From Alphaproteobacteria bacterium (GTDB taxonomy: Bacteria; Pseudomonadota; Alphaproteobacteria; Rhizobiales; Xanthobacteraceae), in assembly GCA_037200445.1 (NCBI GenBank), contig JBBCGH010000001.1, forward strand, positions 620,001-684,000: DNA of 64,000 nt. The letters run 5' to 3'. Shown here one piece after another: positions 1 to 64,000 of this stretch. The notes below the pieces were generated by a model. The model did no database searches, was not told the DNA's origin, and saw only the letters and a list, made by a program, of their open reading frames with translations. Both the position numbers and the translations under genes were made by a program. Within the stretch, counting starts at the first letter, position 1. Every line of letters begins with the position of its first letter.

Positions 1-52
1 ATCCCATCATTTCGGTTGAACGTTCGTGCCTTGGGCGCCCGACTCCGATTAG

Positions 53-325
53 TTGTCGCGGTGCCATGTCAGCCATGCAGGCACCCACGCGACAGCAGCG
101 TATCGACTACCTCGTACTCCGGCGTTTCGCCGACGCTTCGATGAGCGCGGACAGACTCGTGCCTCGCAGGCGGTTACAAACAAATCCAAAGAGACAAAAG
201 AACGTGATAGTTTGCTCAAGCTCGTGATCGGAATTGCGATCGGAGCATATCGATACGAGCCGAGCGCGCGCATCCGAGAAGTGACTCGGCTCAAGGTCGA
301 CAGACTTTACCCCTCTAACGATTAG
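53..325 (+). pseudogene. Possible remnant of a small hypothetical protein
   Basis: An open frame of 90 codons whose middle and C-terminal part (roughly residues 42-85: KSKETKERDSLLKLVIG, then AYRYEP) looks like protein. It recalls from memory a short alphaproteobacterial family with an ERxxLLKLVxGMAIxGYxYDP core followed by an HTH-like tail. The frame stops soon after the core and the expected tail is absent, so I read this as a truncated remnant. The N-terminal 40 codons look random and no ribosome binding site was identified. A spurious frame remains possible. Confidence 0.25.
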
Positions 326-574
326 GCACGCCAACAAACCGGACCCCGACGGTGATGGCGGACTTGCGGCACGGCCTGCACAGGGATGTCGGCGGCGACG
401 GCTTCGCGATCGTCAATCCCTCGCTGCGTTCACGGTCGCAGGCTGCATCCGATTGCACTTAGGTTCGGCGGATTCGACTTGAGGCTATTGGCGGCCGCAC
501 CGGTCACTCCGATACGTTAGGACAATCGCGCTATCCGCTCGAACGGCTTCATCTTGACGACCAACGCAAGTCAT
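326..574. other. Intergenic stretch upstream of fabI, nothing recognised
   Basis: Together with the weak frame at 53-325 this leaves about 570 bases before fabI without a firm gene. I see no RNA gene, no convincing promoter and no mobile-element end. It presumably holds the fabI promoter. Confidence 0.4.
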
Positions 575-1429
575 ATGGCGGTTATGGCACGCGCAAGAGC
601 ACCGGCAGATGTCGCTTCTCTTGATCGAAGCGGCAAGAACAAATCGTCAATTCCCGACGTCAAGGCGAAGCTGCTCGAAGGCAAGCGGGGCCTCGTCGTC
701 GGTATCGCAAATGAAGATTCGATCGCCTGGGGCTGCGCCAAGGCGTTCCGCGCCTTCGGTGCGGAGGTTGCCGTTACCTATCTGAACGAGAAAGCAAGGA
801 AATTTGTCGCGCCGCTGGCGAAGGAGCTCGAGGCCCCGATCCTAATGCCGCTCGATACGCGCGTTCCAGGGCAGATGGAGGCCGTGTTCGATGCCATTTC
901 GAAGAAATGGGGTTCACTCGATTTCCTGGTACACTCCATTGCGTTCTCGCCGAAAGACGCGCTGCACGGCCGCGTCGTCGACGTGGACCAGGACGGTTTC
1001 GCTCAAACGATGGATGTGTCTTGCTGGACCTTTATCCGTATGGCGCACCTCGCAGAGCCGTTGATGCGCAAGGGCGGCACCATCTTCACGATGACCTATT
1101 ACGGCAGCCGGATGGTGGTGAAAAATTACAACATCATGGGCGTCGCGAAGGCGGCCCTTGAATGCGCCGTGCGCTACATCGCGGCGGAGCTCGGACCAAA
1201 GGGCATTCGCGTGCACGCGATTTCGCCAGGGCCGCTCGCCACCCGGGCCGCGTCGGGCATTCCGGAGTTCGATGCCCTGCTCGACAAGGCAAGGGCGCAG
1301 GCGCCCGCGCGAAGCCTTGTCAGCATCGATGACGTCGGTGTTGCGACCGCGTTTCTCGCGCATGACGCGGCCCGGTTGATCACCGGCGAGACGCTCTACA
1401 TCGACGGCGGATACCACATCATCGACTAG
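575..1429 (+). CDS. fabI: Enoyl-[acyl-carrier-protein] reductase, FabI type
   Basis: NAD(P)H-dependent reduction of trans-2-enoyl-ACP in type II fatty-acid synthesis (cytoplasmic SDR fold). The N-terminal nucleotide-binding stretch has the FabI form VVGIANEDSIAWG rather than the classical TGxxxGxG. Tyr175, Tyr185 and Lys192 have the FabI spacing (the first and second Tyr ten residues apart, then Y-x6-K), matching Tyr146/Tyr156/Lys163 of the E. coli enzyme. The C-terminus TGETLYIDGGYHI is typical. The product is 284 residues, about 20 longer than usual because of a charged N-terminal extension. ATG 575 was chosen over an upstream TTG at 554; neither has a clear Shine-Dalgarno, and ATG 584 is also possible. 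It stands alone, convergent with the DUF3141 gene, so it may be a second FabI serving low-oxygen or storage-lipid metabolism rather than the housekeeping copy. Confidence 0.88.
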   Translation: MAVMARARAPADVASLDRSGKNKSSIPDVKAKLLEGKRGLVVGIANEDSIAWGCAKAFRAFGAEVAVTYLNEKARKFVAPLAKELEAPILMPLDTRVPGQMEAVFDAISKKWGSLDFLVHSIAFSPKDALHGRVVDVDQDGFAQTMDVSCWTFIRMAHLAEPLMRKGGTIFTMTYYGSRMVVKNYNIMGVAKAALECAVRYIAAELGPKGIRVHAISPGPLATRAASGIPEFDALLDKARAQAPARSLVSIDDVGVATAFLAHDAARLITGETLYIDGGYHIID

Positions 1430-1471
1430 GTCGCTGCGGGGCGCGAGCCCGCAGGCTCACGCGGAAGAACA

Positions 1472-3715
1472 TCAGCCTGCTCGGACAATGCGCCCAATAG
1501 ACTGGGGGTTCTCGCCGCGGCTCTTTCGCGCACTTTCCGTTTCATCAGCTCCGAACAGACGCGCGATTTGAGCGAGCTTATCCTCGTCGTCGGGAGAGAG
1601 GCTGCCGCGCGCGCCAAGGATCTGTTTGATCAGTGCGGAGGCCTGCTGCCGGATATCCCAATCGTCGGGAAGCATTGCCGGGATCGCCGCGAGAGCGGCA
1701 GCCTGGTCGATCACGAGCATGAAGAACTGCTCCCGCACCGTAGCCTTAAAATCCGAAAGCGACATCTCGCCGTGCGCTTCGCGGAGACGCCGCGCCATCT
1801 CGAAGCCGCGTTCGTCCATTGAACCGCGCGACATTCCTACGTAGAGAAGCCCGCGAATGATGGCCTCGCGTACTCCTCCTTCGGGAATACGCGCCTTGAT
1901 TTCGGCGATCCGCTGCTCGATCAGACGCTGATGGAGCGGATTCGCGGTCACCTTGCAGGCTGAATGCGCTCCGGCCGGATCGATGCCGAGCGCGGCCTGG
2001 AGTGCAGGCTGTCCGAACACCGTGAGGAACGTTCGCTCGGCGGCCTTTTCGCTGAGCTCACGAAAGGCTTCGAGCGAATCCACGATCTGGCTGGAAACCT
2101 GCTCCTGCATGGCCAGGAACGGATTGTCCTCGCTCACAGGCTTCCTGTCCTTGCGAACGTTCTCGGCCATACCTGCGACCACGCGCATGAAGGGATTGGC
2201 GTCGGAAAACATCTCGTATGACAGCCGCAGCGGATGCATCTTCTGCATCCACTCGGCCGCAGTCGGGTTCGATAGTGCGCGCGCTGTCGGCTGAGCGAAG
2301 GTACGGTAGAGGTTCAAATTGACTTCCGACAAACGCGCGGCCGCCGCAAAGCGGCGATCGTCCGCGGCATCGTTTCCGCCCATCGCAGCAATATCATCGA
2401 GCGTCCGCGCCTCGCACCGCATCACCCATTTTCCGGTGACGAGGTCGCCACCGGACGTGCCGTCCGACTTCTCCTCGAAGATCGCCTCGTAGAGGCCCGG
2501 CGGGAGTGTATCGATCAAGTCGATGTTGCTGGAAAACTCGCCGTGCTCCTTTTTCGCGACGCCGGCGGAGACGAAGATGCCGAGATGTCCGATCGATTCG
2601 TGCACCGTGTAGACGATGGTCTGCCCAAACGAGCGAATCTGCTCGACATTCTCATAGAGATCGCGGATCCAGCCCAGCGCCTGCTGCGGAGGCGTGACGT
2701 TGTCGCCCTTCGAGCAGAACACGACGATCGGCGAGCGGATATTGCGGAGGTCGATCTGCCGGCCGTCCGAGGTCTTGATCTGTCCGGCCGCCAGCTTGTT
2801 GCCGACGAATAGCTCATCGACGATGAACTGGATTTCCTCGGCATTGAGGTTGACATGGCCGCCCCACCAGCGCTCGAAGCCGAGATAGCGCGGCGCTTCG
2901 GTGTCGATCTTGGAATAGAGATTGTATTGCTTGGTCCACAGCGTATTGGCGGGATTCTGGTTCTCGAAATTCTGCACCAGCCAGGCGCCGTCGAATTTCC
3001 CGGCACCGAGATCGCTGGTCAGCGTCGTGAGCCAACTGCCGCCAAGCAGGCCGCCGGAATAGCGCATCGGATTCTTGCCGTGCACGCCCGCCCAATAGGA
3101 GAGCGGCGAGCCCGCAACGATGATCGGGCCGAACAGCTCCGGGCGGATCGCCGCCAGCATCATGACGGCCCAGCCGGCCTGGCAGTTGCCGATCACGCAG
3201 GGCTTGCCGTCGGCCTGCGGATGCAGCGTGATGACCTTTTCGAGGAAGATCGCTTCGGCGCGCCCGATATCCTCGATCGTTTGACCGGGCATTGGGTCGG
3301 GAAGAAAGCCCACGAAGTAGCACGGATGGCCGGCCTGCAGCGCAACGCCGATCTCGCTGTCCGCCTTGAATCCACCGATGCCGGGCCCATGACCGGCGCG
3401 CGGGTCGACGACGACGAAGGGACGGCGCCGCATGTCGATCTTGACGCCCGGCGGCGGGATGATTCGCGCAAGCGCATAGTTGACCGGCCGCTCGAAATTC
3501 CGGGCGTCGAGCACGAGCTCGGCCGCATACTCGAGAACGTGCGGTACAGTCTGTTCCTGATGCGCTTTGTACTGATTGCCGCGCTGGCGCATCACATCCC
3601 AGAACAGGATCGTGCGCTGGGCCGCATCAACCCAATATTCGAAGGCGGGCGCAAACGGATTGACGAAAGTTGCGGGCCGGGCCTCGGACGCTTCAGGCTT
3701 CGGTTTGGATGGCAT
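1472..3715 (-). CDS. DUF3141 family protein, PHA-synthase-like alpha/beta hydrolase
   Basis: A 747-residue cytoplasmic protein of the DUF3141 family, which is distantly related to polyhydroxyalkanoate synthases. Residues about 90-390 form an alpha/beta-hydrolase core. The nucleophile elbow reads IGNCQAGWA with Cys178 in the nucleophile position, as in PHA synthases (G-x-C-x-G) rather than the Ser of lipases. Candidate acid/base residues lie in FCSKGDNVTPP (Asp) and VHESIGHLG (His). The C-terminal half (about 450-747) is helical and family-specific. No signal peptide or membrane segment is evident. The family often accompanies pta, ackA and fabI, and pta-ackA lie 10 kb away here, which suggests a role in acyl-thioester or storage-polymer metabolism. 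The substrate is unknown. Confidence 0.8.
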   Translation of the reverse strand: MPSKPKPEASEARPATFVNPFAPAFEYWVDAAQRTILFWDVMRQRGNQYKAHQEQTVPHVLEYAAELVLDARNFERPVNYALARIIPPPGVKIDMRRRPFVVVDPRAGHGPGIGGFKADSEIGVALQAGHPCYFVGFLPDPMPGQTIEDIGRAEAIFLEKVITLHPQADGKPCVIGNCQAGWAVMMLAAIRPELFGPIIVAGSPLSYWAGVHGKNPMRYSGGLLGGSWLTTLTSDLGAGKFDGAWLVQNFENQNPANTLWTKQYNLYSKIDTEAPRYLGFERWWGGHVNLNAEEIQFIVDELFVGNKLAAGQIKTSDGRQIDLRNIRSPIVVFCSKGDNVTPPQQALGWIRDLYENVEQIRSFGQTIVYTVHESIGHLGIFVSAGVAKKEHGEFSSNIDLIDTLPPGLYEAIFEEKSDGTSGGDLVTGKWVMRCEARTLDDIAAMGGNDAADDRRFAAAARLSEVNLNLYRTFAQPTARALSNPTAAEWMQKMHPLRLSYEMFSDANPFMRVVAGMAENVRKDRKPVSEDNPFLAMQEQVSSQIVDSLEAFRELSEKAAERTFLTVFGQPALQAALGIDPAGAHSACKVTANPLHQRLIEQRIAEIKARIPEGGVREAIIRGLLYVGMSRGSMDERGFEMARRLREAHGEMSLSDFKATVREQFFMLVIDQAAALAAIPAMLPDDWDIRQQASALIKQILGARGSLSPDDEDKLAQIARLFGADETESARKSRGENPQSIGRIVRAG

Positions 3716-3918
3716 CGTGTTATCCCCGCTGCTCGCCTTGTCTCAGATCATGGCGAACTCACCGGCATGACCGGCGAACGCCTTTGGCTGATTGGACCCC
3801 ACCGGTTCTCGCGCCCCTCGTTGTCGCATTGAAGCAAGCAAGTGGCTGCGGTCGTGATTCCTTCGGATAAACAACCGATCCGCTCGCATACCGCTTCCGA
3901 ACGACCCAGCGGCAGCGG

Positions 3919-5661
3919 TCAGGAGTGTCTACCGATCACTTCGTCGAGCGAGGCAGTGCGCTCGAGCCCGCCGACCTTGGCCGCCAGACCGTCGGCGCGC
4001 AGGAGGTCGCGGACCCGCCCGCGCGCACCGACGATCTGAAACGCGATGCCGCGCGCGGCGAGTTGTTCGTGCAGCGCGTTCAGCATGCGGGCGGCTGCGA
4101 GATCAAGATAAGGCGACGAGGAGAGATCGCAGATTACTGTCCGAATCCTCGATCCATCACTGACCACCCGCCCGATGACAATCTCCAACACCGAACTGGC
4201 ATTGACGTAAAGCAGCGATGCTTCGGGGCGGAACGCGATCATGTTTTTGAGCGGCTCGTTCTCCGGATGCCGGTCAAGGTCCGAATAGCTGTTGGTTCCC
4301 GGCACGCGGCCGAGGAAAGCGACATGCGGCCGCGATGCACGCGCGAGCAGTAACAGGATCGAGGCGAGCGCGGCGAGCAGGATGCCCTGCAGGATCCCGA
4401 GAAGCAGCACGCCGGCGATCGCGATCGCGGCGGCATAAAAATCGATTCGGCTGACGCGCCACATGCGGGCGAGCGCGCGGAAATCAAACAGGCCGAGAAT
4501 CGCGGTGAGCACCACGGCAGCGAGCACCGCCTTGGGCAGGTTTTCCAGAAGCCCCGTCAGGAACAGGAGGCACAGAGCGAGCGTGATCGAGGCTAAGACG
4601 AGGGCGAGCGGCGTGCGGGCGCCGGCCTTGTCGTTGACGGCGGACTGCGACAGGCCGCCCGCGACCGGATAGCCTTGCCCAAAGGCGGCAAAGAGGTTAG
4701 CGGCGCCAAGGCCAAGAAATTCCTGGCGCGGGTCGAGCGCGTAGCCGTGCTTCGCCGCAAACGTGCGGGCCGCAGAGACGCCTTCGATGTAGGCAAGCAA
4801 GAGGCATCCGAGCGCCAGCGGCACAATCCCCTCGACGTCGCGCAGCCGCAGCGCTGGGGCCGACAGCGCGGGCAGCCCCTCCGGAATGTGTCCGGTCACC
4901 GGTAGACCGAGTTGTGCCAGCCCGAGCCAGGTGGTCAGAACGATTGCGAGCGCCACGACAGCGAGCGCGACCGGGCGACCCGGCAGAAGCCGCTCGCCGA
5001 CCAGCAGCAGCGCGATCGCGATCAGGCCGACTGCTAACACGACAAGCTGCATGCTCCCCAGTTGTCCGAGCAGCACGTAAACGCGCTCAAAGAAATTATG
5101 ACCGCCGCCTTCCACGCCGAACAGCTTCGGCAACTGAGTCATCGCGATCGTCAGCCCAGCGCCGATCTTGAAGCCGACCAGGATGCTATCGCTGATCAGC
5201 GTCACCAGAACACTCAGCCGGAACACCCAGGCAAGCAGACACAGGCCCGCCACTGTGAAGGCTGCGAGGCTCGCGATCTGCACGTAGCGCGCCGCATCGC
5301 CTTCCGCCATTGCGCCGACGGTTGCTGCAATCATGAGCGAGATCGCGGATGTGGGTCCAATTGCGAGCTGGCGCGAGGATCCAAGCAACGCGTAGCCGAG
5401 CCCACCCAGCAGGTAGCCGTAAATGCCGACCTGCGGAGGCAGGCCCGCGAGCGCCGCGTAGGCGAGTGAGACTGGGATCGCGTACGCCGCGAGCGTAACG
5501 CCCGCGATGATGTCACCGCTGAGCCACGCCCTCTGATAGCCGCCGAGCCAGCGGACGGGGGGCAGCCACGACCATCTTGCAGCCACGCTTCGGTCGTTGG
5601 GCTCCTCGTCGCTTCGAAAGCTCTGGTGGTGTTCTTCAACAGGCGGGGATTGGGTGCTCAT
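3919..5661 (-). CDS. SulP family inorganic anion transporter with STAS domain
   Basis: A 580-residue inner-membrane carrier of the SulP/SLC26 family. The membrane domain (about residues 30-430) has the family hallmarks YGYLLGGLGYALLGSS and QLAIGPTSAISLMIA near the N-terminus, followed by many hydrophobic segments. The C-terminal 130 residues form a STAS domain (FRPEASLLYVNASSV, then DLSSSPYLDLAAAR). Substrates in this family include sulfate, bicarbonate, chloride and dicarboxylates, and the sequence does not decide among them. ATG 5661 was chosen over a TTG one codon upstream. It lies downstream of the BASS-type gene on the same strand, about 110 bases apart, so the two may be co-transcribed. 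Confidence 0.9.
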   Translation of the reverse strand: MSTQSPPVEEHHQSFRSDEEPNDRSVAARWSWLPPVRWLGGYQRAWLSGDIIAGVTLAAYAIPVSLAYAALAGLPPQVGIYGYLLGGLGYALLGSSRQLAIGPTSAISLMIAATVGAMAEGDAARYVQIASLAAFTVAGLCLLAWVFRLSVLVTLISDSILVGFKIGAGLTIAMTQLPKLFGVEGGGHNFFERVYVLLGQLGSMQLVVLAVGLIAIALLLVGERLLPGRPVALAVVALAIVLTTWLGLAQLGLPVTGHIPEGLPALSAPALRLRDVEGIVPLALGCLLLAYIEGVSAARTFAAKHGYALDPRQEFLGLGAANLFAAFGQGYPVAGGLSQSAVNDKAGARTPLALVLASITLALCLLFLTGLLENLPKAVLAAVVLTAILGLFDFRALARMWRVSRIDFYAAAIAIAGVLLLGILQGILLAALASILLLLARASRPHVAFLGRVPGTNSYSDLDRHPENEPLKNMIAFRPEASLLYVNASSVLEIVIGRVVSDGSRIRTVICDLSSSPYLDLAAARMLNALHEQLAARGIAFQIVGARGRVRDLLRADGLAAKVGGLERTASLDEVIGRHS

Positions 5662-5776
5662 CAAGGCCGCCTCTAAGAGCAGTCGTTCAAGAGCGCTACG
5701 CGCGTGTTCCGCGTCGTGGCGCTATCGGCCCTCTCGGATCGCCGGTTCGTGATGGCGCGGTACTGAGCCAACGCCA

Positions 5777-6631
5777 TTAGAGTGCGACCCCTGCGGGCGC
5801 TCTTGGCCGCATCACCTTCGCAAGCGCGAGCAATCCGACCAGACTGATGACGAAAGCAACAATCAGCATCACGGTCACAGCCGGATCGCCGAGACTCGAA
5901 CCGGCGATGACCAGGCAAGCGGGGATGTTCCGGCTTCCGGCGCCAAGTGCAAAAACGTTCTGCGTCTGCGGGTCGATGGCGCCGATCAAATAGCTCACGC
6001 CGATCACGACAAACAGATACAGCATGTAGGTACCGATTGCGAAGCTTCCCAGCGTGCTGAGCAACGTCTTGAAGTTCAATCCGATCATCAGGACGACGAG
6101 CAACAGCATCGTCGCGCTGGAAATCGTCCGCACGACCGAAAGCAGGCGCGCCGCCCACGGCGCCCTGGAAAGCCCGAGCGCGAACCCAACGGACAGCGGA
6201 AGCACCATGACGACGAGAAGCGGCCTGGCGATTGCCCATGGGTCCGCGCTCAAGCCGGGTATCATGAGCGGAAGTGCCAACGGCATGAACACAATGCTGC
6301 CGCCCATCAACAGCACCATCAGCGCAACCGAATAGGCGATGCTGCCAAGCGATATTTCCGCAAGCTTTGGCATGAAGGGCGCGCCGGCAGCCGCGCCGAG
6401 CAGCAGGATGCCGGTCGCGTGCGCGGGCTGAAGCGGCACGACGCTGGTCAATACGATCGCAAGCAGCGGCGCAAAGGCGAAGTTGACCAGCAGCGCCAGG
6501 ACGACCGGTAAAGGCCTCCTGAGCGGCGCCACCACGTCCGCGAGCGGCTGGCTCATTCCGGCCGCCAGCATCGTGCTGACGACAAATGCCGGAATGCTGA
6601 GATCGGCGGCCTGTTGCAGATGGCCCGTCAT
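5777..6631 (-). CDS. BASS-type (bile acid:sodium symporter family) transporter
   Basis: A 284-residue, almost entirely hydrophobic protein with about nine predicted membrane segments. The pattern (LLGAAAGAPFMPKLAEI in the first half, ALGAGSRNIPACLVIAGSS in the second) is that of the BASS / arsenite-permease-like superfamily, whose two crossover motifs are rich in Gly, Asn and Pro. Members carry organic acids such as pyruvate or pantoate with sodium. A carboxylate substrate would fit the neighbouring pyruvate/acetate genes, but that is inference. It starts at ATG 6631, 24 bases after the preceding minus-strand hypothetical gene. Confidence 0.75.
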   Translation of the reverse strand: MTGHLQQAADLSIPAFVVSTMLAAGMSQPLADVVAPLRRPLPVVLALLVNFAFAPLLAIVLTSVVPLQPAHATGILLLGAAAGAPFMPKLAEISLGSIAYSVALMVLLMGGSIVFMPLALPLMIPGLSADPWAIARPLLVVMVLPLSVGFALGLSRAPWAARLLSVVRTISSATMLLLVVLMIGLNFKTLLSTLGSFAIGTYMLYLFVVIGVSYLIGAIDPQTQNVFALGAGSRNIPACLVIAGSSLGDPAVTVMLIVAFVISLVGLLALAKVMRPRAPAGVAL

Positions 6632-6655
6632 GAAAGGTCAAGGACCGAGCCGGCC

Positions 6656-7108
6656 TCAGCTCCATTTCAATGTCATGGCGACGTCGCCCGGCATGCCGTT
6701 TGGAAAGCTGACGATCTCGGCCCTCAGCTTGTAGCCGCGGGATTTGAAGTGCCGGTCCCACAGCCCATAAATCTCCTTCGGGACGCCGGTGAGAGTTTTC
6801 TCCCAACCCGTTTCCTGCTGGTTGATGGCGCGACCGCCGTCCGTGCACAGGCTGTTCGGGAAACGGTAGACTTGCACCTCGCTCTGACCGTTGTTGACGG
6901 CCCGCTCGATCATTTTTGTTGCTCGCCGGATACCCTCTTCATCCGAAACTCCCGACGGTTTCGTCAGGTGATCGAGCAACGCCTTTTTCTCGGCCGCGGC
7001 CTCCGCATCCCGTCGGCTCTGCTTGGCAGCTTCATCTGCCTGCGCCGACGCAAGTTTCTTCATGAAGTCTTTTGCGGTTGGCAGCAGATCGTCGATGTTG
7101 GCTGACAT
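6656..7108 (-). CDS. Hypothetical protein (150 aa)
   Basis: Not a family I recognise. A soluble protein with no signal peptide. Residues 1-55 are helical and charged, rich in Ala, Lys and Glu (AEAAAEKKALLDHL). The second half is mixed alpha/beta (EVQVYRFPNSLCTDGGRAIN). ATG 7108 was chosen because GGAGGAGGAAGGA lies directly upstream, an unusually strong ribosome binding site; a longer frame starting at 7135 would place that site inside the coding region. It precedes the BASS and SulP genes on the same strand and may head their transcript. Confidence 0.7.
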   Translation of the reverse strand: MSANIDDLLPTAKDFMKKLASAQADEAAKQSRRDAEAAAEKKALLDHLTKPSGVSDEEGIRRATKMIERAVNNGQSEVQVYRFPNSLCTDGGRAINQQETGWEKTLTGVPKEIYGLWDRHFKSRGYKLRAEIVSFPNGMPGDVAMTLKWS

Positions 7109-7149
7109 TCCTTCCTCCTCCATTCGAAATATCAAAGGAATGACGATGC

Positions 7150-7233
7150 TCAGGCCGTTTTACGGCCGCGCGAACGAAGGTAATTTTTTATGAGATCGGG
7201 TGGGCGCAAAAGCAGGCGTTCGTCGAGCGGCAT
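7150..7233 (-). CDS. Candidate 27-residue basic small protein
   Basis: A short frame beginning ATG at 7233 with GAAAGGA a few bases upstream. It encodes a basic peptide (starts MPLDERLLLRPP, ends LRSRGRKTA) with net positive charge. It lies 41 bases before the hypothetical gene at 7108 on the same strand and would be its operon leader. The stop codon falls at the edge of the hairpin GGCCGTAAAACGGCC (7153-7167). No family is recognised; support is only the start context and spacing. Confidence 0.3.
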   Translation of the reverse strand: MPLDERLLLRPPDLIKNYLRSRGRKTA

Positions 7234-7335
7234 GATCCTTTCGGATAGTCGGCTCTTCCTCGCGCGCAATGGAAAACAGCAACGCACGCGCGAACAGTGC
7301 GGGGTCGTTTCCGTCACCTCAGCGAGGCACGCCAC

Positions 7336-7599
7336 ATGAAAATCGTACTTGCAATGTCCGGCGCTCTGATTGCCACGATCGGCGTTTGGAGTTCCACGCC
7401 CGTGCTTGCGCAGGGCGCCCCTGCGGGCGCCGTGATGATCATTCCCGGCGTCTACACCACGCCGGAAATTTCTAGGAAGTGCTTGGACTATGCGGCAAAG
7501 CGCGTGGTTGGCGGCAGCAATACCGACACATCGCGCCAGGCCGTCGCGGCCGCATGCGCCAGGAAGCTGATGGCGAAGCAAAACAAGAAAAAGGCCTGA
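7336..7599 (+). CDS. Small secreted hypothetical protein (87 aa)
   Basis: An 87-residue protein with a clear signal peptide (MKIVLAMSGALIATIG, cleavage probably after VLAQG). The short mature domain contains two cysteines (RKCLDYA and AAACARK) and ends in a lysine-rich tail, so one disulfide is possible in the periplasm. ATG 7336 is preferred over the upstream ATG at 7297 because the signal peptide begins there. It precedes pflB by 78 bases, a gap that holds two overlapping hairpins. Function unknown. Confidence 0.65.
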   Translation: MKIVLAMSGALIATIGVWSSTPVLAQGAPAGAVMIIPGVYTTPEISRKCLDYAAKRVVGGSNTDTSRQAVAAACARKLMAKQNKKKA

Positions 7600-7612
7600 C
7601 CCTTCGGATCGG

Positions 7613-7651
7613 GGCCGTTTGACGGCCGGCGCAGCAACATCGCTGCGCCGG
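7613..7651 (+). promoter_or_regulatory. Two overlapping hairpins in the pflB leader
   Basis: GGCCGT-ttg-ACGGCC (7613-7627) overlaps by two bases a perfect 10-bp stem, CCGGCGCAGC/GCTGCGCCGG (7626-7651) with loop aacatc. The second stem ends 26 bases before the pflB start. There is no T-run, so this is not a standard intrinsic terminator. It may be a processing site, an mRNA stabiliser or an attenuator. Confidence 0.45.
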
Positions 7652-7677
7652 AAATGAGAGTTTTGTGGGAGGACGTC

Positions 7678-9954
7678 ATGGAAGGGACCGCTGCGCTGTC
7701 GAAAGCCGCCAAAGACGAAAAGGCTTGGCGCGGATTCCAGCCCGGACACTGGCGCGACACAATCGATGTCCGCGACTTCATCGTCCGCAACGCCACGCCC
7801 TATGCCGGCGACGAGAAATTCCTCGCCGGCCCCTCGAAACGGACGCAGGCCGTGTGGGCCAAGCTCCAGCCCTACTTCCGGGAAGAGCAGAAGAAGGGCG
7901 TGCTCGCTGTCGACGCCAAGTCGCCGTCCACGCTGCTCGCACACAAGGCCGGTTACATCGATCGCGACAATGAGGTGATCGTCGGATTGCAGACCGACGC
8001 GCCGTTCAAGCGCGCGATCTTTCCGTACGGCGGCCTGCGCATGGTCGAGGCGGGACTGAAAGCGGCAGGCTTCGATGCCGATCCGCAAGTCCACGAGGCG
8101 TTCACGAAATACCGAAAGTCGCACAACGACGGCGTGTTCGACGCCTACACGCCGGAAATCATGCGCTGCCGCAGGTCCGGCATTATCACCGGCCTGCCAG
8201 ATGCCTACGGCCGCGGCCGCATCATCGGCGACTATCGCCGCGTCGCATTGTACGGCACCGACCGCCTCCTCGAAGTGAAGCATCAGGAGCGCGCGCAGAT
8301 CGACGACATGTGGCCGAACGATGAAATCATTCGGCAGCGCGAGGAGTTGGCCGACCAGGTTCGTGCGCTGAAGGATCTTGCCGCGATGGGCAAGCTCTAT
8401 GAGTGCGACATCACGCGACCGGCCAAGGACGCGCATGAGGCCGTGCAGTGGACCTATCTCGCCTATCTCGGCGCCATCAAGGAAGCGAACGGCGCGGCCA
8501 TGTCGATCGGGCGCATTTCGAGCTTCCTTGACGTCTACATCGAGCGCGACCTGAAGGAAGGCACGCTGGACGAGGCGGGCGCGCAGGAGCTCTGGGATCA
8601 GCTCGTGCAGAAGCTGCGCATCGTGCGCTTCCTGCGCACCCCGGATTACGACGCGCTATTCTCGGGCGATCCCTACTGGGCGACCGAGTGCGTCGGCGGC
8701 ATGGATCTCAACGGCAAGCCGCTCGTGACCAAGAGCAGCTATCGCATGCTGCACACGCTGACCAATCTGGGGCCCGCGCCCGAGCCGAACATCACGGTGC
8801 TCTGGTCGCAACACATGCCGGAGCCCTTCAAGCGCTACTGCATCAAGGTCAGCAAGGAAACATCCTCGCTGCAGTACGAGAACGACGACCTGATGCGTCC
8901 GTTCTGGGGCGACGATTACGGAATCGCATGCTGCGTGTCGGCGATGAAGCTCGGCAAACAGATGCAGTTCTTCGGCGCGCGCGTCAACCTCGCCAAATGC
9001 CTGCTCTACGCCATCAATGGCGGACGCGACGAAATGTCAGGCGACCAGATCGCGCCGGCCGCGCCTGCGATCACCAGCGAGGTGCTCGACTACGAGGAGG
9101 TGATGGCGAAATTCGATCACATGATGGAGTGGCTCGCACGCACCTACGTGCACGCGATGAACTGCATCCACTACATGCATGACAAGTACTTCTATGAACG
9201 ACTCGAAATGGCGCTGCACGATCGCGACATCCTGCGCACCATGGCGTTCGGTATTGCGGGACTTTCGGTCGTCGCCGACAGCCTGGCGGCCATCAAATAC
9301 GCCAAGGTCCGCGTGGTCCGCGACGATACGGGGCTTGCGGTCGACTACGTCATCGAGGGGCCCGGCGCGAATTCGGTTCCCCAATACGGCAACAACGACG
9401 ATCGCGTCGACAGCATCGCGGCGGGCCTTGTCACCAGCTTCATGCAGAAGATCCGCAAGCATCCGACCTATCGCAATGCGACGCACACGCAGAGCGTCCT
9501 GACCATCACGTCGAACGTCGTGTACGGCAAGCACACCGGCAACACGCCGGACGGCCGCCGCAAGGGCGAACCGTTCGGTCCCGGCGCCAACCCGATGCAC
9601 GGCCGCGACAGCCACGGCTGGCTCGCGTCCTGCCTCTCGGTCGCAAAGCTTCCCTACAAGGATGCGCAGGACGGCATCAGCTACACCGTCTCGGTCTCTC
9701 CGCAGAAGGCGCACTTGTCGGACGACGAGTTGATCGGCGGTGCCGTCAAGGCGTTCGACACATACTTTGACCAGGGCGGCTTCCACATGAACCTGAACGT
9801 CCTCGACAAGGAGACGCTCAAGGACGCGATGGAAAACCCCGACAAGTATCCGCAGCTCACCATCCGGGTGTCCGGTTATGCCGTGAACTTCGTGCGGCTC
9901 ACGAAAGAGCAGCAGATGGATGTGATCAGCCGCACCTTCCACGGCGAGATCTGA
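7678..9954 (+). CDS. pflB: Formate C-acetyltransferase (pyruvate formate-lyase)
   Basis: Glycyl-radical enzyme converting pyruvate and CoA to acetyl-CoA and formate under anoxia, in the cytoplasm. The product is 758 residues, near the length of E. coli PflB. The adjacent active-site cysteines fall at Cys418-Cys419 ([12 protein letters not shown]), the same numbering as E. coli. The C-terminal glycyl-radical motif [13 protein letters not shown] places the radical at Gly733, followed by the usual [11 protein letters not shown] tail. ATG 7678 was chosen because GGGAGG precedes it closely, over an ATG 24 bases upstream. pflA follows 27 bases later and focA is three genes downstream, so this is true PFL context rather than a diol dehydratase or other glycyl-radical enzyme. 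Confidence 0.97.
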
Positions 9955-9981
9955 CCGGGAGGGGGCAGCCGGAAAACGGCA

Positions 9982-10809
9982 ATGTCACAGTTCGGTACCA
10001 TCGAGGCCGGCAGCCGGCACGATCTGCGTGTCGGACTTTCGCCCGACGCGCCGGATGAAGCCGACCTGCGCGAGGAGGAAGGCGCCTTCGGCTACGTCCA
10101 CTCCTATGAGACATCGTCGCGCTACGACGGACCCGGGCTGCGCCTCGTTCTGTTCCTCTCCGGCTGTCTGCTTCGCTGCACGTACTGCCACAATCCCGAT
10201 ACCTGGCATCTGAAGGACGGCACCTACGTTTCCGTCGAGCAGGTGATCAAGCGTCTGGGCGATTTCGCGCCGGCGCTTCGTTCCCTCGATGGCGGCCTGA
10301 CCATCTCGGGCGGGGAAGCGATGGTGCAGCTCGCGTTCACGCGGCGGATTCTTGCGGCCGCGAAGGGCATGGGTCTGCACACCGCGATCGAGACGTCGGG
10401 CTTCCTCGGCGACCGCGTGGACGACAAGTTTCTTTCCGTCCTCGATCTCGTGCTGCTCGACATCAAGAGCGGCGACCCCGACACCTACAAGCGGGCGACG
10501 GGGCGCGACCAAGCACCGACGCTGCGCTTTGCCGAGCGCCTCGCCTCGATCGGCAAACCGGTGTGGGTGCGCTTCACGCTGGTGCCGGGGCTCACCGACG
10601 ATCCCGACAACGTCGATAAGATCGCGAAATTCGTCGCCCCGATGAAGAACGTCGAGTGGGTGGAGGTGCAACCCTTCCACCAGCTTGGCGCCTTCAAATG
10701 GAAGGCGATGGGCAAGGAGTACAAGGAAGCCAATACGCCCTCCGCGCCGCCTGATCTGGTCAAGCGCGTCATCGGACAGTTCCAGGCCGCGGGGTGCCGC
10801 GCGCGCTGA
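9982..10809 (+). CDS. pflA: Pyruvate formate-lyase activating enzyme (radical SAM)
   Basis: Installs the glycyl radical on PflB using S-adenosylmethionine and a [4Fe-4S] cluster. The CxxxCxxC cluster motif is Cys62, Cys66 and Cys69 (GCLLRCTYCHNPDTW), followed by the family GGE-like motif (LTISGGEAM). It is 275 residues, about 30 longer than E. coli PflA because of an N-terminal extension. The gene lies 27 bases after pflB and is certainly co-transcribed. Confidence 0.96.
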   Translation: MSQFGTIEAGSRHDLRVGLSPDAPDEADLREEEGAFGYVHSYETSSRYDGPGLRLVLFLSGCLLRCTYCHNPDTWHLKDGTYVSVEQVIKRLGDFAPALRSLDGGLTISGGEAMVQLAFTRRILAAAKGMGLHTAIETSGFLGDRVDDKFLSVLDLVLLDIKSGDPDTYKRATGRDQAPTLRFAERLASIGKPVWVRFTLVPGLTDDPDNVDKIAKFVAPMKNVEWVEVQPFHQLGAFKWKAMGKEYKEANTPSAPPDLVKRVIGQFQAAGCRAR

Positions 10810-10846
10810 ATCATCGACTTCAAGTTCGGGGCTGGGAGACTTCATC

Positions 10847-12451
10847 ATGATTGAGCTTGCGCAGAATATCCTCGGTACGCAGCCGATCCTTGCGATATTC
10901 CTCGCGATCGGCGTTGGCTATCTCGTCGGCCAGATCAACCTCGGCGGGTTTTCGCTCGGCGTCGGCGCGGTGCTGTTCGTCGGCCTCGCCATCGGCGCCT
11001 TTGCGCCGAAGGCGTCGATCACCGGTCCGATCGGCCTTACCGGCCTGGTCATGTTTCTCTATGGGATCGGCATCCTCTACGGGCGGCAGTTCTTCGAGGG
11101 CATGAGCGGCGCAGCCGGGATCAAATACAACCTGCTCGCGCTCGTCGCCGTCGTCGCCAGCCTGATCGTCGCGCTCCTGCTCGGACAAGCCTATGGGATC
11201 AAGATCGGTCACACGCTCGGTCTTTATGCGGGCTCGATGACCAGCACCGCGACCCTGCAGGCCGCGCTCGACACGATGGGAAACAAGGATCCATCGATCG
11301 GCTATTCGATCGCCTATCCGTTCGGCGTGATCGGCCCGATCCTGTGCATCTACTTCATGACACAGCACGTGAAGCCGTCCTTCCCGCCCAAGGTTTCGCA
11401 ATTCGCCATGGGCGAAGTGACCTTGGCCGGCCACTACGCTGGCCGCCGGCTCGCTGACATCAGTGCCGACCTGCCCGAGGGCGTCCAAGTCACGATGGTG
11501 CGCAAGGCGCATCAGAACGTCGTACCGGCGGACGACATCGTACTGGAGTCTGCGGACGGACTCCTGCTGGTAGGTGAGAGCAAGGCTGCGATCAACGAGG
11601 CGGCGACCCGGCTCGGAAAGCTGGACCCCGGCCGGATCGCCAAGGATCGCTCCGCGCTCGACTACATCCGCGTTTTTGTCGGCAAAGCGAACGTCGTGGG
11701 CGTGCCGCTCGGACAATTGCCGATGCCGGTCGGCTTCCCGACCCATCTGCTGCATGTCCGGCGCTACGACATGGACATCGTCCCCTCGCCGGATCTGACG
11801 CTGGAGTTCGGCGACCGGGTCGGCGTGCTGATGCCGCCGGAGCGCCGCGAAGAGATCCGGAAGCATTTCGGCGACACCGTGAAGGCCACTTCCGAATTCA
11901 GCTACGTCGCACTCGGGCTCGGGATGGTCATGGGAGTCTTGCTCGGCCTCATTCCGATTCCCATCCCGGGGGTCGGCACCGTCACGCTCGGCATCGGCGG
12001 CGGCCCGCTGATCGTCGCGCTCATCCTCGGCAAGCTGCGCCGCACAGGTCCGCTGCTCTGGACGTTGCCGCTGCCCGCCAACATCGTGCTGCGCAACTTC
12101 GGACTCGCGATCTTCCTGGCGGCCGTTGGCATCAACGCCGGACAGCCGTTCGTGCGCACCGTCGCGGAATCCGGCTTCACGATGCTGTTCATCGGCATGG
12201 CTGTGCTGCTGACCACCGTCGCGATCGTGCTGCTGGTCGGCTACTACATCATGAAGATCCCGTATGACGACCTGGTCGGCGTCGCGTCGGGCGCGACCGG
12301 CAATCCCTCGATCCTCGTTTATTCGAATCGCATGGCGCCGACCGAGCGGCCCGACATCGGCTACGCGATGATCTTCCCGTCGATGACGATCGTGAAGGTC
12401 ATCGCGGTGCAGGTTGTCGGCCTGATAGCGCTATCCGGAGGGGGCGGCTGA
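10847..12451 (+). CDS. AspT/YidE-type aspartate:alanine exchanger family transporter
   Basis: A 534-residue inner-membrane protein with two hydrophobic halves (about residues 1-175 and 345-534) separated by a soluble stretch containing one or two RCK_C/TrkA-C domains (about 185-345; ESADGLLLVGESKAAI). That layout is characteristic of the AspT/YidE family of amino-acid or dicarboxylate exchangers. ATG 10847 was chosen: GGGAG lies just upstream and the hydrophobic N-terminus begins there; the open frame extends far into pflA without coding sense. Its place between pflA and focA suggests export or exchange of a fermentation acid or amino acid. The substrate is inference. Confidence 0.85.
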   Translation: MIELAQNILGTQPILAIFLAIGVGYLVGQINLGGFSLGVGAVLFVGLAIGAFAPKASITGPIGLTGLVMFLYGIGILYGRQFFEGMSGAAGIKYNLLALVAVVASLIVALLLGQAYGIKIGHTLGLYAGSMTSTATLQAALDTMGNKDPSIGYSIAYPFGVIGPILCIYFMTQHVKPSFPPKVSQFAMGEVTLAGHYAGRRLADISADLPEGVQVTMVRKAHQNVVPADDIVLESADGLLLVGESKAAINEAATRLGKLDPGRIAKDRSALDYIRVFVGKANVVGVPLGQLPMPVGFPTHLLHVRRYDMDIVPSPDLTLEFGDRVGVLMPPERREEIRKHFGDTVKATSEFSYVALGLGMVMGVLLGLIPIPIPGVGTVTLGIGGGPLIVALILGKLRRTGPLLWTLPLPANIVLRNFGLAIFLAAVGINAGQPFVRTVAESGFTMLFIGMAVLLTTVAIVLLVGYYIMKIPYDDLVGVASGATGNPSILVYSNRMAPTERPDIGYAMIFPSMTIVKVIAVQVVGLIALSGGGG

Positions 12452-12463
12452 GGAGACCGCGCC

Positions 12464-13393
12464 ATGGATCAGCGGACACCACGCTCGGAGTCCCGACAGC
12501 CGCCTCAGCTGGTGATGTTCGACGCCGTCATGCCGGCGACGATGGCCGCGCGCGCCGAGGAGAGCGGCATCAAGCGCGCAGAACTCGATCCGCTGACTCT
12601 GCTAGTGCTCGCCGTGCTCGGTGGGGCGTTCGTGGCCTTTGGCGCCGTGTTTGCAACGACGGTCACCGCGGGCAGCGCGGCCATCACGTCTGCGGATGGA
12701 GGCGTATTGTCCGCCGGGCTTCCCTACGGAATCGTGCGGCTGCTCACCGGACTCGCCTTCTGCCTCGGGCTTGTTCTCGTCGTGGTGGGCGGAGCCGAGC
12801 TGTTCACCGGCAACGTCCTCATCGTGATGGCATGGGCGAGCCACAAGGTCACGACTCGCGCGGTGCTGCAGAACTGGACGCTGGCATTCATCGGCAACTT
12901 CGTGGGCGCCATGGCAACGGCGGCGCTGGTGTTCTTTTCAACGCAATATACCTTCGGCGGCGGTTCGGTCGGATTGGTGGCGCTGAATACCGCGCACGCG
13001 AAAACCTCGCTCGCGTTCTTTCCCGCGCTGACGCTTGGGATTCTCTGCAACACGCTCGTCTGCCTGGCGGTCTGGATGTGCTACGGCGCACGCACCACGA
13101 TCGACCGGGTGGTCACAGTCGTTCCGCCGATTGCGGGCTTTGCCGCGGCCGGTTTCGAACACTCGATCGCCAACATCTATTTCATTCCGCTCGGGCTCTT
13201 CATAAAGGCCGGCGCCCCGGATTCGTTCTGGACTTCGATCGGCAAGACCGCTGCGGATTATCCAAACCTCACGTGGTGGAATTTCGCCGCAAATCTCGTG
13301 CCGGTCACGATCGGCAATATTATCGGCGGCGCGGTTCTGGTCGCGGCGGTCTACTGGTTCATATACCTGCGCCAGCGGCCAACGGCGCGTTGA
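12464..13393 (+). CDS. focA: Formate/nitrite transporter family channel (FocA-like)
   Basis: A 309-residue membrane channel with six predicted helices and a cytoplasmic N-terminal extension of about 40 residues. Family signatures include FTGNVLIVMAWASHKV and NWTLAFIGNFVGA, and near the end NLVPVTIGNIIGGAVLV. FocA moves formate in or out according to pH. In an operon with pflB-pflA the expected job is release of formate. It starts 12 bases after the AspT gene with GAGGAGA as ribosome binding site. A nitrite or hydrosulfide channel is less likely given the context. Confidence 0.92.
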   Translation: MDQRTPRSESRQPPQLVMFDAVMPATMAARAEESGIKRAELDPLTLLVLAVLGGAFVAFGAVFATTVTAGSAAITSADGGVLSAGLPYGIVRLLTGLAFCLGLVLVVVGGAELFTGNVLIVMAWASHKVTTRAVLQNWTLAFIGNFVGAMATAALVFFSTQYTFGGGSVGLVALNTAHAKTSLAFFPALTLGILCNTLVCLAVWMCYGARTTIDRVVTVVPPIAGFAAAGFEHSIANIYFIPLGLFIKAGAPDSFWTSIGKTAADYPNLTWWNFAANLVPVTIGNIIGGAVLVAAVYWFIYLRQRPTAR

Positions 13394-13511
13394 GAAGCGA
13401 AGCATGAAGCCCAATACGATCGGATCGAAAACTAATCCTCCGCACAGCTAGGACCCGCCCTGTCCGCGCTGTTAGAGCTTCCCCACGGCTACTTTCAGAA
13501 GGTGAGCGCAG

Positions 13512-14510
13512 ATGACTCCAATAGCCGAAAAGATCAGCGACATCACTGCACTGTCGGCCGCAGGCCCGGCTCCAACAACAACCTCGAAGTACGACCGGCT
13601 CATCGCCAGAGCCAAACAGGTGCCTCCTGTTAGGACGATTGTCGCGCACCCGTGCGATGAGACCTCGCTGCGGGGATCGGTCGAGGCGGCGGAAGCGGGC
13701 ATCATCACACCCGTTTTCGTTGGACCGGCGACCAAGATATCCGACGTCGCGCGCGCGGCCCGGATCAATATCGACCGATTCGAAATCGTGGACGCGCCGC
13801 ATAGCGATGCATCCGCCGCCAGGGCGGTCGAGCTCATCCATGAATCGAAGGGCGAGGTGTTGATGAAGGGCAGCCTTCACACCGACGAGCTGATGCGCGC
13901 AGTGGCCTCATCGAAAACCGGTTTGCGTACGGCACGCCGGATCAGCCACGTCTTCGTCATGGATGTCCCGACCTATTCCGAGACGCTGTTCATTACCGAC
14001 GCGGCGATCAACATCTTCCCCGATCTCGACGCCAAGCGCGACATTATTCAGAACGCGATTGATCTGTGGACGCAGGTCGGACTTGGCGCGCCGCGCGTCG
14101 CCATCCTGTCGGCGGTCGAGACCGTCACCTCGAAGATCCCCTCGACGATCGAAGCGGCTGCGCTGTGCAAGATGGCCGATCGCGGCCAGATCACCGGCGG
14201 AATCCTCGATGGCCCGCTCGCCTTCGACAACGCGATCGACCCCGAGGCCGCAAGAATCAAGGGCATCAAGTCCGAGGTGGCGGGCCGCGCGCAGATTTTG
14301 ATCGTGCCCGACCTCGAAGCCGGCAACATGCTGGCCAAGAACCTGTCGTTCATGGCGAAAGCGGACTCGGCCGGCATCGTCCTCGGTGCGCGGGTGCCGA
14401 TCGTGCTGACCTCGCGCGCCGACTCCGTTCGTTCGCGCATGGCGTCCTGTGCGGTTGCCGTTCTCTACGCGGATGCACGCCGCAACAGCACCGCGCTGCC
14501 AAAGGCTTGA
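13512..14510 (+). CDS. pta: Phosphate acetyltransferase / phosphate butyryltransferase family
   Basis: Transfers an acyl group from CoA to phosphate, giving acetyl phosphate for the kinase encoded 5 bases downstream. The 332-residue product carries the PTA_PTB fold with [13 protein letters not shown] near residue 75, the region [18 protein letters not shown] near 220 and [11 protein letters not shown] near 270. It lacks the long N-terminal domains of the enteric enzyme. Sequence alone does not fix acetyl- versus butyryl-specificity; pairing with ackA and pflB favours acetyl. It lies 118 bases after focA, so it may also have its own promoter. Confidence 0.9.
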
Positions 14511-14515
14511 GTCCG

Positions 14516-15724
14516 ATGGGTCCGATCCTGGTCGTCAACGCCGGCTCCTCGAGCGTCAAGTTTCAGCTGTTTGCGGCCGACGCGACGGGGCCGCGGCGTC
14601 TGCTCAAGGGCCAGGTGGACGGCATTGGCACCAAGCCGCGTCTGCGCGCCGAGGCAGCGGACAAGCAGAAGCTGATCGACCAAACCTACTCTCCGGAGCA
14701 GATGAAGGACGTCCCGGCGGCACTGCAGACCGCCGGCGCGTGGCTGCGCGAAACGCAGAAGCTCGAGCCGGCCGCGATCGGCCACCGCGTGGTGCATGGC
14801 GGACCGGAGTACGATCAGCCGATCCGGATCGACCAGGAGGTTCTCTCGCGGCTCGAACGCTACGCGCCGCTCGCCCCGCTGCATCAGCCGAACAATCTCG
14901 CGCCGATCCGGGTGCTGCTCGAGCGCATGCCCGAAGTTCCGCAGGTCGCGTGCTTCGATACCGCCTTTCACCGCACCCACGATGCGCTGGCCGATCATTA
15001 CGCGATTCCCCAGCGGTTTTACGCGGAAGGTGTCCGGCGCTACGGGTTTCACGGCCTGTCCTACGAATACGTCGCAAGCCGTCTCCCGGACGTAGCGCCC
15101 GCTATCGCGGGCGGCCGGGTCATCGTGGCCCACCTCGGCAGCGGCGCCTCCATGTGTGCGCTGTTACGGGGCCGCAGCGTCGAATCCACCATGGGTTTCA
15201 CCGCGCTCGACGGGCTGCCGATGGGAACGCGGCCGGGGCAGATCGATCCTGGTGTCGTGCTTTATCTGATCGACCAGAAGAAGATGACCGTCGCTGAGGT
15301 TCAGCGGCTGCTCTATAACGAATGCGGGTTGAAGGGCCTGTCCGGCGTCAGCAACGACGTGCGCGAACTCGAAGCAAGTTCTGATCCGAAGGCAAGCTTC
15401 GCGCTGGAATACTTCGTGTATCGCGTCGGACTATGGACGGGGACGCTTGCGGCTGCGCTCGGTGGGCTCGATGCGTTCGTCTTCACAGCCGGGATTGGCG
15501 AGAACTCCCCGAGCATGCGGGCCCGGATTGCGGGGAAGCTCGGTTGGCTCGGTTGTGAACTCGACGCGGACGCCAACAAGCAAAGCGCATCGTTGATATC
15601 GGCTCCCATGAGCCGCGTCCCGATCTACGTCGTGCCCACTGACGAAGAGCTGATGATCGCGCGGCACACGCTCGCCGTCCTTTCGAAGTCTCCGCGGAAA
15701 CCCGAGAGGACCGCGGCAGCCTAG
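14516..15724 (+). CDS. ackA: Acetate kinase
   Basis: Converts acetyl phosphate and ADP to acetate and ATP, completing PflB-Pta-AckA substrate-level phosphorylation. It is 402 residues, the usual length. ASKHA motifs are present in order: [14 protein letters not shown] at the N-terminus, [43 protein letters not shown], and [13 protein letters not shown] near the C-terminus. ATG 14516 was chosen, 5 bases after pta, because the open frame upstream lies over pta and lacks family sequence. Propionate kinase activity is a possible alternative. Confidence 0.96.
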
Positions 15725-15786
15725 GGGCAACGCCATGACGGCTGTCGCAGTCTCACACTTCGCCCACGGCCGCAAGCTTCTCCACC

Positions 15787-16140
15787 GTTGAGACATTGCG
15801 CGACGGGCGATTGGTTGAGATCCGCGCGCGGAAACCGGCGGACGCCGAAGGTTTGAAGGAGGCGGTAGCGCCGAGGCGCTGAGTCGCCGGTTCTTCGCAC
15901 CGAAGCGTCGCTTCTCCGAGCAGGAAATCACATACTTCGCGAACATCGATTTCGTCACGCAGGTCGCGCTGGTCACTGTCGCAGCCGGCAAGCCTTCAAT
16001 TGTAGCTGGCCGCAGATACGTTCTGGTGCAGCCCGGCGTCGCCGAGGTCGCGTTTGCGGTGCTCGACGACTTTCAGGGGCAAGGCATCGGCACCAAGCTG
16101 ATGTGCCACGCGCGACTTGGGCACTGTCCCAATCTGAAAC
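15787..16140 (+). pseudogene. Frameshifted, truncated GNAT acetyltransferase remnant
   Basis: Reading from 15787 gives a plausible GNAT N-terminus (LRDGRLVEIR, then PADAEGLKEAVA) that hits a stop near 15893. The next frame continues from about 15870 as AEALSRRFFAPKRRFSEQE, then QPGVAEVAFAVLDDFQGQGIG, which contains the acetyl-CoA binding loop. A net loss of several bases near 15870 explains the shift. Homology stops abruptly at about 16110, after GTKLM, where a complete GNAT domain would go on for 50 more residues. It follows ackA directly and marks a break in the conserved block. Confidence 0.7.
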
Positions 16141-16344
16141 TCCGCAGGGAAAGAATGTCACGAGCCTTCAGCCCGATGCTGCCTGCCGATCACAAACAGA
16201 ACTGCTTTGGCAGAGTGTCGAGCACGTCCGTCGCACTGAGTATACCTCCCGTATCCCCCTGAAAGATAAGCTGAGTGTAAGTACAATATTGAATCGAGAG
16301 TAACTCATGCTAAGGTTGTGAAAGATAGATTGAGGGGGGATCAA

Positions 16345-16581
16345 ATGCAATTTAGCGTCCACGCGCGCGGTCAAGGAAAACGTGTTCGGGTGACAGACTG
16401 CATTGGTGGCGGTGAGGTGTTCAATAAATTCCTTAATCCCGATGACTCGTCAGATGTCACAGTGGCGACAAACGACGGCCAGACGGGAGATGTGGACATT
16501 ACCGCGCAGATGCGAAATGACAGTCCTTGGGTTATCGTTCAGAGCGACTACGCCGTTCGATCAGGCGAGTCGTTGAAATAG
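16345..16581 (+). CDS. Hypothetical protein (78 aa) upstream of RTX remnant
   Basis: A 78-residue frame with a strong purine-rich ribosome binding site (GAGGGGGGATCAA before ATG 16345). The sequence (MQFSVHARGQGKRVRVTD at the start, SDVTVATNDGQTGDVDI in the middle) is hydrophilic with no signal peptide and no recognised domain. It may be the 5' end of the broken RTX-type gene that follows, because a stop at 16581 interrupts a region that resumes as calcium-binding repeats at 16654. Confidence 0.4.
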   Translation: MQFSVHARGQGKRVRVTDCIGGGEVFNKFLNPDDSSDVTVATNDGQTGDVDITAQMRNDSPWVIVQSDYAVRSGESLK

Positions 16582-16653
16582 ACGATCATGGAAGGCATAC
16601 TTTCTCAACGGCGCCGCAATTATGCAACGCTAAGCTGAACGGCCGCGGGGAGG

Positions 16654-16991
16654 GATATGCTGATCGGCGGTGGCAGCAACGACACGCTCAACGGCAGCAC
16701 CGAGAACGATATATTGGAGGCGGCACCCGGAACGATAAGCTGACCGGCAGCAGGGGCGACGATGCTTTCGTTTCCATGCCGGGTTCGGCCAGGACACGAT
16801 AACCGACTTTGCCGCCGGGAATGCCAGCAACGACGTGCTGGAATTCCACGACGGCTTGTTCGCCGATGCGGTGGCGACACTGGCGGAGGCGACGGCACCG
16901 GGCAGCAACACCGTCATCACGGTGGATGCCGCGACGACCATCACACTCCAGCATGGCTAACCTCACGGTGAACGACTTCCACGTTGTGTGA
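16654..16991 (+). pseudogene. Frameshifted C-terminus of an RTX / hemolysin-type calcium-binding protein
   Basis: Three short in-register pieces in different frames together give an RTX end. They are DMLIGGGSNDTLNGSTENDIL (16654-16716), then GGTRNDKLTGSRGDDAF, then GFGQDTITDFAAGNASNDVL with a downstream NLTVNDFHVV tail. The nonapeptide-like GGxxxDxLxG repeats, the F.F..GFGxDTI.DF motif and the NDF terminus are typical of type I secreted proteins. At least two, probably three, frameshifts make this a pseudogene. No secretion genes are nearby. Confidence 0.65.
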
Positions 16992-17045
16992 AGCTGCATA
17001 AGCAAACATTCAGAGCCGGTGTCACACCGGCTTGCCCACGGCTGG

Positions 17046-17615
17046 TCATTCCTGCGCTGGCGCGCGGTAAGCGCGAATCTTCTCCATCAGCCAGCCCCAC
17101 GCCTCCTGCTCGATCGGCCCGGCCGTCTTGCTGACGGCGATCTCCAGATAAGCAAGCTCGCTGTCGATCTTCTCGTGCGGCAGCATGTGCAGGCGGCTCG
17201 TCAGGATCGCCGCCTCAACGACCGCGGCCTGCGCGCGGTTGAAGCCGCGGAACGGCGCGTGCTGCGCCAATTGCACGACGCCACAATGAAAGCGCGGGCG
17301 CTGGTCGTCGTCGGTTACGCGCCTCACCGACAGCTCCGCATGCGCGAGTGCACCGGCGAGCCGCGGCACCGGCACGGTGCCCGACGCCATCGTCGGCCAG
17401 TTCGTTCGCCCGGTGAGACAACCTGCGAAGACGCGCACATCGTCGGTGTAATTCGCGACCGCGAATGGGACCGCACGCAGGTTGTCGAGCGTGGTCGACG
17501 GGCGGAACGGCGCGATGATCCAGTCTTCGCCGTCCGCTATGAGGCCGAGCGGCGCGATGTGCACGGCGCCCGCGGCGTTCACCGTCGTGACGATCGTCTC
17601 GCGGATCATCGGCAT
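17046..17615 (-). CDS. DUF447 family protein, methanopterin-cluster associated
   Basis: A 189-residue protein of the DUF447 family, a flavin-reductase-like split-barrel fold found in methanogens and in bacteria with tetrahydromethanopterin (H4MPT). The N-terminus RETIVTTVNAAGAVHIAPLGL and the following PFRPSTTLDNL match the family. It is the last gene of a minus-strand operon; its ATG shares one base with the stop of the preceding gene. Its biochemical role is unproven; C1-cofactor synthesis is inferred from context. Confidence 0.8.
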   Translation of the reverse strand: MPMIRETIVTTVNAAGAVHIAPLGLIADGEDWIIAPFRPSTTLDNLRAVPFAVANYTDDVRVFAGCLTGRTNWPTMASGTVPVPRLAGALAHAELSVRRVTDDDQRPRFHCGVVQLAQHAPFRGFNRAQAAVVEAAILTSRLHMLPHEKIDSELAYLEIAVSKTAGPIEQEAWGWLMEKIRAYRAPAQE

Positions 17616-19006
17616 CAGCTTCCGGCCTTGGCGCGCAGCGTATGCCCGGCCGCCTTCAGCCGCGTGCGATCCTCGATCGGATGGTCGGCGGCGCTGCCCC
17701 AGTCGAGCGGCTCATCCTGCGCATAGCGCTTGCCGAGGCGCCAGGTGATCTCGGCCTTCATGAGCTCGGCCCCGAGATAGAACGCATGCGCGCCGTCGCG
17801 CTCGACGCCCAGCTTGTCGAACAACGCCAGCGCGTCCTGCCCGACATGATGACCGGCGCGGCTGTAGATATGGATCCCGTCCTCGGCGGTTTCGATGCGA
17901 AAATTGGCGTCGGTGACCTGCGCGGCGATCTCGGCAATCTCCTGCGGGCTGTTGGGAAACGGCTTCTTGTCGTGGACCTGCAGCAATGCGTTGCCGTAGT
18001 CCTGCGGCAGGCTTCCGTCCTCGCGCGCCGCGAACATGATGCGCCGTGCGGCGTCGTGCTCCTGGATGGTGCGGCGCGTATGCGGGGTCACTTGCACGAC
18101 AAGGAGATTGCGGATGAAAAGTTCGGAGCAGATGCCAAGCAGCATCGCGGTGACCCCGCTCGAATCCGCATCGGTGAGCTCGGTCAGGTTGCCCGTGCCC
18201 ATCAGGATCTCGGCCTCCGGCAGTCGCGCGCGCAACTCCGCATAGCGCGAGAGCGACGCCATGAGGCCGAAGTGGATCGGATCGATCACCGGGTCGAGGA
18301 TCCCCTTGATGCCACGGCACTCGGCCGCCTCGGCGGCGCGCAGGAGGGAGGCCATGTCGCCATGGGTGGCCGGGATCAACACCGGTACGGCGTCAGTATC
18401 CGCCGCGATGTCGAGCGTCTGCTCGGTGAGGCTGAGCAGGAAGTCCGCGCCGGCCTTTCCGCCGCGACGCAGCTCGTCGGCGTTCGCCGAATCGACGCTG
18501 ACCTTGAAGCCGCGCGCTTTCAGTTCGCGAACGCTGTCTTCCAGATGCGGAAACGGTGTATCGGGCAGGCAGCCGAGATCGATCACGTCGGCCCCAGCCT
18601 CGCGCATGGCGGTGGCGCGCGCGACAATCGCCTCCACGCTCAATGCCGAAGCGTCGACGATCTCCGCGAAGATGCGCATGTCGTGGCGCGTCAGGTCGAG
18701 CCCGCGCCCGCGCTTGCCGAAATAGGCAGGCAGGTCCTTCAGTTCGTCCGGGCCACGCTCGAACGGCACCCCGAACTCCGCGCTCAGCCGCCCGAGGTCC
18801 GCGCGGCAGCGCCCCGGCACGACCACGCGGTCTGCGTCGACCGGGCGCGGCAGCCGGCGCGCGATGATCGCTTCGGTCATCAGCGCTGCGACCTTGACCC
18901 CGATGTCCTCGATTTTCCAGGTAAAGCCGAGATTTGTCTCGCGCAGCACCTTTTCCAGCCGCGCATGCGCGAGATGGCCGGTGAGGAACAGGATGCGCTC
19001 AGCCAT
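17615..19006 (-). CDS. Dihydropteroate synthase-like protein (DUF6513 N-terminus) of H4MPT clusters
   Basis: A 463-residue two-domain protein. Residues 1-115 form a small N-terminal domain (ILFLTGHLAHARLEKVL) seen in methanogen and methylotroph homologues. Residues about 125-360 form a TIM barrel of the dihydropteroate synthase fold (AGADVIDLGCLP, KVSVDSANADEL, RGIKGILDPVID). Candidate role: joining a pterin to the ribofuranosylaminobenzene part of methanopterin, as distinct from the folate enzyme encoded at 36260. That role is inferred from pathway logic. ATG 19006 was preferred over a TTG at 19015. The gene overlaps the flavoprotein gene by eight bases. Confidence 0.82.
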   Translation of the reverse strand: MAERILFLTGHLAHARLEKVLRETNLGFTWKIEDIGVKVAALMTEAIIARRLPRPVDADRVVVPGRCRADLGRLSAEFGVPFERGPDELKDLPAYFGKRGRGLDLTRHDMRIFAEIVDASALSVEAIVARATAMREAGADVIDLGCLPDTPFPHLEDSVRELKARGFKVSVDSANADELRRGGKAGADFLLSLTEQTLDIAADTDAVPVLIPATHGDMASLLRAAEAAECRGIKGILDPVIDPIHFGLMASLSRYAELRARLPEAEILMGTGNLTELTDADSSGVTAMLLGICSELFIRNLLVVQVTPHTRRTIQEHDAARRIMFAAREDGSLPQDYGNALLQVHDKKPFPNSPQEIAEIAAQVTDANFRIETAEDGIHIYSRAGHHVGQDALALFDKLGVERDGAHAFYLGAELMKAEITWRLGKRYAQDEPLDWGSAADHPIEDRTRLKAAGHTLRAKAGS

Positions 19007-19550
19007 GGGCGGCAAGTTCTTCTGCGCGCTGCGCCAGCGCGGCGCGCAGCTGCTCCAGCGTCTCGACCACCCGCGTGTCGGCGAAGGACTTCAGCCGCTC
19101 GGTATTCTCCAGATCGATGCGGCGCGGATAGACCTTCACCATCCCCTTCGGCGCCTCGGTGTCGAGCTCGGGGGCTGTATCGCATGCAAATACGATCGCC
19201 GGCACACGGCATTTCCCGGCTTGCGCGAACACGTTGGTCACCAGCGTATCGGAAATGCCGAACACGCATTTGGCGACTGTGTTAGAGGTCGCGGGACCGA
19301 CCACCAGCGTATGATAGGTGCCGTAGTAAAATGCACCGACCGGCACCGCGCTCGCGGTCTTGTCTTCGAAAAGGCGTGCGGACTTCGGCAGCTTCAGCTC
19401 CTGCCGGTACATGCGCACGACCTCGGCCGCCGCCTTGCTGACGAACAGGTCGATATCGTCGAGCGCGGCGATCATGCCGAGGCATTCCTTGAAGAAGTGC
19501 CCCGACCCAGTGAGCGCCCAGCCCCAGCGCGGCGTCCTGACCTTGGCCAT
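18999..19550 (-). CDS. Flavoprotein, AfpA/dihydromethanopterin-reductase-like
   Basis: A 183-residue single-domain flavoprotein of the HFCD/archaeoflavoprotein type. Features include the N-terminal WGWALTGSGHFFKECLGMI phosphate-binding stretch, a central VVGPATSNTVAKCVFGISDTL segment and FACDTAP. Such proteins are proposed to reduce dihydromethanopterin to H4MPT (DmrB/DmrX type). The start at 19550 overlaps the preceding kinase stop; the frame continues upstream but without flavoprotein sequence. Operon context with methanopterin and methylofuran genes supports the role; the donor is unknown. Confidence 0.78.
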   Translation of the reverse strand: MAKVRTPRWGWALTGSGHFFKECLGMIAALDDIDLFVSKAAAEVVRMYRQELKLPKSARLFEDKTASAVPVGAFYYGTYHTLVVGPATSNTVAKCVFGISDTLVTNVFAQAGKCRVPAIVFACDTAPELDTEAPKGMVKVYPRRIDLENTERLKSFADTRVVETLEQLRAALAQRAEELAAHG

Positions 19551-20131
19551 CACACCGGCTCTTCGGCGCGTGCGAGCCTGGCGTAGTCGTCCGCGCCGAG
19601 CACGACGAGCGGCACGCCGCTGCGTGCGAGAAATCCCGGAAACGCGGGATCGACGATGCCGCGTGCGGCGAGCTCTGGCGCGCGAAGTGCCGACGCCGCG
19701 TGCTTGACCAGAACAATCCGGCTGGCGCCGAGCGCCCCGGCAAGCCAGGCCGCAAGACTGTCGGAGGTTACATCCCACGACCATGGGATATCCTGCGCGG
19801 TGAGTGCCATATGCGTCGGCAGCCAGACCGGCACCCGGCGCTTGGCAATCGCATTGTCGATTTCGGCGAGGGAATTCGCAAGCGCGAGCCGTGCATCGAG
19901 GCTCGCGAGCGCGCAGCCGAATTGCTCCATCGCCAGGAGGGCCATGCGGTGCGCCGCATCGTCATCGAAGCCGATACGCGGCTGCGCGTCGCGCACCGCA
20001 TCGGCGAACGGGCCACCGCCCGGCACCAGCACGATGCTGCCGGCATGGCTTGCGATTGCATCCAGCCAGGCGCGGAGCTGTGGCGCGAACGCGTGGCTGC
20101 CGCCGAGCTTGACAATGGTGAGCGCGCCCAT
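19550..20131 (-). CDS. Amino acid kinase family protein, MfnE-like
   Basis: A 193-residue protein with the amino-acid-kinase fold: VKLGGSHAF at the N-terminus and LVPGGGPFADAVRDAQ around residue 38. In methanofuran biosynthesis MfnE, of this fold, phosphorylates 5-(aminomethyl)furan-3-methyl phosphate to the diphosphate. The gene abuts the MfnB-FolB gene with no spacer, so the next step of the furan branch is encoded by its direct neighbour. Assignment to MfnE rests on fold plus context. Confidence 0.75.
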   Translation of the reverse strand: MGALTIVKLGGSHAFAPQLRAWLDAIASHAGSIVLVPGGGPFADAVRDAQPRIGFDDDAAHRMALLAMEQFGCALASLDARLALANSLAEIDNAIAKRRVPVWLPTHMALTAQDIPWSWDVTSDSLAAWLAGALGASRIVLVKHAASALRAPELAARGIVDPAFPGFLARSGVPLVVLGADDYARLARAEEPV

Positions 20132-21316
20132 TCACGTCGCCTTCGGGTCGCTCTCCGCCGCCGCGACCGGAAACAGGTGATGCACCTTGGCGGCCTCGGC
20201 CGGGCGTTCGCGCACGATCTCGACGCCGACCGCGCCGGGACCGACGTCGAGTTTCTCGACGCGCACCGTCGCGCTCGCGACGCGGGGATGCGTCAGCACG
20301 ACAGCGGCAATCCGTTCGGCAAGCATCTCGACCAGCGCGATGTGCTCTTGCGCTACGATCATGCGGATCGAGTCGGTGATGACGTCGTAGGAGAACACAT
20401 CGCGCATATCCTCGGGTGCATGGCTTGCGTGCCGAACCTTGACGTCGACGTTCAAACGCACGTTCTGCGGCTTGTCGCGCTCACGCGCGTAGGTGCCGAT
20501 GCGCACGGGCAGCACGAAGTCGTGCACGAACACCCGGTCGGTATTGTCGTCCCGGTGCGGATCGACCGAATAGCCGCGCGCCGCGAGCAGCCGGTAATCG
20601 ATTTTCGCCGGCGCGGATTTGTCGCGCGTCATGCGGCGCACATCGATCGGAATGAGGCCGCGGATCTCGTCGATCGCGGCCGTATCGAGCGAGCCCGTCC
20701 GATCGCCATCGGCGCATAGCGCGCCACGAAAGCCGAGGATGTCGGGCGCGAGCAGCAAAAGGCGCGGCACATCCGGAGCCTCAAGCGACCCGGCGAGCCC
20801 CGCCAGCAGGCCTTTGGCGCGCGCGGTGTCGATGAAGTCCCCGAGCTCGGGAATGCTCTTGTGAGCGAGCAGCCCGCCACTCCCCTTGCGCGCCGTGTCC
20901 AGCATCACGGCGGCAAATCCGCTCTCGGCCATCACGGGGATCAGCGCCTGGTCGGCATCCGCATCGGCGAACAACACGCCGACAAGCTTCGTGCGGCGCG
21001 CGACCGCCGACAGCGCGCGGACGCAGTCCGGCCGGCGTGCGCCGGGAAACAGTCCGACCTTGACATAGTCGGCACCCGCGTCCGCCATCGCGCTCGCGGC
21101 GGCGAGCAGCGCGTTGGGCTCCATCGGCACCTCGCCGCTCACCGCACTGACCGGCTGGCGTCCCTTCACGGCCGCAACCGTGGCGCGCACAGTCTCGGGC
21201 GGGACGGCGCCGAACGCGCCTTTCGACGTGTCCTTCAGGTCGATGATGTCAGCGCCATGCGCGAGCGCGACCTCGGCCTCCTGCGGCCCGGTGACGCTCG
21301 CGAGCATCAGGGTCAT
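20132..21316 (-). CDS. Fusion of (5-formylfuran-3-yl)methyl phosphate synthase (MfnB) and a dihydroneopterin-aldolase-like (FolB) domain
   Basis: A 394-residue two-domain protein. Residues 1 to about 240 form an MfnB (DUF556) TIM barrel that condenses two glyceraldehyde-3-phosphates into the furan precursor. The lysine motifs IIDLKDTSKGAFGA (Lys28) and DYVKVGLFPG are present, as is the MLDTARKGSGGLL loop. Residues about 280-385 form a FolB/tunnelling fold (HDFVLPVRIGTYARER, then SYDVITDSIRMIV and HIALVEMLAERIA) of the 7,8-dihydroneopterin aldolase type. The fusion links the furan branch with the pterin branch. ATG 21316 overlaps the stop of the upstream gene by four bases. The frame is unbroken across the junction, so the fusion is real in this sequence. 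Confidence 0.85.
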   Translation of the reverse strand: MTLMLASVTGPQEAEVALAHGADIIDLKDTSKGAFGAVPPETVRATVAAVKGRQPVSAVSGEVPMEPNALLAAASAMADAGADYVKVGLFPGARRPDCVRALSAVARRTKLVGVLFADADADQALIPVMAESGFAAVMLDTARKGSGGLLAHKSIPELGDFIDTARAKGLLAGLAGSLEAPDVPRLLLLAPDILGFRGALCADGDRTGSLDTAAIDEIRGLIPIDVRRMTRDKSAPAKIDYRLLAARGYSVDPHRDDNTDRVFVHDFVLPVRIGTYARERDKPQNVRLNVDVKVRHASHAPEDMRDVFSYDVITDSIRMIVAQEHIALVEMLAERIAAVVLTHPRVASATVRVEKLDVGPGAVGVEIVRERPAEAAKVHHLFPVAAAESDPKAT

Positions 21317-21822
21317 TGCGGCACTCCGCGTTCGGGATCGAGCAGCTGGTAACGCACCAGCCAATCCACCGCACGGGTCCACGATTCATCCGTGTTGCCG
21401 CGCATGCTGGCATTCGCCACCGCGACGTTGCGCCCTGTCTTCGCATCACGCACGAAGATCGTCATTCTCAGGATCAGGTTCGAAATCTTGAACACCTCGG
21501 CCGTCACCGCGAGATCGGCACCCAGCCGCTGGGCAAGCGTCACGTCACATCCGCCGCAAGCCTGCAAGTTGCTTCCGCGCGCCTCCCTGGCGACCGGCGT
21601 GATATCGATCACGGAGAACCGGCCGGATTCGGCAAGCCGTTTGCGCAGCCGCTCGGTCACCAGCGCAAGCCGCGCCTGATGTTCCGCGTCGTGCGGCGCA
21701 AGCTGGTCGACCCGGCTGGTGTCGGTCAGCTCGAAATCGAAAATCGCCGCCGATTGTTCCCGCGCATTTGCCACGGAACACGACAGGAGAATGCCAGTCA
21801 GGATCGCTGCTGCACCGCGCAT
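21313..21822 (-). CDS. DUF2380/DUF3280 family secreted protein
   Basis: A 169-residue exported protein with a signal peptide (MRGAAAILTGILLSCSVANA). The mature part reads AAIFDFELTDTSR, then RLGADLAVTAEVFKISNLIL, the pattern of DUF2380/DUF3280 proteins often found beside methylotrophy and PQQ genes. A CGGC motif near residue 95 could form a disulfide. Function is unknown. It is the first gene of the minus-strand cofactor operon and overlaps the MfnB-FolB gene by four bases. Confidence 0.75.
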   Translation of the reverse strand: MRGAAAILTGILLSCSVANAREQSAAIFDFELTDTSRVDQLAPHDAEHQARLALVTERLRKRLAESGRFSVIDITPVAREARGSNLQACGGCDVTLAQRLGADLAVTAEVFKISNLILRMTIFVRDAKTGRNVAVANASMRGNTDESWTRAVDWLVRYQLLDPERGVPQ

Positions 21823-21885
21823 ATCGGCGCCTCGCTGTTCGGTCCGCCCTGCGCGGAATGCCGCGCGTCCCGGTGCCACAAGACT

Positions 21886-21901
21886 ATGACAGAATGGTCA
21901 T
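21886..21901. promoter_or_regulatory. Palindrome ATGAC-N6-GTCAT in a divergent intergenic region
   Basis: A perfect 5-bp inverted repeat with a 6-base spacer lies between the divergent starts at 21822 and 21970. A TATTAT box at 21923-21928 could be a -10 element for the plus-strand operon; no good -35 is visible. It could be an operator for a dimeric regulator, but arms this short can arise by chance. Confidence 0.25.
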
Positions 21902-21969
21902 GATTCAAACCGGAAATCCAAGTATTATAGGGAGTTAGCCGGGGAGGGCGTCCGGCGGGAGGATGCGCT

Positions 21970-23148
21970 TTGGTTCACTGGTTTGCGATCGCTGCTGCAT
22001 GGCTTGTACTCGTCGGTCCCGCTTTCGCGGCTGACCCGGTCGAGATCAAGATCGGGTACCTGCGCACGCCTGAAGCCAAGACTGCGATTTCCCTTCTTGA
22101 CGTGCCGCCCGCCGACGACGGCGTCGCCGGCGCCAAGCTGGCGATCGCCGACAACAACACCACCGGCCGCTTTTTGAAGCAGACGTTCGTTCTGGAAGAG
22201 GTGCGGCTGAAGGAGGCTGACGATCCGGCGGCTGCGGCCGCAGCGCTTGCCGAACGCGGCGTGACCGCCGTGATCGCAGACCTTCCGCCCGATGCGTTGC
22301 TGAAGGCGGCCGACGCCGGCCGCGACCTCCTGTTCTTCAACGCGGGCGCGCCCGACGATCGGCTGCGCGAGGAGGATTGCCGCGCCAACGTGATCCACAC
22401 CGCGCCGACCCGCTCCATGCTGGCCGACGGGCTCGCGCAGTATCTCGTCTGGAAGAAATGGCGGCGCTGGCTGCTTGTCACCGGCTCGCATCCGAAGGAC
22501 AAATTGTTTGCGGACGCGATCAAGCGCGCCGCGAAACGGTTTGGTGCGAAGATCGTGCAGGAACGTACCTTCGAGGACACGGGCGGCGCGCGCCGCACCG
22601 ACAGCGGCATCGCGCAAATCCAGCGCCAGATTCCGATGTTCACGCAATCGACACCCGATTACGACGTGCTGGTTGCGGCGGATGAGAGCGACGTGTTCGC
22701 GCCTTACCTTCCTTACCGGACCTGGGAGGCACGCCCGGTCGCCGGCTCGGCGGGGCTTACTCCGAAAAGCTGGGACCCGGCGCACGACCAGTGGGGCGCG
22801 AACCAGCTGCAAAACCGGTTTGTCGCGATGTTCTCGCGCCGCATGACCGAGCGCGACGGCAACGCCTGGGCGGCCGCGCGTATGATCGGCGAAGCGGCCT
22901 CGCGCGGTCATGCCAAAGACCCCAAGGCGATGCTTACTTTCTTCAGGAGCGGTGACTTCTCGCTCGCCGCCTTCAAGGGGCAGCGGCTCACGCTGCGCGA
23001 TTGGAACCAGCAGCTGCGACAGCCCATTCTTCTCGCCGACGGGCGGGTCGTCGTGTCGGTCTCGCCGCAAGAGGGTTTCCTGCATCAGGTGTCCGAGCTT
23101 GATACGCTCGGCTACGACCGCCCCGAAACCAGGTGCCGCCTCAAATGA
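21970..23148 (+). CDS. Periplasmic substrate-binding protein of a PQQ-linked ABC system (Lut/Ped-like)
   Basis: A 392-residue exported protein (signal peptide ends near FAADP) of the periplasmic-binding-protein type I fold, like branched-chain amino-acid binders but of the subgroup tied to PQQ-dependent alcohol dehydrogenases. The TTG start at 21970 is supported by GGGAGG seven bases upstream and by the signal peptide beginning there. It is the first of five overlapping plus-strand genes. Related clusters (lut in Methylobacterium/Methylorubrum, ped in Pseudomonas putida) are reported to take part in lanthanide uptake, which fits the xoxF gene beside it. The ligand is inferred. Confidence 0.82.
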   Translation: MVHWFAIAAAWLVLVGPAFAADPVEIKIGYLRTPEAKTAISLLDVPPADDGVAGAKLAIADNNTTGRFLKQTFVLEEVRLKEADDPAAAAAALAERGVTAVIADLPPDALLKAADAGRDLLFFNAGAPDDRLREEDCRANVIHTAPTRSMLADGLAQYLVWKKWRRWLLVTGSHPKDKLFADAIKRAAKRFGAKIVQERTFEDTGGARRTDSGIAQIQRQIPMFTQSTPDYDVLVAADESDVFAPYLPYRTWEARPVAGSAGLTPKSWDPAHDQWGANQLQNRFVAMFSRRMTERDGNAWAAARMIGEAASRGHAKDPKAMLTFFRSGDFSLAAFKGQRLTLRDWNQQLRQPILLADGRVVVSVSPQEGFLHQVSELDTLGYDRPETRCRLK

Positions 23149-24125
23149 TCGACACCGTGCTCGTTCGACTGCTGTTCGGTCTCGGCCTGACCATGCTCTC
23201 GAGCGGGCAGGGGAACGCCTACCTCGCCTACATCTCGAACGAGAAGAGCAACACGGTTTCGGTGATCGACACCGCCAAGTGGGAGGTCATCCACACCATC
23301 AAGGTGGGTCAGCGTCCGCGCGGGATCGAGTTCACCAAGGACCAGAAATACGTGATGGTCGCGGTCGGCGACGACGACACCATCCAGATGATCGACACCA
23401 GGACCAACCAGGTGGCCGACACGCTGCCATCCGGGCCGGATCCCGAGCTGTTCGTGCAGGACCATGCCGGCAAGATCCTCTATGTCGCGAACGAGAACGA
23501 CAACACCGTCACGATCATCGATATCGAGCGCCGGGCCCGGCTCGGCGAAGTCCCGGTCGGCGTCGAGCCCGAGGGCATGGGCATGAGCCCGGACGGGAAG
23601 ATTCTGGTCAACACGTCGGAAACGACGAACATGGCCCATTTCATCGACACGGGCAGCCGCGAGATCGTTGCCAACGTGCTGGTCGATTCACGTCCGCGCT
23701 ATGCCGAGTTCAAGCAGGATGGATCGGAGCTGTGGGTCTCGGCCGAGATCGGCGGGACTGTGAGCATCATCGATCCGGCAAAACGCGAAGTGACGAAGAA
23801 GATCACGTTCGAGATTCCGGGGCTGCGCCGCGAGGCGATTCAGCCGGTCGGCGTGAACATCACCAAGGACGGCAAGACCGCCTTCGTGGCGCTTGGGCCC
23901 GCGAACCGGATCGCGGTGGTCGATGCCACGACCCATCAGGTGACCAAGTATCTTTTGGTCGGCCAGCGCGTCTGGCACATGGCGTTCACTCCGGACGAGA
24001 AATATTTGCTCTGCACGAACGGCGTATCGAACGACGTGTCGGTCATCGATGTTGCCGCGCTGCGGGTGATCAAGACGATCCAGGTCGGCGAACTGCCCTG
24101 GGGCGTCACGGTCTCGCGGGAATGA
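23145..24125 (+). CDS. YVTN-type beta-propeller protein of the PQQ-linked ABC cluster
   Basis: A 326-residue exported seven-bladed propeller. Repeats of the type KSNTVSVIDTAKWEV, DDTIQMIDTRTNQV and DNTVTIIDIERRA recur about every 42 residues. It starts at ATG 23145 overlapping the stop of the binding-protein gene. The family (PQQ-dependent catabolism-associated beta-propeller) occurs with PQQ alcohol dehydrogenases and their ABC system. It may scaffold or bind a ligand in the periplasm; no enzymatic residues are evident. Confidence 0.85.
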   Translation: MIDTVLVRLLFGLGLTMLSSGQGNAYLAYISNEKSNTVSVIDTAKWEVIHTIKVGQRPRGIEFTKDQKYVMVAVGDDDTIQMIDTRTNQVADTLPSGPDPELFVQDHAGKILYVANENDNTVTIIDIERRARLGEVPVGVEPEGMGMSPDGKILVNTSETTNMAHFIDTGSREIVANVLVDSRPRYAEFKQDGSELWVSAEIGGTVSIIDPAKREVTKKITFEIPGLRREAIQPVGVNITKDGKTAFVALGPANRIAVVDATTHQVTKYLLVGQRVWHMAFTPDEKYLLCTNGVSNDVSVIDVAALRVIKTIQVGELPWGVTVSRE

Positions 24126-24871
24126 GCATGTCGGCGCTTGCGGTCGAAGGCGTCAGCCACTTCTACGGCCCGCGCAAGGCGCTCGACGGTGTGTCGTTCA
24201 CGATCGCGCCCGCGCGCTTCGTCGCGTTGCTCGGCCTCAACGGCGCCGGCAAGAGCACGCTGTTTTCGCTAATCACGCGGCTTTATGCGGTGCGCGCCGG
24301 GCGCATTCGCATCTTCGGTCATGATGTGACCCGCGACCCGGGCGCGGCGCTGCGGCTGCTGGGCGTCGTGTTCCAGCCGCGCACGCTCGACCTCGACCTC
24401 TCGGTCGCGCAGAACCTCACCTATCACGCGGCGCTGCACGGGATCGGCAATCGCGATGCGAGGAGACGCGCCGCGGAGGTGCTGGCGCAGATCGCGCTCG
24501 CCGACCGCGCCAAGGACAAGGTGCGCGACCTCTCGGGCGGGCAGATGCGCCGCCTCGAGATCGCGCGCGCTCTGCTGCACCGGCCGCGTCTCCTGATCCT
24601 CGACGAGGCAACCGTCGGCCTCGACATCAAGGCGCGCGCCGACATCCTGGCGCATGTGCGCATGCTGGTGAGGCAGCAGGGTGTCACGGTGGTGTGGGCG
24701 ACACACCTGGTTGACGAGGTCGCCCAGGACGACGACCTGATCGTGCTGCATCGCGGCCAAATGCTTGCGCACGGCGCAGTCGCGGACATCGTCGCGCAAA
24801 ACGGCGGCGAAGGAGTCGCGGCGGCATTCACGCGCCTGACCGGTGCGGCGGACGAGAGCGAGGCCGCATGA
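24122..24871 (+). CDS. ABC transporter ATP-binding protein, PQQ-linked (Lut/Ped-like)
   Basis: A 249-residue ATPase with a complete nucleotide-binding set: Walker A GLNGAGKST, Q-loop VFQPRTLDLDLS, signature LSGGQMRRLEIARAL, Walker B LLILDEATVGLD, and switch His in VVWATHLVDE. It pairs with the ABC-2-type permease that overlaps its 3' end. ATG 24122 overlaps the propeller gene stop. The complex probably belongs to the xoxF-linked uptake system. Confidence 0.9.
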   Translation: MSMSALAVEGVSHFYGPRKALDGVSFTIAPARFVALLGLNGAGKSTLFSLITRLYAVRAGRIRIFGHDVTRDPGAALRLLGVVFQPRTLDLDLSVAQNLTYHAALHGIGNRDARRRAAEVLAQIALADRAKDKVRDLSGGQMRRLEIARALLHRPRLLILDEATVGLDIKARADILAHVRMLVRQQGVTVVWATHLVDEVAQDDDLIVLHRGQMLAHGAVADIVAQNGGEGVAAAFTRLTGAADESEAA

Positions 24872-25704
24872 GCGCCGAGGCCCTCACGCCGCCCGGCTTC
24901 TCGGCCGCGCAATACGCGATCTGCCTGAAGGGAATCGTGTGGCGCGAAGGGCTGCGCTTCCTGCATCAGCGCGAGCGCTTCATCTCCGCGCTGGTGCGGC
25001 CGCTGGTGTGGCTGTTCATCTTCGCGGCCGGGTTCCGGCAGGTGCTCGGAATTTCCATCATTCCGCCCTACGAGACCTACATCCCCTACGAGGTCTACAT
25101 CACGCCCGGCCTGATGGCGATGATCCAGCTGTTCAACGGCATGCAGTCCTCGCTCTCGATGGTCTATGACCGCGAGATGGGTAACATGCGCACGCTGCTG
25201 GTGAGCCCGCTGCCGCGCTGGTACCTGCTCTCGTGCAAGCTCGTCGCCGGCACCGCCGTGTCGCTGCTGCAGGTCTATGCATTCCTCGCCATCGCATATT
25301 TCTGGGAGATCGAGCCGCCGCCGATCGGATACCTGACGGTGCTGCCCGTGCTGATCCTGTCGGGCCTGATGCTCGGCGCGCTCGGCATGCTGATATCTTC
25401 GATGGTCAAGCAGCTTGAGAATTTCGCCGGCGTCATGAACTTCGTGATCTTTCCGATGTTCTTTGCATCCTCGGCGCTCTATCCGCTGTGGCGCGTGCAG
25501 GAGGCGAGCCCACTCCTCTATCATGTGTGCCTGTTCAACCCCTTCACGCACGCGGTCGAGCTGATCCGTTTTGCGCTCTATGGGAAACTGAATCTGCTCT
25601 CGCTCGCGGTGGTGTGCGGCTGCACGGCGGTGTTCATGATTGGCGCCATTCTCGCGTATGATCCAGCGCGTGGCCTGCTCGCGCGGCGTGGAGGCGAGGC
25701 ATGA
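24868..25704 (+). CDS. ABC-2 type permease, PQQ-linked (Lut/Ped-like)
   Basis: A 278-residue membrane protein with about six hydrophobic segments in the ABC-2 arrangement. The conserved amphipathic region is MVYDREMGNMRTLLVSPLP, and the late loop reads NPFTHAVELIRFALYG. ABC-2 permeases usually export, which is odd for an uptake system and leaves direction open. It overlaps both neighbours by four bases. Confidence 0.88.
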   Translation: MSAEALTPPGFSAAQYAICLKGIVWREGLRFLHQRERFISALVRPLVWLFIFAAGFRQVLGISIIPPYETYIPYEVYITPGLMAMIQLFNGMQSSLSMVYDREMGNMRTLLVSPLPRWYLLSCKLVAGTAVSLLQVYAFLAIAYFWEIEPPPIGYLTVLPVLILSGLMLGALGMLISSMVKQLENFAGVMNFVIFPMFFASSALYPLWRVQEASPLLYHVCLFNPFTHAVELIRFALYGKLNLLSLAVVCGCTAVFMIGAILAYDPARGLLARRGGEA

Positions 25705-26303
25705 AGTTGCTTGTTGCGGTATTCGTAATCGTGCTGGCGACGCCCGCGCTCGCCGCCGACCCGCGCTACCCGGACTGGCCCTGCGCGCAGGCGAAGGTCC
25801 CGGAGCTTTCCGTCGCCGCCATGTGGGCCGGGCCGCCGATCGACGACGTGGCGAAATCCTGGGAGAGCGATCCGAAGGTGAAGGACCTCGTGCCGCGCAT
25901 CGCGCCACGCCGAACATCGCTCGAGGACGCACAGAAGTCCGTCACGGAGTTCATCACCGGCAGTGCGTCCGAGCGCGAGCAGAAAGCCAAATTATTGTTT
26001 GCCGGTCTGTTCGAACGGCTCAACCGCGAGCGCAGCGAAGTGATGAACGGGATCGATCGCGTCGCGCGCCACCAGAAGGACCTCGCCAACAAGATCAAGG
26101 CGGATGTCGCGGACCTGCACAGTGCGCAGGACGCCACGCCGCCGGATCAAGGCAAGATCGACCAGCTTGCTGCCCAAGTCGAATGGAGCACACGCATCTT
26201 CGAGGACCGGCGCAAGACCATCCGCTTCGTGTGCGAGGTCCCGGTGCAGATCGAGCAGCGGCTGTTCGCGCTTTCGCGCACGGTGCAGCAGGCGATGGAA
26301 TAG
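25701..26303 (+). CDS. Secreted helical hypothetical protein in the PQQ-ABC operon
   Basis: A 200-residue protein with a signal peptide (MKLLVAVFVIVLATPALA) and a mostly helical mature part. Residues about 95-170 look like a coiled coil (REQKAKLLFAGLFERLNRER). Two cysteines, one near the mature N-terminus (DWPCAQ) and one near the end (FVCEVP), could pair. It is the last gene of the five-gene overlapping operon and ends 13 bases from the convergent CXXCW gene. Its function is unknown. Confidence 0.7.
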   Translation: MKLLVAVFVIVLATPALAADPRYPDWPCAQAKVPELSVAAMWAGPPIDDVAKSWESDPKVKDLVPRIAPRRTSLEDAQKSVTEFITGSASEREQKAKLLFAGLFERLNRERSEVMNGIDRVARHQKDLANKIKADVADLHSAQDATPPDQGKIDQLAAQVEWSTRIFEDRRKTIRFVCEVPVQIEQRLFALSRTVQQAME

Positions 26304-26316
26304 AGCGCCCGGATCA

Positions 26317-26868
26317 TTATTCCGGCCGCGGCTCGGGCTTCGACTCCTTCAGCGGCAGCAGCGCGTCGTCCCAGCCGTCGGTGCCGTCCGGATACCAGGC
26401 GACATTCGTGTAACCCATCGCGCGTGCTCGCTTGGCGGCGTTCCATGACATCCAGCAATTGCGCAGGCAATAGAAGACGAGCAGCTTGCCGCGGTCGCCG
26501 CCGGAGACGCGTTCGAGGTTGGTGCGCAGATAGGATTCGGTGACAGCGGCCAGTGCTCCGTAGCCGGTGTCAGGCAGCCAGGTGCTGCCGGGGATGTTGA
26601 GGCGCGGCTTCTCGCGCCAGATCGTCCCGGGCGGCAGGCCCGGCGGGCGCGGTGGATGCGGCATCACGTCGACGAACACCGCATTTCCGGATTTCCAGAT
26701 CGCTTCCGCCTCGTCGGTGTCGACGACTTTCGCGCCGCGCAAGGTCGCGGGCGTAGGACTGCGGTAATCGTCGGTGCGATAACTGTCGGGCTCCGCCACG
26801 TCGGCGGCGCGCACTGCCGGTGCGAACACGAGCGCGCCGAGCACGAGGCTGAGCGCGAGGCGCGTCAT
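26317..26868 (-). CDS. PQQ-catabolism-associated CXXCW rhodanese-like protein
   Basis: A 183-residue exported protein (signal peptide ending near VRAAD) with a rhodanese-like fold and the hallmark CLRNCWMSW (CxxCW) where rhodanese has its active loop. The family is found only beside PQQ-dependent dehydrogenases. The two cysteines suggest a disulfide or sulfur-handling role in the periplasm, perhaps in maturation of the dehydrogenase or cytochrome. It overlaps the xoxJ gene by four bases. Confidence 0.86.
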   Translation of the reverse strand: MTRLALSLVLGALVFAPAVRAADVAEPDSYRTDDYRSPTPATLRGAKVVDTDEAEAIWKSGNAVFVDVMPHPPRPPGLPPGTIWREKPRLNIPGSTWLPDTGYGALAAVTESYLRTNLERVSGGDRGKLLVFYCLRNCWMSWNAAKRARAMGYTNVAWYPDGTDGWDDALLPLKESKPEPRPE

Positions 26869-27743
26869 GGCTTGCGGTCGAGCGAACTCTCGGTGATCGG
26901 CTGGTCCTTCTCATCCAGGAGCGGCACGCCGAAACCGATCAGGAGTTTGTTGATCTCGGGCTGGTTTTCCTGGATCAGCCGGTTGAGCTGACGCTTCCAG
27001 TTCTGGTCCGCGCCGCGAACCCCCATCGCGATACGATAAGAGAGTTGCGGGCCGCCACTATCCTTGAGCAGCGGCACCACTTTCAGGCCTGCAGCGCGTC
27101 CATGATAACCGGCCATCGGCCCCCACAGGACACCGACGTCGATCTCGCCGGATTGCAAATCCTTGATCATCGCCTCGGCCGACGAGTCGATGCGCGTGTC
27201 GACCATCAGCGCGTAGGGCTTCGCCCTGCCAAGCAGGCTTTCTTTCGCGAGGTAGGTCGCCGGCGGCGTGCCTGCGACGATACCGATGCGCTTCTGCTTC
27301 AGACGCTCATCGGAGAGGCGGTCGAGCCCGTCGAGCTCGCCCGGCTTGTAGACCAGCGCATAGGCCGTCCGATAATACGGGTTGGTGCTCTGCACCAGAT
27401 CGTCACCCTGCGGGAAGCCCATGATGACATCGCAGCGGTGCGACCCGAGCGTCATGCGCACGAAGCCGGTCGCTTGCGGGAAGTAGGCGTAGGCGAGCCG
27501 CTTATGGAGCTTCTCGGCGAACAGCTCGGCGAGTTTGTTCTCGAAGCCTTCGCCCTTTTCGTTCGAGAACGGCAGATTGTGCGGATCGGCACAAACGCGC
27601 AGCACATTGGGATCGACCAACTCGATCGAAAGGTCGGGCGCCTCTCGCCCGGGCGGCGGCGCGCCCTGCGCCCATGCGGGCGCGGTCAGCCAACACAGCG
27701 TGAGGACCCAGGCGATTCCGTAAGTCGGCGCACGCTCAACCAT
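26865..27743 (-). CDS. xoxJ: Quinoprotein-dehydrogenase-associated periplasmic binding protein (XoxJ/MxaJ)
   Basis: A 292-residue exported protein of the bacterial extracellular solute-binding protein 3 fold (LRVCADPHNLPFSNEKGEGF at the mature N-terminus, then SHRCDVIMGFPQGDDL). MxaJ/XoxJ proteins assist methanol dehydrogenase, probably in maturation of the apoenzyme, rather than transport. ATG 27743 was chosen: the signal peptide WVLTLCWLTAPAWAQG follows and the open frame upstream does not fit. It lies 65 bases after xoxG. Confidence 0.88.
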   Translation of the reverse strand: MVERAPTYGIAWVLTLCWLTAPAWAQGAPPPGREAPDLSIELVDPNVLRVCADPHNLPFSNEKGEGFENKLAELFAEKLHKRLAYAYFPQATGFVRMTLGSHRCDVIMGFPQGDDLVQSTNPYYRTAYALVYKPGELDGLDRLSDERLKQKRIGIVAGTPPATYLAKESLLGRAKPYALMVDTRIDSSAEAMIKDLQSGEIDVGVLWGPMAGYHGRAAGLKVVPLLKDSGGPQLSYRIAMGVRGADQNWKRQLNRLIQENQPEINKLLIGFGVPLLDEKDQPITESSLDRKP

Positions 27744-27808
27744 CTCGCTCAAGACTCCAACACTGCGGGGCTCTTGCCGGCGGCCGCCCCAGGCGCCCCG
27801 CCCTCCGA

Positions 27809-28330
27809 TCAGTTCGTGCCGATGCAGGCCTCTTCGGCCTTGGTATAGGCCTCCGGCTTCGGCTCGCGCTTGGCCGGCCGCTGGCGGGGCCACGCGTCGT
27901 TGGCGCGCGCGCGCAGGTAGACGTAGAGATCGTCCATATAGCAGGAGACGTTCGGGTTATCGCCGAACGCAGGCATCACGCTGTCCTGCGAGGTGCTGAC
28001 GTTCTTGCGTCCGCTCGCCACCACGCCGAGGAAGTCGCCATAGCTCATCGTCTTGAGCGAGTTCTTCAGCGCGGGCGCGTAGGTCGACCCTTCGCCGTCG
28101 GGGCCGTGGCAGACGTGGCACTCCGAGTGGTAACGGCGGTAGCCCGAATAGGTGTACCAGTCGACCGTACCGTCCGCCTGGATCTTGTAGGTCGGGTTGC
28201 CTTCCTTATCGAGATATTTGCCGTCTTCCTGCTTCACGGCGGCCGGATCGCCCGAGCCGTCCGCACGCGCCACATTCGATCCGATTGCGATCGCAACCGC
28301 GATCGCCGCAGCAACCAGACACAGTCTCAC
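27809..28330 (-). CDS. xoxG: c-type cytochrome, methanol-dehydrogenase electron acceptor (XoxG)
   Basis: A 173-residue exported cytochrome with one heme site, CHVCH, around residue 70, and a probable axial Met in SVMPAFGDNPNV. The N-terminal mature stretch GKYLDKEGNPTYKI and the TVDWYTYSGYRRYHSEC lead-in are typical of methanol-metabolism cytochromes. XoxG takes electrons from XoxF and passes them to the respiratory chain. A 13-bp hairpin lies between it and xoxF. Confidence 0.9.
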   Translation of the reverse strand: MRLCLVAAAIAVAIAIGSNVARADGSGDPAAVKQEDGKYLDKEGNPTYKIQADGTVDWYTYSGYRRYHSECHVCHGPDGEGSTYAPALKNSLKTMSYGDFLGVVASGRKNVSTSQDSVMPAFGDNPNVSCYMDDLYVYLRARANDAWPRQRPAKREPKPEAYTKAEEACIGTN

Positions 28331-28364
28331 GAGCGTTTCCTTTGCATCGAGGGCCGACGAGTTT

Positions 28365-28394
28365 CCCGGCGCGTCACGGAGGTGACGCGCCGGG
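28365..28394 (-). terminator. Perfect 13-bp hairpin between xoxF and xoxG
   Basis: CCCGGCGCGTCAC and GTGACGCGCCGGG are separated by a 4-base loop. The hairpin lies 28 bases after the xoxF stop and 34 before the xoxG start. On the minus strand it is followed by AAAC, not a T-run, so it is better seen as a partial terminator or 3' mRNA stabiliser that raises xoxF over xoxG levels. Confidence 0.55.
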
Positions 28395-28422
28395 GCTCAT
28401 TTCGTTGCAGCCTGCGATGCTC

Positions 28423-30228
28423 TCAGTTCGGCAGTGTGAACACGGTGAGCGCGCCGCCGAGCGCCGTGTAGTTGCGCAGACCGGCGTAGCCGCCGACCGC
28501 GCCCAACCCGGCCGTCGGATCGGTCAGGCCTGCCGCAAGGCCGATGCCGGCCCAGCCGCCCACGCCCGACAGGATCGCGACGTACTGCTTGCCGCCCTGC
28601 TCGTAGGTCATCACGTTGCCGATGATGCCGGACGGGGTCTTGAACTTGTACAGTTCCTTGCCCGTCTTGGCATCGACCGCCTTCAGGTAGCCCTCGAGGG
28701 TTCCGTAGAACACGACGCCGCCGGCTGTCGCGAGCGCGCCGGACCACACGGAGAACTGCTCCTTGTTGGACCACACGATCTTGCCGGTCTTGCCGTCCCA
28801 CGCGATGAAGTTACCCATGTGGGTCTCGCCTTGCGGCGGGTACATGGAGAGCGTTGCACCGACGTAGGGCTGCCCCGCGGTGTAGCGTACGCGGAACGGC
28901 TCATAGTCCATGCAGACGTGGTTGGTCGGGACGTAGAACAGCTGCGTATCCGGCGAGTAGGCCGCCGGCTGCTCGTCTTTGCTGCCGAGCGCGGCCGGGC
29001 AGATGTTCTTGGAGTTCACGTCCTCGCCGTTGTGTTCGGTCGAATACTGCGGAACGACCGCGGGCCGTCCGTAGGTCGGCGAGCTCTTGTTCATGTCGAC
29101 GCCGGTGGTCCAGTTGACCTTCGGATCGAACTTTTCGGCGACGAGCAGCTCGCCGTTGGTGCGGTCGAGCGTGTAGCCGAGGCCGTTACGATCGAAGTGC
29201 GTCAGCAGCTTGCGCGGCTGGCCGCCAACCGTCTGGTCGGTGAGGATCATCTCGTTGACGCCGTCAAAGTCCCACTCGTCGTGAGGCGTCATCTGATAGA
29301 CCCAGCGGACCGCGCCGGTGTCGACATCGCGCGCCCAGATCGCCATGGACCAGCGATTGTCGCCCGGGCGCTGCTTCGGATTCCAGGTCGAAGGATTGCC
29401 CGACCCGTAATACATCAGGTTGAGCTCGGGATCGTAGGAATACCAGCCCCACGTGGTGCCGCCGCCGATCTTCCACTGCTCGCCCTGCCAGGTGTTGGTG
29501 CCGGAGTCCTTGCCGACCGGCTTGCCGAGGTGCGTGGTCTTCGCCGGGTCGATCAGCGTGTCGCTGTCCGGGCCCATCGAATAACCGCGCCATACCTGCT
29601 TGCCGTCCTTGATGTTGTAGGCGGTCACCGAACCACGAACGCCGAACTCGCCGCCCGAGATGCCGATGATGACCTTGTCCTTGAACACGTGCGGAGCCGA
29701 CGTGCCGGTCTCGCCCTTGCCAGGATCGCCATTCTTCACCGACCACACGACCGCACCGGTCTTCGCATCGAGCGCGACGACCGTCGTGTCGGCCTGATGC
29801 AGGAAGATCTTGCCGTCCGCGTAGGCGACGCCACGATTGACCGTGTCGCAGCACATCACCGGAATGACGTTCGGATCCTGCTTCGGCTCGTACTTCCAGA
29901 CGATCTTGTTCTCGTCTTTCAGGTTGAGCGCGTAGACGATGTTCGGAAACGCAGTGTGCAGGTACATCATGTCGCCGACCACGAGCGGATTGCCTTCGTG
30001 ACCGCGCAAAACGCCGGTCGAAAACGTCCAGGCAACCTGTAGCTTGCCGACGTTATCAGCCGTGATCTGCTTCAGCGTCGAGTAGCGGGTGTTCGCGAAG
30101 TTGCCCGCGGGCTGTGCCCATTGCTTGCCGTCTTGTTGCAGCTTCGCCAGTTCGTCATTAGCGCTTGCGGAGCCCGCAACGCAGATAGCCGCGGTACCCA
30201 AGCACAACACACTCAAGATGTGGCGCAT
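28423..30228 (-). CDS. xoxF: Lanthanide-dependent methanol dehydrogenase XoxF
   Basis: A 601-residue periplasmic PQQ quinoprotein with an eight-bladed propeller that oxidises methanol to formaldehyde (or formate). Residues 1-22 form a signal peptide. The vicinal disulfide pair is Cys126-Cys127 ([11 protein letters not shown]). [10 protein letters not shown] supplies the catalytic Asp320 and, two residues on, Asp322; this extra Asp replaces Ala of calcium-type MxaF and marks the lanthanide enzyme. ATG 30228 has GGAGG seven bases upstream; ATG 30231 is equally possible. It leads the xoxF-xoxG-xoxJ-CXXCW transcript. No mxaF or mxaI gene is present. Confidence 0.96.
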
Positions 30229-30231
30229 CAT

Positions 30232-30576
30232 TAGTCCTCCCTGCGACGTCGTCGTTAGGGTGTACCGAGGAGAGCGCGCCCAACCAGCATGCCAACCCGG
30301 CACAAGCCCGTCTTGGGAAGAATCTCCGGCAGCGTGTCACAGCCCTAGCAAGGCATGAGGGGCATTTACTCGATGCCCGCCGTAAGCTTTCGAAGAAACG
30401 TCGGCGTTCCCTATAGGCCGACGCCCTTGAAGCCGGAAACCTGATAAAGTCTAGGCCCGTGATTTTTTGCGCGCAACAGAAATTCGGTACGCGGTTGCCG
30501 CGGCAGTCCAGCCTTCGCTGCCCAACATTTACCGCACACCTCGGTGGGACGCGTGCGAACACAAGCGCGTGATGCG
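30232..30576. promoter_or_regulatory. Divergent promoter region of xoxF and the metallo-hydrolase gene
   Basis: These 345 bases carry no gene. An inverted repeat GGGCAT-N7-ATGCCC lies at 30360-30378, about 130 bases before the xoxF start. No convincing -35/-10 pair was found on either strand. Lanthanide- and MoxYX-type control of xoxF is known in other methylotrophs and would act here. Confidence 0.4.
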
Positions 30577-31527
30577 ATGACAGAACTGCGACAACGATTT
30601 GCCCGTATTGCCGCGCTGATTGTATTTCTGGCGTTTGTGCAGTGCGGCGCTTCGCCTCTTGCAGCCGATGGCGAGGCAAATCCGCTGCCCGTGCAGCAAA
30701 TCGCGGCAGGCGTTTTTGCATACCAGGGCGCCGTCGCCCTGATGACGCGGGAGAACCAGGGCGCGATCGCCAATCTGGGCTTTGTGGTGGGCAACGATGC
30801 GGTTGCCGTGATCGATACCGGCGGGAGCGTTTTAGAGGGGCGGCGGCTTCTTGCCGCAATCAAGGCGGTCACCGGCAAACCGGTGCGGTACGTGATCAAC
30901 ACGCACGTGCATCCCGACCATGTGTTTGGCAATGCGGCGTTCGAGGGTGCGATTGTGGTCGGCCACAAGAACCTGCCGCGTGCGCTCGCGGCGCGCGGGC
31001 AATTCTACCTCGATACGTTTCGCCGCAGCCTTGGTGAGGATGCGCTAGCCGACGTCAGAATCGTTGTGCCGACGCTCCTCGTGGACAACGAGATGACGCT
31101 CGATCTCGGGGGACGCACCCTGCGCCTCAAGGCTTGGCGCGCGGCCCACACCGACAACGACCTCACGGTATTCGACGAGGCGACACAAACTTTGTTTTCC
31201 GGCGACCTCGTATTTCTGAGGCACCTCCCCGTGCTCGACGGCAGCATACGGGGCTGGCTTGCGCTGCTCGATGAGCTCGCGCGCATTCCGGCGTTGCGCG
31301 TCGTCCCGGGGCACGGACCGGTCACGCCTTGGCCGGCGGCGATCGAAGACGAGCGCCGTTACCTCCAACGCATCGCCGGCGACGTTCGCGCCTCGATCAA
31401 GCGCGGTGAGCCGATTGCCGCCGCGGCCCGGCAGGCCGGCGAAAGCGAACGCAGCGCCTGGGACCTGTTCGACGAGAGCAATGCGCGCAACGCGACCGCG
31501 GCCTACTCGGAACTGGAGTGGGAATAG
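30577..31527 (+). CDS. Quinoprotein relay system zinc metallo-hydrolase (SoxH-like)
   Basis: A 316-residue exported metallo-beta-lactamase-fold protein. The zinc motif THVHPDH is around residue 110; further ligands are His in AHTDND, Asp in LFSGDLVF and His in VVPGHGPV. The family is found beside PQQ dehydrogenases together with the SoxYZ-like carrier encoded next. It may hydrolyse a thiol- or sulfur-bound intermediate on that carrier, but no reaction is established. ATG 30577 was chosen over an upstream ATG at 30544 because the signal-like hydrophobic segment follows it. Confidence 0.82.
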   Translation: MTELRQRFARIAALIVFLAFVQCGASPLAADGEANPLPVQQIAAGVFAYQGAVALMTRENQGAIANLGFVVGNDAVAVIDTGGSVLEGRRLLAAIKAVTGKPVRYVINTHVHPDHVFGNAAFEGAIVVGHKNLPRALAARGQFYLDTFRRSLGEDALADVRIVVPTLLVDNEMTLDLGGRTLRLKAWRAAHTDNDLTVFDEATQTLFSGDLVFLRHLPVLDGSIRGWLALLDELARIPALRVVPGHGPVTPWPAAIEDERRYLQRIAGDVRASIKRGEPIAAAARQAGESERSAWDLFDESNARNATAAYSELEWE

Positions 31528-31595
31528 CCGAAACGCGCCGAATAGCGTATACTTCCGGTCAATCTGTTCCGCGTCCGCACGCAGGAGCGAACTCA

Positions 31596-32405
31596 ATGAT
31601 CCGACATGCCTTCGCGCTGGCACTCGCAGCCTGTTTCGCATCGGCGCAGCCCGTCTGCGCCGCGGAGGCTGACGACGCGTGGGTTTCGCTGGCAAATGAC
31701 GTGTTCAAGGGACGGCCGCTCGTCGACGGCACCGGCCTCGTCGGGCTTGAGATGCCGGCGCGTGCGGAGGATGCCGCGATCGTGCCGGTCACGATGCGGA
31801 TCACGCTGCCGGCCGGGGATGCCCGCGCGCTCAAGGCGCTCACGCTTGTGATCGATGAAAACCCGGCGCCGGTCGCCGCGACCTTCAGGATCGCCGAAGG
31901 CGCCGGCATCTCGACGATCTCGACGCGCGTGCGCGTCAACGCTTACACCAACGTGCATGCCGTGGCGGAGTTGAGCGACGGGCAGCTTTACATGGTCAAG
32001 ACCTATGTGAAGGCCTCGGGCGGCTGCGCCGCGCCGGCCGCCAAGAACGCCGACGAAGCGGTCGCGAGCCTCGGGCAGATGAAATTCCGTCAGTTCGCGA
32101 AGGCGGGGGAGGGGCCTGCGAGCGCACCGCGCGAAGCCCAGATCATGATCCGCCATCCGAACAATTCGGGCCTTCAGCGCGATCAGGTGACGCTGCTCTA
32201 CATCCCGCCGTTCTTCGTGAACGAGATGAATGTCTGGCAGGGTGACAAGCTTCTGTTCAGCATGGAGGGCGGAATCTCGATTTCGGAGGATCCGAACTTC
32301 CGCTTCGATTTCCGGTCCAACGGCGCCGGCATGTTCCGTGTCGAAGCCAAGGACACCGAGGGCAAGGTCTATCGCCGCGATTGGCCGGCCGGCAGCGAGA
32401 TGTAG
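31596..32405 (+). CDS. Quinoprotein-associated SoxYZ-like carrier protein
   Basis: A 269-residue exported protein that fuses a SoxY-like domain (about residues 25-160) and a SoxZ-like domain (about 170-269). The SoxY swinging-arm cysteine is kept as SGGCAAP at the end of the first domain. In sulfur oxidation this cysteine carries sulfur intermediates; no other Sox enzyme is present here, so the carrier likely has a different cargo linked to methanol oxidation. The SoxZ part reads MIRHPNNSGLQRDQV, then PPFFVNEMNVWQGDKLLF. It lies 68 bases after the metallo-hydrolase. Confidence 0.85.
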   Translation: MIRHAFALALAACFASAQPVCAAEADDAWVSLANDVFKGRPLVDGTGLVGLEMPARAEDAAIVPVTMRITLPAGDARALKALTLVIDENPAPVAATFRIAEGAGISTISTRVRVNAYTNVHAVAELSDGQLYMVKTYVKASGGCAAPAAKNADEAVASLGQMKFRQFAKAGEGPASAPREAQIMIRHPNNSGLQRDQVTLLYIPPFFVNEMNVWQGDKLLFSMEGGISISEDPNFRFDFRSNGAGMFRVEAKDTEGKVYRRDWPAGSEM

Positions 32406-32753
32406 CTAGAAACAGCGCACCTCCGCCTCGGCCTGGGCCCGGCGCAGATCGTTGACGGCGGTCCTCGCCTGTTCGGTCGAGCGGAACTGGGCGCCGAGAT
32501 TGCCGATCGTCTGCGACATGCTGAGCACGGTCTCGGCCGTGACATAGCGCTCGTACGGCAGGACCGACGCAATGATGTCGATCGAGCAGGAGCACCGGTC
32601 CAATGCGGGCCGCGTGTCGCCGTTCGCCTTCATGCAGGCGAAAACATATTCGGCACGCGCGGAGGTCGGATAGTCATTCAGGTCCTGCGCGCGGACGCAT
32701 GGCGTAGCGAGCAACGCCAAGAATGCACCGAGCGCGATTGCCCTGCGTCGCAT
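32406..32753 (-). CDS. Small secreted cysteine-containing hypothetical protein
   Basis: A 115-residue exported protein (signal peptide MRRRAIALGAFLALLATPCVRAQ). The mature part has the cysteine cluster CMKANG, then DRCSCSID, and a C-terminal VRCF, which suggests disulfides. The start at 32753 has GGAAG just upstream. It is convergent with the SoxYZ gene (stops adjacent) and divergent from the next ABC transporter. Proteins like it recur near xoxF genes in my recollection; function unknown. Confidence 0.65.
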   Translation of the reverse strand: MRRRAIALGAFLALLATPCVRAQDLNDYPTSARAEYVFACMKANGDTRPALDRCSCSIDIIASVLPYERYVTAETVLSMSQTIGNLGAQFRSTEQARTAVNDLRRAQAEAEVRCF

Positions 32754-32841
32754 TGCTTCCTGTCCTTCTCGACCCAGCCCTATATAACATCGGACCGCGC
32801 GCTCAACAGACAGCGATTGCGCGCCAGGAACGAGCGATCTG

Positions 32842-33801
32842 ATGCGCTTGCTCATCTGCTTCATACTCGCGCTTGTGATTTCCGCCCCTCCGGCGCGGGC
32901 GGAGACCATCCGCCTTGCGATCCAGAGGACCGGAACGGTTGCGTGGGAACTCGCGGTCATCCGCGCCCACGGTCTCGACAAGCAGGCCGGCCTCGATATC
33001 GCGCCGCTCGAACTTGCCTCGCCGGAGGCGGGCAAGATCGCGCTGCGCGCAGGCTCGGCCGACATCATCGTGTCCGACTGGTTGTGGGTGTCGCGGGAGC
33101 GCGCGCTCGGCGCAAAGCTTGTATTCTATCCGTACTCGAGCGCCCTTGGCGCCGTCATGGTGCCGGCGGGCTCCTCGCTGAAAAGTCTCGCCGATCTGAA
33201 AGGGCGCTCGCTCGCGGTCGCAGGCGGACCGCTCGACAAGAGCTGGCTCCTGCTGCAGGGCGCGCTCAGGCAGGACGGCATCGATTTGAAGACGCAGGCG
33301 ACCGTCAATTATGGCGCGCCCGCGCTGCTCGCCGAGAAGGCCGCGCGCGGCGAGTTCGACGCAATCCTCAATTACTGGAATTTCAGCGCCGCACTCGAAG
33401 CGCGCGAGATGCGGCGGCTTGCCGGCATCGACGAGATATTGCCCAAGCTTGGGGTGACCGCCAGACCTGCAATGATCGGTTACATCTTCGACGAGACGTG
33501 GGCGGCCCGGAATCGCGGCACACTGGAGCGGTTTCTCGAAGTTACGCGCAGGGCAAAGGAGATTCTGGCGAGCTCCGACGCCGAGTGGCAGCGCATCGCA
33601 CCGTTGATCGGCACAAGCGATCCCGCCACGCTTGCGGTCTACCGCAACCGCTACCGCGAGGGCATCCCGCGCCGTCCGATCGCGGACGAAGAGGCCGATG
33701 CGCGCGCCCTCTATCATGTGCTCGCGAGGCTCGGCGGCACCGAGTTGGTCGGATCCGCCACCGAGCTTGCGCCAGGCACTTTCTATCGGGCTGGCGAATG
33801 A
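32842..33801 (+). CDS. ABC transporter substrate-binding protein (nitrate/sulfonate/taurine type) in xox cluster
   Basis: A 319-residue periplasmic binding protein with signal peptide (MRLLICFILALVISAPPARA). The fold is that of SsuA/TauA-like proteins: RTGTVAWELAVIRAHGLD, IALRAGSADIIVSDWLW, LKGRSLAVAGGP. The permease gene overlaps its stop. The ligand cannot be read; position next to xoxF genes suggests a compound linked to methanol oxidation, which is inference. Confidence 0.85.
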   Translation: MRLLICFILALVISAPPARAETIRLAIQRTGTVAWELAVIRAHGLDKQAGLDIAPLELASPEAGKIALRAGSADIIVSDWLWVSRERALGAKLVFYPYSSALGAVMVPAGSSLKSLADLKGRSLAVAGGPLDKSWLLLQGALRQDGIDLKTQATVNYGAPALLAEKAARGEFDAILNYWNFSAALEAREMRRLAGIDEILPKLGVTARPAMIGYIFDETWAARNRGTLERFLEVTRRAKEILASSDAEWQRIAPLIGTSDPATLAVYRNRYREGIPRRPIADEEADARALYHVLARLGGTELVGSATELAPGTFYRAGE

Positions 33802-34538
33802 CGGCGCGGCTTGCCTCCATCGTGCTGTTCCTCGCCATCTGGTGGCTCGGCGCGCTTATCGCAGGAGAGGCACTGCTACCGGGGCCCCTGACCGTGCTCG
33901 GCGCAATTGTCAGCGAGGCGCGCTCCGGCGCGCTTTTCCTGCATCTCGGCGCGACCCTCGCGCGTGTCGCGCTGGCGTTCACGCTTGCCATGGCACTCGG
34001 CACCGCACTTGGGCTCGCGATGGGCCGTTCACCTCTCGTCGACCGCATCGCCGACCCGTGGGTGCTGATCCTCCTCAACCTGCCGGCCTTGGTGGTGATC
34101 GTGCTCGCCTACATCTGGGCGGGACTGACCGAAGCCGCGGCGATCGCTGCCGTTGCGATCAACAAGCTGCCGAACACCGCCGTGACGGTGCGCGAAGGGG
34201 CGCGCGCGCTCGACCGTAATCTCGACGAGATGGCTCAGGTTTTCCGCATGTCGCGCTGGACCGTGTTCCGGCATGTGGTTCTGCCGCAACTTGCACCCTA
34301 CATCGCGGCGTCGGCGCGCTCCGGTCTCTCGCTCGTGTGGAAGATCGTGCTGGTAGTGGAGCTGCTTGGACGCCCGAACGGCGTCGGATTCGAGATCGGG
34401 GTTGCGTTCCAGCTCTTTGACGTGACGCGCATCCTCGCCTATGCGCTGAGCTTCACCGCGATCGTGCTGATGATGGAATCATTCCTGGTGCAGCCCCTTG
34501 AACGACGCACGTCCCGCTGGCGCCTCCGGCCCGCTTGA
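33798..34538 (+). CDS. ABC transporter permease (SsuC/TauC type)
   Basis: A 246-residue inner-membrane permease with about six segments. The EAA loop is visible as EMAQVFRMSRWTVFRHVVLPQL. ATG 33798 overlaps the stop of the binding-protein gene, and its 3' end overlaps the ATPase gene by about 40 bases. It forms one importer with its neighbours. Confidence 0.88.
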   Translation: MTARLASIVLFLAIWWLGALIAGEALLPGPLTVLGAIVSEARSGALFLHLGATLARVALAFTLAMALGTALGLAMGRSPLVDRIADPWVLILLNLPALVVIVLAYIWAGLTEAAAIAAVAINKLPNTAVTVREGARALDRNLDEMAQVFRMSRWTVFRHVVLPQLAPYIAASARSGLSLVWKIVLVVELLGRPNGVGFEIGVAFQLFDVTRILAYALSFTAIVLMMESFLVQPLERRTSRWRLRPA

Positions 34539-35229
34539 GGTCTCGATCGCCAGAAAAGCCTATCGGACTGCCTCGGGCGAGCACGTCGACGTGCTTCACA
34601 ATGTCGGATTCTCGATGCGCGACCGTGAGGTCCTGGCGCTGGTGGGACCATCGGGATGCGGCAAGACCACGCTCCTGCGCATCGTGGCGGGGCTGGATCA
34701 TGATTTTGAGGGCAGCGTGACGCGCCCGCCGGGCGTCATCGGCATGGTATTTCAGGAGCCGCGGCTGCTGCCGTGGCGAAGCGTTGAAGACAATGTGCGC
34801 CTTGCCGCTCCGCACGCTGACGACGCAGCACTCGGCACGCTTTTCGAGATGCTCGATCTGTCCGCGCATCGAGGGCACTTCCCGGGCGAGCTATCGCTCG
34901 GGCTTGCACGCCGCGTTGCATTGGCGCGCGCTTTCGCCGTCGAGCCGACCCTGCTCATTCTTGACGAGCCGTTCACCTCGCTGGATGCGCCACTTGCCGC
35001 CCGGCTGCGTGACGAACTGACGCTGCTGGTCGCGCGCAGGCCGGTCACGACGCTCCTGGTGACGCACGATCTCGACGAGGCGGCGCAGCTCGCGGACCGG
35101 TTCATCGCCTTGTCGGCGCGGCCGGCGCGCGTTCTCGCCGAGATTCCGGTTTCCGGCAGGCGCGGTGCGCGAGATGAAAACGAAATTGCCGCTGCAAAAG
35201 CAGGCCTCATCCGCTGGCTCAACACATGA
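34498..35229 (+). CDS. ABC transporter ATP-binding protein with variant signature
   Basis: A 243-residue ATPase: Walker A GPSGCGKTT, Q-loop VFQEPRLLPW, Walker B LLILDEPFTSLD, switch His LLVTHDLDEA. The signature motif reads LSLGLARRVALARA, with Leu in place of the first Gly of LSGG; this may weaken ATP sandwiching. The TTG start at 34498 gives the full-length N-terminus and overlaps the permease; no strong ribosome binding site was seen, so translational coupling is likely. Confidence 0.85.
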   Translation: MNDARPAGASGPLEVSIARKAYRTASGEHVDVLHNVGFSMRDREVLALVGPSGCGKTTLLRIVAGLDHDFEGSVTRPPGVIGMVFQEPRLLPWRSVEDNVRLAAPHADDAALGTLFEMLDLSAHRGHFPGELSLGLARRVALARAFAVEPTLLILDEPFTSLDAPLAARLRDELTLLVARRPVTTLLVTHDLDEAAQLADRFIALSARPARVLAEIPVSGRRGARDENEIAAAKAGLIRWLNT

Positions 35230-35891
35230 CGCTTTTGATCTTCGACTGCGACGGCGTGCTGGTCGACTCGGAAGTGATTGCGCATCAAACATTGCTGGAT
35301 GCCATTGCTCCGCTCGGCTTGACGATTCCCCTGAAGGATTCATTCGCAATATTTTCCGGCCGCAGCCTGAAGGACACGCTCGCGATCATCGAACAGCGGC
35401 TGGGACGCGCGCCTCCCGGCGATTTCCTCGAGCAAAGCCGGGCGCTCTTGTTCGAGAGGTTTCGCCAGAACCTGAAACCGGTTGCCGGCATCGCCGATGC
35501 AATCGCGGCATTGCCGTATCCCCGATGTGTCGCCTCATCGTCATCGTTCGACCGGCTTCGCCTCGTCCTTGAGATCACGGGCCTCGCGCCTCTGTTCGGC
35601 GCGCATGTGTTCAGCGCGACGCAGGTTGAGCGCGGCAAGCCCGCGCCCGACCTGTTCCTCTTTGCCGCACGGCAAATGGGCGCGACGCCGGTGCATTGCA
35701 TTGTGGTCGAAGACTCGACGCTCGGCATCGAGGCGGGACGCGCCGCGGGCATGCGGGTGATTGGATTTGCCGGCGCAAGTCACGCGACCGATGCACTCGC
35801 CCATGACCTTGAACGTGCCGGCGCAGACCGGGTGATCCGGGGGATGCGCGATCTGCCACGTTGCGTCGAAGGGCTGAAAGTGCCCGAATAG
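35226..35891 (+). CDS. HAD-IA family phosphatase
   Basis: A 221-residue HAD hydrolase: motif I FDCDGVLVDSE (nucleophile Asp), motif II ASSSS, motif III Lys in ERGKPAPD, motif IV VVEDSTLGIEAG. It resembles phosphoglycolate phosphatase or beta-phosphoglucomutase, and the substrate is not fixed. Its ATG overlaps the ABC ATPase stop, so it belongs to that operon, which raises the possibility of a phosphorylated transported compound. Confidence 0.85.
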   Translation: MTLLIFDCDGVLVDSEVIAHQTLLDAIAPLGLTIPLKDSFAIFSGRSLKDTLAIIEQRLGRAPPGDFLEQSRALLFERFRQNLKPVAGIADAIAALPYPRCVASSSSFDRLRLVLEITGLAPLFGAHVFSATQVERGKPAPDLFLFAARQMGATPVHCIVVEDSTLGIEAGRAAGMRVIGFAGASHATDALAHDLERAGADRVIRGMRDLPRCVEGLKVPE

Positions 35892-35909
35892 CCGTCACGG
35901 GAGGAGAAC

Positions 35910-36257
35910 ATGATCCGCATCGCGACAGCGACGATTGCCCTCGTGCTGACGGTCTCGGCGGCGCAGGCGGCCGAACGCGCCCGCATGCGCGTCTGGAACC
36001 TCACGCTCTATACGCTCACCAGCCTGCAGTTTTCGGCACCGGGGCAGAACGCCTGGGGCAAGAACCAATGCGAGAACGACGACGACAAGACCGTCGATCA
36101 TGATGAGCGCCTGCGCATCACGGGGCTTGCGCCGGGCCGCTATGACGCAAAGCTCGCCGACAAGATCGGGCGCACCTGCGTCGTCAAGGACGTGGAGGTG
36201 AAAGACGGCGTGTTCGCGATCGAGGAAAAGCAGCTCACCGACTGCCAGCAGAAATAG
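35910..36257 (+). CDS. Small secreted hypothetical protein (115 aa)
   Basis: A 115-residue exported protein (signal peptide about MIRIATATIALVLTVSAAQA) with a strong GGGAGGAG ribosome binding site. The mature domain has three cysteines (NQCEND, RTCVVK, TDCQQK) and a beta-rich pattern (MRVWNLTLYTLTSLQFS). No family is recognised. It ends the plus-strand operon, two bases from the convergent folP stop. Confidence 0.7.
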   Translation: MIRIATATIALVLTVSAAQAAERARMRVWNLTLYTLTSLQFSAPGQNAWGKNQCENDDDKTVDHDERLRITGLAPGRYDAKLADKIGRTCVVKDVEVKDGVFAIEEKQLTDCQQK

Positions 36258-36259
36258 CC

Positions 36260-37075
36260 TCAGCCGCGAACCGTCTGGAACACCTTGAGCGCCGCGATAT
36301 GGTCGGCGACGTCGTGCACGCGGAACAGCGACGCCCCGCACGCCGCTGCGGCCAGCGCAGCGGCGATCGTGCCGGCGCGTTCGCCCTCGCCGCCGTCACC
36401 CAGCGACGAGCCGAGGAACTTCTTGCGCGATACGCCGACCAGGAAGGGCCGTCCGTAGTCCTTCAGTTCGGCGAGCCGCCGCACCGCATCGACATTCTGT
36501 CGCGAAGTCTTCGCAAAGCCGATGCCGGGATCGAGGATGATCCGCTCTGCCGGAATGCCGGCCCTGGCGGCGAGCGCCAGCGAGTGGTCGAAGAAGCGGC
36601 GCATGTCATCGATGATGTCGATGTCGCGATCGATCTCGGCCCTGTTGTGCATGATCACGAGCGCAGCTTCGGATGCCGCGACCGTCCCGGCCATTGCGGG
36701 GTCGCGCTGCAGGCCCCACACGTCGTTGACGAGGATCGCGCCGGCCTCGACGGCACGCGCCGCAACGCGCGCCTTGGTGGTGTCGATCGACACCGGCAGG
36801 TCGCCGAGCGCGGCCAGCACCGGCGCGAGCCGTGCCAGCTCTTCGGCCTCCGGCACCGCAACCGCGCCAGGGCGCGTCGATTCGGCGCCGACATCGACGA
36901 TATCCGCGCCTTCGCCCGCCATCTGCCGCGCGCGTGCGACCGCCGCTTCCAGGGACTGAAACAGCCCGCCGTCGGAGAACGAATCCGGCGTTACGTTCAG
37001 TATGCCCATCACGACGGGGCGGACGCCGATTGTCCCGAGAAAAGCGTCACGCCGCGCGCGCTGATCCGCGCGCAT
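36260..37075 (-). CDS. folP: Dihydropteroate synthase
   Basis: A 271-residue folate enzyme joining p-aminobenzoate and dihydropterin diphosphate. Motifs: VMGILNVTPDSFSDGG near the N-terminus, DIVDVGAESTRPGA, SIDTTKARVA, ILVNDVWG, and IILDPGIGFAKT. It is the last gene of the phhB-fhc operon. Unlike the DUF6513-containing paralogue at 17615, it has the complete classical folate motifs, so the cell encodes two DHPS-fold proteins. Its start overlaps the small gene upstream. Confidence 0.95.
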   Translation of the reverse strand: MRADQRARRDAFLGTIGVRPVVMGILNVTPDSFSDGGLFQSLEAAVARARQMAGEGADIVDVGAESTRPGAVAVPEAEELARLAPVLAALGDLPVSIDTTKARVAARAVEAGAILVNDVWGLQRDPAMAGTVAASEAALVIMHNRAEIDRDIDIIDDMRRFFDHSLALAARAGIPAERIILDPGIGFAKTSRQNVDAVRRLAELKDYGRPFLVGVSRKKFLGSSLGDGGEGERAGTIAAALAAAACGASLFRVHDVADHIAALKVFQTVRG

Positions 37076-37286
37076 CGGCCTTGTCCTGCTTGCCGGGATA
37101 TTCGCAGTGATAGCTTTTGATGACCCATTGCGGATGGTCGCCGATCCATTGCGCCATGTAGGGCTGAGCCGCCATCACGCACTGCTTCAGCGAGCCCTGC
37201 CAGGCGAACTGAAGATGCTTGTCCTCGCACTGGTCGGGATGCGCGACCGCGCACACCAGCATGACGATCTCGATGAAGCCTTGCAT
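37047..37286 (-). CDS. Small hypothetical protein (79 aa) between fhcC and folP
   Basis: A 79-residue protein beginning ATG 37286 with GAGGG upstream. It contains three cysteines and a Trp-rich centre (WQGSLKQCVMAAQPYMAQW, then YHCEYPGKQDKA). No signal peptide is obvious, although the first 14 residues are hydrophobic. The 3' end overlaps the folP start by 29 bases. Function unknown. Confidence 0.55.
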   Translation of the reverse strand: MQGFIEIVMLVCAVAHPDQCEDKHLQFAWQGSLKQCVMAAQPYMAQWIGDHPQWVIKSYHCEYPGKQDKADARGSARAA

Positions 37287-37333
37287 GGCGAAGCCCTCGG
37301 AGCTTAGCGAATCCCAGTATATACGCAAAAGCT

Positions 37334-38146
37334 TCAGTCCGGGTTTCCGGTGAAAAGCTCGCCCTTCCCCAATACCGCCATGTCCCCGGCATAACGGCGC
37401 AGCGGGCGTTGCAGCAGCGCTGCGGTCCGTGGGCTGTACGGCTTGAGGAAGCCCGCCATCAGCCGCATCGCGAGCAACGCATGCATTCCGCAATCGACGA
37501 ATGTCGGGGAGAACGCTGTGCAGCCTTCGCCAACGATGATTGTGCCGCGCTTCATCAGATAGCCTGGAAGGGCGCCCGCCTTGCGTCGGACGATCAGCGT
37601 GCCGGCGATCATGCGGCTCCCGGCGTAGTCGGAGGCACTGCCCTCGATCAGGATCGTTCCGCGCCGCATCTTGTCGCCCGCACGCGCGCCTGCATCCCCG
37701 CGTACGATCACGAGCCCGCCGCGCATGCCGGCGATCTCGCCCGCGATCGGCCCGCCGAGCCGATCGCCCGCCGAGCCTTTGATCTCGATTTCGCCGCCCT
37801 TCATGCCGGACGCCGCCCAATGACCGGTATCACCGCCGATGATCAGGCGGCCGCCCGTCATCAATCGGCCGGCCTGAATGCCCACATCACCCGCGACGGT
37901 GATCGCGCCTCGGCTCATGCCGGCACCGACGCCATCGAGCCGTTCGCACGCGCCTTCGATGCGGATGCGCCCCGCATCGCCCATGCGCAGGCGGAAGGCG
38001 TCGCCGACGGTGACACGTACCTTCGTGGTCTGAAGCTCGATGCTGTTGATGCTCGCGGCGCTCTTGCCGGCGAGCAGATGCGGCACCAGCGGCGACAGAT
38101 CGAGCCGCTGCTCGGGCCGTTTCCGCAATGTCAGCACCAGCGTCAC
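37334..38146 (-). CDS. fhcC: Formylmethanofuran dehydrogenase subunit C (FhcC)
   Basis: A 270-residue beta-helix subunit of the formyltransferase/hydrolase complex. About nine repeats of the form GxxAGxxMxGGxIxIxGD are visible (AGRLMTGGRLIIGGDTG, AGDKMRRGTILIEGSA). GTG at 38146 overlaps the fhcD stop and gives the family length; no in-frame ATG lies near. In bacteria the complex converts formyl-H4MPT to formate plus H4MPT. Confidence 0.92.
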   Translation of the reverse strand: MTLVLTLRKRPEQRLDLSPLVPHLLAGKSAASINSIELQTTKVRVTVGDAFRLRMGDAGRIRIEGACERLDGVGAGMSRGAITVAGDVGIQAGRLMTGGRLIIGGDTGHWAASGMKGGEIEIKGSAGDRLGGPIAGEIAGMRGGLVIVRGDAGARAGDKMRRGTILIEGSASDYAGSRMIAGTLIVRRKAGALPGYLMKRGTIIVGEGCTAFSPTFVDCGMHALLAMRLMAGFLKPYSPRTAALLQRPLRRYAGDMAVLGKGELFTGNPD

Positions 38147-39048
38147 AGCAAATCCTTCAGATGGAAGTGGTGCGGCCCAAGTTTGCCCCCGTAGTTGCCG
38201 GCGCCGATGCGCAGCGCGCCGCGCTTCGGCCCCAGCTTCACGATTGCCGCAATGCCGGCGCGCATCGCGTTCGCGACTGTGTCCGCCGTCAGCCCGTCGA
38301 TCACGATTTCGAGCACCGAGCCGACATCCGCGTCGAGCGCGGTCGTCACGGCCCCGCGCAGCGTCGGCGCATAGGCGTCGTTGGTCGAGGCCATCACCCC
38401 CTTGTACTTCGAGCCGACCTTCGAACCCGAACGCACGATCCCGCCCGGAAACGGCGCGATCGCGTCCGGCACCTTGTCGATCGCCTTCATGGCAGCCTCG
38501 GCGGCGGCGAGCGTACTTGCGGCCGTGCGCCCCATGATGAGCAGGTTGCCGCCGCCGACCGCTTGCTTGGTGAGGCCGGTCGCCGCCTCGCAGACGAACT
38601 CGCCATCCATCACGGGAATGCGCCAGTAGTGCTTCCCGCCGAAGCGCTTGGAGATTTGCCAGCCGTCGCCGAAGTAGCGCAATGCATTGCCAAGCCGCAG
38701 CGTTTCTTCGCCGTCGAGGCCCGCGTAACAGGCCGAGCCCGGGCTGGTCAGCACGCACTGGCCGACGCGTGCGGCAAGTTGCTTCTGCAGTTCCCCGGTC
38801 GAGGTCGAGAACAACAGCACGCGCATGCCGGGACGCCCGTCGGGCGTCTCGCGTGCGGTCAGCTCGCGATCGATGCCGGCTTCTGCGCCGCAGCCGATCA
38901 CCGAGGTGGCAAAGCCCGTCATCGTGACGGCGGCCTGTCGCGCCCAGCGCGCGCTGTCCGCGGTGATGACCACCGCGGTCGCCCGCATGCCGAAGGCTTC
39001 GGCGAAGGTGTCGTCGATGCGTACGCCCTTGTGGGTCAACGTGCGCAT
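38143..39048 (-). CDS. fhcD: Formylmethanofuran:tetrahydromethanopterin formyltransferase (FhcD/Ftr)
   Basis: A 301-residue cytoplasmic enzyme moving the formyl group between H4MPT and methylofuran within the Fhc complex. Family sequence runs throughout: TFAEAFGMRATAVVITA near the start, GGGNLLIMG in the middle, FPGGIVRSGSKVGSKYKG, and the GNYGGKLGPHHFHLKDLL end. ATG 39048 was chosen; the longer frame upstream lies inside fhcA. It overlaps fhcA by 13 and fhcC by 4 bases. Confidence 0.94.
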   Translation of the reverse strand: MRTLTHKGVRIDDTFAEAFGMRATAVVITADSARWARQAAVTMTGFATSVIGCGAEAGIDRELTARETPDGRPGMRVLLFSTSTGELQKQLAARVGQCVLTSPGSACYAGLDGEETLRLGNALRYFGDGWQISKRFGGKHYWRIPVMDGEFVCEAATGLTKQAVGGGNLLIMGRTAASTLAAAEAAMKAIDKVPDAIAPFPGGIVRSGSKVGSKYKGVMASTNDAYAPTLRGAVTTALDADVGSVLEIVIDGLTADTVANAMRAGIAAIVKLGPKRGALRIGAGNYGGKLGPHHFHLKDLL

Positions 39049-40676
39049 GGCACCAGTCCGAATGGCGCGGGGCGCGGGATCGCGAAGTCCGGCACCTTGA
39101 TGAAATCGTCGGCGAGGCCGTAGCGCGTGTCGTAGTAGGCGGCCATGCGGCGGTCCATCGCAGCGTCGTAGTCCGGCCGCACCGTGAGTGCGCGGCCGAA
39201 GCGGTAATGCGTGACCTTGCCGTTCCGCACGACGAGCTCGCCATCCTTGAACACCAGTGCGGCCGACCCGAACATCCGCGCGCGGCCTTGTCCGTCGTCG
39301 TAGACCGCCACATCGGCCACGGCGCCGGCGCCAAGATGGCCGCGATCCGAAAGCCCAAGCAGCCGGGCGGGCGCGGCGCGCGTCATCGTGGCGATTTCGG
39401 CGAGCGTATATTCGCGCGCGATCGAGGGGAGGGTGGTCGCCGCCATCGCCTCCTTGGGCAGCTTCGCGATCCACTCGGCGCGCAGCTCGCGGCTCATGAG
39501 CAGCGCGAAAATCTCGGGATAGGTCGTGAACGGCGCGCCGTTCGGATGATCGGTGGTGAAGAATACCCGCGACGGATCGTCGATCAGCAGGAACAGCTCC
39601 AGCCCGGCCGCCCATTGCACGGCGTTATAGAAATCGCTGGCGCGGTAATTGTACGGCACGATCCCGCCGCCGTTCGCGTCGCCGTCGAAGATTACCCATT
39701 TGCGCGGCTTTGCCTGATGCCGCGCGTCGAACTGGCGCAGCACGTCGGACGAGATCGTGACCGTCTGTCCGAACATCACCTGCCCGACATCGACGGTTAC
39801 CACCTTCGCGGCGTTTACAGCCTCTGCAAGCCGCGGCGCGGCCGACGAGAAGCCGCGTTCGCCCTCCTTGCCGTAGGCATAGAACTGTACATGCGCGAGA
39901 TGCAGCGGCACGTCTTCGGCTGCCGCGATGGTTGCGAGCGCGGTCTCGACGTTCCCCGCCATGCCGAGATTGTTGCAGTGAAGGTGCAGCGGATGCGGCA
40001 CGCCGAGCTCGCGCACCGCATGTTGCAGCGCCTTGAAGATCGCGCGCGACGAGACCCCGTAATGGGGCACTGCGTCGTCGAGCGAGAACGAGCGTGCATT
40101 GGCCTTGAACGCCACGGCGCCGCCCGCATTGATGCACTTGATGCCGAGCGCGCGCGAGGTTTGCAGCGTCCACGCGACATGGTCGCGGATCGCGGCCGGG
40201 CCATCTTTCTGACGCAGCAGGCCGAGCAGAAAATCGTCGTTGCCGAGCACGCTAAGGATCGCCTTGTCGATGATCGGCGTGTCGGCGAGCTCGAGATGCG
40301 CGTGCAACGCGTGGTGCGGCGAGACAGCCGGTTCGACCACGGTGGTGAAGCCCATTTCGGCGTAACGGCAGCCGGTCTCGAAGGTCGACCAGCCGGCGGT
40401 CGAAAGTGGCGTTTCGGCTGGACGGCGCGTGGAGGCCTTGTGCTGTTCGGGGAGCAGAAGCCGCGCGGTATTCGTGTTGGCGCCGGCGATGTGCGAGTGG
40501 ATATCGATGGCGCCCGCCATAACGACCTTGCCGCGCGCATCGTGAGTTTGGTCCGCTTGCGCGCCCGGCGGCGCATCGACGATGTACCCGTCGCGCACCC
40601 AGACATCGCCGACGGCATCGCGTCCGTGCGCCGGGTCGATCACGCGGCCACCCGCGATGCGCGTCAGCATGGCCAC
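39036..40676 (-). CDS. fhcA: Formylmethanofuran dehydrogenase subunit A (FhcA), amidohydrolase-like
   Basis: A 546-residue amidohydrolase-fold subunit. The metal-binding start AGAIDIHSHIAGANTN (His-x-His) is present, with later HLHCNNLGM and FFTTDHPNGAPFTTYP. In the bacterial complex FhcA hydrolyses formyl-methylofuran to formate; polyglutamylated methylofuran has been reported as its bound cofactor in Methylorubrum. Start ATG 40676 or 40670, overlapping the fhcB stop. Confidence 0.94.
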   Translation of the reverse strand: MAMLTRIAGGRVIDPAHGRDAVGDVWVRDGYIVDAPPGAQADQTHDARGKVVMAGAIDIHSHIAGANTNTARLLLPEQHKASTRRPAETPLSTAGWSTFETGCRYAEMGFTTVVEPAVSPHHALHAHLELADTPIIDKAILSVLGNDDFLLGLLRQKDGPAAIRDHVAWTLQTSRALGIKCINAGGAVAFKANARSFSLDDAVPHYGVSSRAIFKALQHAVRELGVPHPLHLHCNNLGMAGNVETALATIAAAEDVPLHLAHVQFYAYGKEGERGFSSAAPRLAEAVNAAKVVTVDVGQVMFGQTVTISSDVLRQFDARHQAKPRKWVIFDGDANGGGIVPYNYRASDFYNAVQWAAGLELFLLIDDPSRVFFTTDHPNGAPFTTYPEIFALLMSRELRAEWIAKLPKEAMAATTLPSIAREYTLAEIATMTRAAPARLLGLSDRGHLGAGAVADVAVYDDGQGRARMFGSAALVFKDGELVVRNGKVTHYRFGRALTVRPDYDAAMDRRMAAYYDTRYGLADDFIKVPDFAIPRPAPFGLVPCAR

Positions 40677-41740
40677 GCTCCGCCCGGCAGCGCAGCCGCG
40701 ATGCGGGTGATCACGTCCGCGACCGAGGGCATATCGATCCGGTGCGACGCGACCTTCGCGACAAGCGTGCCGGTTCGAGGGTCATGCTCGACGCTGTCGT
40801 GGTCGAGCGCGGGTCGCCCGACCTGAATGTGGATGGCGGATTGTGTCGGCTCGCCCGCAGTGAGCGTGATGGTGGGGACGTGTGTGCGCCAGTTCGGCTG
40901 CGCCGGCCCATAGGCCGAGATCCACACCGCGCAATCCGCCTCGCCATCCTCGATCAGCCGCCTTGCGCCGAACCGCCAGGGATCATGCTCGGGATACCCG
41001 CGTCCGAACGCAGTGCGCGGCGGAAAACCCGTCATCCAGCCGCTCGCCTGCGTGACGCCGATGGCATTGTCGGCGGGCGCGAGCGGCAGGCCGGTGAAGC
41101 GCGTCGCGGGGTTGAGCTCGTCGATCAAACCAAACAGCATCTCGATGGTCAGCTCATCGAGCGCCGCCGCTGACCACACCGCAACGCCGAAGCGCGCCGC
41201 CCGCAACGCTGTGGCGAGGCCGGCGATTGCCTTGGGCACTCTCGCCAGACGCCCGCCAACACAGGCGCGCAGCAGCGCAAGCTGCCCGGGTAGTTCGGCG
41301 GGACTTCGGCCGACGACCTTCGCGCCGGCTGGCACCGCGCTCTTGCCCGGACACAGCCAGAAGACGCGCCGCGCGCCGCCGATCTCCGCTGCGAGCGGCG
41401 CCGACACGAGCCGCTCACCAAGGTCCGACCATGTCTCGGTCAGGCTCGGTCCGACCAGCAACAGCGTGTCGCCGCGCAGCCGCGCCTCGTTCGGTGTGGT
41501 TACGTAGGCGCCGGCCTCGCGCATCACCGTGAGGTCGCGCAGCAGCGCATCCGAATGCATTTGGTCGATGACGCCGCCGACGCGCTCGGCGAGCGCAATC
41601 GCGGCGCGCGCGCCCGCGATGTCGGTGCCAAGGCCTGCGATCACCGGCAGGCGGCTTGCGGCAAGCAGCTTCGCGGCTTGCGCAACCGCGGCCTCGAGCG
41701 TCACGGGTCTGCCGTCGATCCGCGCCTCGCTCATCGGCAT
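40664..41740 (-). CDS. fhcB: Formylmethanofuran dehydrogenase subunit B (FhcB)
   Basis: A 358-residue homologue of FwdB/FmdB (LPVIAGLGTDIAGARAAI, then GSxx-type segments). It is shorter than the archaeal molybdenum/tungsten subunit. I see no N-terminal CxxC iron-sulfur motif; the few cysteines (WLCPGK, RACVGG, ADCAVW, terminal WPC) do not form one. This fits a non-redox bacterial form. It lies 42 bases after phhB. Confidence 0.9.
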   Translation of the reverse strand: MPMSEARIDGRPVTLEAAVAQAAKLLAASRLPVIAGLGTDIAGARAAIALAERVGGVIDQMHSDALLRDLTVMREAGAYVTTPNEARLRGDTLLLVGPSLTETWSDLGERLVSAPLAAEIGGARRVFWLCPGKSAVPAGAKVVGRSPAELPGQLALLRACVGGRLARVPKAIAGLATALRAARFGVAVWSAAALDELTIEMLFGLIDELNPATRFTGLPLAPADNAIGVTQASGWMTGFPPRTAFGRGYPEHDPWRFGARRLIEDGEADCAVWISAYGPAQPNWRTHVPTITLTAGEPTQSAIHIQVGRPALDHDSVEHDPRTGTLVAKVASHRIDMPSVADVITRIAAALPGGAWPC

Positions 41741-41782
41741 TTCCTCAAATCCTCGCCGCTGTCGGCCGCGGCGTTCGGAACG

Positions 41783-42157
41783 TCAGTCGTACTTGATGTA
41801 GGCGAACCGCTGGTCCTTGTCGGGGGTGCCTTCGAGCGCGCCGCCGCTCTTGGCGGGCTGCCAGTGCACCACGTCCTCGATCTTCTTCGCGAGCTCGAAA
41901 TCCTTGTCGGTGATCCCTTTCGCGGCGTGATTTTGCAGCCGCACCTCGACCCACGCATAGGACGCCGTGATATCGGGGTGATGCCATGCGGCTTCTGCCA
42001 AGTGGCCGACGGTGTTGATCACCATCAACGTGCCCTTCCAGCCGTGCGTCTTGTACTTGCGGCGGATCCAGCCGTTCTCGAGATGCCAGTGCGGCAGGTC
42101 GCGCTTGAGCCGGTCGGTGATTTCCGCGTCGGAGTAGGTGCGTTCCTTCTCGGTCAT
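41783..42157 (-). CDS. phhB: 4a-hydroxytetrahydrobiopterin dehydratase (PCD) family
   Basis: A 124-residue pterin-4a-carbinolamine dehydratase homologue. The signature EAAWHHPDITASYAWVEVRL (paired His, then the beta strand) and GITDKDFELAKKIEDV are present. No phenylalanine hydroxylase is nearby; in H4MPT gene clusters this family may act in pterin handling instead. It heads the minus-strand fhc operon with GGAGAAAAGCG before ATG 42157 and faces mptG across 81 bases. Confidence 0.88.
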   Translation of the reverse strand: MTEKERTYSDAEITDRLKRDLPHWHLENGWIRRKYKTHGWKGTLMVINTVGHLAEAAWHHPDITASYAWVEVRLQNHAAKGITDKDFELAKKIEDVVHWQPAKSGGALEGTPDKDQRFAYIKYD

Positions 42158-42238
42158 CGCTTTTCTCCTGCGGCGATTGCCATCGCGCATCGTGTGACGC
42201 AGTGTAGACTCCGAATTCATCCAAGAAAAACCCCGCGC

Positions 42239-43210
42239 ATGGCGAATCCCGAACGTTTGAACGCGACGCGCGTCACGGTCCGCGCTCCGGCGCGTCTGCA
42301 TCTCGGGTTTCTCGATCTCAACGGTGGGCTTGGCCGCAGGTTCGGGAGCATTGGCCTGGCGCTCGACGGCCTTGGCACCGGGCTCACCGTACAGTCCGCG
42401 CCGCAGATGCGCGTCGAGGGGCCGGATGCCGAGCGCGCGCAAGGTCATATTGCGACGATGCAGCGCACGCTTGCGCTCGATGGCAGCTATCGCGCGACGA
42501 TCGAGACCGTTGTTCCGCCGCATGCCGGACTCGGCTCCGGCACCCAGATGGCGCTCGCGGTTGCGGCGGCGTTGCGGCGTCTGCACGGACTGCCGCTCGA
42601 TCCGATAGGCGATGCGCTGCGGCTCGGACGCGGGCAGCGCTCTGGCATTGGCATCGCGGCGTTTCACGTGGGCGGGCTCGTCGTCGATGGGGGGCGCGGC
42701 GCTGCGACGCAGGCGCCGCCGCTCATCAGCCGTATCGCGTTTCCGGAAGATTGGCGCGCAATCGTGTTGCTCGATCCGGCGCGGCAGGGCGTGCATGGCG
42801 CATCCGAGACAGCCGCCTTCGCGCAACTGACAGAGTTCCCGGCACGGGAGGCGGCGCATCTTTGCCGGCTTGTCCTGATGCAGGCGCTGCCCGCCGCCGC
42901 CGAAAGCGATCTCGCAACGTTCGGCGTTGCGATCAGGGAACTTCAGGCGGCGATCGGCGACTACTTCGCGCCTGCGCAGGGCGCGCGTTTCACCAGCCCG
43001 GAGGTGGGCGCGGTGCTCGCCCATCTCGATGCGCAGGGCGCGCACGGCATTGGGCAAAGCTCGTGGGGGCCGACGGGCTTCGCCTTCGCGGCCTCGCCGC
43101 AGGAGGCCGAGCGGCTTGCCGCGCTTGCGCGCGCGCATCACAGCGGCCGGGCTCTGGACATCCGCGTTTGTGCGGCGCTCAATCGCGGCGCCGAGATCAC
43201 CGCAGAGTGA
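42239..43210 (+). CDS. mptG: Beta-ribofuranosylaminobenzene 5'-phosphate synthase
   Basis: Couples p-hydroxybenzoate (or p-aminobenzoate) with PRPP, releasing CO2, the first committed step towards methanopterin. The 323-residue product is a GHMP-like protein: RAPARLHLGFLDLNGGLGRRFGSIG at the N-terminus (first stretch RAPARLHLGFLDLNG), PPHAGLGSGTQMALAVA and GRGQRSGIGIAAFHVGG. ATG 42239 was chosen where family sequence begins. It heads the plus-strand C1 operon. Confidence 0.92.
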   Translation: MANPERLNATRVTVRAPARLHLGFLDLNGGLGRRFGSIGLALDGLGTGLTVQSAPQMRVEGPDAERAQGHIATMQRTLALDGSYRATIETVVPPHAGLGSGTQMALAVAAALRRLHGLPLDPIGDALRLGRGQRSGIGIAAFHVGGLVVDGGRGAATQAPPLISRIAFPEDWRAIVLLDPARQGVHGASETAAFAQLTEFPAREAAHLCRLVLMQALPAAAESDLATFGVAIRELQAAIGDYFAPAQGARFTSPEVGAVLAHLDAQGAHGIGQSSWGPTGFAFAASPQEAERLAALARAHHSGRALDIRVCAALNRGAEITAE

Positions 43211-43228
43211 CCGAGCCGGAGGAATTGG

Positions 43229-44122
43229 ATGGCGGACAAGAACATCCTGCACATGGTGACGCCGCTCAAGCACATGAGCCCGTTCGACGTGAACATGGCG
43301 CTCGACGCCGGCTACGACGCAGTGCTGCCGTATACCGGCGTGACCGTCGAGGAGATCACCGGCCTCGTCCAGGATGCGATCTTCTCTCGCCCGCCGAAAA
43401 CTGGCGCGCGCACTGCGCTGTTTATCGGCGGCAAGAACGCGACCGTCGCGCTCGACATGCTGGACAAGGCAAGGAAGGCGCTGGTGCCACCGTTCGGCAT
43501 TTCGTTCTTCGCCGATCCGAGCGGCTCTTTCACCACCGCGGCCGCGATGGTGGCGTGTGTCGAAAAAATGCTGAAGGACAAGAAGAAGCGCGATCTCAAG
43601 AGCCTGAAGATCGCGGTGTTCGGCGCGACCGGCGTGGTGGGTTTCACCGCCGGCGTCATTGCGGCGCTCGAGGGCGCGGACGTTACGCTGATCGGCTACG
43701 ACGGCATCAAGCGCGTGGCCGATGCGGCGACGCAGATCAAGGCGCGCTTCGGGGCTACGGTGCAGGCGGCGGACGGCAGCGACGATGCGAAGAAAGCGGG
43801 CATCCTGAAAGATGCCGAAGTGGTTCTGGCTGCTGGACGCGCGGGCGTGCAGATCCTGACCAAGGATCAGATCGCTGCCGCGAAGAACCTGCTCGTCGCG
43901 GGCGACATCAACGCGGTGCCGCCTGCGGGCATCGAAGGGTTGAAGGGGAACGCGAACGGCGACGAGCTGCCGGGTGGCGCGCTTGGGATTGGGGCGTATG
44001 CGATCGGCGGCATCAAGTACAAGACCGAATTCGGCCTGTTCAAGAAGATGATCGAGGCCGCAAAGCCGGTTGCGTTCGACTTCCGCGATGCCTTTGCGCT
44101 CGCGCGCGAGCTCAATGGATAG
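43229..44122 (+). CDS. mtdB: NAD(P)-dependent methylenetetrahydromethanopterin dehydrogenase
   Basis: Oxidises methylene-H4MPT to methenyl-H4MPT with NAD(P)+. A 297-residue protein with a Rossmann domain, VFGATGVVGFTAGVIAAL, at about residue 130, and an N-terminal catalytic domain (HMVTPLKHMSPFDVNMA). It resembles MtdB rather than MtdA, which also accepts folate. GGAGGAA precedes ATG 43229. It lies 18 bases after mptG and overlaps the ATP-grasp gene. Confidence 0.95.
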   Translation: MADKNILHMVTPLKHMSPFDVNMALDAGYDAVLPYTGVTVEEITGLVQDAIFSRPPKTGARTALFIGGKNATVALDMLDKARKALVPPFGISFFADPSGSFTTAAAMVACVEKMLKDKKKRDLKSLKIAVFGATGVVGFTAGVIAALEGADVTLIGYDGIKRVADAATQIKARFGATVQAADGSDDAKKAGILKDAEVVLAAGRAGVQILTKDQIAAAKNLLVAGDINAVPPAGIEGLKGNANGDELPGGALGIGAYAIGGIKYKTEFGLFKKMIEAAKPVAFDFRDAFALARELNG

Positions 44123-45221
44123 CAGGATCGTGGTGATTGTCGCGGCCTCGGGCCGCGCGCTCGCTGCGTCGGCGCGGCGCGGGGACTATGTGCCGCTGGT
44201 GATCGACTGGTTCGGCGATGAGGACACGCTGGCGCTCGCGCAGGCCCACGCGCGCGTCGATGGGCTCGCGCACGGTTTCACGCGCGATGCGCTCGATGCC
44301 GCTCTCGCAAAAGTGATCGGTGAGCGCGAGCCCTCGGGTGTGGTGTGTGGAACCGGCTTCGAGGATCGGCCCGAACTGATTGCCCATCTGGGGCGGCGCC
44401 TGCCCATTCTGGGCAATGCCACCGCCACGATCGCGTCACTGAAAGATCCGCAAGCTTTCGCGTTGCTGTGCCGCGATTGCGGCATCGCGCATCCCGAGGT
44501 CGCACTCACACGCCCCGCCGATCCGCGAGGCTGGCTCGCGAAGCGCATCGGCGGCGCGGGCGGAGGCCACATCAGAATCGCTCAGGAACACACCGCAAGG
44601 CGCGGATATTATTATCAGCGCGCCGCCGCGGGTGTTGCGGTCTCGGCGCAATTCCTGGCCGATGGGAAGCGCGCGCGGCTGCTCGGCTTCTCCGAGCAGT
44701 GGGCGGTGCCAGCAGAGCGCCAGCCGTTCCGCTATGGCGGTGCCGTTCGCCCCGCGCATCTCGCGCAGGAAACCGCGGGCGCGCTCACCGATGCGGTGCA
44801 GCGTACTGCCGCTGCAAGTCAGCTCCGCGGATTGAACAGCGCGGATTTTCTTGTCGAGGGGGATCGATTCCGGTTATTGGAGATCAACACAAGACCAAGT
44901 GCGACGCTCGACATCTTCGAGCCGCCGGGAGGATCGCTCTTCGCTTTGCACATGTCGGCATGTGCCGGCGTGCTTGCTTCGTATGCGCCAGAACTGACCG
45001 GCGCCGCCGCAACCGCGATGGTCTACGCCGGCTGCGACACGACCGTTCCGGCGCTGGACTGGCCGGAGTGGACCGCGGATCGCCCGCATGCGGGCACGCC
45101 GGTGAAGGCCGGCGAGCCGATGTGTACGGTGCTCGCGGTGGCGGAGAGCGCCGCCGAGGCGAGAGAGCTTGTCGAGAGCAGACGTGCGAGTGTTCTGACA
45201 TGGACGCACGCAACGAAGTGA
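44115..45221 (+). CDS. ATP-grasp domain protein of the H4MPT cluster
   Basis: A 368-residue ATP-grasp-like ligase: an N-terminal Rossmann-like part (VVIVAASGRALAASARRGDYVPLVIDWFG, here only the first stretch VVIVAASGRALAA is diagnostic), GGAGGGHIRIA in the ATP lid, and the metal/ATP motif LNSADFLVEGD then LLEINTRPSATLDIFE. A carboxylate-amine ligation in cofactor synthesis is likely; the substrate is unknown. ATG 44115 overlaps mtdB by eight bases. Confidence 0.8.
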   Translation: MDSRIVVIVAASGRALAASARRGDYVPLVIDWFGDEDTLALAQAHARVDGLAHGFTRDALDAALAKVIGEREPSGVVCGTGFEDRPELIAHLGRRLPILGNATATIASLKDPQAFALLCRDCGIAHPEVALTRPADPRGWLAKRIGGAGGGHIRIAQEHTARRGYYYQRAAAGVAVSAQFLADGKRARLLGFSEQWAVPAERQPFRYGGAVRPAHLAQETAGALTDAVQRTAAASQLRGLNSADFLVEGDRFRLLEINTRPSATLDIFEPPGGSLFALHMSACAGVLASYAPELTGAAATAMVYAGCDTTVPALDWPEWTADRPHAGTPVKAGEPMCTVLAVAESAAEARELVESRRASVLTWTHATK

Positions 45222-46177
45222 GCAACGTCAGCGTGAACGGGCGCGCCGCCCTTCTGGTCGACCGGCTCGTCGCGGATGCCGACGAACTCAAGGTTGGCGT
45301 TAGTCGCGGCGCGCTCGGCGAATTGCTGATCGACGCCGGCGCACGGCATCTCGGCAGCATCGCGGCGGGATTGCGCATTGCCGAAATCTGCATGGGCGGG
45401 CTCGGCAGCGTCGCGCTCGAACCCTCGCCGGCGACCCCGAACTGGCCATGGGCACTGGTGAGCCGTTCATCCAATCCAATGATTGCGTGTCTTGCCAGCC
45501 AATACGCAGGCTGGCGGCTCTCCCAGGAGGGCGCAGAGAAGTTCTTTGCACTCGGCTCTGGGCCGGCGCGCGCGCTCGGGCGGCGCGAGCCGCTCTTTGA
45601 AAAGCTCGATTATGTCGACCGCGCGACGCAAGCGACGCTGGTCCTTGAAAGTGCGAAGCCCCCTCCGTCCGCCATCGTCAGCAAGGTCGCGCGGGATTGC
45701 GGCGTCGAGCCCGCGAACCTGTCCTTCATCTACGCCCCGACACAAAGTCTTGCCGGTAGCGTGCAGATCGTGGCGCGCGCCCTCGAAGTTGCCCTGCACA
45801 AGGCTTACGAACTCGGGTTCCCGCTGGATCGCATCGTCGATGGCGTGGGCGCTGCGCCGCTCTGCCCACCGCATCCGGATCTCGTGACCGCGATGGGCCG
45901 CACCAACGACGCGATCATTTATGCCGGGCAGGCTCAATTATTCGTGACCGGGCCCGCCGGCGATGCGCGCGACCTTGCCCAACGGCTGCCCAGCGAAACC
46001 TCGCGCGACTACGGCCAGCCCTTTGCCGAAATCTTCAAGCGCGTCAAAGGCGATTTCTACGCGATAGACCCGATGCTGTTCAGCCCGGCGGCGGTTATCG
46101 TCATCGCGATCGAGACCGGCGAGACCTTCCGCGCCGGCCGCGTGAACCTGGGCCTCCTCGATGCGTCCTTCGCTTAA
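45200..46177 (+). CDS. mch: Methenyltetrahydromethanopterin cyclohydrolase
   Basis: Hydrolyses methenyl-H4MPT to formyl-H4MPT. A 325-residue protein with family sequence across its length: VSVNGRAALLVDRLV at the start, SSNPMIACLASQYAGW, LIDAGARHLGSIAAG, and GVGAAPLCPPHPDLVTAMGRTNDA near the end (only the GAAPLCPPHPD core is given as diagnostic). ATG 45200 overlaps the ATP-grasp gene by about 20 bases. Confidence 0.95.
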   Translation: MDARNEVSNVSVNGRAALLVDRLVADADELKVGVSRGALGELLIDAGARHLGSIAAGLRIAEICMGGLGSVALEPSPATPNWPWALVSRSSNPMIACLASQYAGWRLSQEGAEKFFALGSGPARALGRREPLFEKLDYVDRATQATLVLESAKPPPSAIVSKVARDCGVEPANLSFIYAPTQSLAGSVQIVARALEVALHKAYELGFPLDRIVDGVGAAPLCPPHPDLVTAMGRTNDAIIYAGQAQLFVTGPAGDARDLAQRLPSETSRDYGQPFAEIFKRVKGDFYAIDPMLFSPAAVIVIAIETGETFRAGRVNLGLLDASFA

Positions 46178-47105
46178 GGTCCCTGCTGCAGCGCCTGCAG
46201 CGTCGCGCCCGCGTGTCGGCCTCGTGGTCGACAGCTGGGACTGGCATGCGCGCAGACTTGCCCGGGCGCTCGCGCCGTTCGCCGACACGGTCGCGATCAG
46301 GCTCGAAGACTGCGGCTTCGACACCCAGCATGCATCGGGCCTCGCCATTCCGGGCTGCGAGCACCTTCCCGATGCCGTCATGGTACGCTCGATGTCGGGC
46401 GGCAGCTTCGAGGCGGTCACGAAGCGGCTCGGCGTGCTGCATGCCCTGCGCGAACTCGGCGTGCTGGTGTGGAACGACGCGCGAGCGATCGAGCGCTGCG
46501 TCGACAAGTCGACCACGAGCTTTCTGCTCGCACGCGCCGGCATCGCGACCCCGCCGACCTGGACCACCGAGTCGCGCGAGAGTGCCTGCGAGATCGTGCG
46601 GCGCGAAGCGGCGCATGGACCGCTGGTGCTCAAGCCGCTCTTCGGTTCGCAGGGCCGCGGCCTGCGGCTGATCCGCGACGCAAGCGAGCTGCCGCAACCT
46701 GACGCCGTAAAGGGGGTCTATTACCTGCAGCGCTTCATGGGCGTCGATCGCGAAGGCTTTCGCGATTTTCGCCTGCTGGTCAGCCAGGGCCGCGTGATCG
46801 CCGCGATGGTGCGTCACGCGCCCACCTGGATCACCAACGTCAAGCGTGGCGGCAAGCCGCTTGCCGCCGTCGTGGACGATCATGTCAGGCAGCTGGCCGT
46901 GCAGGCGACTGCGGCGGTGGGCGCTGCGTTTGCGGGGGTGGATCTGCTGTTCGGCGCGGACGGCGAGCCGACCGTGCTCGAGGTCAACAGCATGCCGGCG
47001 TGGGCCGGCCTGCAGAAGGTCGCACCGGTCGATATCGCAGGCGTGCTGGCCGCCGACCTGGTGGCGGCGCTGGGCGAGCGCGCGGAGCGCGTGGCTTCCG
47101 CATGA
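46161..47105 (+). CDS. RimK-type ATP-grasp ligase, probably glutamate ligase of cofactor synthesis
   Basis: A 314-residue RimK-like ATP-grasp enzyme: KSTTSFLLARAGIATPPT, PLVLKPLFGSQGRGLRLI (ATP lid), RDFRLLVSQGRVIAAMVR, and FAGVDLLFGADGEPTVLEVNSMPAW (metal motif LEVNSMP). Homologues add L-glutamate to H4MPT (MptN) or to methylofuran (MfnD type). Which tail this one extends cannot be told. It overlaps mch by 17 bases and the citG-like gene by 4. Confidence 0.82.
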   Translation: MRPSLKVPAAAPAASRPRVGLVVDSWDWHARRLARALAPFADTVAIRLEDCGFDTQHASGLAIPGCEHLPDAVMVRSMSGGSFEAVTKRLGVLHALRELGVLVWNDARAIERCVDKSTTSFLLARAGIATPPTWTTESRESACEIVRREAAHGPLVLKPLFGSQGRGLRLIRDASELPQPDAVKGVYYLQRFMGVDREGFRDFRLLVSQGRVIAAMVRHAPTWITNVKRGGKPLAAVVDDHVRQLAVQATAAVGAAFAGVDLLFGADGEPTVLEVNSMPAWAGLQKVAPVDIAGVLAADLVAALGERAERVASA

Positions 47106-47947
47106 ACCGCATTGCGGCGGCGTTTGTCGCGGCTTGCCGCGACGAACTCGAAGCGCCGAAGCCCGGCAACGTGCATCTGTTCGCCGGCGGCCATCGCATG
47201 ACGGCGGACGATTTCGTGCGCAGTGCCGAGGCGGCGGCTGGGCCCATCGCGGCTGCGGGCACGCGTGTCGGCGAGCGCATCCTGCGTGCCCTGGAGGCGA
47301 CGCGAGCCGCGGTCGGACAGAACACCAATCTCGGAATCGTCTTGCTCTGCGCGCCGCTTGCGGCGGCTGCCGAGAACACGATGAAAGCGTTGCGGGATGC
47401 GCTTGACGGCATTCTCGACGGCCTCGATGTCGAGGACGCCGCCCTCGCGTTCCGTGCCATTGTGCTCGCCGCGCCGGCCGGGCTCGGCGATGCCTCCGTG
47501 CATGATGTGCGCGCGCCCGCGACGGCGACGCTCGCTGCCGCGATGGCGGCCGCCGCGGAACGCGACCGCATCGCCTATCAATTTTCCCACCGCTTCTCGG
47601 ACATATTCGATCGCGGGCTCCCCGAATATCAGGCGGCGGCGCGGCGTTGGGCCGAGCCGAGGTGGGCGGCGCTCGCGGTCTATCTGGCCTTCCTTGCCGA
47701 TATTCCGGACACCCATATTGCCCGCAAGTTCGGCGCGCCAAGTGCCGAGTCGTTGCGGTGCGAAGCGGTTGCCTACCGGCGGCAGTTGCAATCCACCGAT
47801 GCGCCCAACGCACTGCTCGGCGAGCTGATGGCGTGGGACGCGGCGCTGAAAGCGCGCGGCATCAATCCGGGCACCAGCGCGGATTTGACCGTCGCGACCC
47901 TGTTCGCCCGCCGCCTCCTCTTGCCGGACGCATCCAAGAGTGGTTGA
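47102..47947 (+). CDS. Triphosphoribosyl-dephospho-CoA synthase (CitG/MdcB) family protein
   Basis: A 281-residue helical protein of the CitG family: LEAPKPGNVHLFAGGHRM near the start and VGQNTNLGIVLLCAPLA. CitG makes the prosthetic group of citrate lyase; no citrate or malonate decarboxylase genes are here. Homologues are regular members of H4MPT clusters, so the reaction is probably a phosphoribosyl-type transfer in cofactor synthesis. That is inference. Confidence 0.83.
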   Translation: MNRIAAAFVAACRDELEAPKPGNVHLFAGGHRMTADDFVRSAEAAAGPIAAAGTRVGERILRALEATRAAVGQNTNLGIVLLCAPLAAAAENTMKALRDALDGILDGLDVEDAALAFRAIVLAAPAGLGDASVHDVRAPATATLAAAMAAAAERDRIAYQFSHRFSDIFDRGLPEYQAAARRWAEPRWAALAVYLAFLADIPDTHIARKFGAPSAESLRCEAVAYRRQLQSTDAPNALLGELMAWDAALKARGINPGTSADLTVATLFARRLLLPDASKSG

Positions 47948-48095
47948 CTTTGGCTGCGGAAAACTTCCGCCGCTATCTGGCTAACCGGTCCGGTTCATCC
48001 GGACGCTGTCAACAAGGATAGCCGTTGTGCCGAGCGCCGCGTGGCCTTCGGCGCGCGTGCAAACAAGTCAGATTTTCCTTGGGAGGAAGATGGCG

Positions 48096-48602
48096 ATGGC
48101 AAAGATCAACGGACTCTGCGTCGGTGAATCGCTGGTCGGCGAAGGCAACGAGGTCGCCCATATCGATCTCATCATGGGACCGCGCGGCAGCGCCGCCGAA
48201 GCGGCATTCGCGAACTGTCTGGTCAACAACAAGGACGGCTTCACGTCGTTGCTGGCGGTCGTCGCGCCGAACCTGCTCACGAAACCCGCGACCGTGATGT
48301 TCAACAAGGTCACGATCAAGGGCGCCAAGCAGGCGGTGCAGATGTTCGGGCCGGCACAGCACGCGGTCGCGATGGCGGTCGCCGACAGCGTCGCCGACGG
48401 CACGATTCCCGCCGACGAGGCCGACAACCTCTTCATCTGCGTCGGCGTGTTCATTCACTGGGAAGCCGCCGACGACAAGAAGATCCAGGAATACAATTAC
48501 AAGGCCGTCAAGGAATCGATCCAGCGCGCCGTCGCAGGATCTCCGAAGGCCTCCGAGGTCGTCGCCCAGCGCAACAACGTCAAGCATCCGTTCGCCGCCT
48601 AG
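48096..48602 (+). CDS. fae: Formaldehyde-activating enzyme
   Basis: Condenses formaldehyde with H4MPT to methylene-H4MPT, protecting the cell from formaldehyde made by XoxF. A 168-residue protein; the proposed catalytic His is His22 in [14 protein letters not shown]. Other marks: [17 protein letters not shown] and [19 protein letters not shown] 48096 suits the GGGAGGAAG site at 48081 better than ATG 48090. It lies about 150 bases after the citG-like gene and could have its own promoter, as expected for a very abundant protein. Confidence 0.95.
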
Positions 48603-48619
48603 AGCGGAGACCACCGCGA

Positions 48620-48634
48620 GGAGGCAAAGCCTCC
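48620..48634 (+). terminator. Hairpin after fae
   Basis: GGAGGC-aaa-GCCTCC lies 18 bases after the fae stop. There is no T-run, so termination strength is uncertain. Confidence 0.35.
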
Positions 48635-48723
48635 GGAGCAGTCCGAAGGCCTCCTTCGCCGGTTGGGTAGGATGCTCGGGTTATCGTGACGGAGGGGAGC
48701 GCATGCTCCCCTCACCACGACCT

Positions 48724-49281
48724 TTACGATCCGGCAAGCTGTCTCGCGTACCGGGCCGCATCCATGCACTGCGCTTCCTGACCGGCCCTGTCGAAGGTTC
48801 GCGCCTGTTCGAGCGCTGCCGAGGCAGTCTGTCCGTCGTGACTGGAAGCGCCGCCGTGAGCCTGCTGTGCGGCGGTCGGCTGCCCGCTGGTCTGGCGCTG
48901 CACGTCCTGGGGCGAAGCGGCGCTGCCTTGGGTGGCGGCGTTCATCGCGGCGGTCGGCGGATGCTCCCTGTCGCCTTTCGTGGCGCTGTTGGTTGGCAGG
49001 TTGGTGGCGGCCGACGTCATGGCGGCGGTCGGAGGCTGCTGCGGCTGGCCCGACTTCGCAGCGGCGTTCGAGGCCGCGGTGCTGGTGTCGGCCTTGCTCA
49101 TCGCGGCAGTCGGCGGCTGGCCCATGCCGGTCGCGTTGCCGCCAGTTGGGCCTTGGCCCGCGTCCTTCGCGGCAAGGATTTTGGCGACGCTGTCGATTTC
49201 GCTGGTGCAGGGACCCGCCGTGGCGGTTCCCGCCGAGAGGGCTAGTAGAGCGCAACTTGTGAGAATGACGACGGATTTCAT
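48724..49281 (-). CDS. Secreted repeat protein with PPTAAM motifs
   Basis: A 185-residue exported protein with a signal peptide (MKSVVILTSCALLALSAGTA) and GAGGA just before ATG 49281. The mature part is low-complexity: the core PPTAAM occurs three times (QPPTAAMSKA, QPPTAAMTSA, HPPTAAMNAA), about 33 residues apart and separated by Ala/Ser/Gln/Thr-rich linkers. One Cys follows the signal peptide and one lies near the C-terminus (EAQCMDAARYA). No fold or function is recognised. Confidence 0.65.
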   Translation of the reverse strand: MKSVVILTSCALLALSAGTATAGPCTSEIDSVAKILAAKDAGQGPTGGNATGMGQPPTAAMSKADTSTAASNAAAKSGQPQQPPTAAMTSAATNLPTNSATKGDREHPPTAAMNAATQGSAASPQDVQRQTSGQPTAAQQAHGGASSHDGQTASAALEQARTFDRAGQEAQCMDAARYARQLAGS

Positions 49282-49363
49282 GGCGTTCCTCATGGGTTCG
49301 CCCGCGCACCCCGGCTTGATCGGGACTAACGCCGGCGTGGAACGCACGTTCCGCATTCATGCC

Positions 49364-50056
49364 TCACAGGGCTTCGAGATCCGCCCGCGTCAGGTCGCCC
49401 GAATGCAGGCTCGAGGCCACCAGCGCGCCGGCGATTCCCGCGCGTTTGAGCACTGCAAGGTCGTCAGAGTTGCGCACGCCGCCGGCTGCGTAGAGCGCGG
49501 CATTTGCGGCGCGTGCGCGGATTTGGCGCAGCCGTGCGATATCCGGGCCTGCGGCGCTCCCGACGCGCGCGAGCGTCATGACGATGATGCGAGCCGGCCA
49601 GAATTCAGTCCGAGCGAGCAGCGACGGCGGCCCGACGAAAGCATCGCGGCGAAAATCGAGCGACAGGACGACGCGCGGATCGTCTTTCAGGCTCGCAACC
49701 AGCGCCGGGTCGCTCTGTGCTTCGCTGCCCAGCACCAGCCGCCCGTGGGCCGCATCGAGGAAGCGCCGCGCCGCCTCCGGCTCCGCGATGCCGTTGTCGA
49801 CCCAGAGCTCGAGCGCGGGATGGCTTTGTCTCAGCTGCGCCAGAACCGCATCGCTGTTGCCGGCCCCCTCGATCGCATCGAGGTCCGCCACATAGAGCGT
49901 CCGGAACGGGAAAAGCGAGAGCAGTCCCCGCGTCACGGCGAGAGGGTCGCTCGTCGGAGCAAGCGGCGTCTCGATCGGACGATAAAGCGCGCGCTGTCCC
50001 ATATGCGCACGCACGACCTGCCCGCCCTTTAGATCGATGACCGGAATGATTTCCAT
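49364..50056 (-). CDS. HisA/HisF-type TIM-barrel protein of the H4MPT cluster
   Basis: A 230-residue HisA-like barrel: IIPVIDLKGGQVVRAHMGQR at the N-terminus, LYVADLDAIEG, LWVDNGIAEPE, LVLGSEAQSD and YAAGGVRNSDDL. These keep HisA phosphate-binding features, but no other histidine gene is near. HisA-like proteins of this branch recur in H4MPT gene sets. A role in cofactor synthesis is inferred. ATG 50056 faces the divergent gene at 50111. Confidence 0.78.
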   Translation of the reverse strand: MEIIPVIDLKGGQVVRAHMGQRALYRPIETPLAPTSDPLAVTRGLLSLFPFRTLYVADLDAIEGAGNSDAVLAQLRQSHPALELWVDNGIAEPEAARRFLDAAHGRLVLGSEAQSDPALVASLKDDPRVVLSLDFRRDAFVGPPSLLARTEFWPARIIVMTLARVGSAAGPDIARLRQIRARAANAALYAAGGVRNSDDLAVLKRAGIAGALVASSLHSGDLTRADLEAL

Positions 50057-50110
50057 GCGAACGGTGATGCGCGATAGGCTTGGGTTTGGCAACGGAGCGC
50101 TGCGTTCCGC

Positions 50111-51169
50111 ATGAACGTCATTGGCTGGGATATCGGCGGCGTGCACCTCAAGGCGGCGCGGATCGAGAATGACCGTGTCGTCGATGCGGTGCAGCTGGCT
50201 GCGCCGTTGCGCGCGGGACTCGAGCCGTTGATGCGAGCGCTCGATCAGACGACGGTTCAAATGGGCCGCACCGATTGCCACGCCGTCACGATGACCGCCG
50301 AACTCGCCGACACCTTTGCGTCGCGCACCGAGGGGGTGGAGCGTATCGCGGCGCTTGCGACGCGCGCTCTCACCGGCGCGCCGGTCATGCTTTACGCCGG
50401 CCGCGCCGGTTTCGTCGCGCCCGGTCGCGCAGCCAGGCATGTTGCGGACATCGCTTCGGCGAACTGGCATGCGAGCGCGGCGTTCGTCGCGCGGCGGCTC
50501 AAGCATGCGCTGTTCGTCGACCTGGGCTCGACCACGACCGACATCGTCCCGGTGGCGGGCGGCGAAATCGTCGCTTGCGGGTATACCGACGCGGAGCGCC
50601 TCGCCGCGGGCGAGCTCGTCTACACCGGCCTGGTTCGCGGCTTCGTGATGGCGACGGCTGCGCGCGCTCCTGTCGCCGGAACCTGGACGTCCCTGGTGAA
50701 CGAAAATTTCGCCAACATGGCGGACGTGCACCGCATTCTGGGTTCGCTGCCCGCCGGCGCCGACCAGATGGCGACGGCGGACGGCCGGGAGAAAACCGCC
50801 GCCGCGTCGCGGGCGCGGCTCGCCCGCATGGTCGGCCGCGATGCCGCCGATGCCGCCGATGCCGACTGGGAATCGCTCGCCCGCTGGTTTGCCGAAGCCC
50901 AGATTCGCGGGATCATCGACGCCGCGATGCTGGTGTTGTCGGGCGGAAGCGTGCCACCGACGGCTCCTGTCATCGGTGCGGGCATCGGGACGAACCTCAT
51001 CGAGGAGGTCGCGCGGCGTCTTGGCCGCGACTACGTCCCGTTCGAGACGCTGCTGGATGTCGAGCCACGCGTGCGTTGCGCGGCAGCGCAATGTGCGCCG
51101 GCCGCAGCGCTTGCGCTGCTTGCGGCTGCGACGATGAACCGACTCGAACAGTCTCGTGCGGCGAAGTAG
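50111..51169 (+). CDS. Hydantoinase/oxoprolinase-like protein linked to H4MPT C1 transfer
   Basis: A 352-residue ASKHA-fold protein: N-terminal phosphate loop GWDIGGVHLKAARI, second loop FVDLGSTTTDIVPV, and late GAGIGTNLIEEVARR. The family was named for its strict occurrence with H4MPT genes. An ATP-dependent step in cofactor formation is plausible; the reaction is unknown. The two-component sensor gene follows after 21 bases. Confidence 0.83.
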   Translation: MNVIGWDIGGVHLKAARIENDRVVDAVQLAAPLRAGLEPLMRALDQTTVQMGRTDCHAVTMTAELADTFASRTEGVERIAALATRALTGAPVMLYAGRAGFVAPGRAARHVADIASANWHASAAFVARRLKHALFVDLGSTTTDIVPVAGGEIVACGYTDAERLAAGELVYTGLVRGFVMATAARAPVAGTWTSLVNENFANMADVHRILGSLPAGADQMATADGREKTAAASRARLARMVGRDAADAADADWESLARWFAEAQIRGIIDAAMLVLSGGSVPPTAPVIGAGIGTNLIEEVARRLGRDYVPFETLLDVEPRVRCAAAQCAPAAALALLAAATMNRLEQSRAAK

Positions 51170-51190
51170 GATGAGCCAGGTGCGCGTATC

Positions 51191-52597
51191 ATGAGTATCA
51201 CCGTCGCCGAACGAGCTGGCCTTGCCGCCGCGCTGCCGCGCGGCGCGGCCTTTGGCGCTCCCGCCGCCTGGCACCGGCTTTCGCTGCGCGCAAAGCTCCT
51301 CCTCGTTTTCATCCTGGTCGATCTGGTCGCAGCCTTCGTGATCGGCAGCGTCACGATCATGCGCGCGCGCACCTCGACGCGGGTCGAGATCGCGGCCTCG
51401 ATGGCGCTCGCCGAGACGCTGGTCGCCGAGGCGATCGGGGGAGCCAATGCACGGGCGATCTGGTCGCTCGCCGAGCATGCTTCGCATCAACGCCTGATGC
51501 GGCACGTGCGTCTGTCGGTGCGAAATGCCGCGCACTTGCCGGTGACGATCGCGCCTCAACGGGAGGGCTCGGACGCTGCGCGCTCCCCCGCTCCCGCATG
51601 GTTCGAGGGGCTGATCGCCCCGCCCGTCGAACGGCGCGAGCTTCCGATCGTCGCCAGCGGACAGACGGTGGGATCGGTTCTCATCACCGGGGTCGCGGAT
51701 GATGAAATCGCCGAGGCCTGGGAGAATTTCGTCGCGCTCACTCTGGTGGGCGCGGGGCTCAACATTGCGGTCATCATGCTGCTCTATGTCCTGTTCGGCC
51801 GCGTGCTCGAACCGCTGACGAAGCTCGCGACAGGGCTGCGGGATCTGGAGGCGCGCAACTACAGTGTCCGTCTTGCCCGTCCCGACGCACGAGAACTTGG
51901 CGCCATCGCGGAACGATTCAATTCGCTGGCGCAGGCGCTCGATGTGCTGCGCGCCGAGAACAGCGACCTGCACCGCCGTCTGATTACCGCGCAGGATGAT
52001 GAGCGGCGCCTCACCGCACTCGAACTGCATGACGAAGTCGGCCCGAGCCTGTTTGGCCTCAAAGCCAATGCGGCCTCGATCGTCGCACATTCCCCGTCGA
52101 GCGATCTGGCGGAGCGAGCCCGCGAAATGCTGACGATCATCGATCATTTGCAGGCCACAAACCGCAATCTGTTGAATCGGCTTCGGCCGATGGCGCTCGG
52201 TCAGGTTCCGATCAGCGAGCTGTTGTCCGAACTTGCGCGCGACCGTGCACGCCAGCATTCAGGCATACAAATCGCCTTTATCCCGACATCGATGGCACCG
52301 ACCTACGGCGAAGAGGTGGACCTGACAGTCTATCGCTGCGTGCAGGAGGCGCTGACCAATGCGATCCGGCATGCTGCGGCAACGCGCATCGACATCGCGC
52401 TCGATGAAACCGATGGCCATCTGAATCTCCGTATCCAGGACAATGGGCGCGGCATCGGCGCCGCTCGCATCGGGCGCGGCCTCGCCGGAATGCAGGAGCG
52501 CGTGCGAGGCCTCGGTGGCCATTGCGTCGTACAGGATGCTCCGGACAGGGGCGCCTGCGTCGTGATCCGGATTCCAGTCGGGCAGGGCGCCGCATGA
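51191..52597 (+). CDS. Sensor histidine kinase, MoxY-like (NarX/DegS type)
   Basis: A 468-residue membrane kinase. There is one segment at about residues 37-57 and another near 190-210, flanking a sensor domain of about 130 residues, then HAMP (RVLEPLTKLATGLRDLEAR). The HisKA_3 dimerisation helix has the phospho-acceptor His280 in ELHDEVGPSLFGL, and the ATPase domain has EALTNAIRHA (N box) and NGRGIG (G1). Its response regulator overlaps it by four bases. MoxY controls methanol dehydrogenase genes in Paracoccus; the same role is likely here. Confidence 0.87.
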   Translation: MSITVAERAGLAAALPRGAAFGAPAAWHRLSLRAKLLLVFILVDLVAAFVIGSVTIMRARTSTRVEIAASMALAETLVAEAIGGANARAIWSLAEHASHQRLMRHVRLSVRNAAHLPVTIAPQREGSDAARSPAPAWFEGLIAPPVERRELPIVASGQTVGSVLITGVADDEIAEAWENFVALTLVGAGLNIAVIMLLYVLFGRVLEPLTKLATGLRDLEARNYSVRLARPDARELGAIAERFNSLAQALDVLRAENSDLHRRLITAQDDERRLTALELHDEVGPSLFGLKANAASIVAHSPSSDLAERAREMLTIIDHLQATNRNLLNRLRPMALGQVPISELLSELARDRARQHSGIQIAFIPTSMAPTYGEEVDLTVYRCVQEALTNAIRHAAATRIDIALDETDGHLNLRIQDNGRGIGAARIGRGLAGMQERVRGLGGHCVVQDAPDRGACVVIRIPVGQGAA

Positions 52598-53226
52598 CCT
52601 CCGCCCTGATCGTCGACGACCACCCGATCGTGCTGCAAGGTTGCCGGCGCGTGCTGCTCGATGCGGGCGTTGCGACCGTCATGGAGGCGCGCAACGTAGC
52701 CTCCGGCTATCGGCTCTACCGGCGGAACCGGCCGGACGCCGCGATCGTAGATCTTTCCCTGCAAGGCAATGGGCTCGCCGGGCTGCCGCTGATCCAGCGC
52801 ATCAAGGCGCATGACCCGCGCGCCCGCATCCTCGTGTTCAGCATGCACAGCGACCCGATCATCGTGTCGCGTGCCTTGAAAGCCGGCGCGACCGGCTATC
52901 TGCTCAAGGACACCTCGCCGCGTGAGCTGGTTGACGCGTTCGAGACGGTGCGCCGCGGCGAGCACTATCTGTCGGGCGACTTGGCCGTGAAGGTCGCGTT
53001 GATCGGATCGGGCGCGCATCGCGACCCGCTCGCCGATCTCACGCCGCGCGAGCTGCAGATGCTTGGGCTGCTGGCCGAGGGCAATCCCTACAGCCGCATC
53101 GCCGAGACTCTCGGCGTAAGCTACAAGACCGTCGTCAATACCTGCTCGCAGCTCAAGGAGAAGCTCAATGCGAGGAACCTGCCCGACCTGATCCGGATCG
53201 CGGTGCAGCTCGTACCTGTGGCCTGA
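52594..53226 (+). CDS. LuxR/NarL-family response regulator, MoxX-like
   Basis: A 210-residue regulator. The receiver domain has acidic Asp8-Asp9, phospho-acceptor Asp53 (AAIVDLSLQG) and Lys in GYLLKDTSP; the C-terminal GerE helix-turn-helix reads LTPRELQMLGLLAEG, then LGVSYKTVVN. It is translationally coupled to the sensor kinase. Expected targets are the xoxF cluster and perhaps the TonB receptor downstream. Confidence 0.9.
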   Translation: MTSALIVDDHPIVLQGCRRVLLDAGVATVMEARNVASGYRLYRRNRPDAAIVDLSLQGNGLAGLPLIQRIKAHDPRARILVFSMHSDPIIVSRALKAGATGYLLKDTSPRELVDAFETVRRGEHYLSGDLAVKVALIGSGAHRDPLADLTPRELQMLGLLAEGNPYSRIAETLGVSYKTVVNTCSQLKEKLNARNLPDLIRIAVQLVPVA

Positions 53227-53245
53227 AAGTCGCATTGCCAAAACT

Positions 53246-53276
53246 TCCCGGTCCGATTTGGAAGAAGAGACCGGGA
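53246..53276 (+). promoter_or_regulatory. 8-bp inverted repeat between the response regulator and the TonB receptor
   Basis: TCCCGGTC and GACCGGGA are separated by 15 bases. They lie 20 bases after the regulator stop and about 60 before the receptor start. It could be a terminator stem without T-run, or a leader or operator element of the receptor gene. Confidence 0.35.
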
Positions 53277-53334
53277 CACGGCTTTCGCGATCGTCGGACA
53301 CTCCCCATGGGTGGGGGTGGAAACGGGGGCGGAC

Positions 53335-55767
53335 ATGCGTACTTTTGGCGCCGGACGTGCAAGTCGAACTGCAATCTCCGGGCGAGCGATCACAGCGGCA
53401 GCATTGCTCTGGCCAGCGCTCGCCTCCGCGCAAAACTCGCAAGTGTTGCCCGAAATCCAGGTGATCTCGACCTCGCCGCTCGGCGGGAGCATCGATCGTG
53501 ACAAGGTCCCGGCGCTCGTCCAGTCGGTTACATCGGAGGACTTTGCGCGTACGTTCAACAATCCGAACGTCACCGAAACGCTGTTCCAGAACCTCCCCGG
53601 CGTGAGCACGTCGAACCAGCAGGGCAACAGCTTCCAGACCGATATCCGCTATCGCGGCTTCGTCGCTTCGCCGGTGCCCGGCCAGCCGCAGGGACTCGCG
53701 GTCTACATGAACGGCATGCGCATCAACGAGGCGTTCGGTGACACGGTCAACTTCGACTTCATTCCATCCAATGCGGTTAACCGCGCCGATGTCCAGTCGA
53801 ACAACCCGGTGTTCGGTCTCAACGCGCTCGGCGGTGCGATCAATTTCCAGATGAAAAACGGTTTCACGTTCCAGGGCTTCGAGAGCGAATTCGCGCTCGG
53901 CTCCTACGGCCGTCTCTCGACCGGCATGCAGTACGGAGTCCAGAAAGGGGACGTGTCCGCCTACATCGCGGTGCAGGGCTTGAAAGAAACCGGCTGGCGC
54001 CAGCAATCGCCGAGCGAGCTCGCGCGTGTCTATGCCGATGTGGGCTGGCGCCACGACGGCAACGAAGTGCACGTCATCTTCAGCGCGGCATCCAACGCCT
54101 TCGGTGTTACGGCTGCTGCGCCGATCCAATTGCTCCAGCAGGACTGGCACGCGGTCTACACGTTCCCCCAGACCACGCTGAACCAGAACATCTACGGCAG
54201 CGTCAACGGCAAATACATGGTGACCGAGAACTGGACGCTGCAGGGCAATTTCTATGTCCGCAGCTTCAAGCAGGCGCATGTCGACGGCAACGGCGCCGAC
54301 GTGGAACGTTGCAGCAATGCGTCCTCGTTCCCCAACAAGCTATGCCTCGAAGACGACGGCTTCCCGCGCCCCAACCCGATCACGCTCGCGTTCCGCAATC
54401 AGTTCGTGATCCTCGATCAGAACAACAACCCGATCCCGTGCCCGCCGGGAGCCGGCAACACCTGCGCGTCCGTTCCCTACGGGACCATCGACAGAACCAA
54501 CACCGACGCCCTCACGGTCGGCGCCTCCGCGCAGGCGACCAACGACGCGCAGCTGTTCGGGCACGGCAACCGTTTCCTGATCGGCGGCAGCATCGACCAC
54601 AGCTGGACCTACTTCACCTCGTCCAGCACGCTAGGTTTCATCAACCCGGACCTGTCGGTCACCGTCAATCCCGCCATCCCGGGCAACGGCCAGGTCATCC
54701 ACACGCTCGGCAACGTCGGCTTCGTCCCGGTCAATTTGAACGCCGAGAACACCTATATCGGCCTCTACGCCACCGATACCTTCGACATCACGTCGCAGCT
54801 TTCCGTCACGGTCGGCGGACGGCTGAACGTCGCGAACCTGAAGATGACCGACCTGACCGGCGCGTCGCCCGACCTCAACAACGATCTCACCTATACGCGC
54901 TTCAATCCGCTGGTCGGCGCGACCTACAAGGTCGTGCCCGGGCTTACCGTCTATGGCGGCTATTCGGAATCGAACCGTGCTCCGACGCCACTCGAACTGG
55001 GCTGCTCCAATCCGAACCGGCCCTGTCTGATCGAAAGCGCGCTCGTCTCCGATCCACCGCTCAAGCAGGTCGTGTCGCACACCTATGAGGCGGGCCTGCG
55101 CGGTATTCTGCCGGTGTGGAACGGCAGCGTCGACTGGAAGGTCGGCGCCTACCGCACCGATGTCACCGACGACATCATCACCACCGCCAGCAATCTTCAG
55201 GGACGCGGCGTGTTCCAGAACGTCCCGGCGACGCGGCGTCAGGGCATCGAGGCGGGCGCGAAGTATGTCGAGCCGCGCTGGATGACCTACGCGAGCTACA
55301 GCTTCATCGACGCCACCTACCAGTTCAACGGCAAGGTCGCCTCGCCGAACAATCCGTTTGCGGACGCGGATGGGAACATCCTTATCGTGCCCGGCAACAA
55401 GATACCGGCCATCCCGGCGCACCAGTTCAAGGCGGGCGGCGAGTTTGCGGTCACGCCGGAGTGGAAGGTCGGCGCAGACGTGGCGGTGGTCGGCAGCCAG
55501 TATTTCGTCGGCGACGATGGAAACCAGAATCCGAAGGTGCCCGCCTATTGGACCACCAACCTGCATACCTCGTATCAGATCACCAAGGAATTCCAGCTGT
55601 TCGGGCTGATCACCAACGTGTTCAACCAGCGTTACTATACCTACGGCACGTTCTTCGAACTCGACGGCGTCGCGAAGGCCGTCAGCTACACGTTCTCCGA
55701 TCCGCGCACCATCACGCCGGCGCAGCCGCTTGCGTTCTATGGCGGGCTGCGCGTCAAACTCAATTAG
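53335..55767 (+). CDS. TonB-dependent outer-membrane receptor
   Basis: An 810-residue outer-membrane receptor. A signal peptide ends near LASAQN; then a plug domain ([52 protein letters not shown]) and a 22-strand-type barrel ending [10 protein letters not shown], whose last residue is Asn rather than the usual aromatic. ATG 53335 was chosen because the signal peptide starts there; ATG 53311 is in frame. It sits directly after MoxYX-like genes at the edge of the methylotrophy island. A lanthanide-chelate cargo, as for LutH in Methylorubrum, is an inference. Confidence 0.88.
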
Positions 55768-56392
55768 AGATCCGCACCGACGAGAGGCCAGAGCCGCTGA
55801 GATCGAGTGCGGCGAGAAACTCCTGCCGGGTCTGCGCCTGTTTTCGAAACACACCGAGCATGCGGCTGGTGACGAGGCTTGCCGCCGACTTGTGCACGCC
55901 GCGCGTGGTCATGCAGCCATGCGTCGCCTGCACCACCACGGCGACGCCGTGCGGCTTGAGGACGTCGTTCAGGGTGTTGGCAATTTGCGCCGTGAAGCGC
56001 TCCTGGATTTGCAGGCGCTTCGCATAAGCCTCGACAAGGCGGGCGAGCTTGGAGATGCCGACCACGCGCCTGCGCGGCAGATAGCCGATGTGCACGCGGC
56101 CGATGATCGGAGCCATGTGATGCTCGCAGTGCGACTCGAACCGGATGTCGCGCAGCACCACGATCTCGTCATAGCCCTCCACCTCCTCGAAGGTGCGCTG
56201 CAGAAATTCTTTCGGCTCGACCGCGTAGCCTCCGAACCATTCTTCGTAAGCGCGCGCGACCCGGGCGGGCGTCGCGGCGAGCCCCTCGCGGTCGGGGTCA
56301 TCACCGGCCCAGCGGATCAGTGTGCGCACGGCAGCTTCGGCTTCGCCGCGCGAGGGGTGGGGTGAGGTGTGATGTCGGGATGCCTTCGCCAT
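55760..56392 (-). CDS. folE: GTP cyclohydrolase I
   Basis: Makes 7,8-dihydroneopterin triphosphate, the start of both folate and methanopterin pterin synthesis. A 210-residue enzyme with zinc ligands in [14 protein letters not shown] and [15 protein letters not shown] (as [14 protein letters not shown]), and [20 protein letters not shown]. Its position at the island edge suggests a copy devoted to methanopterin. It converges on the TonB receptor with an 8-base overlap. Confidence 0.95.
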
Positions 56393-56416
56393 GTCGCGCC
56401 TCCGAGGACTTCGCGA

Positions 56417-56542
56417 CTAGAGCCCTATCGTTCTTGGTTGAATTGGAGACGGGCTCTAGCTTTTTGTTTGAGCATGATCTTTTCCGAAAACCGGTTCCCA
56501 CCCCGGATCAAGTCCGGGGCAGGCATTTTCGGGATCATGCTC
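56417..56542. repeat. Nested-palindrome intergenic repeat (REP-like)
   Basis: Three inverted repeats follow one another: CTAGAGCCC/GGGCTCTAG (56417-56459), GAGCATGATC/GATCATGCTC (56470-56542), and inside the latter CCCCGGA/TCCGGGG (56501-56519). The outer GAGCATGATCTTTTCCGAAAA core is one I remember as frequent in Hyphomicrobiales genomes. It lies upstream of folE and would fold into stable stem-loops on either strand. Confidence 0.7.
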
Positions 56543-56592
56543 TAACAACGCACGAGGCCATGAAAATCGCCAGGCGGACGACGCAAATGCGA

Positions 56593-56620
56593 GAGGCCCG
56601 GCGCCGCAGCGCCGGGCCTC
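56593..56620 (-). terminator. Strong GC-rich hairpin after the hypothetical gene at 56640
   Basis: GAGGCCCGGCGC and GCGCCGGGCCTC form a perfect 12-bp stem with a 4-base loop (CGCA), 20 bases past the minus-strand stop at 56640. The following minus-strand sequence TCGCATTTGCG is only mildly T-rich. Confidence 0.55.
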
Positions 56621-56639
56621 GCTATTCCGCGCAACGCGA

Positions 56640-57026
56640 TTAGGAACGCACTGCGCCGCTTCGGATCACTTCGAGGGTGTCGGCGCCGGCGCCACAAGTC
56701 GCCGTCATCGATTCACCCTCGGCACTGCCGAGCGCGACGCTTTGGCCCGGCGACATGGCCAGGATCATCCGCGCCGCAGACGGCGGCTGCGCGACATCCG
56801 GGTCGACCGCCTCGGCGATCATCAGCGTCAACTGGCATTTGCCGGCAACGGTCTGGAAATAGCCGACGGCGCGCTTGCTGCCGATCACGTAGATCAGCCC
56901 CTGGGCCGCCTTGAACGTCTGGGCGCCGCCCATCCGGGCGGAGCTGGTGGTGGTGCCTGCCGCGGTGAGGATGGCGGCAGAAACGAGAAGAGCCGAAAAC
57001 GGCAGAAGAGACCGGGACATAGGCAT
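56640..57026 (-). CDS. Secreted hypothetical protein (128 aa)
   Basis: A 128-residue exported protein (signal peptide about MPMSRSLLPFSALLVSAAILTAAG). The mature part has two cysteines (GKCQLTLMIAE and TATCGAGAD), probably a disulfide, and a beta-rich pattern. It lies downstream of pqqA on the same strand but is separated by a likely terminator. Function unknown. Confidence 0.65.
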   Translation of the reverse strand: MPMSRSLLPFSALLVSAAILTAAGTTTSSARMGGAQTFKAAQGLIYVIGSKRAVGYFQTVAGKCQLTLMIAEAVDPDVAQPPSAARMILAMSPGQSVALGSAEGESMTATCGAGADTLEVIRSGAVRS

Positions 57027-57223
57027 GAGGGCAATCCTTCTTCGAAATAAAAAAACGAACGAGGCACGGTCACGCCGCGCTGGAGCTTGCCGGGTTAGTC
57101 GGGGGATGAACCGGTCAGGTTCAAAAGAATCTTGCGAAAAACCACAAAACCGGGCGCCCCGTGCAAGAGTTCAGGGCAGGGTGCATGTGGGAGCGCGCCG
57201 GCAAGAGCGCGTGTACAGGTCTG

Positions 57224-57253
57224 CCGAAAACGAAACGACCGCCGAAGCGGCGG
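57224..57253 (-). terminator. Intrinsic terminator downstream of pqqA
   Basis: On the minus strand CCGCCG-ctt-CGGCGG is followed by a T-rich tail TCGTTTCGTTTTCGG. It begins 31 bases after the pqqA stop, so pqqA would be transcribed alone. Confidence 0.6.
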
Positions 57254-57283
57254 CCGTTACGCGAAAATTCGAAAGATCAGCGA

Positions 57284-57361
57284 TCAGAACTCGGCCGGCA
57301 GATAGCCGTTGATCTCGAGGCCGATGCAGATCTCGACGAGCGTCGGTGTGGTCCAGGCCAT
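57284..57361 (-). CDS. pqqA: Pyrroloquinoline quinone precursor peptide PqqA
   Basis: A 25-codon gene. The peptide begins MAWTTPTLVEICIGLE and ends INGYLPAEF, with the Glu16-x3-Tyr20 pair that PqqE crosslinks to form the PQQ skeleton. ATG 57361 has GGGAGAAG just upstream. No pqqB, C, D or E follows, and a hairpin with T-rich tail lies behind it, so it is an isolated copy that must rely on enzymes encoded elsewhere. It supplies the cofactor for XoxF, 27 kb away in the same island. Confidence 0.92.
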   Translation of the reverse strand: MAWTTPTLVEICIGLEINGYLPAEF

Positions 57362-57581
57362 GGTCTTCTCCCTTTCAGGGCGCGTCCGCCCTCTTCAACC
57401 AACGGCCGGAGTTTATCCTCTTTCCGGACCGGGGCGCAATGCCCCACTGCCTCAGGAACATCACAGATTCTTCCTGTCGTCTCGAACGCCAACTCGAAGG
57501 AGAATAGGCTGGTTGAGCAAAGCGGGTTGCCAGGCAGAACAAAGCGCTGGCTCTGCGCTTTTTGGAAGGGCAGAACCCTCA

Positions 57582-58391
57582 ATGGCGACGCAGCTTGAAC
57601 AGCGCGACTGGCTCGATCTTTCGCAGCGCGTGGCGGTGGTCACCGGCGCCGCGAGTGGCATCGGGGCCGCGATTGCGAACGGCTTTGCAAAAGTCGGAGC
57701 GAAGGTGGCGGTCGTTGACCGCGATGGCGAAGCGGCCGCGAATGTCGCGGCGCGGCTTACTGCGGCAGGTGCAACCGCCATCGCGTTCACCTGCGATGTG
57801 ACCCGCCAGGACGCCGTCAGCGCGGTCGCCGGCGAGGTCACGGCGCGGCTCGGGGCGTGCGGCGTTCTGGTCAACAACGCCGGCATTCTTCGCTCTGGAC
57901 CGCTGGAAAGCGTCTCGCTCGAGCGTTGGAACGAAGTCCTCGCCGTGAATCTGACCGGCTATCTGATTGCCGCGCAGGCCTTCGGTCCCGGCATGATCAA
58001 GGCCGGTCGCGGCAGCATCATCCACATCGCGTCGATCGCCGGCGCCAACACGCAGCCCCGCAGCGGCGCGTACAGCGCGTCGAAGGCCGGCGTTCTCCAG
58101 CTGTCCAAACAACTCGCCGTGGAATGGGGGCCGCACGGCGTGAGGAGCAATGCCATCCTGCCGGGTCTCATTCGTACGCCGCTTTCGGCGGCCTTCTACG
58201 AGAACAAGGAATTCGAGGAGAAGCGCAAAGCCTTGGTTCCGGCGCGCCGCATCGGCGAACCGGAGGACGTCGCGCAGGCTGCCCTGTTCCTCGCAAGCGA
58301 GCACGCCAGCTACGTGAACGGAGCAGAGCTCCTCGTCGATGGCGGCCTCAACAGCATGCTGATGGAGATGGTGCCGCGTCCCGGATATTGA
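57582..58391 (+). CDS. SDR-family NAD(P)-dependent oxidoreductase
   Basis: A 269-residue classical short-chain dehydrogenase: cofactor loop VTGAASGIGAAIA, NNAG motif (LVNNAGILRSG), catalytic Ser in HIASIAGANTQ and Y-x3-K in GAYSASKAG, and the end GAELLVDGGLNS. The substrate is not determined; the neighbours suggest an alcohol or ketone in aromatic or hydroxy-acid breakdown. ATG 57582 was chosen where the family starts. It is convergent with the binding-protein gene. Confidence 0.88.
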   Translation: MATQLEQRDWLDLSQRVAVVTGAASGIGAAIANGFAKVGAKVAVVDRDGEAAANVAARLTAAGATAIAFTCDVTRQDAVSAVAGEVTARLGACGVLVNNAGILRSGPLESVSLERWNEVLAVNLTGYLIAAQAFGPGMIKAGRGSIIHIASIAGANTQPRSGAYSASKAGVLQLSKQLAVEWGPHGVRSNAILPGLIRTPLSAAFYENKEFEEKRKALVPARRIGEPEDVAQAALFLASEHASYVNGAELLVDGGLNSMLMEMVPRPGY

Positions 58392-58415
58392 GACGGCGGC
58401 TGGAGCTTGGTACGT

Positions 58416-59399
58416 CTACTCCAGCCGGACATCCGCGCTGCGGATGATCCCTTCCCAGCGCTGGCGCTCGGCCTTGACGAATTCCGCCATGTCGGCGCGG
58501 CTGCCACCCATGCGAGCGAGATGCAGCTCGCGGAAATGCGTCTCGACCTCCGGCATCGCGAGTACCGCGTTGATCTCTTCGTTGAGCCGCAAGGTTATTG
58601 CATCCGGTGTGCCGGGCGGCGCCGTGATCGCGTTCCAGGCGGCGGAGAAGAAGCCGCGGAAGCCAAGCTCCTCGAATGTCGGAACGTCGGGCAGATCGAA
58701 AGCGAGCCGCTTCCGTGACGCGATCGCGAGAATGCGCGCCTTGCCGGCCTGTTGCAGCGACAGCACCGCGGTCACGTCCACGAACATCAGGTCGACAACG
58801 CCCCCGATCAGGTCGGTCAGCGCGGGCGCCGTGCCGCGATAGGGGATGTGCAGGAGCTGCGTGCCTGTCACACGCTGGAACAGCTCGGTCGTCAGGTGCG
58901 AGGTCGTGCCGTTGCCCTGCGAGGCGTAGCGCAGCCTGCCGGGGTTCGCCTTGGCATAGTCGATCAGCTCCTGCGCGGACTTGAACGGAAGGTCCGGATG
59001 GATCACGAGCACGTTCGGGCTCAAGGACATCACGGCCACTGGCTCCAAAGTGCTCGGGTCGAACTTCATGTTCTTGTAGAGCGCCGCATTGGAAACCAGC
59101 GGTGCAGGGGACGTGGCGAGCAGGGTGTAGCCATCGGGCGCGGCGTTCGCGACAGCCTCGGCGCCGATATTGCCCGCTGCCCCGGCGCGATTCTCGACGA
59201 CGACCGGCTGGCCGAGCCGCTGCTGAAGCTTCTGCGCGATGATGCGCGTCACGGTGTCGACCCCGCCGCCGGCCGGTACCGACACGATCACGCGAATGGG
59301 CCGGTCCGGGTATGTGCCCGCATCCTGCGCGTGCGCGAGGTTCGCGGTCGCAAGGCCGCCGATGAGGGCGAGGACGGCGCGGGGCAAGACGCGAGGCAT
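58416..59399 (-). CDS. Tripartite tricarboxylate transporter substrate-binding protein (TctC/Bug family)
   Basis: A 327-residue periplasmic binding protein with signal peptide (MPRVLPRAVLALIGGLATANLAHA). Bug-family marks are YPDRPIRVIVSVPAGGGVDT, VVENRAGAAGNIGAEAV and the YKNMKFDP region. No TctA or TctB membrane gene is near, which is usual for this family. It probably binds a carboxylate used by the adjoining catabolic genes. ATG 59399 lies four bases after the aldolase stop. Confidence 0.9.
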   Translation of the reverse strand: MPRVLPRAVLALIGGLATANLAHAQDAGTYPDRPIRVIVSVPAGGGVDTVTRIIAQKLQQRLGQPVVVENRAGAAGNIGAEAVANAAPDGYTLLATSPAPLVSNAALYKNMKFDPSTLEPVAVMSLSPNVLVIHPDLPFKSAQELIDYAKANPGRLRYASQGNGTTSHLTTELFQRVTGTQLLHIPYRGTAPALTDLIGGVVDLMFVDVTAVLSLQQAGKARILAIASRKRLAFDLPDVPTFEELGFRGFFSAAWNAITAPPGTPDAITLRLNEEINAVLAMPEVETHFRELHLARMGGSRADMAEFVKAERQRWEGIIRSADVRLE

Positions 59400-59403
59400 T
59401 CTT

Positions 59404-60162
59404 CTATGTGTCCGTTTTCGAAAAGCCTTCGCCCACATCCCAGCCGCGCGGAACATACGGGCGGCCGACGCGCCGGCACCAGTTCTCCCACCCCCGCTCG
59501 AACGTGAAGCCGGCACGACCCTTGGTGATCGCGGCGATTTCTCCGTCGGACAAGTAGACGACCTCGCCCATCGACAGCGCCTTGATTAGCATCTCGGCGT
59601 TCAGCTCCATGTAGACGGATGTGAACACCACCTCGCGCACCGAGCGTCCGACGACGCTGCAGCCGTGTCCGCGCATCAGCGCGACGGTATGGTTCCCAAG
59701 CGTTGCGGCAAAATCGCGGCCCATCTCCATATTTGTGACGAGGAGATTGGTGTCGCCGAACTTGTGGCGAATATCCCAGTTCGGAATCATCGAGCCGATC
59801 GGCCCGCACATATGCATGATCGGCCGCAACTTCTGCTTCGTCACCGTGAACGGGACGACGTTGGGGCTATGATTGTGGACCACCGCCATGACATCCGGCC
59901 GCGCCTCGTAGATCGCGCCGTGAATGAAGCGCTCCGAATATGGCTTGCCGGCCGCTTCGCCGACGACCTCGCCGGCGAACGTGAACTCCATGATGTCGCG
60001 GCTCTCGGCAAGCTCCGGCGCACGGGCGCGCGACAGGAGATAGTGGTCGGGCTTCTCGGGATGGCGCGCCGAAATGTGACCGAATGAGTCGAGCACGCGC
60101 TCGCGCGCCAGGATGTGATTGGCGGTGACGAGTTCTTGGACAAGGTCTTGAAGCGCAGTCAT
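59404..60162 (-). CDS. Class II aldolase/adducin family protein
   Basis: A 252-residue metal-dependent aldolase-fold enzyme. Metal ligands include His-x-His in VVHNHSPNVV and the later MRGHGCSVVG His; FGHISARHP and a Glu in ARAPELAE are also typical. Related enzymes cleave sugar phosphates or decarboxylate or cleave hydroxy-acids in aromatic pathways. The start overlaps the stop of the FAD monooxygenase, so it acts in that pathway. Confidence 0.88.
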   Translation of the reverse strand: MTALQDLVQELVTANHILARERVLDSFGHISARHPEKPDHYLLSRARAPELAESRDIMEFTFAGEVVGEAAGKPYSERFIHGAIYEARPDVMAVVHNHSPNVVPFTVTKQKLRPIMHMCGPIGSMIPNWDIRHKFGDTNLLVTNMEMGRDFAATLGNHTVALMRGHGCSVVGRSVREVVFTSVYMELNAEMLIKALSMGEVVYLSDGEIAAITKGRAGFTFERGWENWCRRVGRPYVPRGWDVGEGFSKTDT

Positions 60163-61772
60163 GCGGCGTGTCCCGTGGCGGTCGCGGCGACGTCCCGCAC
60201 ATCGTCCGGCAGGCGATTGCCGCGCCACACGATGTGCAGGTCCGGCCGCAGCAGGATGATATCGTGTTGATAGAGATCGCGCGCGGCCGCATCCGGAATG
60301 TCGAGCACGGTCACGGGCGCACCGAAAGACTTGATGGCGCGCGCCAGTCCATCCGTGTCGGCGCTCGCGCCGCCGAGCCGCAGGACCGTGTAGCCGCCGC
60401 CGATGCGATCCTGGATCGGCGTGCCGTCGTCGAGCCAGACGTGCGGCAGCCGCGCGCCTGGCCATGTGGTCGGACGGTATTCGCGGAACAGATGCTCCGG
60501 CCCGCCCGGAATGTCGCAGATGACCGGTGAGTCGACATAACGATAGCCGAGCTCGGCGCCGATCATTTCGTTGCTCTTCGGCTGTTCGGCCTTTGCAACC
60601 CTTATCAGATTGTCGCGTGCAGCCCGGCCTGCCGGCGTATCCTCGCGCATCTCCGGGCGATACTGCGCGCGCCACTTGCGGCGGCCGAGTGATGCATATC
60701 GTGAGGCGCCGACATTGCGTTCGCCGACCTGCCGCCGCTCGACCTCGTAGGAGCGCAAGAGGTTAGGACCGCCCCAGCCTTGCAGCGTTGCGGCAAGCTT
60801 CCAGGACAGGTCGATTGCGTCGCCAACACCTGTGTTCATGCCGAGGCCTCCGGTCGGCACGACGAGATGCACGGCATCGCCGGCAAGGAACACGCGGCCC
60901 TGGCCATAGGAATCAGCGAGCAGCAGATTCATGCGCCATGGCGCACAGGACAGCATCTCGTAGCGTACGGGAATCGCGACCGTGCGCTCGAACAGGGTCT
61001 TCATGTCCTCGTCGCGTTCGACCACGGCATGCAAGGTCCAGTGCCGGGTCGAGTCCTGCATGATCAGGAATGTCGAGCGTTCGTCCGCCACGTGATAGTG
61101 GCGGCCATGGCCGGGCCCGTTGCCGATCGGGACCCTGTCGAACAACTCGTCGCAGCGAAAAAGTGCCTGGCGCAGTTCGAGCAGATTACCCTCGCCGCGC
61201 AGCCTGATGCCGAGTTGCTTGCGCACCGTGCTCGCGCCGCCGTCGCAGCCGACCAGGTAGGCGGCGCGGATCGTCTCTGTCGCGTCGCCGGTCTGGACAA
61301 GCGCCCTCACGCCGGCCGCATCCTGCTCTAGCGACAGAAACTCACATCCGTAGCGCACCTGTACGCTCGGCAGCGTCTCGCATTCGGCCTTGAGCAGCGG
61401 TTCGAGGGTGTATTGCGAAATGAGCTGATAGGGCTCGAGCGGCTGCGAGCCGTCGCTGCACGCCCGGATCGCCGTGCGCGCCTCGTCCACCGACGGATAG
61501 TGCTGGCTCAGCAGCGGCGGCTCGTTCATCGCAAGGATGATGAAGACATGCATGGGCACGTCGGAGCGTAGTCCCGCGGCGCGTATTCTGTCCGCGAGAC
61601 CAATGCGCCGGAAAATTTCCATGCTGCGCGCATTGCAGCGCTCCATCTTGGGAAGAAACTGCGGCGCTTCCTTCTGCTCGATCAGCATGCAGCGGATGCC
61701 GCGCCGGCCGAGATCGTAGGCGAGCGTGAGGCCAACAGGGCCCGCGCCGACGATCAGAACCTCGGTGTCCAC
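60159..61772 (-). CDS. FAD-dependent aromatic monooxygenase (MhpA/PheA-like)
   Basis: A 537-residue flavoprotein hydroxylase: ADP-binding LIVGAGPVGLTLAYDLGRRG at the N-terminus (core GAGPVGLTLAYDL), the DG motif YLVGCDGGASTVRKQLG, and the GD motif VFLAGDAVHLVVPTGGLG. These enzymes hydroxylate phenolic rings with NAD(P)H and oxygen. With the Rieske genes beside it, it likely prepares a ring for cleavage. The C-terminal 120 residues form a thioredoxin-like domain usual in this group. Confidence 0.9.
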   Translation of the reverse strand: MDTEVLIVGAGPVGLTLAYDLGRRGIRCMLIEQKEAPQFLPKMERCNARSMEIFRRIGLADRIRAAGLRSDVPMHVFIILAMNEPPLLSQHYPSVDEARTAIRACSDGSQPLEPYQLISQYTLEPLLKAECETLPSVQVRYGCEFLSLEQDAAGVRALVQTGDATETIRAAYLVGCDGGASTVRKQLGIRLRGEGNLLELRQALFRCDELFDRVPIGNGPGHGRHYHVADERSTFLIMQDSTRHWTLHAVVERDEDMKTLFERTVAIPVRYEMLSCAPWRMNLLLADSYGQGRVFLAGDAVHLVVPTGGLGMNTGVGDAIDLSWKLAATLQGWGGPNLLRSYEVERRQVGERNVGASRYASLGRRKWRAQYRPEMREDTPAGRAARDNLIRVAKAEQPKSNEMIGAELGYRYVDSPVICDIPGGPEHLFREYRPTTWPGARLPHVWLDDGTPIQDRIGGGYTVLRLGGASADTDGLARAIKSFGAPVTVLDIPDAAARDLYQHDIILLRPDLHIVWRGNRLPDDVRDVAATATGHAA

Positions 61773-61807
61773 GGCGGCGCGACCTCACATCTGTTCGAGC
61801 AACGCGA

Positions 61808-62140
61808 TCATATCTCGATGATCACTTTTCCGTCGCGCACGAACGCCGAATAGGTCTTCACCGGATCGATGCAGGGCGGCAGAACGACCTCGCCGGTGCG
61901 CACATTGAATTGACCCTGGTGAAAATTGCACTCGATGATCTCGCCATCGAGGAAACCTTCCGACAGGGACCCCGGCCCATGGGTGCAGTGATCGTCCGTC
62001 ACGTAAAATGTTCCATCGACGTTGAACACTGCCAGTTCGAGACCGGCCTCCTCGACTCTCAGGGCCGTGCCCGGCGCGACATCCGCCACGTTGCACAACT
62101 CGATCTGCGTTCGCGATTGGTGCGCTGCGGTGTCAGTCAT
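61808..62140 (-). CDS. Rieske [2Fe-2S] ferredoxin of a non-haem oxygenase
   Basis: A 110-residue soluble Rieske ferredoxin: cluster ligands Cys-x-His in DHCTHGPGSL and Cys-x2-His in IIECNFHQGQF. Such proteins feed electrons to ring-hydroxylating oxygenases, and an alpha-subunit gene starts 91 bases away on the other strand. No reductase gene is visible in the window. Confidence 0.92.
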   Translation of the reverse strand: MTDTAAHQSRTQIELCNVADVAPGTALRVEEAGLELAVFNVDGTFYVTDDHCTHGPGSLSEGFLDGEIIECNFHQGQFNVRTGEVVLPPCIDPVKTYSAFVRDGKVIIEI

Positions 62141-62231
62141 GCCGATTTCGAAGGGGTGAATTGATCCGACTCATGGCCTTCGGCCCGACCTTGTCCTCGA
62201 CCCAAACCGGTCTTCTCGGATATGATGGCAC

Positions 62232-63515
62232 ATGCTGCGCCGTGAACAGAACGACCTCTTGACGCAAACCGGACCGGGCACACCGGGCGGCGCCCTGTTC
62301 CGCAGCTACTGGCTTCCGGCGCTGCTTGCCGAAGAGCTGCCGGAGAATGAATGCCCGCCCGTGCGAGTCAAGCTGCTCTCGGAACGGCTGCTCGCGTTTC
62401 GCGACACGCAAGGACGCTGTGGGCTGATCGACGAATTCTGCGCGCATCGCGGCGTGTCGTTATGGTTCGGCCGCAACGAAGAGAACGGGCTGCGCTGCCC
62501 CTATCACGGGTGGAAATACGACGTCACTGGCCAGTGCGTCGAAGTACCGTCCGAGCCCACCGAAAGCGGTTACTGCAAGCGCATCAAGCTGAAGTCCTAT
62601 CCGCTGATCGAGCGCGGCGGAATCCTATGGACCTACATGGGCGATCCGGCAAAGCAGCCGGCCTTGCCCGAGTACGAGGTCGCGCTTGTTCCGCCCGAAC
62701 ACCGCTTCGTCGCGAAGCGCGTGCAGGAATGCAACTGGCTGCAGGCGCTCGAAGGCGGAATCGATTCAAGCCACGTGTCGTGGCTGCACCGCGGCGAGCT
62801 CAACTCCGATCCGTTGTTCAAGGGCGCGCGCGGCAACCAGTACAATCTCAACGACGCGCGGCCGCTGTTCGAGGTGGTCGAGAGCGCGGGCGGCCTTTAT
62901 ATCGGCGTGCGCCGCAACGCCGAGAACGGACATTATTACTGGCGCATCACGCCCTGGGTGATGCCGTCCTTTACGATGATCCCGCCGCGCGGCAATCATC
63001 CGGTGCACGGGCACTTCTGGATTCCGATCGACGATCACAATTGCTGGACCTGGAGCTTCGACTATCACGTCCAGCGCGCGCTCACCGAAGCCGAGGTCCA
63101 GGCGATGCGCGAGGGCAAGGGTATTTACGTGCAGTTCGTGCCCGGCACCTATCGCCCGCTCGCCAACAAGGACAACGATTATCTGATGGATCGCGCTGCC
63201 CAGAAGGCCGGCCGCACCTTCAGCGGCGTTGCCGGCATCGCGATGCAGGACGCCTCGCTGCAGGAAAGCATGGGTCCGATCGTCGACCGCACCAAGGAGA
63301 ACCTGGTTTCGACGGACAACGGAATCATCATGGCGCGCCACCGGATGTTGAAGGCCATCAAGGCGATGGAGCAGGGCGTCACGCCGCCGGGCGTTGAGAC
63401 GGCGCACCAGCGCGTGCGCTCGGCCGCGGTCGTTCTGCCGCCGGACCAGCCGTTCACCGATGGTGCGAAAGAGGCGTTGTCGGTTCGCGAGGGCGTCGCC
63501 CATGCGACCGTGTAG
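62232..63515 (+). CDS. Rieske non-haem iron oxygenase alpha subunit (phthalate dioxygenase type)
   Basis: A 427-residue oxygenase. Rieske ligands: FCAHRGVSLWFGR (Cys-x-His) and LRCPYHGWKYDV (Cys-x2-His), around residues 75-100. The mononuclear iron site is GGIDSSHVSWLHR (D-x2-H-x4-H). Length and motif spacing fit the phthalate 4,5-dioxygenase / vanillate demethylase group, which lack a beta subunit. O-demethylation or ring hydroxylation are both possible; a link of demethylation to the C1 island would be interesting but is unproven. Confidence 0.92.
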   Translation: MLRREQNDLLTQTGPGTPGGALFRSYWLPALLAEELPENECPPVRVKLLSERLLAFRDTQGRCGLIDEFCAHRGVSLWFGRNEENGLRCPYHGWKYDVTGQCVEVPSEPTESGYCKRIKLKSYPLIERGGILWTYMGDPAKQPALPEYEVALVPPEHRFVAKRVQECNWLQALEGGIDSSHVSWLHRGELNSDPLFKGARGNQYNLNDARPLFEVVESAGGLYIGVRRNAENGHYYWRITPWVMPSFTMIPPRGNHPVHGHFWIPIDDHNCWTWSFDYHVQRALTEAEVQAMREGKGIYVQFVPGTYRPLANKDNDYLMDRAAQKAGRTFSGVAGIAMQDASLQESMGPIVDRTKENLVSTDNGIIMARHRMLKAIKAMEQGVTPPGVETAHQRVRSAAVVLPPDQPFTDGAKEALSVREGVAHATV

Positions 63516-63530
63516 CAAGGGACATACGCC

Positions 63531-64000
63531 GTGCTGAGTGAAAGCGCACGCGCAACGACCGCACAGGAAGCACACTTTCGCGTCGATTATCCGAATTCCT
63601 TGGCCCGCCGGATCAAGATCATCGCTCTCGACAAGCCGGCCGAACGCGTGGTGCGGCGGCTCGCAGGCGGTCAGTGGAATTCCGCGACCTTCATGACGGC
63701 GGTCAGGAACGGCGCGTCGGCGGGTGCCGATTGGCTGAGCGATCTCGCCGGCGAGGCGTTGAGCCTTCTCGATCAGATGAGCGTCGCCGACCATGTCGTA
63801 ACGGTGTCGACCGCGGGCGAAAGCGCCGAAGGCGCCGCGCTCATTGCCGAAGTCTGCAACGCGCGGCGCATCATGCTCACCGCGCTGGTCATTGACCCTG
63901 CCAACGTTCCCGAGCCGCAGCTGCTGCGCACGATGGCGCCGCTGCGCGCGCATGCCTCGATGCTCGTCGTCGCCAAGGGCGAAGAGTATGTCGAGGCGAT
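63531..64000 (+). CDS. Partial CDS running off the window, unrecognised family
   Basis: A GTG start at 63531, 15 bases after the oxygenase stop with AAGGGA upstream, opens a frame that stays open for 156 codons to the window end. The sequence (HFRVDYPNSLARRIKIIAL, then QMSVADHVVTVSTAGESAEG, then CNARRIMLTALVIDP) has alpha/beta character and no signal peptide. I do not recognise the family. The spacing says it is co-transcribed with the oxygenase. Confidence 0.7.
   Translation, partial: MLSESARATTAQEAHFRVDYPNSLARRIKIIALDKPAERVVRRLAGGQWNSATFMTAVRNGASAGADWLSDLAGEALSLLDQMSVADHVVTVSTAGESAEGAALIAEVCNARRIMLTALVIDPANVPEPQLLRTMAPLRAHASMLVVAKGEEYVEA

Follow-up and report, generated by a model that had tools for sequence, protein, structure and literature searches.

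A probable Lut-type lanthanide acquisition system beside xoxF in an alphaproteobacterial genome

In the 64,000-nt stretch of DNA analysed here (the window), the gene for XoxF, a lanthanide-dependent methanol dehydrogenase, lies near a run of five overlapping genes, and a TonB-dependent receptor is encoded farther along. Do these genes together form a route for lanthanide import, as a first-pass annotation had proposed? Our analysis indicates that the window very probably encodes a Lut-type lanthanide acquisition system serving XoxF. Gene content, family membership, co-occurrence and linkage point this way, and the published mutants of relatives suggest uptake and its direction. Judged by sequence, the gene set is that of the published lut system, and hence of a kind already known.

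The operon and its xox neighbours

Five + strand genes occupy 21970-26303. By their ORF coordinates, each start codon overlaps the preceding stop, with an ATGA overlap at three of the junctions, and a DUF3280 gene diverges from the first of them.

21313..21879, - strand: DUF3280 protein, divergent from lutA (Pfam PF11684)
21970..23148, + strand: LutA-type periplasmic binding protein, start TTG (TIGR03863, 481.9 bits versus a cut-off of 413.6)
23133..24125, + strand: YVTN beta-propeller, LutB/PedA2 by position (TIGR03866, 519.8 bits versus 287.3)
24122..24871, + strand: LutE/PedB-type ATPase (TIGR03864, 342.8 bits versus 302.25)
24868..25704, + strand: LutF/PedC-type ABC-2 permease (TIGR03861 PedC, 415 bits versus 241.35; PF01061)
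25701..26303, + strand: secreted 200-residue protein of the LutG family (profile A1; lutF-lutG-receptor order in relatives)

The first-pass annotation had described a binding protein, propeller, ATPase, ABC-2 permease and secreted protein encoded by overlapping genes, and had suggested a profile search against Lut/Ped families. Coordinates and NCBIfam and Pfam matches bear out the description, and in the search four of the five proteins exceeded curated NCBIfam cut-offs, the fifth (LutG) having no named family. Relatives of LutA, LutE and LutF were all found in seven lut-type loci of Methylobacterium-like genomes (L185-L191). Among 80 named LutF loci, which are mostly from Bradyrhizobium and include no Methylorubrum, lutA lies near lutF in 70, and DUF3280 and lutA are both present in 45. 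Based on family and gene order, we assign the operon genes as lutA, a lutB-like propeller gene, lutE, lutF and lutG.

Beyond lutG lie the xox genes:

26317..26868, - strand: CXXCW rhodanese-like protein (TIGR03865)
26865..27893, - strand: XoxJ-like binding protein (TIGR03871)
27809..28330, - strand: XoxG-type c cytochrome (TIGR03874)
28423..30303, - strand: XoxF, lanthanide-dependent methanol dehydrogenase (PDB 6oc5, 1031.7 bits; DEWDFDG motif)
30544..31527, + strand: quinoprotein relay zinc metallohydrolase 2 (TIGR04559)
31518..32405, + strand: SoxYZ-like carrier fusion (TIGR04557)

XoxF had been annotated as adjoining the operon, and this stands, with three genes between the two. The best PDB match of the dehydrogenase is the lanthanide-dependent XoxF of entry 6oc5, from M. 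extorquens AM1. Aligned to 6oc5, the DEWDFDG motif of the window's protein contains the extra Asp of the lanthanide site. A single methanol dehydrogenase of XoxF's family was found in the genome (E 1e-100), and a pqqE match exceeds its cut-off. Lut genes and their receptor are thereby known from a further strain, one whose only such dehydrogenase found is of the lanthanide-dependent type.

LutG and XoxF across genomes

The 200-residue protein, unexplained in the first-pass annotation, matched no NCBIfam or Pfam family. It has an apparent signal peptide (judged by eye), directly follows lutF by profile and gene order, and is 36% identical to LutG of the M. extorquens-like genome G420; alignment columns show Cys28 and Cys178 to be invariant in the family. 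PDB searches with LutG matched only designed helical proteins and other weak hits, which we read as composition effects.

A search of 397 genomes of the order with profile A1 found LutG in 109. With 13 weak XoxF matches set aside, 107 genomes have LutG and XoxF, two have LutG only and one has strong XoxF only. Strong XoxF is missing from 35 of 134 LutF genomes; LutG is present in 2 of these 35 and in all 99 of the others. Similarly, LutG was near LutF in none of 34 loci, drawn from 34 of the 35 genomes; in the 35th (G282), lutG adjoins lutF and strong XoxF is missing. An independent-pairs test was run on a tree of LutF genes that had 72 rows and did not include G282; it gave five pairs in the same direction, none opposed and one without difference, a result not significant alone (p 0.0625). 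Eight genomes, all of family f2, have LutG and no LutF match; this probably reflects the 1e-60 LutF cut acting on matches split by an insertion in LutF, and it is given no weight here. LutG and XoxF stand in a nearly one-to-one relation, which the LutF transporter does not share, and this pattern looks new. The protein annotated as unexplained can be identified as LutG, following XoxF rather than the transporter, a partial answer to that puzzle.

We give somewhat less than an even chance to the reading that LutG is an accessory part of a LutABEF transporter, its match with XoxF merely reflecting that both are methylotroph genes. Among the 101 LutG genomes for which a LutF is listed, 75 have the two genes within 3 kb of each other, and G282 keeps lutG next to lutF despite having no strong XoxF; the growth of M. 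extorquens mutants (PMC7391723) fits this reading as well as the one below. Harder to accommodate are its near-absence from LutF genomes without strong XoxF and the places where it sits apart from the transporter. LutG is far from LutF in 14 genomes, and in seven of these it is within 10 kb of XoxF. On a plasmid of Ruegeria AD91A, it adjoins a gene annotated as xoxF5, and no match to lutA, lutE or lutF lies within 9 kb.

More tentatively, LutG may be a periplasmic factor dedicated to XoxF, acting for example in lanthanide loading of apo-XoxF or in maturation, and not a transporter part, with an SsuABC-like importer (described below) as the unrecognised partner of LutEF. A dedicated factor would explain the near-perfect agreement between the distributions of lutG and XoxF, and also the loci in which lutG has remained beside xoxF while the transporter genes lie elsewhere. 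It would further explain the slow growth of M. extorquens lutG mutants on methanol plus La, which at 0.03 per h is close to the 0.04 of xoxG and xoxJ mutants (values given in PMC7391723). Growth data cannot separate the two readings, since lutG mutants are also described as similar in growth to those in lutA or lutB, and impairment with mxaF intact is reported for lutA, B, E and F mutants too (PMC7391723). According to PMC7391723, it is unknown whether XoxF receives its lanthanide in the cytoplasm or in the periplasm. LutG, as a small, conserved and apparently periplasmic protein that tracks XoxF across genomes, is a concrete candidate for this step.

Proposed transport across the inner and outer membranes

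The ABC-2 permease, normally an exporter type, was a second puzzle of the first-pass annotation. It is now placed in the published LutF/PedC type (TIGR03861), and it may work inward. Mutants argue for import: in M. extorquens, loss of lutA, lutE or lutF is reported to hold La back in the periplasm, and loss of lutH to leave more of it in the medium (PMC7391723). P. putida without pedA1A2BC is reported to need about 100 times more La (PMC6839425). The exporter-type fold of LutF (PF01061) was counted against the Lut reading.

An improbable alternative is that LutEF is an outward transporter or acts as a ligand-flipping pump, the inward step being made by an SsuABC-like importer:

32842..33801, + strand: SsuA-like (NMT1/THI5) binding protein (PF09084)
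33801..34538, + strand: importer-type permease, BPD_transp_1 (PF00528)
34498..35229, + strand: importer-type ATPase (PF00005)

Besides the fold, the NCBIfam models that come next for LutEF after the PQQ ones, DrrA and DrrB with NodI and NodJ lower, agree with outward transport. An ssuA-ssuC-ssuB trio flanks lutF in 54 of the 80 named loci (within 5 kb in 23 of them), whereas none of 12 receptor loci without lutF has it; on pSymB of S. meliloti 1021 it sits between the propeller gene and lutE. Where strong XoxF is missing from the genome, 20 of 34 lutF loci have the trio, and where it is present, 15 of 37. Against this, the binding protein LutA, so regularly encoded near LutF, speaks for import, as does the periplasmic La of the M. 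extorquens mutants (PMC7391723), and no trio was found within the 20 kb covered at L185-L191. The wide association of this importer with lutF looks new.

The outer-membrane candidate follows two regulatory genes, which the first-pass annotation had called MoxYX-like:

51191..52597, + strand: histidine kinase (HAMP, HisKA_3 profiles), MoxY-like in that naming
52522..53226, + strand: NarL-type response regulator (profiles), MoxX-like in that naming, probable start near 52594
53335..55767, + strand: LutH-like TonB-dependent receptor (PF00593 and PF07715, plug and barrel; LutH-like clade)

Relatives of the kinase occur in 53 of the 80 named LutF loci. The receptor gene is not adjacent to the operon; in the 27.0 kb from 26303 to 53335 lie the xox and SsuABC-like genes along with C1 genes, the last including Fae and methylene-H4MPT dehydrogenase by profile. 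This distance was counted against the Lut reading, as was the receptor's identity of just 37-40% to that of G420.

Grouping with siderophore or cobalamin receptors would, according to the first-pass annotation, have refuted the proposed lanthanide import. The receptor instead falls in a separate clade of 40 LutH-like receptors (SH-aLRT 100), which contains the receptors of lutF-lutG-receptor runs and excludes E. coli BtuB, FepA, FhuA, CirA, FecA and PqqU. Scores for the PqqU (NF041535, 107.7 bits versus a cut-off of 1200), siderophore (TIGR01783, 98.2 versus 223.5) and BtuB cobalamin (TIGR01779, 58.5 versus 599.7) models are all far too low. PqqU is the best NCBIfam model and the gap to the operon is wide, but given these scores, the tree, the lanmodulin-like genes that adjoin relatives in several loci and, for PQQ, the genome's own pqqE, it is very unlikely that the receptor serves one of these other cargoes and lies near lut genes by chance.

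In L185-L191, lutA, propeller, lutE, lutF, lutG and receptor genes form a single run, followed in five of the seven by a lanmodulin-like gene; the succession lutF-lutG-receptor is also that of the published cluster. G420, the genome of L188, was recognised as M. extorquens-like by its XoxF, 98.8% identical to PDB chain 6oc5. Same-family relatives have the receptor 8-14 kb from lutG. On M. nodulans plasmid pMNOD02, a receptor 51.6% identical to the window's is followed by one regulator gene and then an EF-hand protein matching lanmodulin (6mi5, E 5e-38), and a lanmodulin-like gene 58% identical to the latter lies about 0.6 Mb away in the window's own genome. Across the 397 genomes, the receptor co-occurs with LutG in 62 (receptor alone 9, LutG alone 47), with LutF in 63 (8 and 71) and with XoxF at E 1e-150 in 69 (2 and 52). 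In 38 of the 62 genomes encoding both, LutG and the receptor are either separated by over 30 kb (11 genomes) or found on separate contigs (27), which was likewise counted against the Lut reading. Receptor clade and physical linkage in relatives support the idea that operon and receptor may form one import path.

In such a path, the receptor would bring lanthanide, probably with a chelator, across the outer membrane. Once in the periplasm, it would be handled by LutA, the propeller and LutEF and passed on into the cytoplasm, as the mutants of relatives suggest, and LutG would act in the periplasm in connection with XoxF. The lanmodulin-like protein would bind the metal, and the kinase-regulator pair probably controls the switch.

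Comparison with known systems

The first-pass annotation had linked this gene composition to lanthanide uptake by lut and ped clusters, in agreement with the NCBIfam families and the mutants described in PMC7391723 and PMC6839425. The lut cluster of Methylorubrum extorquens AM1 (lutA-I, lanM; PMC7391723) shares lutA, an exported protein in second position, lutE, lutF, lutG, a TonB receptor and lanmodulin, with lutA, B, E, F and G in the same order as in the window. AM1 has lutC and lutD between lutB and lutE, a site that spans about 0.8 kb in G420; in the window the propeller and lutE genes overlap and this stretch is missing, which was counted against the Lut reading. Mutants of AM1 lutC and lutD are reported to have small or no growth defects, making these genes accessory rather than defining (PMC7391723). 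The window also differs in having its receptor far off beside a kinase-regulator pair, its lanmodulin-like gene at a distance, and xoxF itself next to the operon.

Pseudomonas putida KT2440 pedA1A2BC likewise encodes a binding protein, a propeller, an ATPase and a permease, and PedC gave the permease family its name. PMC6839425 describes four transporter genes close to pedE and pedH, which encode ethanol dehydrogenases, and reports no close homologue of the known receptors in KT2440; the window has XoxF as neighbour, a LutH-like receptor and a fifth gene, lutG. E. coli PqqU (YncD) resembles the window's receptor as a TonB-dependent receptor and lends it its best NCBIfam name, but differs in score and position in the tree. 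For Bradyrhizobium and Sinorhizobium, PMC12628762 reports BLAST homologues of lutA, B, E, F and G at 40-60%; for lutH the matches were weaker, and S. meliloti gave none. To those homologues the present analysis adds gene-order linkage, the tracking of XoxF by LutG and the receptor tree.

The lut operon and its xox neighbours

The source genome (G000) is 5.84 Mb in one contig (C1), of which the window covers positions 620001–684000. The overlapping five-gene operon described in the first-pass annotation is confirmed, with four of its five genes exceeding the curated NCBIfam cut-offs of PQQ-dehydrogenase-associated ABC system families. The fifth product, LutG, has no match in NCBIfam or Pfam, and in the PDB it matched nothing beyond designed helical proteins and some weak hits. 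The features discussed here, the xox genes and those beyond xoxF being assigned by profiles, are:

21313–21879, divergent from lutA, DUF3280 protein
21970–26303 (+), lut operon: lutA, propeller gene, lutE, lutF (ABC-2 permease) and lutG (25701–26303)
30303 down to 26317 (opposite strand to the lut operon), xoxF (28423–30303), TIGR03874 cytochrome, XoxJ-like protein, CXXCW protein
beyond xoxF (+), relay metallohydrolase, SoxYZ-like carrier and SsuABC-like transporter (32842–35229)
51191–52597 (+), kinase
52522–53226 (+), NarL-type regulator
53335–55767 (+), LutH-like TonB receptor

The protein encoded at 28423–30303 aligns nearly full length with the lanthanide-dependent XoxF of PDB 6oc5 (1031.7 bits) and carries the motif DEWDFDG, which bears out the earlier placement of a XoxF beside the operon. 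It is the only match to the XoxF query at E ≤ 1e-100 in this genome (9 of 9 candidates scored). The same query detects certain PDB methanol dehydrogenase chains, which we take to be of the calcium type, at E ∼1e-190. Given this single match and the reach of the query, no MxaF-type enzyme was found in the window genome by the XoxF search at E 1e-100. Judged from gene content, methanol oxidation in this strain should be lanthanide-dependent.

DUF3280 and lutA genes occur together in 45 of 80 LutF loci from records with organism names (the best 80 of at least 574 confirmed candidates, and biased towards close relatives). On a Roseomonas marmotae plasmid (L306 2776–13251), the order of the window is kept (DUF3280, lutABEFG, CXXCW, xoxJ, xoxG, xoxF), with the metallohydrolase and SoxYZ genes at the other side of the block.

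The TonB receptor and its linkage to the operon

The receptor at 53335–55767 has plug and barrel domains. In a quick tree of 63 rows, made without bootstrap and with long outgroup branches, a branch with an SH-aLRT of 100 sets apart the 40 LutH-like rows, the window receptor included. Outside this group fall E. coli BtuB, FepA, FhuA, CirA, FecA and PqqU, 15 other receptors from relatives, and two of the three further receptors of the window genome (L002 and L004; L005 was left out as too short). Grouping with siderophore or cobalamin receptors, which the first-pass annotation had named as the outcome that would count against lanthanide uptake, was thus not seen. The nearest rows are L131 and L137, in which the receptor follows lutA-propeller-lutE-lutF. 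The next-nearest rows are Methylobacterium-like receptors. One of these, encoded on M. nodulans plasmid pMNOD02, is followed by one regulator gene and then by an EF-hand protein matching lanmodulin (6mi5, E 5e-38).

A lanmodulin-like gene also lies in the window genome (G000:C1:22316–22690, L207), ∼0.6 Mb from the window, and its product shares 58% identity with the protein from the M. nodulans plasmid. In L206 (8001–11805), from a plasmid of Methylobacterium fujisawaense, the match to the LutH-like receptor gene is in two parts, separated by an IS66 transposase gene.

The first-pass annotation had proposed that the operon and the receptor form one import path, and gene order in relatives supports this. 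All seven Methylobacterium-like loci (L185–L191) read lutA-propeller-(0.8 to 1 kb)-lutE-lutF-lutG-receptor, the order of the published M. extorquens lut cluster (PMC7391723), and in five of the seven a lanmodulin-like gene follows the receptor. The label 'Methylobacterium-like' rests on XoxF, ten genes from nine genomes of the genus code being 85–99% identical to 6oc5 (98.8% in G420); G282 (L191) has the same genus code, yet gave no strong XoxF, i.e. a match remaining once 13 weak ones are set aside. In relatives of the same family, receptor and lutG are 8–14 kb apart, with the kinase and regulator genes between them in the fetched examples. Among 397 genomes of the order, 62 have both lutG and receptor; these share a contig in 35, at less than 30 kb in 24 (the window's own included) and at 47 kb to 2.7 Mb in the remaining 11. 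The receptor falls inside the fetched flanks of 42 of the 80 named LutF loci (the best 80 of at least 574). Two genomes, G012 and G031, have relatives of the window's C1 genes, with the receptor near them too; we attribute the larger distance in the window to the C1 genes in between.

Receptors directly after lutG are of two types by identity to that of the window, 37–38% (L187, L188) and 45–49% (L185, L186, L189–L191), and the M. extorquens-like genome (L188) carries the distant type. In G249 (L317 5456–10200), LutG sits beside xox genes, with lutF, the receptor and a lanmodulin-like gene ∼2.7 Mb off.

LutG and XoxF

The LutG profile (A1) found the protein in 109 of the 397 genomes of the order (completeness ≥90%). 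The window XoxF as query (E 1e-150) gave 121 genomes, of which 13 with weak matches (best E 5e-153 to 5e-196; next 9e-250) were set aside as not of this XoxF type, a cut chosen after the values were seen. On that basis 107 genomes have both proteins, two LutG only (G164, G282), one XoxF only (G375) and 287 neither; with the weak matches kept, the first three counts become 108, 1 and 13. The genomes in these counts are not independent. The LutF permease family (E 1e-60, 134 genomes) matches XoxF more loosely: LutG is present in 99 of 99 LutF genomes with strong XoxF and in 2 of 35 without. Within stretches fetched around LutF, LutG was seen at 30 of 37 loci with strong XoxF (37 of the 99 genomes, about one per genus, some stretches ending at contig ends) versus 0 of 34 without (34 of the 35 genomes, leaving out G282, where lutG adjoins lutF). 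Six supported independent pairs on the LutF gene tree gave five the same way, none opposed and one without difference (P = 0.0625). Across the class (137 genomes), five have both, one LutG only (G539) and three strong XoxF only (G436, G451, G488); without the two genomes of the window's order the counts are 3, 1 and 3, and hence the match is looser there.

Family f31 includes 14 genomes (L241–L250, L266, L202–L204) with LutF and with neither LutG nor strong XoxF; eight of them have a LutH-like receptor, and most of the fetched loci contain SsuABC-like genes.

Six plasmid records were inspected for proximity of the two genes, and in each of them LutG lies within ∼6 kb of xoxF; five were chosen from 116 with a LutG match (Azospirillum lipoferum 4B, Paracoccus alcaliphilus, Ruegeria AD91A, Haematobacter massiliensis, Roseomonas marmotae) and one, S. 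meliloti 1021, from the XoxF list. In Ruegeria AD91A, LutG adjoins an annotated xoxF5, and no match to lutA, lutE or lutF lies within 9 kb. Neither LutG nor XoxF was seen in L205 and L206, two other plasmid stretches, which had been chosen for their receptor. In the order sample, LutG is less than 3 kb from LutF in 75 of the 101 genomes with both listed; where it is far from LutF (14 genomes), XoxF is within 10 kb in seven, not so in six and absent in one.

LutG has a predicted signal peptide (by eye), invariant cysteines at 28 and 178, and acidic residues at 75, 179 and 185 in 13 of 13 sequences. No EF-hand-like cluster was found in the 13 sequences compared; LutG thus does not look like a lanmodulin.

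The receptor and LutABEF would play the roles described for their published relatives. In M. extorquens, lutE and lutF mutants grew on methanol with La only once suppressors had arisen, periplasmic La was retained in lutA, lutE and lutF mutants, and a lutH mutant grew normally unless mxaF was gone (PMC7391723). P. putida without the four-gene PedA1A2BC needed ∼100-fold more La (PMC6839425). The lutG mutants of M. extorquens had a lag of 12 h and a growth rate of 0.03 per h, whether mxaF was present or not; in the same table xoxG and xoxJ mutants are close to this at 0.04, and a lutH mutant with mxaF stands at 0.16 (PMC7391723). Since an outer-membrane role would spare mxaF-based growth, the step served by LutG should come after entry of the metal into the periplasm. 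Mutants of lutA, lutB, lutE and lutF were impaired even with mxaF intact (PMC7391723), so growth alone cannot separate a XoxF factor from a part of the transporter. It is co-occurrence that would favor a XoxF-directed role, as far as genome comparison can suggest one. LutG has been described as a hypothetical periplasmic or alternative periplasmic binding protein (PMC7391723, PMC8969499), and among the open-licence papers listed in our literature searches no title or abstract opening ties it to XoxF maturation.

The SsuABC-like importer and known systems

The SsuA-like binding protein at 32842 scores 26.4, far below the sulfonate cut-off of 163.5, and the importer (32842–35229) is far from any named substrate family. 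An ssu-like trio occurs in the lutF flanks of 54 of the 80 named loci (the best 80 of at least 574), less than 5 kb from lutF in 23. It was seen at 20 of 34 lutF loci without strong XoxF, 15 of 37 with it, and none of the 12 receptor loci that lack lutF. On S. meliloti 1021 pSymB (L301), the ssu-like genes separate the propeller gene from lutE. Among the open-licence papers listed, no title or abstract opening ties such an importer to lut. The ssu genes of strain RH AL1, which we do not equate with the window's trio, respond to lanthanides, with oxidative stress discussed (PMC10848612).

Homologues of lutA, B, E, F and G have been reported in Bradyrhizobium and Sinorhizobium by BLAST, lutH being weaker or missing (PMC12628762). 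The whole is a system of a kind already known, and the associations of LutG and of the importer are the part worth following.
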